NCBI RefSeq assembly: GCF_004010155.1
Contig: NZ_RRYH01000042.1
Location: forward strand, 1-39,531
Length of the DNA: 39,531 bases
Direction: 5' to 3'
From: Solirhodobacter olei
GTDB lineage: Bacteria; Pseudomonadota; Alphaproteobacteria; Rhodobacterales; Rhodobacteraceae
Position numbers and translations under genes: made by a program
The notes under the pieces: model-generated
Seen by the model: only the letters and a program-made list of their open reading frames with translations
What the model was told of the DNA's origin: nothing
The model's database searches: none
Shown here: one piece after another, positions 1 to 39,531 of the stretch
Position numbering within the stretch: position 1 is the stretch's first letter
Layout of the letters: every line of letters begins with the position of its first letter

Positions 1-171
1 CCCGCCGCTACCGTGGCCGACTATCGCGCCGCCGTTCTCAGTCTGATGGAGATCCAATTCGAGCGGCTGCTGAATTTTGCCGCTTGGTCGACCCTTGTAG
101 CAGCGTCTTTGCGCTCTTTTTCAGATCCGTTAGGTGGTTCTACCGTGCTCATCATCCCGCTTCCTTCTTGA
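1..171 (+). other. possible 3' end of a gene cut by the left edge
   Basis: An open frame enters from the left edge and stops at 169-171, giving about 56 residues with a mixed helical and hydrophobic composition (…DYRAAVLSLMEIQFERLL…). I do not recognise the family, and no start lies inside the window. It could be the C-terminus of a real gene or a chance open frame. Confidence 0.25.
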
Positions 172-902
172 ATGCAAAACAACCCAAGTCTTTGATCCGG
201 CTTTCGACGCATCGCCCTCCGTGCGGAGCGTGCCGGGCAGAGCCGGGGGCACAACCGTGGCGGTTCGTGGGCCTTGTCCTGCAAGTAGGGGGTGCATGCG
301 AAGTCTTTGAATTGGTTATGTTTATTTCTCGGCGGTACACGGTTAGCGTGATATTTCCAAGCGCGTATCTTCCATTCGTTGTAGATTCACGCCCATATCA
401 CGAATGCTTGATGTGGCGCGCTATGGAGCCCTCGCCGTAGGGTAGCGCGACCTGCAAAGCGCTCGCGCCGTACTTGATGCCTGGGCCTGCGAAGCGGCTG
501 ACCAGCAGCGCCAAGAGTGCCGCAAGTGCTGTCCTCGGTCGTGTAGCGGTGACCCGGCCTGGATAGAGGTGCTGCAGACTGTGCACCTATTTCCCGGGCA
601 TCAGTCTCGCAGTAGCTCTGTCCATGGATGTTGACCTGCACCTTGCCCCCGCGGCGCCGGAGGAGCCGGGGTTCAAAGCCTGTTGGTCAGAGGATCGCGC
701 CACGGTTGAGAATGGCGAGAAACACCGAGAGATCGGTCGTCAGGCGGATGCGTCTGGACGGCAAGGGAGACCAGGCTTCATCGTCTGATGGAGGATCTGC
801 CCTGGCTATCTCGATGCCGTCGCGTCGTGCAAGGCGGAGACATCGTTGCGCGGCTGAGGCTAGATCGAGGCGGCCCCAGCGGGACCGCCCGAGCAATTCA
901 GC
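172..902. other. gene-poor stretch
   Basis: No coding region could be supported on either strand over about 730 bases. Short open frames exist but lack ribosome binding sites, overlap one another in several frames and resemble no family I know. The stretch may be decayed sequence flanking the mobilisation block. Confidence 0.4.
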
Positions 903-1772
903 TCAGCCTGAAGCGGTCTGCAATCCAGGGGGGGTGCTCGTGGTTCCGGTCGAGGCGGAGCCTGAAGGCTCGGGCATCCCGGAGAGTGAAGCAGGACCGG
1001 TCGACGGTGCTGGGCCCTTTGTGGCGAAGTCGATCGCCTTGGAACGGGCCTCCAGTACTGTCGCCGGGACGGGTGCGCCGGGTGGGAAGGTGCCCTTGCC
1101 TGAGTCCTGCGGTGGCCTGACGATCACCTTGGTGCCGGAGTGGACCCGTTTGTAGAGATCAACGATGTCCTGATCGAAGAGGCGGATGCATCCGTCCGTC
1201 GTCGCGTGGCCGATCGTCCAGGGATAGGGCGTGCCGTGGATGCGGTAGAGCGTGTCTTTTCCGTTGCGGAAGAGATAGAGCGCCCGCGCGCCGAGTGGGT
1301 TCTGTAGCCCCCCGGGCATCCCATTGCGCCAGGGATCGTCGAGTTTCGGGGTGGTCTTCAGCATGTAGGGTGTCGGCGTCCAGCGCGGCCATTTCCGTTT
1401 GTAGGGGATCACCGCGTCGCCGGAGAAGCCGTAGCCCTGCTTGCCGACCGACACCTCATAGCGGATCGCCTTGTCATGGCCGAGTACGTAGTAGAGATGG
1501 AACATGCCGGGATCGACGATGATCGTCCCCACCGGCTGCGAGGTCCAGTAGGTGACCTCCACCCGCTTCTTCGCTTCTGAGAGATCTCGCGGCGGCACGG
1601 CCGGGATGGTCAGCTTGCCGTCGGGTTTCGCCCCATACATCGCGGCGAGGTCCGGTGAAAGCGTTTGCGTGGGCGGCGGTCTATGGCTCGCGCGGCTGAC
1701 CTGAAAGGGTGAGGCTCCGCAGGAGGCAAGGAGCAGGACAAGCGGCATTGCAAGGGGCAGTGGATATTTCAT
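903..1772 (-). CDS. L,D-transpeptidase (YkuD) lipoprotein
   Basis: Predicted cell-envelope L,D-transpeptidase of the YkuD family, which cross-links peptidoglycan or attaches proteins to it. The 289-residue product has a lipoprotein signal with lipobox LLAS-C (Cys18), so it should be membrane-anchored and face the periplasm. The YkuD domain spans about residues 72-220. His179 (IHGT) and the nucleophile Cys195 followed by Arg197 (TDGCIRL) are the catalytic set. Many members have Ser-His or Ser-Asn before the Gly-Cys, whereas this one has Thr-Asp. A Pro/Ser/Thr-rich tail follows about residue 222. The ATG at 1772 was chosen over an in-frame start 35 codons upstream because AAGGAG lies just before it and the lipobox then falls at the right distance. 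It stands alone, with a response-regulator relic upstream. Confidence 0.88.
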   Translation of the reverse strand: MKYPLPLAMPLVLLLASCGASPFQVSRASHRPPPTQTLSPDLAAMYGAKPDGKLTIPAVPPRDLSEAKKRVEVTYWTSQPVGTIIVDPGMFHLYYVLGHDKAIRYEVSVGKQGYGFSGDAVIPYKRKWPRWTPTPYMLKTTPKLDDPWRNGMPGGLQNPLGARALYLFRNGKDTLYRIHGTPYPWTIGHATTDGCIRLFDQDIVDLYKRVHSGTKVIVRPPQDSGKGTFPPGAPVPATVLEARSKAIDFATKGPAPSTGPASLSGMPEPSGSASTGTTSTPPGLQTASG

Positions 1773-1903
1773 CGGGTCTCCTTCTGAGGCCGGACACAAA
1801 GACTTCCGGCCAAACCGGACCGCTTGATGAACGGTCAGGCTTTGGATGGCCTTAAGGTGTCTCGCGTATCGGGACACCGACGCTGCTGTGGAGAAGAAGA
1901 TCG

Positions 1904-2023
1904 CGCATCCTGATCATCGAGGATCATGAAATGCTTGTGAACGGGCTGACGGGCGGGTTTCGGCTCCAAGGGCTGGCACCCGAGGCAGTCGGCACACTGG
2001 CGGGCACGCACACCATACGCTAG
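1904..2023 (+). pseudogene. response-regulator receiver remnant
   Basis: About 39 codons read RILIIEDHEMLVNGL… up to a stop at 2021-2023. This is the first beta strand, acidic pocket (Glu-Asp) and first helix of a CheY-like receiver domain of an OmpR-type regulator. There is no start codon or ribosome binding site, and the phosphoacceptor Asp and the whole output domain are missing. It is a relic of a two-component gene, probably truncated when the neighbouring block arrived. Confidence 0.6.
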
Positions 2024-2369
2024 CCATCGGCGCCTTCGATGCGTTGGCCCCCGACCGGATCCTGCCGGAAGGTTACGGCATCGATCCGCTCGCAGGCCCG
2101 CTATGCCGCTCCCAAATAATTGCCGCGGCGCAATCGGACCAAATCAACCCCCGAACTCTGGCGCCAGCAGGATGGATCTCGGGGTGCACAGCAGTTCCGG
2201 TGAATGTCCTGGCGCCCAGAGCTTGTCAGTCCGCCGCCCGAAACCGCCTCGTGAGGTTTGGGAGGGCATGCCTGACCCTCGACTTCCAGGATATCCCTAT
2301 TGTGTTCCGCGCGTCGGGCGCGGAACCCGGGGGGATTCGGACAAGCCGAACGCCCCCGGACACATAGGC
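2024..2369. other. gene-poor stretch before the ardC leader
   Basis: No gene supported. Several open frames cross the stretch, but none has a ribosome binding site or a recognisable product. It may contain further decayed sequence following the response-regulator relic. Confidence 0.35.
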
Positions 2370-2624
2370 GGTCGGGCTTCACCCGCCCGACCCTCTTCCC
2401 ATTTCGTCAGGGCCTCGCAGGTGCGAGGCCGTTAGGGGACCGCCGGTCCCCCGGATCAACTGGAAAATGCTGCGCCGCCTGCGGGGCCGTGTCCTCGCCC
2501 TGGCGGGCTGCGGGCCGCACCACCCCCTTGTCGGCTGGATTTTACAGTTGCCCGGTTCCCCCCCTGCCCTCGCCGGGAGGCAGTCCCCGGAAATGTGACG
2601 CGCCAAGGCGCGGCTCATTTCCGG
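2370..2624 (+). promoter_or_regulatory. multi-hairpin leader upstream of ardC
   Basis: Four clean inverted repeats lie in tandem. GGTCGGGC/GCCCGACC at 2370-2392 has a loop of 7. GGCCTCGCA/TGCGAGGCC at 2411-2430 has a loop of 2. GGGGACC/GGTCCCC at 2435-2451 has a loop of 3. CCGGAAATG…CATTTCCGG at 2587-2624 carries an inner CGCGCC-AA-GGCGCG stem across a symmetric 3x3 internal loop. None is followed by a T-run, so they do not look like ordinary terminators. Because the segment would enter the recipient as single strand (see oriT), a folded single-strand promoter of the kind known in plasmid leading regions is one possible role. Structured RNA control of ardC is another. The repeats are seen directly; their role is inference. 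Confidence 0.55.
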
Positions 2625-2628
2625 CGAC

Positions 2629-2669
2629 CGCTCCCAATTTTGGGGTTGGCGCCACTGACCAAGGGAGCG
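2629..2669 (+). promoter_or_regulatory. hairpin sequestering the ardC ribosome binding site
   Basis: CGCTCCC at 2629-2635 is exactly complementary to GGGAGCG at 2663-2669. The latter contains the GGGAG Shine-Dalgarno of ardC, whose ATG is at 2676. Pairing would hide the ribosome binding site in a 7-bp stem with a 27-base loop, suggesting translational control of ardC. Confidence 0.5.
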
Positions 2670-2675
2670 CCACAA

Positions 2676-3560
2676 ATGGCCGACAAGTTTGACGTTTACA
2701 GCCATGTTACCTCTGAGATCGTCGCCGCGATGGAAGCGGGCACGCCGCCGTGGCGGCAGCCGTGGACCGGCACGACCGGAGGGGCGGCTTTTCCGCTTCG
2801 CTCAAACGGCGAAGCGTACCGCGGGATAAACGTTGTCCTGCTTTGGCTGACGGCCGCGAGCCGTGGCTACAGCTCTGCCCATTGGTTCACCTTCAAACAG
2901 GCCCTCGATATGGGGGCACATGTCCGGAAGGGGGAGAAGTCCGCTACCGTCGTCAAATACGGCACCTTTGAAAAGGAAGACGAGGCCGGAGAAACGCGGG
3001 CTGTGCCCTACGCCAAGGCCTACCGCGTCTTCAATGCCGACCAGATCGATGGGCTTCATGAGGAATATCACGGGGTGAAGGGTGTTGCGCCGCAAGACTT
3101 CGGAACGGAGCCGAACGCGGAGCTTGATGCGTTCTTTGCCGCGACTGGCGCCACGATCGAGACTACGGAAGAACCGAGCGCCTACTACCACCCCGTGCGG
3201 GACATCATCCACATGCCGCCGATTGTCACCTTTGCCGATGCTGGTCGGTACTACGCCACCTTGGCGCATGAAGGATGCCACTGGACGGGCCACAAGAGCC
3301 GCCTTGACCGGCTGGAGCTGAACCGGGACCGGCAGACCTATGCCTTTGAGGAACTGGTGGCCGAGATTGGGGCGTGCATGGTCTGTGCGACCCTTGGCCT
3401 TGTCCCCGACTTTGCGCAGAGCGCGGCCTATGTCGAGGGCTGGCTTAATGCGCTGAAGGCTGACGCCCGCCTGATCTTCAAGGCCGCCTCTGAGGCGCAA
3501 AAGGCCTTGGACTACCTGACCGGCAAGGCTCGGCCGGAAGAGCAGAGGGCGGCCGCGTGA
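2676..3560 (+). CDS. ardC: ArdC-type antirestriction protein (ssDNA-binding, zincin-like)
   Basis: Protein of 294 residues. The N-terminal half (about 5-125) is the ArdC-like single-strand DNA-binding domain, with the typical opening DVYSHVTSEIVAAMEAG and the PWRQPW motif. The C-terminal half (about 150-280) is the polyvalent-protein metallopeptidase-like domain with HEGCH at 198-202 (HExxH type) and the downstream acidic stretch EELVAEIG (225-232) expected to supply the third metal ligand. ArdC of plasmid RSA protects incoming DNA from restriction and binds single strands. The ATG at 2676 is preceded by GGGAG; a longer in-frame start at 2595 lies inside a hairpin and was rejected. It is followed by a DUF3768 gene and lies about 1.4 kb from the candidate oriT on the leading side, which suits an early anti-defence role. 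Confidence 0.9.
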   Translation: MADKFDVYSHVTSEIVAAMEAGTPPWRQPWTGTTGGAAFPLRSNGEAYRGINVVLLWLTAASRGYSSAHWFTFKQALDMGAHVRKGEKSATVVKYGTFEKEDEAGETRAVPYAKAYRVFNADQIDGLHEEYHGVKGVAPQDFGTEPNAELDAFFAATGATIETTEEPSAYYHPVRDIIHMPPIVTFADAGRYYATLAHEGCHWTGHKSRLDRLELNRDRQTYAFEELVAEIGACMVCATLGLVPDFAQSAAYVEGWLNALKADARLIFKAASEAQKALDYLTGKARPEEQRAAA

Positions 3561-3597
3561 GCGGCCCCATCCTTCCCATCAGGTCAGGAACGCCACC

Positions 3598-3810
3598 ATG
3601 TCACACACCCCCGACAAAGCCCATTGCAATGAGATCACCGGGCACACTGGCTTCCGGCTGCGCCTCGGCCTCGGTCACCGGCACGAAACCCTGCCCGTTG
3701 AACTAATCCGGCATTCGTTGGCGCGGGACCCTGCGCAGCCTCGCCGCCTGTCAATGGGTCTGCATCACACATCTGACGCGCTACAACCTTGGCCTGTCTC
3801 AGTGTTCTGA
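3598..3810 (+). CDS. small hypothetical protein, possibly frameshifted
   Basis: Open frame of 70 codons with AGGAACGCC just before its ATG, 37 bases after ardC and in the same direction. The first half (MSHTPDKAHCNEITGHTGF…) is protein-like, but the end is Arg/Pro-rich. A different frame becomes more protein-like from about 3720 (…TRYNLGLSQCSDGDIFDAP…). This suggests an ancestral small gene broken by a frameshift. I do not recognise the family. Confidence 0.3.
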   Translation: MSHTPDKAHCNEITGHTGFRLRLGLGHRHETLPVELIRHSLARDPAQPRRLSMGLHHTSDALQPWPVSVF

Positions 3811-4048
3811 CGGCGACATCTTTGATGCGCCGGCCAGACCCTCGCCAACGCCAGCCACAGCGGCCGACTTTGGCGCGCATGCCAATGATCCCGCGAGATC
3901 GAGGCGGCCGCCCAGGCTGCTGCCCCAGACCAAAGACGACTTTGAAGCCATCGCGGAAATCGTCGGCTGCCAAACGCCGCAGGAGTGGACCTTGTCTCTC
4001 ATCAAGTCTGCCGAACGGTCCCTGCCGCCAGCCATGAAAGGAACAACC
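3811..4048. other. decayed or non-coding spacer between ardC and the DUF3768 gene
   Basis: Protein-like segments continue in more than one plus-strand frame (for example KDDFEAIAEIVG around 3930-3972 and TLSLIKSAERSLPPA just before 4034) without a single intact frame. This fits a degenerated gene between the two plasmid genes. Confidence 0.3.
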
Positions 4049-4435
4049 ATGTTCGACCCCCGGTTCCCAGACGAGCGGACCGAGCGGATTGCGACCCAGA
4101 ACGACGCCTTCCGCAGGGCCCTTGGTACGACTGTTTTCAAAGGAGAGGAGATCGACGGCAGGGTCTTGGTGACGCGGTCTGTGCTTGCGATGGGCTCACA
4201 GTTCCTCGCAGACGTGACCCAAGCAGTGAAGGATTTCGACACGTTCACCGACGACAACGATCCGATGGCAGAACATGACTTCGGTATTGTGGAGGTCTCC
4301 CATGCTGGCCTTCGCCAGAAGGCGTGCTGGACGATCGATCTTGACGACGAGGACTTTGCGCTAGGCTCGGCTTGCCCTGAAGACCCGCGTCAGACACGCC
4401 GCGTTCTCACGATCATGCTCCCCGAGGACTACTGA
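4049..4435 (+). CDS. DUF3768 domain protein
   Basis: Protein of 128 residues with the family features of DUF3768: an N-terminal helix RIATQNDAFRRAL, a central segment FDTFTDDNDPMAEHDFG, a core WTIDLDDEDF, and the terminal RVLTIMLPEDY. The function is unknown; the family is common on alphaproteobacterial plasmids next to ardC and mobilisation genes. The ATG at 4049 was chosen because AAAGGAA lies 8 bases upstream. Upstream in-frame starts at 3992 (TTG) and 4034 lack such a site, and the family usually begins close to the helix. By position it would be the first sizeable gene to enter a recipient. Confidence 0.8.
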   Translation: MFDPRFPDERTERIATQNDAFRRALGTTVFKGEEIDGRVLVTRSVLAMGSQFLADVTQAVKDFDTFTDDNDPMAEHDFGIVEVSHAGLRQKACWTIDLDDEDFALGSACPEDPRQTRRVLTIMLPEDY

Positions 4436-4515
4436 ACCCGACCTGGCCACGGCGCAGGCGTTGACCAAAAGGCCGTGCCCCCTTTCTGGGCCAAGGACCG
4501 GAAAGGGGCGAATTC

Positions 4516-4626
4516 ATGTCTCGCAAGCTTCTGGACGAGCAAAGGGCGGGAGACCCTGTGCCGACGGGGACGGGAGGCGTCTCGGCCAAGGTCTACCTCC
4601 CCCTTATCGCCCAGCGTTTCGCTTAG
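4516..4626 (+). CDS. small hypothetical protein, 36 residues
   Basis: ATG at 4516 preceded by GGAAAGGGG at good spacing, ending in TAG at 4624-4626. The product begins MSRKLLDEQRAGDPVP and ends in a short hydrophobic segment (KVYLPLIAQRFA). No family is recognised. The good ribosome binding site and the position between the DUF3768 gene and oriT make it plausible, but the length makes chance possible. Confidence 0.35.
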   Translation: MSRKLLDEQRAGDPVPTGTGGVSAKVYLPLIAQRFA

Positions 4627-4993
4627 GCGGTGACTGAGAGAAGGGGCGGTCCCCAAAGGGGGCGGCCCGTCCGGGAGCGTGGACGGATCATTCGAGAGAC
4701 CGGCAAGAACCATCACCATGTGCGGCGTTCTGCATGCGCCTGGCCCTTCGCGGGTTCCGTTTCAACGATGTTGTCCACCTCGGCGGGGAGGCTTCCATCC
4801 GCGCGCCGTGGCGCGATCTCGGGGGAGGCCGGGCAGAATCCTGAGGCCACGTCTGTTGGGTTTCTGCACGTTCCATTCCTCCCGTTTCTGAGCGCGAAGC
4901 TCTTTGCTTGGGGCTTGGTCTTGAGGTCCGTCGGCGAAGCCGTCGAGGAGCGCTGTGTGCCTGGACCGGCCGACATCGGATCGAAGAAATGAT
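4627..4993. other. non-coding region preceding oriT
   Basis: No gene supported. The segment lies between the small open frame and the candidate oriT and contains GC-rich short inverted repeats, for example around CGGCGAAGCCG near 4930. Relaxosome accessory sites would be expected here, but none can be assigned. Confidence 0.4.
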
Positions 4994-5028
4994 GGAGGCG
5001 CGTTTATACATTCGATTGCATCGAATGT
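4994..5028 (-). other. oriT: candidate oriT (MobQ / Ti-RSF1010-type nick region)
   Basis: On the minus strand a perfect 9-bp inverted repeat ACATTCGAT / ATCGAATGT (3-base loop, 5008-5028) is followed directly by ATAAACGCG-CCTCC (5007 down to 4994). An inverted repeat followed by a TAA-rich spacer and GCG|CC is the layout of RSF1010/R1162 oriT (TAAnTGCG|CCCT). The stretch GTATAA..GCG|CC also resembles the Ti-plasmid nick region. The predicted nick is on the minus strand between 4999 and 4998. It lies 23 bases before the ATG of the cognate MobA/MobL-type relaxase TraA, the usual position. Transfer 5' to 3' from this nick runs leftward, so ardC and the DUF3768 gene lead and traA enters last. The sequence match is from memory of those oriTs; nicking is inferred. 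Confidence 0.7.
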
Positions 5029-5050
5029 TTGAACCTCGTAGCGTTGGCGG

Positions 5051-8000
5051 ATGGCGGTCTATTATTTCGAAGCGAATGTTGTTTCCGCGAGCACCGGAGC
5101 AAGCGCCGTCTGGTCCGCCGCCTACCGCCATGCGACCTCGATGACCTCGCTGCAGAAGAGCGTGGAGCGCGACTACAGCCGGAAGGCTGATGAGCTCGTG
5201 CACGAGGAGATCATTCTTCCCCCAGACGCTCCGGCCTGGGCGCGGGAGCGGTATGGTTCGCCGGATGTGGCGCGCGCCTCGGAGCGGCTTTGGAATGACA
5301 TTGAAGGCCGGGAGGCCCAAAGCAGCCGGGCGCGGGTGGCGCAATTTGCGCGCTCGCTCACCATTGCGCTTCCGGTTGAACTGGGTCGCGCCGAGCGCGT
5401 GACCCTGATGCGGGAGTACCTGACCTCGACCTTCGCTGCTCGGGGCATGGTGGTGGATTGGGTGATCCACGACATTCCCGAGAACCCGCATGCCCATGTG
5501 ATGCTGTCACTGCGGCGACTGGAGGAGGAGGGCTGGGGTTTAAAGGAACGTGGCTGGAACGCGCGGGAGTTCCTGGTGGACTGGCGCCGGTCCTGGGCCG
5601 ACTTCGCCAATATGGCGCTGGAGCGCGCCGGGCATGAGGCCCGGATAGATCATCGCACGCTGGGCGAGCAGGGGATCGAACTCGCGCCGGAGAGCTTTAG
5701 CCCTTATGTGGCCGCTCATGCCGAAGCTGCCGGGGTTACCGCGCGGGGCAAGGAGCGGGCCGAGGCCGCGCGAATTGCCAACCGGGATTATCTCCTCGCC
5801 CGGCCGGAGCACATCCTGGTGGTTCTAAGCGCGAAGAAGACTGTCTTCTCGGCCGAGGACATTCGCAAGGAGCTGGCGAAGCGGCTCAATGTCACCATCG
5901 GCGGACAGGCCCATGACCTTGAGCCAGAGGCGTTTGGTGACGTGCTGGATAGGGTTCTGGGTGCGCGCGAGCTGGTGCAGATGGAGGAGGTCGGGCCGCG
6001 CGGCGAGGCGCTTTTCTCGACGCGGAGCCAGCAGCTTGTCGAGGCTCGGATGCTGCAGCAGGCGATCGAGCTTGCCGGCAAGACAGTGCCGCTGGCGGAA
6101 GGGCAGGGGGCCGAGGCTCTGTCCGAGAACCTGAACAAGGGTCAGGCGGCGGCGGTACGGGCGATGGTGGCGCCCGAGGCGCTGACCCTCGTCACAGGCC
6201 ATGCCGGCACTGGCAAGACCTTCGCCATCGCCGAGGCTGCGCGGGTTTGGCAGGAGCGCGGCTTCGAGGTTCTGGGCGGCGCGATCTCAGGCAAGGCTGC
6301 GCAGGAGCTTGATGGCATTGTGGGGTTGAAGGCTGCGTCCTTGGCCGCCTGGGAGAGCCGCTGGGCCAACGGCCAAGTGCCGGAGGGGCCGTTCGTCTTC
6401 TTCATGGACGAGGCCGGCATGGTCGGCAGCAACTCCTGGGCGCGGGTGCAGGCCCACATCGCCGACATGGGCGGCAAGCTGATCGCGGTTGGAGATGCCG
6501 AGCAGCTGCAGCCGGTCTCGGCCGGATCGGCCTTCAAGGTCATTCAGGACAAGATCGGTAGCGCGGTGATCGATTTTGTCCGGCGGCAGACGGATCCTCT
6601 GGACCGGCTCGCGACCCATGACCTCGCGATGGGTGGGAAGAGCGTGGGCAAGGCGCTCTGGCATTACCAGGCTCAGAAGAAGATCACCTTTCAGCCGTCC
6701 GCTTCTCATGCGGTCGAAGCCATCGTGGAGCATTACTTCACCGGCGATGCGTTGGAGAGCAGGATCGCGCTCGCTCATCGCAACGCGGATGTGGACGCGT
6801 TGAACCGCGAGCTCAGGGCCGAGGCGATCCGGTTGGGTGTGGTCGATCCGGAGAGCGTGCAGCAATACCCCCGGCCGCAAGCGGCGGACCTCCTGGAAGC
6901 AGCCGAGCCGCGGCCGCCGCTCGAACTGGGGCAGGGGGATCGGGTGCGCTTCACCCGGCCGGAGCGGGAGGCCTCGGTTCAGCGCTCCGCCTTCGGCACA
7001 GTGCTTGCCGCCACGCCCCCGCAGATCGTCGTGGCGGTGGACGGCCGGGATGATCCCGTGACCCTCGATCCGGCGAAGTTCCTGGATCTCGACTACGGCT
7101 ATGCGGCGACGATCCACAAGTCCCAGGGTATGACCGTGGATCGCGCCTTCGTCCTCGGCTCGGAGACGCTGAACCAGCATCTCCTCTACGTGGCTCTCTC
7201 TCGGCATCGCGATCATGTCGAACTGCATATGCCCTTCAGCAAGCGTGTGACGGGCATGGCCGACCTGATCGCCATCGGTCAGCGCAAGGGCTACATGACC
7301 CTGACAGATGGGCTGGACGGCTTCGATCCCAAGGCGCCGTTGCCGTCCTCGGTGCGCGCGCTCTTCGACCAGCTTCCCGAGCTGGCGAGGCGGGCCGATG
7401 TCGTGGCCTCGGCCGGGCCGTCCGAGCGCTCCTCCCAGGTCGATGACGTGGAGCTGGTGCAGGTCGCCACGCGCACGGCTGGCCTTCTCTCGGCCGACTT
7501 CGTTGCCGGGCAATCGCCGCTGACGGCCGAGGCGGGCGCGGCCGTGGCGGCGCCGCAGGCGGTGGTCGAGGATCTTCTGGCACACCGATCGGCCATCACG
7601 GCCGAGGACGTGGCCCGCGCGATCTCCCGCGAGGTCCGCGATCCCGAGACCTTCGTGCGGCTCTTCTTCGAAGCCATGGCGCATCCCGATCTCGTCGCTA
7701 TCGAGCGGGGCGGGAGCCGGGGCGACAAGCTCTACACCACCGCGGCGCAGGTTCTGGCCGAGGCCGCGCTTGCCGATCGCGGCGCGCGGCTGGCGATGCG
7801 TCCGGACGCCCGTGCCATCCCCTTCGCGGCCCGGGATTACAGCCTGAACGCGGCGCAGCGCGCGGCCCTGGGCGAGGTCTTGCAGGGCAGGAGGCTCAGT
7901 ATCCTCACCGGCGGGCCGGGCAGCGGCGTGACCTGGACGCTTGGGGCGATCCATCACGCCTACGCACGGGCGCAATGGGACGTGATCGGGGTGGCCGCGA

Positions 8001-9829
8001 CCGGGCGCGGGGTCGATGCCCTGCGCTCGATCGCCGGGCTCGATCCGATGACTGCGACGGCCTTTGCGGACCGGGTGTCCTCGGGCAGCCTTCACCTTGG
8101 CCCTCGGAGCGTCGTGCTGGTGGATCAGGCCGAGCGGCTTGGGGTGCGGGCGCTCGACAGGCTGGCTGAGGCGGTCGAGATCGCCGGCGCGCGGCTGGTG
8201 CTGGCGAGCAGTGCCCCGGATCAGGATCCGCTGGAGGCCGGGGCCGGGTTGCGGCTTCTCTCTTCGCGTCTTGGCGCAGCCGAGTTGACCGTCCTCGAGC
8301 GTCAGCGCGATCCGGCCGACCGGCTGGCGGCCGAGCTGCTTTTCGCCGGCGGGGCCGAGGCCCGCCAGGCCGTCGCCCATTACATCGCAGCGGGCCAGGT
8401 GGTGGCGGCCGAGCGCTCCGAACAGGCCATCACCGCGCTGGCCGAGGGTTTTGTCAGAGACCCCGCATCCGACAAGCTGGCGCTGGCGCTGTCCCGGGCG
8501 GATGCCACCGCGCTCAATCAGGCGATCCGCGCGGCTTTTCGGGCGGAGATCCCGGAAGCGGAGCGGCCCGCTGAGCAGCACTACGAACGTGGGGAAGGGC
8601 AGGGGGCTCTTGTGCTCGCGGCCGGGGACAAGATCAGCTTCGCGCGGGGCCTGTCCGAGGTCGGGCTACGCGCCGGGGCGCAGGCCGAGGTGATCGAAGC
8701 GAGGGAAGACGCCGCCATTGTTGGCATCGGGGCAGGGGAGGCGCGTCAGCTTCTGCGCCTGACCCCGGCCGATCTGGCGGGAGCCGATTACGCCTGGGCC
8801 ACCACGATCCACCGCGCGCCGAGCGAGGGCGTGGTTTCTGTCCATGTGCTCGCCGAAGGCGGGCTCGATCGCGCCTCGGCGCAGCGGGCCTTCACCCGCC
8901 ACACTGACAGCCTCGCGATCTACGTCCCGCGCGGGGAGGGGAGGGCGCAGGAGTATCTGTCCGATCTCGTGACGCGCGAGCGGCCGAGCCACAGCGCGTT
9001 CGACGCGATCACCGACAAGACCGACGCCATCCGCGCCGCCTTCGAGGCGTCCGAGAAGCCCGAACGGCGGCTGCTCTTCGAACCGGCGCGGCGCGCGGTG
9101 GGCGAGTTCCTGGAGCGGGTCGGGGCGCGCCTCGAGGGTGCGTTCGGAAGGGCCCAGGTTCATGAAGCGCCGGAGCGAACCCTCGACAGTCTCGCGCGGA
9201 CGCTCATCGACCGGGCGATGGTGCCTTATGACGCCGTGGACGATGCCTTTCGCCGGGATCCGGCCGTGTTCAGCAGGCTGGTAGACGTGGACGTGGCGGG
9301 ACGGGATCCGGGCGCCACCGAGCAGGGCCGCGATCACCAGATGCTTCTGCGGAAAGCCTTTGAACTCCGGGAGGGCCGGGCGCCGTCGAAGGAAGAGCGG
9401 GCCGCGCTCGATCGGGAGGCGGCCGTCCTGACCTCCCCGACCTTCTACCGGGGCCTGGTCGCACCGCTCTCTCCTGAGCAAAGGGCAGAGGTTCGCCGCC
9501 TGACCCGTGAGCTGGCCAAGGCCAGTCAGGAGATGGACTACAAACAGCTCCCACCGCGAACCCGCAACAGGTTTGCCGTGTATGTCGCGCTCGACGCAGC
9601 CGGCAAGCATGAAGCGCGCGACCTCTACGGCCGGATGCTGACCGAGACCTCGCGCTACATTCTGGCAGAGCTGGGCAAAGACCGCGGCGTGAAGTCCGAA
9701 ATGGTCCGCGACGTGATCGAACAGCGTAAGGAGCTTTCCATCGGCCGGGACGCTGCCCTCGGCCGCGGGCACGGCCGCACGCTGCAACAGCCCGACCACG
9801 ACAAGGGAGGGATTGATTTTGGCTTCTAG
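5051..9829 (+). CDS. traA: Ti-type conjugative relaxase-helicase TraA with duplicated helicase module
   Basis: Protein of 1592 residues that should nick oriT, stay bound to the 5' end and unwind the plasmid strand for transfer. Residues 1-220 form the MobA/MobL relaxase domain: MAVYYFEANVVSASTGASAV at the start, AAYR with Tyr25, and the metal-binding histidines in IHDIPENPHAHVML (His140, His147, His149). Residues 250-745 form a RecD/TraI-like helicase: Walker A GHAGTGKT (383-390), Walker B MDEAG (452-456), GDAEQLQPVSAG (481-492), TIHKSQGMTVD (687-697) and YVALSR (713-718). Residues 835-1295 repeat the whole module, but with Walker A GGPGSGVT (954-961, Lys replaced by Val) and DQAERLG for the Walker B box, so the copy is presumably ATPase-dead. 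The C-terminal 300 residues are helical and charged. The gene overlaps traF by 11 bases. Confidence 0.93.
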   Translation: MAVYYFEANVVSASTGASAVWSAAYRHATSMTSLQKSVERDYSRKADELVHEEIILPPDAPAWARERYGSPDVARASERLWNDIEGREAQSSRARVAQFARSLTIALPVELGRAERVTLMREYLTSTFAARGMVVDWVIHDIPENPHAHVMLSLRRLEEEGWGLKERGWNAREFLVDWRRSWADFANMALERAGHEARIDHRTLGEQGIELAPESFSPYVAAHAEAAGVTARGKERAEAARIANRDYLLARPEHILVVLSAKKTVFSAEDIRKELAKRLNVTIGGQAHDLEPEAFGDVLDRVLGARELVQMEEVGPRGEALFSTRSQQLVEARMLQQAIELAGKTVPLAEGQGAEALSENLNKGQAAAVRAMVAPEALTLVTGHAGTGKTFAIAEAARVWQERGFEVLGGAISGKAAQELDGIVGLKAASLAAWESRWANGQVPEGPFVFFMDEAGMVGSNSWARVQAHIADMGGKLIAVGDAEQLQPVSAGSAFKVIQDKIGSAVIDFVRRQTDPLDRLATHDLAMGGKSVGKALWHYQAQKKITFQPSASHAVEAIVEHYFTGDALESRIALAHRNADVDALNRELRAEAIRLGVVDPESVQQYPRPQAADLLEAAEPRPPLELGQGDRVRFTRPEREASVQRSAFGTVLAATPPQIVVAVDGRDDPVTLDPAKFLDLDYGYAATIHKSQGMTVDRAFVLGSETLNQHLLYVALSRHRDHVELHMPFSKRVTGMADLIAIGQRKGYMTLTDGLDGFDPKAPLPSSVRALFDQLPELARRADVVASAGPSERSSQVDDVELVQVATRTAGLLSADFVAGQSPLTAEAGAAVAAPQAVVEDLLAHRSAITAEDVARAISREVRDPETFVRLFFEAMAHPDLVAIERGGSRGDKLYTTAAQVLAEAALADRGARLAMRPDARAIPFAARDYSLNAAQRAALGEVLQGRRLSILTGGPGSGVTWTLGAIHHAYARAQWDVIGVAATGRGVDALRSIAGLDPMTATAFADRVSSGSLHLGPRSVVLVDQAERLGVRALDRLAEAVEIAGARLVLASSAPDQDPLEAGAGLRLLSSRLGAAELTVLERQRDPADRLAAELLFAGGAEARQAVAHYIAAGQVVAAERSEQAITALAEGFVRDPASDKLALALSRADATALNQAIRAAFRAEIPEAERPAEQHYERGEGQGALVLAAGDKISFARGLSEVGLRAGAQAEVIEAREDAAIVGIGAGEARQLLRLTPADLAGADYAWATTIHRAPSEGVVSVHVLAEGGLDRASAQRAFTRHTDSLAIYVPRGEGRAQEYLSDLVTRERPSHSAFDAITDKTDAIRAAFEASEKPERRLLFEPARRAVGEFLERVGARLEGAFGRAQVHEAPERTLDSLARTLIDRAMVPYDAVDDAFRRDPAVFSRLVDVDVAGRDPGATEQGRDHQMLLRKAFELREGRAPSKEERAALDREAAVLTSPTFYRGLVAPLSPEQRAEVRRLTRELAKASQEMDYKQLPPRTRNRFAVYVALDAAGKHEARDLYGRMLTETSRYILAELGKDRGVKSEMVRDVIEQRKELSIGRDAALGRGHGRTLQQPDHDKGGIDFGF

Positions 9830-10202
9830 GCTCGCGCTCGGCCTCGGCGGCGCCATTTTCGCGCTGGCGCTCGCTCTCGGCCTGGCCGGCTGGCGCTTCA
9901 ATCTGACGCCTTCCGTCCGCGGGCTGATCTTCCGGCCAATTACCGCGCAGATAGCTGTGGGTCGCTACGTGGCGTTCTGCCTGCCCTGGACCTCGGCCGA
10001 GCTGCCCGAGAGCAGCCACACGGATGTGCCGGTATGTACCGCTGACCACCCGAACCGGGTGAAGCTCATCAAGCGCGTCGGCTTCATTGAGCCGGACGGT
10101 CGCCTTTACGTCGAAGGCAGCAACCCGCGCTCATATGATAGCCGCTACTACGGGCCGATCCCGAGAAGCGCCGTCACGACCGTTATGGCGAGGGTCTGGT
10201 AG
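9819..10202 (+). CDS. traF: TraF-type S26 signal-peptidase-like protein, short form
   Basis: Protein of 127 residues related to conjugative TraF, the S26 protease that in RP4/Ti-type systems matures and cyclises the pilin. An N-terminal membrane segment (about 3-24) is followed by FNLTPSVRGLI, in which the Ser corresponds to the family nucleophile. VKLIKRV would supply the catalytic Lys, and the C-terminal box NPRSYDSRYYGPIP is diagnostic. Typical TraF proteins have about 170-180 residues. Here the loop between the Lys box and the C-terminal box is nearly absent, so the protein may be minimal or degenerate. A TTG start at 9819 was chosen: AGGGAGG lies 8 bases upstream and the start overlaps the end of traA, indicating coupling. 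No traB follows. Confidence 0.75.
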   Translation: MASRLALGLGGAIFALALALGLAGWRFNLTPSVRGLIFRPITAQIAVGRYVAFCLPWTSAELPESSHTDVPVCTADHPNRVKLIKRVGFIEPDGRLYVEGSNPRSYDSRYYGPIPRSAVTTVMARVW

Positions 10203-10562
10203 GGCAGGCCGTGCAATGTGACGAGCATGCCTTTTGGTCCATGGATGGCTCTTTATCGAGGCAGGTGGTCTCTTCTGCCAGACCCATACGCGCTTGGTAT
10301 TCTTTCGTGGAAGCACTCAACGTTCGTGGCCTGGCCGGTCTTGTCTCGTCCGTCGGGTTGTGGATGGGCGCCCGCAAACTTCGAGCCGGATCATAGGCCA
10401 AGGCGCTGCATGTACGAGTTGGACACGGCTCTTTCGATGCGGGCCAGAGCGGAGCCGAGGCGAGGTGGGACTCGGTGCGCGATTATATGTGTAGTCTGTT
10501 CACAACAGCCTCCCGCGCTATCTAGACTGCAAGCCTGACGAACACAGCGAAGAGGTTTGGCC
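10203..10562. other. gene-poor stretch between traF and ggt
   Basis: No gene supported. Open frames on both strands are short, overlap and lack ribosome binding sites. The right boundary of the mobilisation block must lie here; I see no attachment-site repeat or insertion-sequence end. Confidence 0.4.
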
Positions 10563-12323
10563 ATGCGCCGTGTCGCACTCCTCCTATCGGCGCTTGCCTT
10601 CATTGGGTCCGGAGCATTGGTGAACGCAAAGGACGGCCCGCCTGCCGCTCTGCCCGATCTCGGGGCCGTGCACGCAACGCGCGCCGAGCTCGCCGCGGCG
10701 CAGCCTGTGACCGCAAAGCATGCGATGGTGGTCACTGCCCAGCATCTGGCAACGGAGATCGGTGTCGATATCCTGAAGAAGGGGGGTAATGCGGTGGATG
10801 CGGCAGTTGCGGTCGGCTATGCGCTTGCCGTCGTTCACCCTTGCTGTGGCAATATCGGCGGGGGCGGGTTCATGACCCTGCATCTGGCCGATGGCCGGAA
10901 CCTGTTTCTTGATTTTCGGGAGAAGGCACCGCTCGCAGCGACGACGACCATGTTCCAAGACGCAAACGGAAACGTGGTGCCGGAGCGAAGCCGGTCCTCC
11001 TGGCTCGCGATCGGCGTGCCCGGGACTGTCATGGGGCTCGACGAAGCCTTGACCACCTATGGCACGATGAGCCGCGCGGAAGTGATGGCTCCGGCGATCG
11101 CGCTGGCTCGGAAAGGTTTCGTGCTGAATGCTTCCGATGCCCATATCCTCGCGCTCCGGGCCAAAGTCTTTGCCAGCCAGCCCAATGTTGCTGCGATCTT
11201 TCTGCATCCCGACGGCAAGCCCTATTCGGCGGGGGAACGCCTCGTTCAGCCGGCGCTGGCCAAGACGCTCGATCTGATCGCCAGGAAGGGCCCCGACGCG
11301 TTCTACAAGGGCCCAATCGCCCGGGCCATTGTCGCGGCCAGCCAGCAAGGCGGTGGGCTATTTACGATGAAGGATTTTGCGGACTATTCCGCGCCATGGA
11401 GCGCGCCGGTCACTTGCCGCTATCACGGCTACCAGGTCGTCTCGACCCCGCCGCCGAGTTCCGGCGGCACGACAGTTTGCGAAATCCTCCAGATCGTCGC
11501 GCCCTATCCCTTCGCGAAGTGGGGCTTCGGCTCTACGCAAGTTACGCATTATCTGGTTGAAGCGGAGCGCTGCGCTTTCGCCGACCGAAATACTTATCTC
11601 GGCGATCCGGCCTTCGTTACAAACCCGATTGCGAAGCTCCTGTCGGCAGACCACGCCGCGAAGATCCGGAGTGAGATTGCACCGGACAGGGCCACGCCGT
11701 CGTCAGAGGTGAAAGGCAGCCTCGGTGCCGACGAGGGCCAGCACACCACGCAGTATTCGATCGTCGACGCGCAGGGTAACGCGGTCTCGGTCACCTATAC
11801 GATCAACTTCTTCTTCGGCACCGGCAAGATCGCCGGAGACACCGGCTTCTTCCTGAACAACGAGATGGACGATTTCACATCGAAGCCCGGCGTGGCCAAT
11901 GCCTTCGGTCTGGTGCAGGGAAAGACCAACGAGATCCAGCCAGGCAAGCGCCCGCTTAGCTCCATGACGCCAACGATCGTGCTCAAGAGCGGCAAGCTCT
12001 TCATGGTTACGGGGAGCCCCGGCGGGTCGACGATCATCTCGACCACGCTGGAAAGCATCCTCAACGTCGTCGATTTCGGGATGAACATGCAGCAGGCGGT
12101 CGATGCACCGCGCCTGCATCACCAGTGGCTACCCGATATCGTGACAGTCGAGCCCGGGTATCTGAGCCCGAAGGTCAAGGTGGCACTCGAAGGGATGGGA
12201 TACACGTTCAGGGTGCACTCCCCCTGGGGAGCAGACGAAGCGATCCTGCGCAATCCTGCGACGAGTCTTCTAGAAGGCGCTAACGACAACCGCCGACCGT
12301 CGGGACTGGCAGCCGGCTATTGA
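10563..12323 (+). CDS. ggt: gamma-glutamyltransferase, periplasmic
   Basis: Protein of 586 residues. Gamma-glutamyltransferases cleave the gamma-glutamyl bond of glutathione and related compounds, or transfer the glutamyl group. It begins with a Sec signal peptide (MRRVALLLSALAFIGSGALV, cleavage probably after VNA). It keeps the family blocks GGNAVDAAVAVGYAL, IGGGGFM, DFREKAP and GVPGTVMG in the large subunit. The autocatalytic nucleophile is Thr395 in GQHTTQYSIVD, where the precursor is cut into two subunits. The small subunit shows FLNNEMDDF, KRPLSSMTPTIV, TGSPGGS and DAPRLHHQWLPD, all very close to the E. coli enzyme. The ATG at 10563 follows GAAGAGG. It appears to be a single-gene unit, with about 430 bases before the convergent TRAP operon. 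Confidence 0.95.
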   Translation: MRRVALLLSALAFIGSGALVNAKDGPPAALPDLGAVHATRAELAAAQPVTAKHAMVVTAQHLATEIGVDILKKGGNAVDAAVAVGYALAVVHPCCGNIGGGGFMTLHLADGRNLFLDFREKAPLAATTTMFQDANGNVVPERSRSSWLAIGVPGTVMGLDEALTTYGTMSRAEVMAPAIALARKGFVLNASDAHILALRAKVFASQPNVAAIFLHPDGKPYSAGERLVQPALAKTLDLIARKGPDAFYKGPIARAIVAASQQGGGLFTMKDFADYSAPWSAPVTCRYHGYQVVSTPPPSSGGTTVCEILQIVAPYPFAKWGFGSTQVTHYLVEAERCAFADRNTYLGDPAFVTNPIAKLLSADHAAKIRSEIAPDRATPSSEVKGSLGADEGQHTTQYSIVDAQGNAVSVTYTINFFFGTGKIAGDTGFFLNNEMDDFTSKPGVANAFGLVQGKTNEIQPGKRPLSSMTPTIVLKSGKLFMVTGSPGGSTIISTTLESILNVVDFGMNMQQAVDAPRLHHQWLPDIVTVEPGYLSPKVKVALEGMGYTFRVHSPWGADEAILRNPATSLLEGANDNRRPSGLAAGY

Positions 12324-12704
12324 GTGCCGGGCTTGCCAAAGGCGAACCCCGGGTTGCCAGAAAGCCGGGCGACGTAATGCAGAGAGTGGCGTTTTGCGAG
12401 CCCGAGTCCCCTTTACCCCAAGGTCATCGGTCTATCCGAAGCGCCGAAAGATTGGACTCGTGTATCAAACGCACCAACCTAACCCCGCGGAATTCCGGTG
12501 CGTTCGGCTAGATTGGAGGTTGTGCGGCCCCAGCAGAGACTGTCATTCACAGCCGCCCATTGGGAGTGGGGCTGAGTCCGCACAATTTAATTTAGCACGA
12601 CGGTATCGCGTTACCTAAGACAATTGACAGTGCGTTGCAGAACCTGCGCCGAGACCTGATCCGCAACGGCTGCGACGGGCTGGAGCATGTGAGGTCGAAA
12701 CAAT
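12324..12704. other. intergenic region between the convergent ggt and TRAP operon
   Basis: No gene supported. The last third contains a fragment reading NLRRDLIRNGCDGLEHV in one plus-strand frame, which looks protein-like but cannot be assigned. It may be the end of a lost mobile gene. Confidence 0.35.
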
Positions 12705-12732
12705 TCAGGCGAGGCCCGAGGACCTCGCCTGA
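12705..12732 (-). terminator. stem-loop terminator of the TRAP operon
   Basis: Perfect 10-bp inverted repeat TCAGGCGAGG / CCTCGCCTGA with an 8-base loop, 21 bases beyond the dctP stop codon. On the plus-strand side it is followed by TCGTTTT and on the minus side by ATTGTTTC, so it may work for the TRAP operon and partly in the other direction for ggt. Confidence 0.7.
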
Positions 12733-12753
12733 TCGTTTTGGTATTGCCCCGCG

Positions 12754-13764
12754 TTATTTGCGAAGCTTGGCCAGATCGGCCTCGATCGTCTTCACTTCCT
12801 GCTGGTGGCCAGCGGCAGCGAACTTCTCCATCTCCGGCTTGGCGAGATCGCGCATCTTGGCGAGCTGTGCGTCGCTGACGACGGTGACCTGCATCCCGTG
12901 CTTCTTCAGGAAGGTCAGCGCGGTCTTCTGGGCCGAGCGGCTGTAGTCACGCTCGAATTTCCGCGAGTCGACGGCGGCCTCGGTGATCGCCTTGTGCTCG
13001 TCCGGCGTCAGCTTGTCCCACCACGCCTTCGAGGCCAGCATGACCCAGGGGCTGTAGACGTGCTTGGTGAGCGAGAGATACTTCTGCACCTCGTAGAACT
13101 TGCTGGATTCGATCGTGTTGACCGGGTTTTCCTGTCCGTCGACGGTATGCGTCTCGAGCGCGGTGAAGAGCTCGGAGAAGGACATCGGCACGGCGTTTGC
13201 ACCCAGACGATCAAACATGTCGATATACATCGGGTTTTGCATCACGCGCAGCTTGATGCCCTTCAGGTCGGCCACGGTCTTGATCGGGCGAACCGAGTTC
13301 GTCAGGTTACGGAACCCGTTCTCCCAGTAGACGATGCCGACCAGGCCCTTGGCCTGCAGCGCGTTCAGCAGCTTCTGCCCGAACGGCCCATCAAGGATCG
13401 TGTCGGCTTCCTTGGTGTTGGAGAACAGGAACGGCAGGTCATAGACGCCGAAATCGCTGTCGATCCCGACCAGGGTGGCCGTGGAGCCGACCATCATCTC
13501 CTGCGCGCCGCCGATCAGAGCGTTCTGCATCTGGATGTCGCTACCGAGGCTGGCGTTGCCGAAGCCCTTCACATGCAGCTTGCCGCCGGTACGCTTCGCC
13601 AGATCCTTGGCGAAGAAGTCCACCGCCTTGCCCTGGTTGCTGTCGGCCGAGAGGCCGTAGCCGAAGCGGATGATCCGCGAGTGATAGTCGGCTGCCTGCG
13701 ATGTTACCGCGGTCATCGCGGCGAGGCCGAGGCCCAGCATGATCGTACGCATCTGTTTCTTCAT
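12754..13764 (-). CDS. dctP: TRAP transporter substrate-binding protein (DctP)
   Basis: Periplasmic receptor of 336 residues for a tripartite ATP-independent transporter. It has a signal peptide with two starting Lys residues and cleavage near SQA-ADY (about residue 24), followed by the DctP fold. The conserved carboxylate-binding region KGIKLRVMQNPMYIDMFDRLGANAVPMS and the block ELFTALETHTVDGQENPVNTI are clear. The ATG at 13764 follows AGAGGAGGAAGAA. The gene is last in the operon after dctM (24 bases apart), and a strong stem-loop follows. The link to gluconokinase and a LacI regulator suggests a sugar-acid ligand such as gluconate; that is inference. Confidence 0.93.
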   Translation of the reverse strand: MKKQMRTIMLGLGLAAMTAVTSQAADYHSRIIRFGYGLSADSNQGKAVDFFAKDLAKRTGGKLHVKGFGNASLGSDIQMQNALIGGAQEMMVGSTATLVGIDSDFGVYDLPFLFSNTKEADTILDGPFGQKLLNALQAKGLVGIVYWENGFRNLTNSVRPIKTVADLKGIKLRVMQNPMYIDMFDRLGANAVPMSFSELFTALETHTVDGQENPVNTIESSKFYEVQKYLSLTKHVYSPWVMLASKAWWDKLTPDEHKAITEAAVDSRKFERDYSRSAQKTALTFLKKHGMQVTVVSDAQLAKMRDLAKPEMEKFAAAGHQQEVKTIEADLAKLRK

Positions 13765-13788
13765 TTCTTCCTCCTCTGGTGAAAAAAG

Positions 13789-15066
13789 TTAGCTGACCCA
13801 GGCCATTGGCACGGTGATGAGGCCCGGGAAGACGATGAACAGGATGATCAGGACGATGTAGGCGACGAGGAACGGCCAGATGCCCTTCGTCGCGCTCTCG
13901 AGCGAGATCTTGGCGACGCCGCAGATCACGTTCAGGACGGTGCAGACCGGCGGGTGGATCAGGCCGAGCGTGCCGACGAGCACGAACATCACGCCGAAAT
14001 AGGTGGGGTCGATGCCGGCCTTCAGTGCGATCGGCATCAGTACTGGCCCCATGACGAGGATCGTGGGCGTCAGGTCCATCACCGTGCCGATCAGCAGCAG
14101 GAGAGCCATCATTCCGCCCATCAGCACGCGCGGATCATGCATCAGGGGGGATAGAAGCTCGCTCACCTGCTCGGGCAGGTCGGCCAGCGTGACCATGTAG
14201 GACGCAACGAGCGCACCGCAGACCAGGAACATTACCGTGCTCGTCGTGCGCGCTGCAGCGACGAAGATGTCGGCGAGCTGGGAGAGCTTGACCTCGCGGT
14301 AGATGAAGACAGCGACCAGCAGCGAATAGACGGCTGCGACCACAGCGGCTTCAGTTGGTGTAAAGATACCGCCGCGCAGACCACCGATGATGATGACCGG
14401 CAGGACCAAGGCCCAGAGACCATCAACCAGCGCATGGCGCCGCTCGCCCCAGGTGCGCTTACGCTGCGGAATCACGTCCATGCGGCGGGCGAGAAGCGCC
14501 CAGACACTGACCAGTGCCACGCCCATCATCACGCCCGGGGCGATCCCGGCGAGGAAGAGCTTGCTGATCGAGATATTGGTCGTCACCCCGAAGATGATGA
14601 AGGACATCGAGGGCGGGATGATTGGAGCGATGATCCCGCCGGAGGCGATGAGACCAGCTGAGCGCGGCACCGAATAGCCGTTGTCACGCATCATCGGGAT
14701 CAGCAGCGTCGCGAGCGCGGCGGTGTCGGCAATGGCGGAGCCGGAGAGGCTTGCCAGCAGTACCGAGGCGCCGATGACGACATAGCCGAGGCCGCCGCGG
14801 ATATGGCCGACAAGGCTCACTGCCAGATCGATGATGCGGCGCGAAATGCCGCCCGCGTTCATCAGTTCACCCGCCAGGATGAAGAAGGGCGCCGCCATCA
14901 GCGGGAAGTTGTCCGCACCCGCCAGCATGTTCTGGGCGACGAGCTGGGCGTTGAAGAAATCGAGGTGGTACATCAGCGCGACGCCTGTGAGCATCAGCGC
15001 GAAGGCGATGGGCATGCCGAGCATCAAGAGGGCCATCAGCGAGCCCAGGAAGACTACGAGGGTCAT
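13789..15066 (-). CDS. dctM: TRAP transporter large permease (DctM)
   Basis: Inner-membrane protein of 425 residues, the usual DctM length, with about twelve hydrophobic segments. It carries family motifs such as GMPIAFALMLTGVALM near the start, FFILAGELMNAGGISRRIIDLA, SGSAIADTAAL and IIPPSMSFIIFGV. It forms the ion-coupled transport channel with DctQ. The ATG at 15066 overlaps the dctQ stop (TCAT on the plus strand, ATGA in the gene sense), so translation is coupled. A longer open frame upstream runs through dctQ in another frame and was not used. Confidence 0.94.
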   Translation of the reverse strand: MTLVVFLGSLMALLMLGMPIAFALMLTGVALMYHLDFFNAQLVAQNMLAGADNFPLMAAPFFILAGELMNAGGISRRIIDLAVSLVGHIRGGLGYVVIGASVLLASLSGSAIADTAALATLLIPMMRDNGYSVPRSAGLIASGGIIAPIIPPSMSFIIFGVTTNISISKLFLAGIAPGVMMGVALVSVWALLARRMDVIPQRKRTWGERRHALVDGLWALVLPVIIIGGLRGGIFTPTEAAVVAAVYSLLVAVFIYREVKLSQLADIFVAAARTTSTVMFLVCGALVASYMVTLADLPEQVSELLSPLMHDPRVLMGGMMALLLLIGTVMDLTPTILVMGPVLMPIALKAGIDPTYFGVMFVLVGTLGLIHPPVCTVLNVICGVAKISLESATKGIWPFLVAYIVLIILFIVFPGLITVPMAWVS

Positions 15067-15590
15067 TCGGAGGCCCCCTCGATCTCGGCGATGTTCTGCG
15101 GCCTTGTGCCAGGGATATGCGCCCGCGGATCGTTCCGCAGGATCCACCAGAGATTCATGCCCACGATGACGAGCATCGAGGCCGAGCATACGAGGCCGGC
15201 CGAGGCCATCAGCGCGTTCGGATAATGCATCACGGTCGAGAAGGTACGCAGGCCGATCAGGGTCTGATCCCAGCTGCCGACGAGGAACAGCCACAGCCCG
15301 TAGAGGATCAGCACATGGCTGATGATAGCGCTTACACGGCGAAGCCTGGGTGGCAGTGCGGCCTGCAGGATCTCCATCCCCAGATGCGCCTTCTGGCGCA
15401 GGGCGAGGATCGAACCGAGGAAGATCATCCAGACGAACATGAGCCGCGAAAGCTCCTCCGCCCAGTCGATTCCGGTGTTGAATAAGTAGCGCAGCACGAC
15501 GTTGCCGAAGGTCAGCACCACCATGACTGCCAGCGCCAGTGCCATCAGCAGTTCGACAATGCGCCCATTACGGATGAAGTTCAGTCCCAT
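15063..15590 (-). CDS. dctQ: TRAP transporter small permease (DctQ)
   Basis: Membrane protein of 175 residues with four hydrophobic segments. It has the DctQ hallmark GNVVLRYLFNTGIDWAEELSR in the first half and LRQKAHLGMEIL in the middle. It pairs with DctM in the membrane. The ATG at 15590, preceded by GGGGGGAG, was chosen over a TTG six codons upstream that lies within that purine tract. The gene overlaps the end of gntK by 23 bases and dctM by 4 bases, so gntK-dctQ-dctM-dctP form one transcript. Confidence 0.9.
   Translation of the reverse strand: MGLNFIRNGRIVELLMALALAVMVVLTFGNVVLRYLFNTGIDWAEELSRLMFVWMIFLGSILALRQKAHLGMEILQAALPPRLRRVSAIISHVLILYGLWLFLVGSWDQTLIGLRTFSTVMHYPNALMASAGLVCSASMLVIVGMNLWWILRNDPRAHIPGTRPQNIAEIEGASE
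15323..15336. promoter_or_regulatory. possible second LacI-type operator inside dctQ
   Basis: TGATAGCGCTTACA matches the palindrome TGTAAGCGCTTACA at 12 of 14 positions and lies about 800 bases downstream of the promoter operator. LacI-family repressors can use distant auxiliary sites for looping. A chance match within coding sequence is equally possible. Confidence 0.3.
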
Positions 15591-16104
15591 CCGTCTCCCC
15601 CCTTTCAATCAGTGTCACCACGCGCGCCGCGATCTCCTCTGCCGAGGCGGCGATATCGACTGTCACGCCGCCTTCGTCCGCGGCCAGCGGCTCGAGGTCG
15701 TGCAGCTGGCTGTCGAGGAGTTCGGGCGGCATGAAGTGGTTTTTCCGGGCAATCAGCCGGTTTCGGATCAGCGCCGGATCGCCGGTGAGATGGACCACGA
15801 ACATCGGAGAAAGTGCCCCGGCCAGCTTGTCGCGGTAGCGCCGCTTCAGCGCAGAACAGGCCAGCACGACGGGTGCCTCGCCCTGTTCCCGGCAGGCCCG
15901 GGCGGCGCCGCCGATGGCGTCTAGCCAGTCGGCGCGCATCTCGTCGGTCAGCGGCGTTCCGCGCGACATGGCGCGGACATTCGCGACGGAATGGAACTCG
16001 TCAGCTTCCAAGAACCGACCGCCGATGCGGTCGGCGATAGCGCGTGCGACGGTCGATTTGCCGACGCCGCACACCCCCATGACGAGTATGCCCCTGTTGA
16101 GCAT
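15568..16104 (-). CDS. gntK: gluconokinase, GntK type
   Basis: Cytoplasmic kinase of 178 residues, the usual length, converting D-gluconate and ATP to 6-phosphogluconate for the Entner-Doudoroff or pentose-phosphate route. The P-loop is GVCGVGKST (10-18). Other family blocks are FLEADEFHS, NVRAMSRGTPLTDEMRADWL, VLACSALKRRYRDKL and VHLTGDPALIRNRL. The ATG at 16104 follows GGGGGGAAG; an in-frame start 20 codons upstream lies beyond the promoter and was rejected. It is first in the operon with the TRAP genes, which suggests the transporter imports gluconate or a related acid that this enzyme phosphorylates. Confidence 0.92.
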   Translation of the reverse strand: MLNRGILVMGVCGVGKSTVARAIADRIGGRFLEADEFHSVANVRAMSRGTPLTDEMRADWLDAIGGAARACREQGEAPVVLACSALKRRYRDKLAGALSPMFVVHLTGDPALIRNRLIARKNHFMPPELLDSQLHDLEPLAADEGGVTVDIAASAEEIAARVVTLIERGETDGTELHP

Positions 16105-16135
16105 CTTCCCCCCTCGCTCCTCTCGTGGGAGTGAG

Positions 16136-16164
16136 GTCGTAATGAAAGCGCTTACATTTGTCAA
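16136..16164 (-). promoter_or_regulatory. gntK-TRAP promoter with embedded LacI-type operator
   Basis: On the minus strand a consensus -35 TTGACA (16164-16159) is separated by 17 bases from a weak -10 TACGAC (16141-16136). The spacer contains the palindrome TGTAAGCGCTTTCA (16156-16143), a 13/14 match to the LacI/GalR operator TGTAAGCGCTTACA. A repressor bound there would block RNA polymerase directly. The adjacent divergent LacI gene is the obvious regulator and is probably autoregulated from the same 125-base gap. Confidence 0.75.
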
Positions 16165-16229
16165 TCCAGCTTTCTTTGTGGCATGTGTGATGCTAGGATT
16201 TTCCTAACAACCTGTTCAAAAAGCGAATT

Positions 16230-17246
16230 ATGCCGGATCGCCCCACCGTTACCCTTTCAGACGTAGCGAAAAAAGCAGGTGTAAGCGCTGCCACGGTTTC
16301 ACGGACGCTGCGCGGGTCTCAGCATGTCTCCGAGAAGCTGCAGCTCAGGATTCGGGCCGCGGTGGAGGAGCTTGGCTACATTCCGGACCCGGTCGCGCAG
16401 GCGCTGGCGGCGAGCCGGTCGAATGTCATCGGAGTGCTGATCCCTTCGGTCACCAACAACGTCTTCTCCGCCACGCTGCAGGGGATCTACGAGGCGGCCG
16501 ACGACACGCCCTATGACATCCAGCTGGGCAACACCCGCTACTCGGCGCTGAAGGAGGAGATGCTCGTGCGCCTCTTCCTGCGCCAGCGTCCGGCCGGGTT
16601 GATCATCAGCGGGATCGACCAGATGCCGTCCACCCGTGCGCTTCTCGAGCGCGCGAACTGTCCGGTGGTACAGATCATGGAGATCTCTGACGATCCGATC
16701 GACATGATGATCGGGTTCTCGCATTACGAGGCGGCAAAGGCGGCGACACAGCACCTGATCGAGCAGGGCTACCGCAAGCTGGGCTTTCTCGGCGCGCGGA
16801 TGGATCCGCGGACACAGCGCCGCCTGAAAGGGTTCCGCGATGCCGCGATGGCGGCGGGGGTCTATTCAGAGGCGCGGATCCGCACCACGCAGATGCCGTC
16901 GACGGTCACGCTGGGTTCCGAGCTCTTTGCAGAGCTTCTGGGCAGCGCGCCCGATACCGATGCGATTTTCTGCATCAACGACGATATTGCCCTGGGTGCG
17001 CTCTTTGAGGCGCAGCGGCGGCGGATCGAGATCCCGCGCCAGCTCGGCCTCTGCGGGTTCAATGACTTCGAGATGATGGCTGTGGCCAACCCCTCCATCA
17101 CAAGCGTCCGCACCTTCCGGCAAGAGATGGGCAGCCAGGCGATGAAGATGCTGGTCCAGGCCCTGGATGACCCGACGAAGCTGACGGAGAGATATGTCGA
17201 TCTCGGCTTCGAGATACGGGTGAGAGAGTCGACCTCAAACCACTAG
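16230..17246 (+). CDS. LacI-family transcriptional regulator (GntR-like)
   Basis: Protein of 338 residues. The N-terminal helix-turn-helix and hinge helix (VTLSDVAKKAGVSAATVSRT about 7-26, then DPVAQALAASRS) precede a periplasmic-binding-like sensor domain (about 62-330). The sensor shows NVIGVLIPSVTNNVF, GLIISGIDQM, LGFLGARMD, DAIFCINDDIALGAL and LGLCGFNDFEM, as in gluconate repressors. It is transcribed away from the gntK-TRAP operon across a 125-base gap holding a matching operator, so it most likely represses that operon and responds to the imported sugar acid or its phosphate. The ribosome binding site is weak (AAAAAGCG). Confidence 0.92.
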   Translation: MPDRPTVTLSDVAKKAGVSAATVSRTLRGSQHVSEKLQLRIRAAVEELGYIPDPVAQALAASRSNVIGVLIPSVTNNVFSATLQGIYEAADDTPYDIQLGNTRYSALKEEMLVRLFLRQRPAGLIISGIDQMPSTRALLERANCPVVQIMEISDDPIDMMIGFSHYEAAKAATQHLIEQGYRKLGFLGARMDPRTQRRLKGFRDAAMAAGVYSEARIRTTQMPSTVTLGSELFAELLGSAPDTDAIFCINDDIALGALFEAQRRRIEIPRQLGLCGFNDFEMMAVANPSITSVRTFRQEMGSQAMKMLVQALDDPTKLTERYVDLGFEIRVRESTSNH

Positions 17247-17412
17247 GGTCCGGTCGCGGAGCACCTGACCGAGGACGCGGCCGTGTTCAGTTCGGCGTTT
17301 CCGATCCTCGAGGCACACTTCAGCCGCGTCGACGCGAAGTCGGACAGGGTTGCCCTGAATCAAGGCGGCTGCCGGAACACGAGTGCCACTATGGCGGCGA
17401 AGGGAGCGTCGC

Positions 17413-18123
17413 GTGCCGCCAGCAATAGCCTTTAGGGTCGAAGACCTGAGCAAGACATATACGACCGGCGCCGTGTCGGTGCAGGCGCTTCGTGGCGTCA
17501 ATCTCGAGTTGTTCGATGGCGAACTCGTGGTACTGCTCGGCGCCTCCGGCTCAGGTAAGTCAACACTCCTGAATATCCTAGGCGCGCTCGACAGCCCCAC
17601 CGGCGGGCGGGTCTTCTTTCGCGAGCATGAGCTGACCCGCATGAGCGAGAAAGCCCTGACCGCCTTCCGGCGCGAGCACGTCGGCTTCGTCTTTCAGTTC
17701 TACAACCTCGTCCCAAGCCTGACCGCGCGGGAGAACGTGGCCCTCGTCACCGAGATTGCCATGCATCCCATGCGGCCGGAGGAGGCGCTTGAGCGGGTCG
17801 GGCTCGGCGGCCGGATGGACCATTTTCCTGCCGAACTTTCCGGCGGTGAGCAGCAGCGGGTTGCCATCGCCCGGGCCATAGCCAAGCGGCCAGAGGTGCT
17901 CTTGTGCGACGAGCCGACCGGCGCGCTCGACAGCAAGACCGGTGTGACCGTGCTTGAGGCGCTCTACGAGGTGAACCGGGATCTCGGCACCGTCACCGCC
18001 CTAATCACTCACAACGCAGCGATCCGGCAGATGGCGCATCGGGTAATCCGGCTCGCAGACGGGCTGGTAGTGGCGGTGGAGGAAAATACCGAGCGGATCG
18101 AGCCCGCGGGGATCGAATGGTGA
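17413..18123 (+). CDS. ABC transporter ATPase, MacB/LolD/DevA type
   Basis: ATPase subunit of 236 residues that should power the adjacent FtsX-like permease. Walker [10 protein letters not shown] (43-51), Q-loop Gln95 (VFQFYNLV), signature LSGGEQQ (142-148), Walker [12 protein letters not shown] (163-173) and the switch His200 (ITHN) are all intact. A GTG at 17413 was chosen: AAGGGAG lies 7 bases upstream and the protein then begins right before the first strand. A start ten codons earlier would add an Arg-rich extension. The stop overlaps the permease start. Confidence 0.9.
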
Positions 18124-20486
18124 TGCGTGCACTCGACCGCAAGCTCTTGCGCGACCTGCGCCGCCTCTGGGCGCAGTGCCTCGCCATCGCCTTGGTGCTC
18201 GGCTGCGGGGTCATGGTGCTGGTGCTGGCCACTGGGACCGAGCGCTCGCTCAGGATGACGCGCGACGCCTATTACGACCGCGCCCATTTTGCCGAGGTCT
18301 TCGCTACCGCGACCCGTGCGCCGAAGGAGATCCTGCCGGAGATCGCCCGGATCCCCGGTGTGGCGCAGGTCGAGGCGAGTATCTCGATGAATGTCGTGCT
18401 GGATCTTCCTGGGATGGAGAAGCCCGCTCAGGCCCGGGTACTATCCTTGCCAGCGGCCGGCCAGCCGGTGCTGAACCGGCCGACGGTCCGTCTTGGCCGT
18501 TTGCCGGATCCGACCCGGATCGACGAGGTCGCGCTGTCGGAGAACTTTGCCGAAGCTAATGGACTTCGCCCGGGGATGAGCTTCGCCGCGATCCTCAACG
18601 GCCAGAAGCGCGAGCTGACCGTCACCGGCCTCGTGCTTTCGCCTGAGTTTATCTATCTCATCGCTCCGGGCTCACTGATGCCGGACGACCGCCATTACGG
18701 CGTGATCTGGATGAACCACGATCCGGCCGCTGCGGCAGCTGGCCTCTCCGGCGCCTTTAACGATCTCAGCCTACGTCTGACCCGCGATGCTGTGGAGCCC
18801 GCGGTAATCGCCGCGCTCGATCATCTGCTGGCGCCCTATGGCGGCACCGGCGCCTATGGGCGGGACAGGCAAGTCTCCGACACGTTCCTGTCCAGCGAGC
18901 TCGACCAGCTCGGGGCCATGGCGCTGATCCTGCCGCCGATCTTCCTGATCGTCTCTGCCTTCCTTGTGAACATGGTGCTGAGCCGGCTGATCCTGCTGGA
19001 GCGGCCAATCATCGGCCTCCTGAAGGCGTCCGGTTTCACGGGGCGCGAGATCGCGCTGCACTACATGAAGCTTTCGATCGGCATCGGCATTGGCGGTGTG
19101 CTGCTCGGCTGGGTCGCGGGCTGGTGGATGGGCGGCCAGATGACCGAACTCTACACCCGTTTCTACCGCTTCCCCTACCTCATCTACCGGCCGGGAAGTG
19201 CGAGCTTCGCGGTCTCTGGGCTGATGGGGCTTGGCGCTGTCGTGCTCGGCGCCCTGCGCGCGGTCCGCGCGAGCGCCCGGCTGAAGCCTGCCATCGCCAT
19301 GCTGCCACCGAGCCCGCCGCTCTACCGCCGTAACTGGGTCGACGCGCTGGCAGAGAGGCTGCAGCTGCGGCAGACGACGATGATGATCCTGCGCTCCATC
19401 ACCCGATGGCCGGGCCGGGCGGCGATCACGGTTCTTGGCGTCGCCGCGGCGATCTCCGTCCTCGTCGCCTGTTTTTTCACCTTCGATTCCATTGCCGCGG
19501 TGGTGGATGAGGCCTTCACCCGCACCAATCGCCAGCAGGTCACGCTGCAGCTTGGCCACGACGCTCCGGTTACGGCGGAACAGGCAGCCGCCCATCTGCC
19601 TGGCGTCACCCGGGTCGAGGGTGCCTTCGGTGTGCCGGTCCGCCTTACCCGCGGCTGGCGGAGCGCGCTGACCCAGGTCGAGGCGCGGGACGACAGCAAC
19701 ATCCTCGTGCGTGTGCTTGACGAAGAGGGTCGTGTGGCCACGATGCCGCCTGAGGGGCTGGTGCTGCCCGAGAGCCTCGCTACTAAGCTTGATGTCGCGG
19801 CCGGGGGGCAGGTGACAATGACGCTTCTCGCGCCGCCGCGCGAAAGCTTCGACGTGCCGGTGTCCCGCGTTATGCGACAAAGCCTGGGGGAGACAGTCTA
19901 TGTCGCAGCGCCCGCGCTCTTCCGCCTGATGCGACAGGGGCCGGAGGTGAACCGGTTGAACCTGCTCGTGGACAGCCGACAATTGCCCGCCTTCTACGCT
20001 GCCGTGAAGAACGCACCAGCGGTGGACGGCGTCTTGCTTTGGACCGACATCCGCGACCAGTTCAGCGCGACGATCAACGAGAACTTGACCACCTCGGTGC
20101 TGGTCTACGCGGTCCTCGGAATCCTGATCACCATCGGCGTCATCTACAACGCCGCCCGCATTCAGCTTTCGGAACGCGCCTACGAACTGGCGAGCCTCCG
20201 TGTGCTCGGCTTCACACGCGGCGAGGTCGGCTATGTGCTTGTCGGCGAGTTGATGTTGCTCACGTTGCTCGCGATCCCGCCGGGATTTCTTGGCGGCTAC
20301 GGTTTCTCCGCACTGATTTCGGCCGGCTTCTCCACCGATGTCGTTCGCATCCCACTGGTCATTGCCCGGCGCACCTATACCATCGCCGGTCTTATCGCCT
20401 TCGTCTCGGCCCTTGCCGCCGCACTTCTCGTGCGCCGCCGGCTCGACCGGGTGAACCTCGCCACCGCCCTGAAACAGAGGGAATGA
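18117..20486 (+). CDS. FtsX-type ABC transporter permease, two-module
   Basis: Inner-membrane protein of about 789 residues made of two FtsX modules in series. A first membrane segment lies near residues 20-40, followed by a periplasmic domain. Three segments (about 262-390) precede a fourth near 430-455, a second periplasmic domain and three segments (about 670-780). Motifs include [19 protein letters not shown] in the first module and [19 protein letters not shown] in the second, where the permease contacts the ATPase. Such proteins usually drive mechanotransmission or efflux rather than classical transport. ATG 18117 and ATG 18123 are both possible; the latter gives a TGATG stop-start overlap with the ATPase gene. 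The adaptor gene follows immediately. Confidence 0.9.
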
Positions 20487-20487
20487 C

Positions 20488-21702
20488 ATGAGCCTGCGCC
20501 GCCTGCTTTCCGCGCTCGCCGCGATCCTCGCCCTTACCGCCGCGCTCACCTGGGCCTTCTGGCCGGATCCTGTGCCCGTCGACCTCGCCACGGTCACACG
20601 CGGCCCGATGGAGGTCACCGTCTCGGCCGACGGCGTAACCCATATCCGCGATGTCTACGAGGTGACGGCGCCAATGGCGGGTACCGTGCGGCGCGCGCCG
20701 GTCTCGGTCGGCGATGATGTGAGGGCGGGCCAGACCGTGGTCGCCTCGATCCAGCCGCTGGAGCCCGGCTTCCTCGACGCTCGCGCACGCGCCCAGGCCG
20801 AGGCCGCGGTGGACGAGGCGCAGGCAAGCCTACAGCTCTCCAAGGCCAAGCTTGCCGAGGCGCGAACCACACAGAGCCATGCCGAAAGCGAATACATCCG
20901 GGCCCAAGCCCTGGCCGCCCGAGGTACCATTCCGCAGCAGATGTTGGAGGATGCCGATGCCGCGCGGCAGACCGCTCAGGCGGCCGTCGACGCCGCGCAG
21001 TCTTCGGTCGACCTTCAGCAGGCGACGCTGACTCGAATGCAGGCACAGCTCGTCGGTCCCGGCAGCCGGGATCCCGTGACCAGTGCCTGCTGTCTGGAGA
21101 TCAAGGCGCCGGCAACAGGGACCGTCCTGTTTCTCGCCAATTCATCGGCACGGCCGGTGCAGGCAGGCGAAACCCTGATGACGATCGGCAGCCTCGATGA
21201 TCTTGAGGTAGTGGTGGACCTCCTGTCCTCGGACGCGGTGAAGGTCCCTGTAGGTGCCGCAGCGCATGTGGAGCGCTGGGGTGGGCCGCAGCCGATCGAA
21301 GCGCGGGTGCGCCAGATCGAGCCGGCGGCCTTCACCAAGGTCTCGGCCCTCGGCATCGAGGAGCAGCGCGTCCGCCTTCGCCTCGACATCCTGACGCCGC
21401 CGGAGAAGCGCCGCGGGCTCGGCGACAACTACCGGGTCTTCGTGCGGGTGGTGACCTGGTCCGGCAAGGACGTGCTGCAGGTGCCGATCGGCGCGCTGTT
21501 CCGCTCTGGCGATGGCTGGGCGGTGTTTCGCGACGTAGGCGGACGAGCGATACAGACACCAGTCACGCTCGGCCATCAGACAGACCTGATGGCCGAGGTG
21601 GTCTCCGGCCTTTCCGAGGGCGACCGCGTCGTGGTGTTCCCCAGCACGAGGATCACCGAGCATAGCCGCATATCTCCGCAGCTTGGTGGCACAGCGGATT
21701 GA
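20488..21702 (+). CDS. HlyD-family periplasmic adaptor
   Basis: Membrane-fusion protein of 404 residues: one N-terminal membrane anchor (about 4-24), a lipoyl-like half motif around EVTAPMAGTVRRAPVSVGDDVRAGQ, and a long Ala/Gln-rich coiled coil (about 97-190). The second lipoyl half (CLEIKAPATGTVLFLANSSARPVQAGE) and a beta-barrel with the C-terminal membrane-proximal domain follow. It would link the inner-membrane FtsX/ATPase pair to an outer-membrane channel; no TolC homologue is present in the window. The start lies 2 bases after the permease stop, so the three genes form one operon. The substrate cannot be told from sequence. Confidence 0.92.
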   Translation: MSLRRLLSALAAILALTAALTWAFWPDPVPVDLATVTRGPMEVTVSADGVTHIRDVYEVTAPMAGTVRRAPVSVGDDVRAGQTVVASIQPLEPGFLDARARAQAEAAVDEAQASLQLSKAKLAEARTTQSHAESEYIRAQALAARGTIPQQMLEDADAARQTAQAAVDAAQSSVDLQQATLTRMQAQLVGPGSRDPVTSACCLEIKAPATGTVLFLANSSARPVQAGETLMTIGSLDDLEVVVDLLSSDAVKVPVGAAAHVERWGGPQPIEARVRQIEPAAFTKVSALGIEEQRVRLRLDILTPPEKRRGLGDNYRVFVRVVTWSGKDVLQVPIGALFRSGDGWAVFRDVGGRAIQTPVTLGHQTDLMAEVVSGLSEGDRVVVFPSTRITEHSRISPQLGGTAD

Positions 21703-22201
21703 GGCAGTTCGCCTGACCACGGTGGGTAGGGTTCCCGCGCTGGGCGGCTCAGCGCTGCGGCGGAGAGGGCAGGGCAGGGGGCTGATACTTGGAAATCCTT
21801 CAGCCGCAAGATCACGCTTTGCTTTGGCGAGAGACGCCTGCGCGCTGCGCCAGAGGCCACGTTCCAGTATTTCTGGTTCTGGGGCATCGTGCCGGGTCGC
21901 TCGCCCCTGGGAGCCAAACTGGCGCAGCATCTTGTTCGGGGTTTGTCGGCCTGACGTCCTTCGGGTGAGTAGATCTTCCACTATGTGCCCGTAGGCTCGC
22001 CCCGGCTTTCTGTGCCGTACCAGGGTCAGGAGAGTGTGGCAGCATCGGCCCGTGGAAGGATGGCCGCCTGATGGGCGCCACAATTCTTTGGTTTGCAACC
22101 GCCGAAGATTCCGGTAGCGATCAATCTTGAATGCTGCCTCTGGCCCCAAAGTGACTAGCGAGACACGGGACGAGACCAAGGTCTCCCTCGGTGCGGTAGC
22201 T
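21703..22201. other. gene-poor stretch before the polysaccharide locus
   Basis: No intact gene. Several open frames cross in both directions, including one running antisense into the adaptor gene, and none resembles a known family. This may be decayed sequence at the border between the efflux operon and the polysaccharide locus. Confidence 0.4.
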
Positions 22202-22549
22202 ATGTCTGATCCTGCCGATGACGCACGTTTCCGAGTTCTCAGGCTCCTGAAGGAAGATCCAACCCTCTCCCAGAAGGAGCTAAGCGAGGCGCTCGGCGTC
22301 AGCGTAGGCCAGGTCAACTATGTGCTTAGAGCACTGGTGGACAAGGGCTATGTCAAGCTCAGGAACTTTCGCTCCTCCACCAACAAGCCGCGCTACGCCT
22401 ATCTTCTCACCCCTGCGGGCTTGGCTGCGAAGTCCGCAATGACGGCAAGTTTTTTGCGTAGGAAGATGGTGGAATACGAACGGCTCAAGGTGGAGATCGA
22501 GGCAGTGATGGCGGAGGCAGACGAGGCCCGCCTGGGGTCGCGAGAGTAA
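22202..22549 (+). CDS. EPS-associated MarR-family regulator
   Basis: Small winged-helix protein of 115 residues. The sequence FRVLRLLKEDPTLSQKELSEALGVSVGQVNYVLRALVDKGYVKLRNF is close to the MarR_EPS family found at the edges of exopolysaccharide and LPS clusters. The C-terminal YLLTPAGLAAKSAMTASFLRRKMVEYERLK helix probably mediates dimerisation. The ATG at 22202 matches the usual family start; in-frame starts up to 22127 exist, and neither has a strong ribosome binding site. It stands first in the polysaccharide locus and may control it. Confidence 0.85.
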   Translation: MSDPADDARFRVLRLLKEDPTLSQKELSEALGVSVGQVNYVLRALVDKGYVKLRNFRSSTNKPRYAYLLTPAGLAAKSAMTASFLRRKMVEYERLKVEIEAVMAEADEARLGSRE

Positions 22550-22680
22550 GCGCTTCGCGCGGTTGGGTGTTCTAGATCCCTTCGTCCGCGTCTCTCACAG
22601 CCTCACACCTACTACCTGGAGATTGGGGGCAAAGTGCCCCAACGGGCCGGCATCCCGGCACGCGAGAGTGAGGTACATTT

Positions 22681-23223
22681 GTGAGCATTCCCGAACAAAT
22701 GGACGGCCACCGGTTGCGCCTCCGGACGGTGCGGTTGGAAGACGCTGAATACATTCACGGCCTACGGTCCGATCCCGCCTACAACCAGCACTTGTCGCGG
22801 GTGGCGGGCACCGCGGAGGATCAACGCAAATGGATTGAGAGCTATAAGGGGCGCGAGACCGTGGGCTTGGAGGCCTATTACGTGATTGAACGTCTGGATA
22901 ACGGGCAGCGGTGCGGCTTGGTGCGTCTCTACGACATTGAAAATGACCGCTTCACTTGGGGCAGCTGGATACTGGATGCGAACAAGCCACCAAAGGCGGC
23001 GCTGGAGAGTGCGGTGCTGTCATTGGGCGTCGGGTTCGCGGACCTTGGACGGTCACTGGCACTGATCGAGGCGCGACACGACAACCTACATGCAACTGCT
23101 TTCTATCTACGTTTTGGCATGGATCTGGTCGGTAAGGACGAACTTTCCCTGTATTTCGAGTATCCCAGATCTCGATTTGAGGCAGACCTCGCCACGCATC
23201 TTAAGGCAATCACAGGACAATAG
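22681..23223 (+). CDS. GNAT N-acetyltransferase of the amino-sugar module
   Basis: Protein of 180 residues with the GNAT fold of the RimJ/PseH-like group: LRLRTVRLEDAEYIHGLRSDP at the start, GLVRLYDIENDRFTWGSWIL in the middle, and NLHATAFYLRFGM near the acetyl-CoA site. It is 3 bases upstream of the ketoisomerase fusion and is probably co-transcribed with it and the aminotransferase. It is a good candidate to acetylate the amino group made by that aminotransferase, since the acyltransferase half of the fusion appears incomplete. The GTG at 22681 has GTGAGGT upstream; an ATG six codons later is an alternative. Confidence 0.75.
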   Translation: MSIPEQMDGHRLRLRTVRLEDAEYIHGLRSDPAYNQHLSRVAGTAEDQRKWIESYKGRETVGLEAYYVIERLDNGQRCGLVRLYDIENDRFTWGSWILDANKPPKAALESAVLSLGVGFADLGRSLALIEARHDNLHATAFYLRFGMDLVGKDELSLYFEYPRSRFEADLATHLKAITGQ

Positions 23224-23226
23224 CCG

Positions 23227-24000
23227 ATGAGCGAACGCGAACTGAATAATGGCAGCATAATTCCAGAGGATACCGTAATCGCGTCGGATGCCTTCTTGGG
23301 ATCCAGGGTCACGGTAGCCGGACCCGGCGTCGAGATTCACGCGAATGCGCGTGTTGATGCTGCGGTGGTCATCGGAGAGGGCGTGACGATTGGCCAGGGT
23401 GCATGGGTGCGGGCTGGGGCAGTTGTGCTACGGTCGGTCCCGCCCAATTCCATCGTCGAAGGAAATCCGGCACAGGTTGTCGGTTATAGCAGCGCGTTTT
23501 CTGCCGTGGCGGATGAACGCCCAAGTCCGAAGCTGGTCGACATCCATAATTTTCAGCACCTCGCACGGCCCAGCCGTGTGCCGTTGGGAGTCGGTGAAGG
23601 AGCGCTTTACCTGATGCGGCGCATTGTCGACGCGCGCGGCGGATTGACTGTGGGCGAGGTGCCAACCGAGGTGCCCTTCGCTCCCACCCGCTATTTTGTG
23701 GTTTTCGACGTGCCCTCCGAAGAGCTTCGAGGTGAACACGCTCACAAGCATTGCCATCAGTTCCTGATCTGCCTGCACGGTTCCTGCCGTGTTTTGCTGG
23801 ACGATGGAGAACGGCGCTGCGAGGTGACGCTGGACCGTCCCGACATGGGTGTGTTCATGCCGGCGATGGTGTGGGGCACCCAGTATCGCTACAGTGCCGA
23901 CGCCGTTCTACTCGTTTTTGCGTCGCGTCCATACGAAAGCGAAGATTACCTGCGTACCTACGATAGATTTTTGGAAGAGATAAAAAGGCGGACCAAATGA
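23227..24000 (+). CDS. acyltransferase-dTDP-sugar 3,4-ketoisomerase fusion (WxcM/FdtD-like)
   Basis: Protein of 257 residues with two parts. Residues about 10-90 are a short left-handed beta-helix (repeats around [22 protein letters not shown], closing with [17 protein letters not shown]). Residues about 105-250 are a cupin of the FdtA/QdtA/WxcM family with RGEHAHK (168-174), whose histidines are the proton-shuttling residues in FdtA. Such enzymes turn dTDP-4-keto-6-deoxyglucose into the 3-keto isomer, the step before amination. Full WxcM/FdtD proteins carry a complete acetyltransferase of about 150 residues; here the central helix turns are missing, so that half may be inactive. The gene overlaps the aminotransferase by 4 bases (ATGA). 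Confidence 0.85.
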
Positions 24001-25094
24001 AAGTACCCTTCCTCGACCTTCGCACCGCCTATCTCGAACTCAAGGACGAGATCGACGCAGCCGTCGCGCGAGTGCTCGACTCCGGCTGGTATATCCTCGG
24101 CCCCGAGGTCGAGGCGTTCGAGGCTGACTGGGCGGCCTACTGCGGGGCGAATTACGCGGTGGGAGTGGGTAATGGGCTGGATGCGCTCATCTTAGCGCTA
24201 CGTGCGCTGGAAGTCGGCCCGGGGGACGAGGTGATTGTCCCTTCAAACACCTATATTGCCACATGGCTTGCAGTGACGGCTGTTGGTGCTAGCCCTGTCC
24301 CGGTTGAACCCGACCCGGCGACTCATAATATCGACCCCGCCCGCATCGCCGCCGCAATCACGTCGGCTACGAAAGTCCTGCTGCCAGTCCACCTGTATGG
24401 GCAACCCACTGATCTCGACCCGATACTTGCACTTGCGCGTCAGTATGGACTGTTTGTGGTCGAGGATGCCGCGCAAGCCCATGGCGCAAGTTACAAGGGG
24501 AAGCGCATCGGCGCGCATGGTGATGTTGTCTGCTGGAGCTTTTACCCCGGCAAGAACCTTGGCGCTTTGGGCGATGGCGGTGCTGTGACAACCGACAACG
24601 ATGAACTAGCAGACCGCATTCGCATTTTGCGAAACTACGGAAGCCGTGTGAAATATGTGAACGATGTACGCGGGAGCAATTCGCGCTTAGACCCGATTCA
24701 TGCGGCGGTGTTGCGGGTCAAGCTGCGTCATCTTGACGACTGGACCAAACGCCGCCGTTCTGTCGCTTCACGTTACGCCGAGGGCCTCCCTGGGACCAGA
24801 CTGATCCTGCCGCATGTGCCCGACTGGGCGGAGCCGGCTTGGCACCTGTATGTTGTACGCAGTAATCAGCGCGACACGTTACAAAGAAAATTGACTAAAG
24901 CGGGTGCAGGTACGCTGATCCACTATCCGATACCGCCGCACATGCAGGGCGCCTATGGAGACACAGACTTTGGTCCCTTGGCTATCGCAGAGAGCCTCGC
25001 GAACACGGTATTGAGCCTCCCGATGGGGCCGCAACTGACAACTCAAGAGGTGGAATTTATTATTGAATGCTGCATCAATGCCGAAGAAATCTAG
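23997..25094 (+). CDS. DegT-family sugar 3-aminotransferase (FdtB/QdtB-like)
   Basis: PLP-dependent aminotransferase of 365 residues. The start [18 protein letters not shown] is typical, the PLP-binding Asp lies in [11 protein letters not shown] (Asp157), and the Schiff-base Lys186 is in [15 protein letters not shown]. Enzymes of this subgroup add an amino group to the 3-keto sugar made by FdtA-type isomerases, yielding dTDP-3-amino-3,6-dideoxyhexose. The ATGA overlap with the isomerase gene supports this. No rmlA/rmlB is in the window, so the dTDP-4-keto-6-deoxyglucose must come from genes elsewhere. It ends at the border of an insertion-sequence graveyard. Confidence 0.88.
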
Positions 25095-25099
25095 CTACC

Positions 25100-25430
25100 T
25101 TAATCCGGAGTTCGCGGCATAGGATTTGCAAGGTTCGCTTCCAGAACCGCGTGACTGAGGAGAGGATTTCTTCGGTAGATTTGACATCAATAAGGCCTCG
25201 GTTCTTCGATGTGGGCCAAGAGGAGGGGCAAGATGCCGGCATCCAACTCGGCGACAGTGCGGTGGACGCCGCGCTGCAGATGCTTCCGTGTCAATTCGTC
25301 GAACCAGCGCTAGACTTGGTTCTTTCAAGAGGCCGAGTTCTGTGCGAAATGCACCTTTCAGGGCACTTGGCGTGACGGCCATCACTTGATAACCAAGGTT
25401 TGATCGGACGTCATGGTGCATGACGATGGG
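25100..25430 (-). pseudogene. IS630-family transposase remnant, C-terminal part
   Basis: On the minus strand a frame reads NSAS*KNQV*RWFDELTRKH followed by LQRGVHRTVAELDAGI. This corresponds to the IS630 catalytic C-terminus (TPTSASWLNQVERWFAELTRK…), with stops at the Trp and Glu positions. A third stop follows EEPRPY, and the end is at 25100-25102. No N-terminal half is present. It is a dead fragment abutting the aminotransferase gene. Confidence 0.7.
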
Positions 25431-25854
25431 CAAAACGAAGGCCTCGGGACGTCAAAATATCTCGGCCGTATGTGTAGCGCATCGGGAGTAGATACCACCA
25501 TCGAAGCCGCGTCGACCCGATGACTCACTGCGTAAGACGGCTGGATCAATGCCTCATGGTACATAACTTCAATCGCCAGGTCTCCGAACTGCAGGCCATT
25601 ATCCCCGTCCCAAACGGCTACAGCTTGCTCGGCATACCCGTGACTGAAGACGCGGGATAGGTCTGTCTGGGAAAAGGGGCATCTCGGCTATTAGTCGAAT
25701 TGCCCGTGTATTGATGTCCGCACTGGTGCAAGTATTTTTTTGAAAGACATCAGCGTGTGATCGGGTGCGAATGTCTAAGAGGCCTCTCGATGTGACGTTT
25801 GACACAGCCGTGGACAGGCATGCGATACGCGGCCTGAAGGCGGAGCCCGGCAAT
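25431..25854. other. non-coding debris between IS remnants
   Basis: No gene supported. The stretch lies between the IS630 and IS110 relics; short protein-like fragments occur in different frames (for example ELQAIIPVPNGYSLLGIPVTE near 25590-25650, plus strand) but without any intact frame or recognisable family. Confidence 0.4.
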
Positions 25855-26760
25855 GCATGTTTACATGCGCGAAGGGGCGCCGGAGATCAGAAGAGCGCGG
25901 ATACCACGCTGCCCAACCGAGCCTTGCCACTCGTCGACTGCTGCTTCGGCACGAACCCGAGCCAAGAGACAAAGTCCGGTCCGCGCCGAAAGCTCTCCAG
26001 TACTGGTTCGAATGACGCGATCGCGATCACGAGTCCCAGCCCGCATGGTTTGCGCCCGTCGAACCAGGTCGGCCTCTTGGCCGCGCATCTCGTCTTCTGA
26101 TCAAGTTCGGCAACCCGAGCATTCAGGCCTTTAATCTACACCAGATACATCTGGCCCGGTTCGCGGACCTTTACGGGCATCGACGTGTCGCCATCTTCAA
26201 TCGTATCCGCAAGGCGTTTGAGCTGCGCTGTCCCCGTCGCCGCGACCAATCCACGCTCAGCGAGGTGTCCGCGCAAGGCTTTGAAGATCTGGGTACGTTG
26301 GCCGACGAACATCTGCAGCGCGGGAAACAGCATCGCCCGGACTCGCTGTGCTTCCGTCTCTAGCGCGACGAAGCGCATGGTAGGACGCAAACATCTGCGC
26401 CTTCAAACGATGCCACGCATCGACTGATCGCTGCGCAACTAGCTCGAAACCTGGACAATCGTATCAGCATCCGCCGAAACATTTTTTCTGGCGCTATACG
26501 AACGGCTTCACATAGATCGTCGGGATCAGCCGCACATCGTGTCCAAACTTCTCAAACTCGAGGTCCCAACCATGCGCTGTGGCGCAAGCCTCAATGGCGA
26601 TAGCGCATTTGGATTTCTTTGCAACTAAGGCCCGCGCCCGACCCAGAAAAAGCTTCTTGCGAAACACGACGAACCCGTCCTCTCGCCCGATACACAACTG
26701 GAAACCGCGCTTTGTCAGATAGTAACTCCCGACACGGATGCCCTCTCCTACAGTGATGGT
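25855..26760 (-). pseudogene. IS110-family transposase, multiply frameshifted
   Basis: Minus-strand pieces in several frames assemble into an IS110-type transposase. The N-terminal part (26756 down to 26494) reads GFVVFRKKLFLGRARALVAK, KSKCAIAIEACATAHGW and DVRLIPTIYVKPFV, then stops. The middle (26390-26136) reads MRFVALETEAQRVRAMLF and RGHLAERGLVAATGTAQLKR. The C-terminal part (about 26130-25860) reads FEPVLESFRRGPDFVSWLGF, STSGKARLGS and IRALLISGAPSRM, switching frame at least twice. The order and spacing match the family, so this is one decayed gene, not several small ones. Confidence 0.8.
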
Positions 26761-26942
26761 TCAACACACATCACATTGGCACAATGCGATGCCGTCAGGA
26801 GGGGAAGCCACGCCATCAACAGAACCGATTGGCAGCGTTAACTATTCATGAGTCAGACCTTCCGCAGGCCATACTCTTCATCGTCGCCCTTGCAGCCATC
26901 GTCCTGTTCTGGCCTCAAAAGATCAATGATGCTGGAACAAAA

Positions 26943-28193
26943 ATGAATTTAATAAGAACCTCGATTCTAACTCTAATCTCTACGGCCGTAAAAATGGCAG
27001 CGGGGTTGGTGATTAATAAAGCCGTGGCTGTCTATATAGGCCCTACTGGCTTGGCATTGGTCGGGCAATTTCAGAACTTTAATCAGCTCATGATGACCGC
27101 GGCTCAAGGCGCAATCAATAATGGGGTTACAAAATACGTCGCTGAGTATGGCAAAGATGGAGACCGCATTCCAGCACTTCTTAGCACTGCCGTTAGGATC
27201 AGCCTTTCTTCCTCCGCGCTGGTAGGATTGGGGATAATAGTATTTGCAAACTACGCGTCCACGCAAATATTAAAGTCGGATCACTATGGTTATATATTTG
27301 TAATCCTTGGCTTTACCATTTCGTTATTTGTCCTAAACAACCTATTGCTATCCATTCTTAACGGCCTCAGGGAGATCAAAATCTGGGTAGCAATTAACAT
27401 TATCCAAAGCATATATGGCCTAATTTTTACAACACTATTGATAAAGTTTCTCGGGCTGGATGGCATTCTCATAGCACTGGCAACCAATCAATCCGTAATA
27501 TTTTTTATATTGCTATGGATGCTGAGGGGCCACAAAATAATTAATCTTGAAAACTTCAAGAGGCCATTTGACAAGCCAGAGGCCAAAAAACTTGCGGCCT
27601 TCGCTGCAATGGCAGTTGTTAGCGCTATTACGGTGCCAGTTTCGCATCTGGTTATTCGTAACTATATTGGCACAACCCTTGGCTGGGATGAGGCGGGATA
27701 CTGGCAGGCAATGTGGTATATCTCAACGATGTACCTAATGGCAGTGACTACAACGCTAAGCATCTACTATCTCCCCAAGCTATCAGAAATCACCGACAAG
27801 GCCACGATCAGAAGTGAACTTTGGCATGGTTACAAAATAATTATGCCTCTTGTAGCTATTACGTCGGTTGGGATATTTCTGATGAAGGATTACATCATAG
27901 CGCTGCTGTTTACTAATGACTTTCTCCCAATTCGTCAGCTATTTTTGTGGCAATTAGTGGGAGATGTTCTCAAGGTCGCATCCTGGCTATTCGCGTATTT
28001 GATGGTTGCCAAATCTATGTCCAAGACTTTTATCGTTACGGAGATATCATTTAGCCTAAGTTTGGTCCTTTTAGCCAGGTGGCTTGTCGGTCAGTATGGC
28101 TTGGTCGGGATTAGTTATGCATTTGCCGCAAATTACGCAATTTACTTAATTGTTATAATCTTCGTTACGAAAAGGGCGTGGGCCGGAGCCTGA
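26943..28193 (+). CDS. wzx: Wzx-type polysaccharide flippase (WzxE-like)
   Basis: Integral membrane protein of 416 residues, exactly the length of E. coli WzxE, with about twelve hydrophobic segments. It should flip lipid-linked oligosaccharide units from cytoplasm to periplasm. Resemblance is clear in the N-terminus (IRTSILTLISTAVKMAAGLV), NNGVTKYVAEYG, GWDEAGYWQAMWYIS and FLWQLVGDVLKVASWLFAYL. The ATG at 26943 was chosen because it aligns with WzxE; an in-frame extension of 53 codons upstream includes a separate hydrophobic stretch and seems spurious. The ribosome binding site (GGAAC) is weak. This gene opens a visibly AT-rich section. Confidence 0.9.
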   Translation: MNLIRTSILTLISTAVKMAAGLVINKAVAVYIGPTGLALVGQFQNFNQLMMTAAQGAINNGVTKYVAEYGKDGDRIPALLSTAVRISLSSSALVGLGIIVFANYASTQILKSDHYGYIFVILGFTISLFVLNNLLLSILNGLREIKIWVAINIIQSIYGLIFTTLLIKFLGLDGILIALATNQSVIFFILLWMLRGHKIINLENFKRPFDKPEAKKLAAFAAMAVVSAITVPVSHLVIRNYIGTTLGWDEAGYWQAMWYISTMYLMAVTTTLSIYYLPKLSEITDKATIRSELWHGYKIIMPLVAITSVGIFLMKDYIIALLFTNDFLPIRQLFLWQLVGDVLKVASWLFAYLMVAKSMSKTFIVTEISFSLSLVLLARWLVGQYGLVGISYAFAANYAIYLIVIIFVTKRAWAGA

Positions 28194-28399
28194 TATAATT
28201 GGCTTCCTGATTTGAGGAATCAATTTCGACATCAGGCGGCTGAAGGTCTTAAGGGACGCCCTTCTTCACAGTGCTGCCTTAATTAACATTGCTTTCACGC
28301 AAAGCGGCGCCATCAGAAGGGGCCGCCGCACTAGACACAGAGCCGTATCGACCAATCAAAGACAAACTCTCATGCCCGGCAGATAAAGGACAAAAATCT

Positions 28400-29467
28400 A
28401 TGAAAATTCTCTTGTTGGGAGAATATAGCTCTCTCCACAAAAATCTAAAAGAGGGATTGCAAGAACTTGGGCATGATGCTGTTGTTGCTGGTTCGGGGGA
28501 CGGGTTTAAGAAAGTGCCCGTTGATATTGACTTCAATTCCTCGCTGCCCGGTATTTTTGGTAAGGTGGGCCGCCGTCTGAAGCCGATTCTTTCCTCGGAT
28601 CAATTGAAAGGGTACGATATTGTGCAGTTAATCAATCCATTTTATTTGTATTACCGGTTTCTGCCAATGAGTTATTTTTTCGATTGGCTGATAAGGAACA
28701 ATGAAAAGTTCTTTATGCTGGGCGCCGGCGACGATGCGTATTTCTGGAAGCATGGGCGAAGGATTTTGCCGTATGGACCATTTGATGATTTCTTAAAGTA
28801 TGACCTCAAATCGGATAGATATTACATGGATACTGAATGGGCATACAGATTCAACAAGTCGCTGTTGGAAAAGTCCTGTGGAATCATACCGATAATGTAT
28901 GAATATGAAGTTGGCTATCGTGGCGAATCGAAGAGACTCGATACCATTCCAATTCCAATTAATACCAGAAAGGTTGAATATCGGGAAAATAGGGTCGGCA
29001 ACAAGCTTATCGTTTTTCATGGGCTGAATCGATACGGATTTAAAGGCACGAGGCATGTGGAGGAGGCTTTTGATTATCTCGCAAAGAAATATCCGAATGA
29101 TCTTGAGTTGGTCATTGACGGTAAAATGCCTTTGGACCGTTATCTGGAATTGATGAGGCGCACTAACGTAGTTATCGATCAAATGTATGCTCATTCTCTG
29201 GGTCTTAATGGTATCTACGCTATGGCAATGGGTAAGGTGGTTATGGGTGGGGCGGAACCTCTTTCATTAAAGAGCTTGGGTGTCGAGAAAACTCCGGTTA
29301 TAAATTTACTACCGAGTGCCAAAAGTGTAATCGTTGAGATTGAGAACCTCTTGGACATGCGGAGCAGCATAAAGGATTTGGGTTTGGAATCCAGACGGTT
29401 TGCTGAACTTGTTCACGGTCATGTACGGGTTGCGCAGAAATATGTGGATACATGGCTTAACAATTGA
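28400..29467 (+). CDS. glycosyltransferase, GT-B fold (GT4-like)
   Basis: Protein of 355 residues beginning MKILLLGEYSSLHKNLKEGL, the usual first strand of a GT-B glycosyltransferase. The C-terminal half has donor-domain features: KLIVFHGLNRYGFKGTRHVE, LELVIDGKMPLDRYLELMRR, and VVIDQMYAHSLGLNGIYAMA followed by MGKVVMGG. It would add one sugar to the lipid-linked repeat unit on the cytoplasmic side. The ATG at 28400 has AAAGGA just upstream; an in-frame start 37 codons earlier lacks one. AT-rich like the flippase. An IS3 element lies 72 bases downstream and separates it from the next glycosyltransferase. Confidence 0.75.
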   Translation: MKILLLGEYSSLHKNLKEGLQELGHDAVVAGSGDGFKKVPVDIDFNSSLPGIFGKVGRRLKPILSSDQLKGYDIVQLINPFYLYYRFLPMSYFFDWLIRNNEKFFMLGAGDDAYFWKHGRRILPYGPFDDFLKYDLKSDRYYMDTEWAYRFNKSLLEKSCGIIPIMYEYEVGYRGESKRLDTIPIPINTRKVEYRENRVGNKLIVFHGLNRYGFKGTRHVEEAFDYLAKKYPNDLELVIDGKMPLDRYLELMRRTNVVIDQMYAHSLGLNGIYAMAMGKVVMGGAEPLSLKSLGVEKTPVINLLPSAKSVIVEIENLLDMRSSIKDLGLESRRFAELVHGHVRVAQKYVDTWLNN

Positions 29468-29539
29468 CGAATCTTGAAGTTCGTCATTAGAAGTCCTGGT
29501 TCCTCCGCAGTTGAGTTCCGCTGAGAACTGATCTGGATA

Positions 29540-29566
29540 TGGAGTGAACCCCACGGGCTGGACCAC
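29540..29566 (+). repeat. left terminal inverted repeat of the IS3 element
   Basis: Begins TGGAGTGAACCCC and matches 30787-30813 in reverse complement without mismatch over 27 bases. Confidence 0.92.
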
Positions 29567-29616
29567 GAGCCCCTGGTGAGCTGATACGCTGACCGGGCCT
29601 TGATTGGAGAAGGCTC

Positions 29617-29982
29617 ATGACTTCACGTGGTCCCTACCGGCGACATTCGTTGCCGATGAAGCTGGAGCTCTGCCAAGACATTCGTGCCGGGGTTATCGGT
29701 CGGCGGGACGCGCAGCGCGTTCACCGCATCTCAGCCAACCTCATCCAGCTGTGGCTGACTCAGTTCGATCGCGGCGAGCTCACGAGCGAGGAGGCCGAAG
29801 CCAGCGTCATCGCCGAGTACGAAGCCAAGATCGCCGCTCTCGAACGCAAGGTCGGTCAGCTGACGATGGAGCTGGACCTCGTCAAAAAAACACCGCGGCC
29901 CCCGAGCGTCACCGGCAGCGAGAGATCCTTGATCGTCACTGGCCCTGGGGCTGCTCCATCAGGCAAGGGTGCAAAGCCATGA
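29617..29982 (+). CDS. IS3 transposase OrfA
   Basis: Protein of 121 residues with an N-terminal helix-turn-helix (YRRHSLPMKLELCQDI, then GRRDAQRVHRISANLIQLWL) and a leucine-zipper-like helix EYEAKIAALERKVGQLTMEL, the DNA-binding and oligomerisation parts of IS3 transposase. A run of seven A at 29884-29890 lies at the end of that helix, where IS3 elements normally shift -1 to make OrfAB. The ATG at 29617 follows GGAGAAGG. Its stop overlaps the orfB ATG (ATGA at 29979-29982). Confidence 0.88.
   Translation: MTSRGPYRRHSLPMKLELCQDIRAGVIGRRDAQRVHRISANLIQLWLTQFDRGELTSEEAEASVIAEYEAKIAALERKVGQLTMELDLVKKTPRPPSVTGSERSLIVTGPGAAPSGKGAKP
29884..29890 (+). other. probable -1 frameshift slippery run (A7)
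   Basis: Seven A residues in the orfA frame (AAA AAA A) precede the region where the orfB frame, which is -1 relative to orfA, is open. This is the expected position for programmed frameshifting that fuses OrfA to OrfB. Confidence 0.6.
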
Positions 29983-30772
29983 GCCTGCCGCGCAGCACCT
30001 TCTATTATCGGGCCGGATCCTCGGGGACCGGACCGACGGATGCGGAGATCACGGCCTTGATCGAGGACATCCAGGATGAGTTTCCCCGCTATGGCTACCG
30101 GCGTGTGACCCATGAACTGCGCCGCCGCGGGCTGATCGTGAACCACAAGCGAGTGTCGCGGATCATGAGGTTGGCAGGTTTGGGCGTCAGGCCGCGGAAA
30201 CGCTACGTGCGCACGACGAACAGTCGGCATGACCAGCCGATCCACCCGAACCTCTATCGCAACAGGATCCCCGATCGGCCTGACCAGGTCTGGGTGGCAG
30301 ATTTCACCTATATCCGTGTAGCCCAGGGCTTCTGCTATCTCGCGGTGATTCTGGATGCGTGGAGCCGCAAGGTCGTGGGCTATGCGCTGTCGCAGCGCCT
30401 GGACACGCCGCTCGCGCTTGCCGCGCTTCGATGCGCCGTCGCGAGCAGGAAGCCTCCGCCGGGATGCATCCATCACACGGACCGCGGCTGCCAATACGCA
30501 TCCCAGCTGTATCGCGATGCTCTCGACGCCGAGGATTGCGCGGGTCCATGAGCGGCGTCGGCAACCCCTACCACAACGCCCAGGCGGAGAGCTTCATAAA
30601 GACGCTGAAGGTCGAGGAGGTCTGCATCGCCGGCTACGAAACCTTTGCCGATGTCGCCACCCGGTTGCCGATCTTCATCGAGCAGGTCTACAACAGCAGA
30701 AGACTGCACTCCGCCCTCGACTACCGTCCGCCCAAGGAATTTGAAACCCTATTCGCCCAGCGGGCGGCTTAG
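29979..30772 (+). pseudogene. IS3 transposase OrfB, frameshifted
   Basis: Catalytic (DDE, rve) half of the transposase. It starts at ATG 29979 overlapping the orfA stop, with HTH_21-like EFPRYGYRRVTHELRRRG. The first Asp is in QVWVADFTYI (residue 108) and the second in HHTDRGCQYAS (residue 168). The frame then ends early at 30551, while the rest (GLRGSMSGVGNPYHNAQAES, FIKTLKVEE, to 30772) continues in the next frame. One base appears lost near 30525-30535. The catalytic Glu (AQAES) is therefore out of frame and the product should be dead, unless the base is a sequencing error. Confidence 0.85.
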
Positions 30773-30786
30773 TTCGAAGGAGCCCA

Positions 30787-30813
30787 GTGGTCCAGCCCGT
30801 GGGGTTCACTCCA
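30787..30813 (-). repeat. right terminal inverted repeat of the IS3 element
   Basis: Reverse complement of the left terminal repeat over 27 bases; ends …TTCACTCCA at 30813. Confidence 0.92.
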
Positions 30814-30886
30814 ACACTCGGGTTGTGTAATGGCTCAGCTTGATGCTTCGGCGTGCGAACAACTACATATAATGGCGGGGAAGCCG

Positions 30887-31687
30887 ATGACCTTAAAATC
30901 GCCAAAAATCTCTTGGCTACTTTGCACAAATGTGGACAATAAAATGTTTCGAAATGCGATTGCATCCTGCCTAGCACAGACCCAAGAAGACTTTGAGCTC
31001 GTAATAGTAGTAAACGGCGACCGTCGTCGGGAGATCCACTCAAACATTGCGCCCATGATGGAGAGGGATCCCCGTATCAAGATCGAGGTTACAGATATTA
31101 ACTTTTTACCTTTTAGCCTCAATCTTGGAATTCACGTTGCATCCGGCAAGTATATTGCCAGAATGGACGCCGACGACCTTGCCGGGGTGGAGCGCTTGCG
31201 GAGACAAGCTTCTATCCTTGATTGCCAGAATGCAACAAACGTCGTGGCCACCGACGTGAATTTGATTGACAGCCATGGTCGTGTTGTAGGGTATCGATCT
31301 GCACCGCGGTCCACCAGCGAACTGCATCGCCTGCTGTTTTGGCGGAACCCCCTGGTTCATCCATCCATAATGTTTAGAAAATCCGCATTGCAAACAGTTG
31401 GCGGATATCCGGCAAATGCGCACTGCGAAGACTACGCTTTGCTGTTATTATTAAAGGAACGTGGACTCTTAACATATCATTCTATTGCTGAGCCGCTCAC
31501 ATCGTACAGAGATACTTCCAGTGGTCCAGCCAGAAGGGCGCGATCGGCGTATTCGTCAATGGCAGGTCTGATGTTGGACTATTTTATCCGTGGCTACGGA
31601 ATAAAGTACTGTTTCGGCGCAGGTTGGCAGATTCTTAAGAGTCTGATTCGCGGGGTTTCGGACAATAAGAGGATCGTGTCAGCTTGA
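30887..31687 (+). CDS. family 2 glycosyltransferase
   Basis: Cytoplasmic GT-A glycosyltransferase of 266 residues. It opens with ISWLLCTNVDNKMFRNAIAS, followed by TQEDFELVIVVNG. It carries the metal/nucleotide-binding acidic motif RMDADD (92-97) after NLGIHVASGKYIA, and HPSIMFRKSALQTVGGY in the acceptor region. It probably adds one residue of the repeat unit. The ATG at 30887 was preferred since GGGGAAG precedes it; in-frame ATGs at 30830 and 30872 lack a good site, and 30830 sits right at the IS end. The stop overlaps the start of the next gene (TTGA), so the two are coupled. Confidence 0.85.
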   Translation: MTLKSPKISWLLCTNVDNKMFRNAIASCLAQTQEDFELVIVVNGDRRREIHSNIAPMMERDPRIKIEVTDINFLPFSLNLGIHVASGKYIARMDADDLAGVERLRRQASILDCQNATNVVATDVNLIDSHGRVVGYRSAPRSTSELHRLLFWRNPLVHPSIMFRKSALQTVGGYPANAHCEDYALLLLLKERGLLTYHSIAEPLTSYRDTSSGPARRARSAYSSMAGLMLDYFIRGYGIKYCFGAGWQILKSLIRGVSDNKRIVSA

Positions 31688-32733
31688 TTTACATCTGCTT
31701 ATATGTGTTCTACTATTTTTGTTGGGGGATTTCCGAGGTAACTAATTACCGTGGGCGAGCAATATTGGCCATTGGGATGCTTCCGTTTGTTATTGTCTGT
31801 TTGTTTCGAGGCAATGTTGGGACGGATCTGTTTAGCTATGAGCACCTAGTCGCATTATATTCAAGGCCAAACTCATACAACGGGAGCGAACCGCTTTTCT
31901 ATTTAATGGTCCGTTGGATTAATTCGATTACTAACGACAACAAACTAACGATGCGTGTGGTCAGCGGCATCATATCAGCTATATTCATAATATTTTTTCT
32001 CAACTCTAGGCGGGGTAGTCGCTTTGTGTTTTGTGCCGTAATCTTTCCTACCCTCTTTATTTCATATACAATGAATGTAAATAGAATCGGACTTGCGACA
32101 GCAATCTATATGCTAGCGGGGATCCATGAGAGGCGAGCGCTCGAGTCAAAGGCCCTCATTAGGAAAATGGTTTCCGTTGGTTTTCACTACTCAGCTGCCT
32201 TTTTTATCGGGATGGACATTTTCGATTCACGCGCGAAGAACAGTCGGCACCGATTACTGATTTCCACAGGCATTATCGCAGGGTTGGTGATTGGCAGTTA
32301 TTTTCTGTCTTCCTATTTGGAGGGTAAGTTTTCAATGTATAGGAATTTTTCGGCACCCTCTGCGTTTTCAGGCCTGTCTTTAATATTGGAGTTTTCAGGC
32401 CTAGGGTACGCAATTTTGTCGATGTCTACTCAGGTCTCTGGATCTCGCGGCACATTAGTAAGATCTTCAGTGTTATTCTTTGCCTTCTTTGTAATATCTC
32501 GATATAGCTATTCAGGTTTGAGGATGATGGATTTGGTGGTATCTTGGCTTACCATTTGGATTTGCCGGCAAATTGAGAATAGTGGCGGTAAGTTATCTAG
32601 ATCGGGGAAGTTGGTCTTGCTGACCACCGGACTAATCGTGGTCAGTGGAAACGTCTTTGGATATTATGCTGCGTATGGGCAAGGAGAATCTCCCTTTTTG
32701 CCATTTAATTGGATCTCGAGCATCGCGCTCTAG
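31684..32733 (+). CDS. wzy: EpsG-family oligosaccharide polymerase (Wzy)
   Basis: Membrane protein of 349 residues with about nine to ten hydrophobic segments, TTG start overlapping the preceding stop. The block RGNVGTDLFSYEHLV, followed by TLFISYTMNVNRIGLATAIY and VSVGFHYSAAFFIG, is the signature of EpsG-type Wzy proteins, which polymerise flipped repeat units in the periplasm. Together with the WzxE-like flippase it shows a Wzx/Wzy-dependent pathway. It is AT-rich and ends the low-GC section; about 235 bases without a clear gene follow before the next glycosyltransferase. Confidence 0.82.
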   Translation: MIYICLYVFYYFCWGISEVTNYRGRAILAIGMLPFVIVCLFRGNVGTDLFSYEHLVALYSRPNSYNGSEPLFYLMVRWINSITNDNKLTMRVVSGIISAIFIIFFLNSRRGSRFVFCAVIFPTLFISYTMNVNRIGLATAIYMLAGIHERRALESKALIRKMVSVGFHYSAAFFIGMDIFDSRAKNSRHRLLISTGIIAGLVIGSYFLSSYLEGKFSMYRNFSAPSAFSGLSLILEFSGLGYAILSMSTQVSGSRGTLVRSSVLFFAFFVISRYSYSGLRMMDLVVSWLTIWICRQIENSGGKLSRSGKLVLLTTGLIVVSGNVFGYYAAYGQGESPFLPFNWISSIAL

Positions 32734-32969
32734 GCGGCTCTGTTGCTGTGGCCGCTCACCTAGGCGCACGGATGCCTGCGGGGACGGTTACAGCATCAAA
32801 GCCAGTTTAGTTTATTGCGTTTAGGAAACCGGTGAACAAGGTAAATCTTCATTCGGCCGATTTGCCATTGATCGACCGATTGCGGCATCGGACCGACTTA
32901 GGCCGTACGTTTATAGTAATTCCGTTATCCCCCGCTCGACTGTTTTGATTTCCTACCGGTGATTCTGCG

Positions 32970-34172
32970 ATGAACAGACAACGTACCCGCATATTGATTG
33001 CCACCACTGTGCCCGAGACGTTGGCAACGATACTGGCCGGCCAACCGCGCTGGCTCGCGCAGCATTTCGACATACATTTAATAACCAGCCCAGGAAAGTT
33101 GCTTGGCCTGGTTTCGGATAATGAGGGAATTACCCCGAAGACTATCAAAATGAGGCGCGGGATCGCACCCCTTACTGATCTTTTGTCGATTTGGCAAGCC
33201 TTTCGGGCAATTCGGCGGATACGGCCTGATATCGTACATTCTTACACGCCCAAAGCGGGATTGGTATTAATGGTGGCAGCATACTTGGCCAGAATTCCAG
33301 TTCGAATTCATACCTTTACTGGACTGGTATTTCCTAGCAACGTTGGCCTGAGGAGGCACTTGTTGATCGCCGTTGATCGGTTGATATGCGCGTGTGCGAC
33401 CAATGTTGTGCCCGAGGGTGAAGGCGTGCGGCGAGATATTTCAGCTCACGGAATTACTAATAAGCCTCTGGAAGTAGTGGGTAACGGCAATATTGCGGGT
33501 GTCGACACGGTGCATTTTGACCCACTCGATCACACCGTGGTCAACGCGGCTTCGTCCCTTAGGATCACGCTCGGAATTGGACCACGTGACTTTGTCATAG
33601 GTTTCATTGGAAGGCTTAACCGTGACAAGGGACTAAAGGAGATGGTCGCGGCGTTCACCGAAGTCGCTGATCGCGCTAAAATGGATGCGCTCAATGGACG
33701 GCTGTGGTTGTTGTGTGTTGGTGATCCGGATATGACAGCCCCCATTCCATCAGAGACCATGGCGCGGATGGCGAGCGATCCCAACATTATAATGGCAGGC
33801 TGGCAGCACGACACTCGGCCCTATCTGGGTCTCATGGACGTGCTTGTGCTACCCAGCTATCGCGAAGGCTTTCCCAACGTACTTTTGCAGGGGAGCGCCA
33901 TGTGTCTGCCGGTGATTGCCACCGACATTAATGGTTCGAATGAAATCGTGGTGCCTGGTGAAACTGGTTGGTTGGTACCCGTACACGATGTGGAGGCACT
34001 GACCACGGTGATGCGAACGCTACTTGGGCTAACGCGATGTGAGCGTGCTCAGATTGGTGCCAATGGCCGTGCTCGAGTGGAGGGCCTCTATACCCAATCC
34101 ATAGTGCGCAATGCGCTTCTGGACCTCTATTTAAGGTTGAGTTATTGTGTGAATAACTTACGTCAAGATTGA
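32970..34172 (+). CDS. family 4 glycosyltransferase
   Basis: GT-B retaining glycosyltransferase of 400 residues. The N-terminal domain has TRILIATTVPETLATILAGQ, DIVHSYTPKAGLVLMVAAYL and RIHTFTGLVFPS. The C-terminal domain has FVIGFIGRLNRDKGLKEMV, VLVLPSYREGFPNVLLQGSA and ATDINGSNEIVVPGETGWLV, including the ExxxxxxxE-type donor region (REGFPNVLLQ…). It resembles PglA/PglJ-type enzymes that add the second sugar onto a bacillosamine-type lipid-linked sugar, which fits the adjacent dehydratase, aminotransferase and phosphoglycosyl transferase; that role is inferred. Base composition returns toward the genome norm. Confidence 0.88.
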   Translation: MNRQRTRILIATTVPETLATILAGQPRWLAQHFDIHLITSPGKLLGLVSDNEGITPKTIKMRRGIAPLTDLLSIWQAFRAIRRIRPDIVHSYTPKAGLVLMVAAYLARIPVRIHTFTGLVFPSNVGLRRHLLIAVDRLICACATNVVPEGEGVRRDISAHGITNKPLEVVGNGNIAGVDTVHFDPLDHTVVNAASSLRITLGIGPRDFVIGFIGRLNRDKGLKEMVAAFTEVADRAKMDALNGRLWLLCVGDPDMTAPIPSETMARMASDPNIIMAGWQHDTRPYLGLMDVLVLPSYREGFPNVLLQGSAMCLPVIATDINGSNEIVVPGETGWLVPVHDVEALTTVMRTLLGLTRCERAQIGANGRARVEGLYTQSIVRNALLDLYLRLSYCVNNLRQD

Positions 34173-34277
34173 GCCGTGGCCGCACTTGGCTTTATCGCAC
34201 TTCATTTCATCTATCTTGGTCAAGAGACTAAGGAAAGAACACGGTGTCCAATTCGATGCCCCGTAGGGAGTAAGAAA

Positions 34278-35462
34278 ATGACGGTCCGCGCCTCCGACTC
34301 CCGAAAGGGAGCCTTGATTGACTTCATACAGGGGATCTATGGTCCTCCACCGATCACACTGCACCGGCCAGTTTTCGAGGGCAATGAACGTTTGTATCTA
34401 GTTGACAGCATCGATTCCAACTTTGTTTCTTCCGTTGGCGCCCGAGTTACAGAGTTCGAAGGACGGTTAGCCGCGTTCACCGGCGCCACCCACGGCATCG
34501 CAGCAGTTAACGGTACAGCGGCGCTTCACACCGCGCTGCTCTTAGTCGGTGTCGAGCGCGGGGATGAGGTCATTTCTCAGGCGCTGACCTTCGTCGCTAC
34601 GTGCAACGCGATCAACTATATCGGTGCTAGAGCAGTCTTCGTCGATGTCGACCGCGACACATTGGGTATGAGCCCTGAGGCATTGCGTTCGTGGCTGGAA
34701 ACTAACACTCGGTGCGAGGGCGGGCGAACGGTAAACGTCGCTACTGGCGCGAGGATAAAGGCCTGCGTGCCGATGCATACTTTTGGCATCCCCTGCCGCA
34801 TCGAAATGATCGCTGAGATTTGCGCCGAATTTGGCATCGCACTCGTTGAGGACACGGCGGAATCTCTGGGCAGCTATGTGGGTAAGAAGCACACCGGGAC
34901 TTTTGGTCAAATCGCCGCCTTTAGCTTTAATGGTAACAAGATAATCACCACCGGCGGTGGCGGGATGATTGTCACAAATGACGGTGAGATTGCTCGTCGC
35001 GCCAGGCATCTGACCACTACCGCCAAGCGCCCACATCGTTACGAGTTCTTCCATGATGAAGTTGGCTACAATTACCGCCTGCCTAACCTCAATGCCGCAT
35101 TAGGCTGCGCCCAGATGGAAGTCCTACCTGCGATGCTGAAGATCAAGGCTGAGGTAGCCGCCCGCTACCGTGCTTTCTGCAGCGAACAAGGCCTTCACTT
35201 TATCGAAGCGCCTGCTGGGACGACCTCGAACAATTGGCTGAACGCAATCCTCTTCGACGACCGCGCGGCGCGGGATGACTTCCTTAAGTTTAGCAACGAG
35301 ACCGGTGTGATGACGCGTCCGATTTGGCGGCTAATGACCGAGCTACCCATGTTTGCTGAGTGTCAGCAGGACGGGCTGGAACAGGCACGCTGGCTGGTTG
35401 ATCGTGTTGTTAACTTGCCTTCCAGTGTGCCGCAGAGCGAATTCGAAAGGCTAAAGCCATGA
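34278..35462 (+). CDS. legC: LegC/PglE-type UDP-4-amino-sugar aminotransferase
   Basis: PLP-dependent DegT-family enzyme of 394 residues very like LegC: LHRPVFEGNERLYLVDSIDS, FVSSVGARVTEFE, AVNGTAALHTALLL, QALTFVATCNAINYIGA, PMHTFGIPCRIEMI, VEDTAESLGSY (Asp192), Schiff-base Lys221 in SFNGNKIITTGGGGM, and YNYRLPNLNAALGCAQ. It should aminate the 4-keto group of UDP-2-acetamido-4-keto-2,4,6-trideoxyhexose made by the next gene. The ATG at 34278 follows AGGGAGTAAG; an in-frame start 34 codons earlier lacks a ribosome binding site. The stop overlaps the dehydratase start by 4 bases (ATGA). Confidence 0.9.
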   Translation: MTVRASDSRKGALIDFIQGIYGPPPITLHRPVFEGNERLYLVDSIDSNFVSSVGARVTEFEGRLAAFTGATHGIAAVNGTAALHTALLLVGVERGDEVISQALTFVATCNAINYIGARAVFVDVDRDTLGMSPEALRSWLETNTRCEGGRTVNVATGARIKACVPMHTFGIPCRIEMIAEICAEFGIALVEDTAESLGSYVGKKHTGTFGQIAAFSFNGNKIITTGGGGMIVTNDGEIARRARHLTTTAKRPHRYEFFHDEVGYNYRLPNLNAALGCAQMEVLPAMLKIKAEVAARYRAFCSEQGLHFIEAPAGTTSNNWLNAILFDDRAARDDFLKFSNETGVMTRPIWRLMTELPMFAECQQDGLEQARWLVDRVVNLPSSVPQSEFERLKP

Positions 35463-36649
35463 ACGACATCCTGAGATTGATAGGGCGTGAATGCGCTCTT
35501 TTCGCTGGTGATATAGCCTCAAACGGGGCGGCCCTCTCCGATACTGTGAGCTCGTCACGGTTCCTCGTAATTGGTGGAGCAGGCTCCATCGGACAAGCGG
35601 TAACTCGTGAGATTTTTAGACGCAATCCGCGCGCGCTTCATGTTGTGGACATCAGCGAAAACAACATGGTCGAGCTGGTAAGAGATATCCGCAGCACACT
35701 AGGTTACGGCGTCGGCGATTTCCGAACGTTCGCAATCGACTGCGGCGCCCGAGAATTCTCGGCGTTGATGGAGGCCGAGGCCGGTTACGACTTCGTACTG
35801 AACCTGTCGGCGCTAAAACATGTTCGCAGTGAAAAGGATCCTTTCACGCTAATGCGGCTAATTCAGGTGAACATTCTTAACACACTCTCGACGCTTGCCG
35901 TAGCACAAAAAATGGGTGCCCGCAAATATTTTTGCGTCTCAACTGATAAAGCTACGAACCCGGTTAACCTGATGGGAGCGAGTAAGCGGATCATGGAAAT
36001 GTTTCTAATGCGTGAAAGCCTCATGCTTCCGATCTCAACAGCACGCTTTGCAAATGTTGCATTCTCCGACGGTTCCCTTTTGCACGGGTTCAACCAGCGC
36101 ATTGCTAAGAAGCAGCCCATTGCGGCCCCTTACGACGTGCGCCGCTATTTTGTCACTCCTCAGGAATCCGGTGAGCTTTGCCTGATGTCGTGTCTGTTGG
36201 GCGGCAACCGCGATATCTTCTTTCCCAAGCTTAGTGAAGCGCTGCACCTCACCCGTTTTTCCGACATTGCTGTGCGATATCTTGAGACATTGGGCTACAC
36301 TCCACAAGAATGCGCGAGCGAAGACGAGGCGCGCGGCCGTGCGGCCGAGTTGATTGCAAAGCGGCGCTGGCCCGTCTATTTTTTCGCTTCAGACACTGCT
36401 GGCGAAAAGGACTTCGAGGAATTTTTTACCCAATCTGAGATACTTGACATGGATCGTTTCGATGCCATCGGAGTTATCCTTAATAATGCTGACTTCAACG
36501 GAGCCAGGCTTGACCATTTCCTTGCCGAGCTCAAACGTATCCATGCAGGGCCAACCTGGGACAAGACAGACATTGTTACTCTTTTTAACGAGGTGCTTCC
36601 CGATTTCCGACATGTGGATAACGGTCGCTATCTCGACGGCAGGATGTAA
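35459..36649 (+). CDS. CapD/PglF-type UDP-GlcNAc 4,6-dehydratase, soluble
   Basis: Extended short-chain dehydrogenase of 396 residues without the membrane segments of full-length PglF/CapD. It has the NAD-binding GGAGSIG (39-45), NLSALKHVRSEKDPF, and the catalytic region STDKATNPVNLMGASKR (161-177). There Met172 replaces the usual Tyr and Lys176 is kept, as is normal for this family. It should convert UDP-GlcNAc to the 4-keto-6-deoxy sugar that the preceding LegC-type enzyme aminates. Translation is coupled on both sides (4-base overlap upstream, next gene directly after the stop). Confidence 0.88.
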   Translation: MNDILRLIGRECALFAGDIASNGAALSDTVSSSRFLVIGGAGSIGQAVTREIFRRNPRALHVVDISENNMVELVRDIRSTLGYGVGDFRTFAIDCGAREFSALMEAEAGYDFVLNLSALKHVRSEKDPFTLMRLIQVNILNTLSTLAVAQKMGARKYFCVSTDKATNPVNLMGASKRIMEMFLMRESLMLPISTARFANVAFSDGSLLHGFNQRIAKKQPIAAPYDVRRYFVTPQESGELCLMSCLLGGNRDIFFPKLSEALHLTRFSDIAVRYLETLGYTPQECASEDEARGRAAELIAKRRWPVYFFASDTAGEKDFEEFFTQSEILDMDRFDAIGVILNNADFNGARLDHFLAELKRIHAGPTWDKTDIVTLFNEVLPDFRHVDNGRYLDGRM

Positions 36650-37333
36650 ATGATGCAGCGAATTCTTGATATAGTGTTTTCCGGCTCGGCACTCCTGATC
36701 CTGTCTCCACTTTTATTGCCTGTAGCAATCCTTCTTCGGCTCACGGGAGAGGGCGAAATATTCTTTCGGCAGAACCGCGTTGGCAAGGGTGGCGGCTACT
36801 TCGGCCTCATTAAATTCGCGACCATGCTGAAAAACAGTCCCAACCTTGGAACTGGCACGGTGACGCTCCAGGACGACCCGCGTGTCCTTCCGATCGGACG
36901 ATTCCTGCGCAAAAGCAAAATCAATGAGCTCCCTCAGCTAGTCAATATCTTACTGGGCGATATGAGCGTGATCGGCCCACGCCCCCAAACGAAGCGCTGC
37001 TTCGATGCATTTTCCGAGGGCTCCCAAGTGGCAATTACAACTGTGCGACCCGGGCTTTCGGGTATTGGATCAATCGTATTTCGCAGGGAGGAGGAACTGA
37101 TGCATTCGGCTACCAACCCGAACGCATTCTATGATAACGTGATCATGCCCTACAAAGGAGCGCTCGAAGAGTGGTATGTTCACCGGCAGGGTGTGGGGCT
37201 ATACTTTTTGCTGATAGGTCTCACTATTTGGGTAGTTGTTGCACCTCGCTCTTCGATTGCGTGGCGTTTGTTTCCCGATTTACCCTCTCCACCGCTGGAA
37301 CTTGCAGAGTTTGGAGATTGGCGTGGCGCTTAA
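36650..37333 (+). CDS. monotopic phosphoglycosyl transferase (bacterial sugar transferase)
   Basis: Protein of 227 residues that should start repeat-unit synthesis by moving a sugar-1-phosphate from UDP-sugar to undecaprenyl phosphate. An N-terminal re-entrant hydrophobic segment (about 5-30) is followed by FFRQNRVGKGG, LIKFATMLKNSPN, DDPRVLPIGRFLRKSKINELP and GDMSVIGPRPQT. In PglC the catalytic dyad is Asp-Glu in DELPQL; here the residues are Asn92-Glu93. A C-terminal hydrophobic segment follows (about 183-200). The likely substrate is the acetylated UDP-4-amino sugar made by the neighbouring genes. Confidence 0.87.
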   Translation: MMQRILDIVFSGSALLILSPLLLPVAILLRLTGEGEIFFRQNRVGKGGGYFGLIKFATMLKNSPNLGTGTVTLQDDPRVLPIGRFLRKSKINELPQLVNILLGDMSVIGPRPQTKRCFDAFSEGSQVAITTVRPGLSGIGSIVFRREEELMHSATNPNAFYDNVIMPYKGALEEWYVHRQGVGLYFLLIGLTIWVVVAPRSSIAWRLFPDLPSPPLELAEFGDWRGA

Positions 37334-37919
37334 GGCGAATGTTCTGCGTCAAGTTGCGGCGCTTCATGTATCAGAGCTCAACCAGGGGTTCCTCTCGGGT
37401 CTCGGACCACGGTTTCTAGTGTTGCTTTATGAGGCTATCGACGCAAATCCCAACACTGTATTGCTCGTCGATGAGCGCCAAGGAATGGTGATGGGCTTCG
37501 TCGCGGGAGGCAACAGCATGGGGACGATTTACCGTAGTCTTCTACGGAGACCGCTTGCTTTAGGGTTTGCTCTAGCGCCTCATTTGGTGCGTCCTGGTAC
37601 CCTGCGTGGGATTGTTGAACTTATCAGCCGCAGCCGCGCGGTCGATAGAAGAGACGGCACTGCGATTCCGGTACTTCCATCACACGAATTGTTTAGCATA
37701 GTCGTGGCTCCTTCAGCACGAGGCACTGGAGTCGCGGAGACACTCATTAACGCCCTCTCCGATCACTTTCGCGCTCAGGCAGTCGGCGCCTTCCGTATTG
37801 TGGTTGGTGCAGCTCTGTCTCCCGCGCACAGGTTTTACCTCCGTATGGGGGCTGAACCCATCGCGCGGACTGAGGTACACGCCGGAGCGGGATCTATAGT
37901 CTATGTGATGAAAGTCTAA
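37323..37919 (+). CDS. GNAT acetyltransferase of the 4-amino-sugar module
   Basis: Protein of 198 residues: RQVAALHVSELNQGFLSGLG and FLVLLYEAIDANPNTVLLVD, then FSIVVAPSARGTGVAETLIN (acetyl-CoA loop) and AHRFYLRMGAEP, all typical of GNAT enzymes. It probably acetylates the 4-amino group to give a QuiNAc4NAc (bacillosamine)-like sugar, the job done by PglD or WeeI in other systems; here the fold is different (GNAT, not beta-helix). The GTG at 37323 was chosen because TTTGGAG lies 7 bases upstream and it overlaps the preceding stop by 11 bases. An upstream in-frame start lies deep inside the previous gene. Confidence 0.8.
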   Translation: MALKANVLRQVAALHVSELNQGFLSGLGPRFLVLLYEAIDANPNTVLLVDERQGMVMGFVAGGNSMGTIYRSLLRRPLALGFALAPHLVRPGTLRGIVELISRSRAVDRRDGTAIPVLPSHELFSIVVAPSARGTGVAETLINALSDHFRAQAVGAFRIVVGAALSPAHRFYLRMGAEPIARTEVHAGAGSIVYVMKV

Positions 37920-38128
37920 CTTCTGTGGGTCACCTTCGGTCTCTTTGGAAGGGCAGGTACCCCGACTTCGACAGCTACGAGCCGTTTTGTGGCCTTGCGA
38001 TTGTTTCGGCTCGTGTGATTTCAATATGTTACGAGCCTCAGGCGGCTGCTTTCGGCGAAGTCGTGTTCTAACACGTCGTAGCTTGATGAGCTTTGCTGGA
38101 TTGTACAAGGCTGCTGTATCGTTCGTCC

Positions 38129-38371
38129 ATGTACACGCGCATCTCCGAATCCGGCGGTCGGCGTTACCTGCAACTCGTCGAAGGCCATCGCGACGAGACT
38201 TGCGAGGTGCGCATCAAGGTCGTCGCCAATCTGGGCCGGCTGGACAGGCTCAGCCCGGCCAAGCTTGATCCCTTGATCAACGGTCTCAATCGCGCCGTGG
38301 GACGGCTGGAGAATACCGAAGACGACATCAGCTATGAGTCTTCTGTCGGCTACGGCGATGTCTTTGCGTAA
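38129..38371 (+). pseudogene. IS1634-type transposase, N-terminal fragment
   Basis: About 80 codons beginning MYTRISESGGRRYLQLVEGH, then NLGRLDRLSPAKLDPLINGL, and ending GYGDVFA before a stop. This is the conserved N-terminus of IS1634-type (DDE_Tnp_1) transposases, which normally run to 500 or more residues. The catalytic part is missing. It lies 50 bases upstream of galE, so an ancestral IS was probably cut when the neighbouring galE segment joined. Confidence 0.72.
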
Positions 38372-38421
38372 CCGGCCGGTTTGGACACTTAGAGGCTTTA
38401 AGGCATATTTGAGGTATCAAA

Positions 38422-39438
38422 ATGAGAATTCTTGTTACAGGTGGCGTTGGTTATATAGGGTCGCATACGGTATTACAGCTCCTTCGCGCTGATCATGAAA
38501 TTCTTGTGTTTGATAACTACTCTAATAGCTCTCCCGAAGCCATGCGTCGAATTAAACATCTGAGCCAGCGCGAGCCGGAAATGATAATTGGAGACATTCA
38601 GGATTCAGTAGCATTGTCAAATGCATTTCGGTACTTTAGGCCAGACGCGGTCATTCATTTTGCAGGCCTAAAATCCGTAGGGGAGTCAAGCATTGTGCCC
38701 TTGCGATATTATGCAGAAAATATTGGGGGAACCGTTGAGATATTGAGGGCAATGGATGATGTTCAATGTAGGCGAATCGTCTTCTCTTCATCCGCGACCG
38801 TTTACGGGGTTGCAAGATATCTTCCATTCGATGAGGGTCACCCTCGAAACCCAGAAAGTCCTTACGGAAGAACAAAGTATTTCGTTGAAGAATTAATCAA
38901 GGACTGGACGGTTGCGGGTTTAGACCGTAGCGCCGTTCTGTTGCGTTATTTCAATCCCGTGGGTGCTGATGCATCTGCAATTCTAGGTGAAGACCCAAAT
39001 GGCCCTCCCAACAACCTCATGCCATACATCACACAAGTAGCGGTGGGACGTCTTGCGTGTTTAAGTATATTTGGAGATAATTACGAAACTCGAGATGGCA
39101 CCGGAGAACGAGACTATATTCATGTAGAGGACCTCGCAAGTGCTCACCTCGCGGCGCTTGAGTTTGGGGCGTGTCATGTCGGATGTGAAGCGATTAATAT
39201 TGGAACCGGCCATGGTGTAACTGTTCTCGAAATGATTGAAGCTTTCGAAGCTGCCAGCGGGCGAAAAATTCGCTTCAAGATTGTGGGACGTCGAGATGGT
39301 GATGTCGCACGGAGCTTCGCCTCAGTTGAGAAGGCGTACAAAAAGCTTGGGTGGAAGGCACGGTATGGAATTTATGAGATGTGCAGGTCAGCCTGGAACT
39401 GGCAGCTGCGCAATCCAGATGGATACCGACAACTTTAA
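38422..39438 (+). CDS. galE: UDP-glucose 4-epimerase
   Basis: Protein of 338 residues interconverting UDP-glucose and UDP-galactose (or the N-acetyl forms). The NAD motif is TGGVGYIGSH, where most family members have GGAGYIG. Other blocks are FDNYSNSSPEAM, HFAGLKSVGESS, FSSSATVYG (Ser124), and the catalytic Tyr148-xxx-Lys152 in SPYGRTKYF. RYFNPVGAD, NNLMPYITQVAVGR and GTGERDYIHVEDLA are all intact. The ATG at 38422 follows TTGAGGT. AT-rich composition sets it apart from the preceding amino-sugar genes but matches the flippase section, suggesting a common source. It should supply a galactose-type donor for the polysaccharide. Nothing can be assigned in the last 90 bases of the window. Confidence 0.95.
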   Translation: MRILVTGGVGYIGSHTVLQLLRADHEILVFDNYSNSSPEAMRRIKHLSQREPEMIIGDIQDSVALSNAFRYFRPDAVIHFAGLKSVGESSIVPLRYYAENIGGTVEILRAMDDVQCRRIVFSSSATVYGVARYLPFDEGHPRNPESPYGRTKYFVEELIKDWTVAGLDRSAVLLRYFNPVGADASAILGEDPNGPPNNLMPYITQVAVGRLACLSIFGDNYETRDGTGERDYIHVEDLASAHLAALEFGACHVGCEAINIGTGHGVTVLEMIEAFEAASGRKIRFKIVGRRDGDVARSFASVEKAYKKLGWKARYGIYEMCRSAWNWQLRNPDGYRQL

Positions 39439-39531
39439 GGGCATCTTCAGAATCTGCGCCTGATCTGTTGGCGGTGTAGAAATTGGCCCCGCTCCCGCGC
39501 GATCTCGGCCTTGCGCATCTTCGCATTCACC

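Follow-up and report, generated by a model that had tools for sequence, protein, structure and literature searches.

A candidate Ti-type origin of transfer upstream of the traA relaxase gene of Solirhodobacter olei

Organization of the traA Region

The window, that is, the whole stretch of DNA analysed here (39,531 nucleotides of Solirhodobacter olei contig NZ_RRYH01000042.1), contains on its plus strand a traA gene (5051..9829) that encodes a protein of 1592 aa. Based on matches to TIGR02768, MobA_MobL and AAA_30, the gene product was annotated as a MOBQ relaxase of the Ti type with a tandem pair of helicase units: a MobA_MobL domain and two AAA_30 stretches were detected, and the score against TIGR02768 (TraA_Ti) was 770 bits, above the curated cut-off of 590.45. 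Against the NCBIfam MobQ family relaxase model NF041496 the protein scored 182.8 bits, which is under the curated cut-off of 200. Among solved structures, the TraA sequence matches those of NES (4HT4; E-value, 2.1e-19) and MobA (2NS6; E-value, 2.7e-6). TraA carries Y25 and the three-histidine motif HDIPENPHAH at position 140. The passages of PMC6856555 that deal with MobA of R1162 name Y25, H112, H120, H122 and two glutamates, and window TraA shares the tyrosine and the three histidines with that protein.

traA is followed by a short traF-like reading frame (9813..10202, plus strand), which matches positions 130–165 of the 171 in TraF_Ti with 50.2 bits (cut-off, 100.25); as only the C-terminal end of TraF is matched, the frame may be a remnant. 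Upstream of traA lies a gene for an ArdC-type anti-restriction protein (2595..3560, plus strand; PF08401 and PF18818). An ArdC gene in the same orientation is also found at locus L010, one of the close relatives described below, and tblastn detected none in the stretches of two others, L014 and L012. The window frames scanned on this side of the putative oriT comprise ArdC and DUF3768 genes and gave no Tra matches, so that traC, traD and traG, present on the far side of the oriT in L051 and L055, were not found there. Such divergent traC/traD/traG genes belong to the layout of conjugative members and not to that of the oriT as such. The distal part of the window (23227–39438) is occupied by an extended series of genes for polysaccharides and sugar nucleotides with a G–C content of about 51% (measured at 26001–39000), as against 68% in traA; an integrase-core (rve) frame is found within this series at 29604–30551.

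Inverted Repeat and Predicted Nick Site

The plus strand reads GGAGGCGCGTTTATACATTCGATTGCATCGAATGT at 4994–5028. On the minus strand, the order is ACATTCGAT-GCA-ATCGAATGT-ATAAACGCG|CCTCC, where the vertical bar marks the predicted cut. The inverted repeat (5008..5028, minus strand), a putative relaxase-binding hairpin that lies to the 5' side of the predicted nick in the strand to be cut, consists of two 9-bp arms (5008–5016 and 5020–5028) that are complementary at 9/9 positions and enclose the 3-base loop TGC. An imperfect extension of the repeat spans 5002–5034, with a complementarity of 87%. The adjacent nick core ATAAACGCG|CCTCC (4994..5007, minus strand) has its predicted cut at 4999/4998, placed by alignment. 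The initial annotation, which proposed an oriT next to traA, had thus described both the perfect repeat and its minus-strand continuation correctly; the distance between the repeat and the traA ATG at 5051, given there as 23 bases, was counted to be 22.

Taken on its own, the repeat is only mildly unusual. The window contains five perfect repeats with arms of 9 bp or more and a loop of up to 8 bases, where 20 Markov-simulated windows averaged 1.1, and in the 615-bp stretch at 4436–5050 such a repeat arose in 2.7% of 2000 simulations. A loose repeat-plus-core pattern has two matches in the window (the site itself and 2411), against an average of 0.6 in the simulated windows (n = 20). As single-stranded DNA, the region folds with −9 kcal/mol (z, −2.75), and 4 of 200 shuffled sequences fold equally well or better. 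Rfam models at gathering thresholds gave no matches in the window. The weight of the oriT case lies on the comparison with relatives and not on any single-sequence statistic.

Conservation in Close Relatives

The scan of genome contigs gave eight loci, three of which (L010, L014 and L012) matched from residue 1 of the relaxase and had upstream DNA; L013 and L015 start inside the relaxase, so their upstream regions are not covered, and L017, judged by its reading frame and the length of its contig, is the same contig as L019. The TraA proteins of the three loci share 77% (L010, best segment), 56% (L014) and 36% (L012) identity with that of the window. The initial annotation had proposed to look for the repeat and core upstream of close traA homologues, and the three loci, the closest ones obtained with upstream DNA, all show them: an inverted repeat and a G|C core lie at −52 (L010), −53 (L014) and −51 (L012) relative to traA, compared with −52 in the window.

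The arms of the repeats are ACATTTAAT/ATTGAATGT in L010, AGATTTTTC/GAAAAATCT in L014 and GTATGAGAT/ATCTCATAC in L012. They were compared with those of the window by position, because automatic DNA alignment misplaced them, the loops differing in length by one base. Two of the three relatives have wholly different arms that still pair perfectly. Over the nine pairs in the four sequences, 35 of the 36 cells are Watson–Crick and one is G–T, and both sides have changed at seven of the nine pairs. As the covarying arms illustrate, the hairpin can vary next to an unchanged cut region.

Survey of Regions Upstream of Related Relaxase Genes

A blastn search with 665 bp around the site gave no match among plasmids, and conservation was therefore tested through relaxase homology. 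The order-wide relaxase-domain search matched 58 of 390 genomes, and the family search matched 7 of 198. In total, 43 regions were collected: 30 order-wide loci (the best 30 places, window included), three from the family search, three from the genome-contig scan and seven plasmid loci, the last being six of 1454 matching plasmid records and L051, which had been picked by an oriT query. After removal of four regions of insufficient length and one duplicate, 38 were evaluable. Outside this count stand L003 and L009 (genome G029), L007 and L008 (relaxase part unmatched), L011, L013, L015, L016 and L017.

A score of at least 13 was reached by 35 of the 38 evaluable upstream regions (window included), as against 4 of 380 shuffled sequences; without the window and the oriT-picked L051, the count is 33 of 36. 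Under a stricter rule, matches were found in 26 of the 43 regions, in 3 of 860 shuffled sequences and in 2 of 420 other real segments. In all 26 strict matches the repeat begins 8–10 bases from the core start, where 7–14 were permitted, and over the set the distance between the site and traA spans −51 to −187. The top score of L004 lies at another place and that of L041 is tied with another place; the canonical site is present in both. Three regions missed the score of 13, namely L040, which has the core without a good repeat, and L044 and L046, in which no convincing site was seen. G029, whose giant TraA is also a relative, gave no such site within the 12 kb examined. When 16 bases of the window site were searched for with up to one mismatch allowed, none of four related genomes had a match; these include one genome of the same genus, which is also without a TraA match.

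In the 36 aligned cores, T at −8, A at −7 and G at −3 are each present in 36/36 and G at −1 in 35/36; these four positions belonged to the search pattern, which was drawn from the same loci where they were later counted, and their near-invariance is thus partly built in. The cores comprise 16 distinct 16-base sequences, so that many of the loci are near copies. The +1 position, a column outside the search pattern, is C in all 36 cores. The oriT case is carried by the covariation of the arms and by this unconstrained +1 column.

Comparison with Known Origins of Transfer

In front of traA, on the strand predicted to be cleaved, the candidate site shows what marks the oriTs of Ti-type TraA relaxases: a G|C core of the TATAA type with an inverted repeat to its 5' side. 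A close parallel is a Ti-type plasmid of Shinella (NZ_OZ000536.1), which has a Ti/rhizobial oriT between traA and traCDG (MOBQ2). In this plasmid, the cleaved strand likewise carries the repeat to the 5' side of the core, a GTATAA..GCG|CC core is located upstream of traA, and the order core–repeat–traA and the polarity are the same; the sequence GGG|CGCAATTATAC and its repeat are found 96 bases before traA. The two sites differ at −5/−4, which are TT in Shinella and AC in the window, and their arms are unlike. The Shinella traC, traD and traG genes adjoin the oriT on its other side, whereas they were not found in the window, and the Shinella TraA is about 1100 aa long (CDS 4104–7406), compared with 1592 aa in the window.

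The RSF1010/IncQ1-type oriT (MOBQ1) of IncQ1 plasmid NZ_CP040071.1 similarly has a repeat followed by TAAGTGCG|CCCT, with G and C at the cut position. The core had been likened in the initial annotation to both families. The likeness holds for the Ti-type TraA sites and is poor for RSF1010: by direct comparison, the window matches 8 of the 12 positions of the consensus TAAGTGCGCCCT given in the pertinent passages of PMC3832669. The motif TAAnTGCG quoted in the initial annotation has T at −4; the window has C, as do 24 of the 36 aligned cores. Furthermore, RSF1010 MobA has a primase and not a helicase, according to the relevant part of PMC4981023, whereas window TraA has helicase units.

A MOBQ consensus, NWACCNNTAAGTGCGCCCTYNN, and predicted oriTs of Paracoccus are also presented in the portions of PMC3832669 that concern such sites. 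The predicted oriTs of pMARC3 and pMOS6 described there are of the same general kind and come from a related bacterial group. The Paracoccus sequence ATAAGTGGGCACTTCGTG from this source matches loci such as L030 and L036, whose relaxase frames, at 437 and 439 aa, are short, unlike the 1592-aa frame of the window. As far as those portions of PMC3832669 go, the Paracoccus sites differ from that of the window in having G at −2 and T at −4, and pMARC3 and pMOS6 in having a divergent mobC.

Searched titles and the beginnings of abstracts contained no description of the window core as an oriT and listed no oriT for the relaxase branch of the window; a text search for the core letters gave listed matches that, judging by their titles, concern other subjects. 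On sequence comparison, the class of the putative site is that of Ti-type (TraA_Ti, MOBQ) oriTs and not the RSF1010 type, and it is very probably an oriT of known kind with a slightly unusual cut sequence.

Other Transfer Functions in the Genome

The genome assembly consists of 122 contigs that are not assignable to replicons. The 23-base sequence of the nick core and proximal arm, with up to three mismatches allowed, has one match in this genome, the site itself. Within the window, the core is accompanied by 9-bp arms here alone; the matches at 5168 and 11424 have 5-bp arms and lie inside other reading frames. The search for a better oriT elsewhere, also suggested by the initial annotation, thus brought up only these two weaker places in the window and no near copy of the site in the other contigs. 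Searches with three Pfam families found window TraA as the sole relaxase of the genome, and RepC was not found.

No channel or coupling gene was found among the window reading frames scanned. A VirB-like secretion cluster is located on contig C45 of the same genome (L061 11555–18662; L062 23–5025), which encodes a T2SSE-family ATPase and VirB4-like, VirB6/TrbL-like and VirB10/TrbI-like proteins, as well as a coupling protein with a TraB-like neighbour. The two C45 stretches scanned contain no second oriT with arms of at least 6 bp. The window ends overlap neither each other nor the examined end of C45.

Proposed Mode of Transfer and Alternative Explanations

Comparison with relatives strongly supports the candidate oriT, and it is highly probable that the site is the origin of transfer belonging to the adjacent TraA, with the cut placed by alignment. 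TraA would bind the hairpin formed by the minus-strand inverted repeat, and Tyr25 would cut this strand at 4999/4998 (G and C, respectively), 9 bases past the repeat. By analogy with MOBQ relaxases, TraA would stay on the 5' end at 4998. The minus strand would then enter the recipient 5' first, the ArdC side (below 4998) leading and traA coming last. ArdC would thus lie on the side that reaches the recipient first, and the transferred strand would be the template of ArdC, details that are consistent with the proposed polarity and not proof of it. The channel would be supplied from elsewhere, e.g., by the VirB-like cluster and coupling protein of C45. As the repeat is only 22 bases before traA, binding of TraA may also repress traA, as in the case of pIP501, whose TraA binds and represses its promoter–oriT region according to the passages on that plasmid in PMC4981023; the same source also describes cleavage at a GpC dinucleotide of the nic site. 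If so placed, the site offers a base-exact predicted nick and a transfer polarity for this relaxase branch, and a simple rule for finding oriTs in this bacterial family, namely the core plus pairing arms upstream of traA.

It might be argued that the site is a decayed oriT, formerly functional and now unused, the coupling and channel genes having been lost; this possibility falls within the oriT reading and is not exclusive of it. The lack of traC, traD and traG among the scanned frames next to traA and the traF-like frame that matches only the C-terminal end of TraF are in line with such decay. Nevertheless, the repeat is perfect, the core retains the bases common to the family, traA is open over 1592 aa, and genes for a coupling protein and channel exist on C45, so that loss of function appears unlikely. 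Alternatively, the repeat might be a mere operator or 5'-leader hairpin controlling traA, with the GCG|CC incidental. A location 22 bases before the start codon is a possible operator place, but the arms vary freely without loss of pairing or of their spacing from the core, whereas the operator of a single regulator would keep its sequence. Moreover, the core-to-repeat spacing is held at 8–10 in the 26 strict matches although the sites lie anywhere from −51 to −187 relative to traA, and no sigma-70-type promoter was recognised in 4440–5200, a search that covered this promoter type alone. Pure regulation of traA is hence very improbable. A chance repeat beside a GC-rich motif, to which the five repeats of the window and the mean of 0.6 loose matches per simulated window might point, is hardly credible given the conserved position, the compensating arm changes in relatives and the rarity with which shuffled controls reach the score.

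Relaxase Subclade and Tandem Helicase Units

In a midpoint-rooted tree of 42 relaxase domains, the candidate oriT's relaxase, window TraA, groups with those of L010, L014, L012 and L019 (support, 97/90), L012 and L019 being long branches; without L019, the support for the window with L010, L014 and L012 is 98/89. The same four loci (window, L010, L014 and L012) have A at −5, a position that the search pattern did not constrain; none of the 32 other cores has this base there. The whole G|CC motif was also considered as a mark of the window clade and was rejected, as the column counts support A at −5 alone.

Behind the relaxase domain, the TraA proteins of the window clade have two to four helicase units arranged in tandem. 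The TraA gene of L010 is cut by the contig end, and in the three −5 A loci where the gene is visible far enough, two to four units were likewise found. The frame lengths are 1592 aa (window), 2402 aa (L014, 4001–11209) and, for L012 with its four helicase units, more than 2673 aa (4001–12019); in L063, a full copy of L019, the TraA frame reaches 3895 aa (1634–13321). Tandem helicase arrays in TraA were not described in the literature titles and beginnings of abstracts searched, nor in the relevant passages of the sources consulted. It is conceivable, with chances a little short of even, that these loci represent a distinct Rhodobacteraceae MOBQ branch with giant relaxases of two to four helicase units and a core of its own (A/T at −5, C at −4). 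If true, the array of helicases would have changed in step with the nick core, and the outcome would be a transfer system of separate specificity. The link between A at −5 and multiple helicase units is the more interesting lead, and the large TraA proteins are worth a study of their own.

In L011 and L016, the two remaining loci of the genome-contig scan, both from one MAG, GTATAATCGTG|CC is accompanied by a repeat of 11 bp, 55 bases upstream of the relaxase. Both of these giant traA copies contain an in-frame stop in the relaxase region (about 1500–2300), and the oriT-like site upstream is intact.
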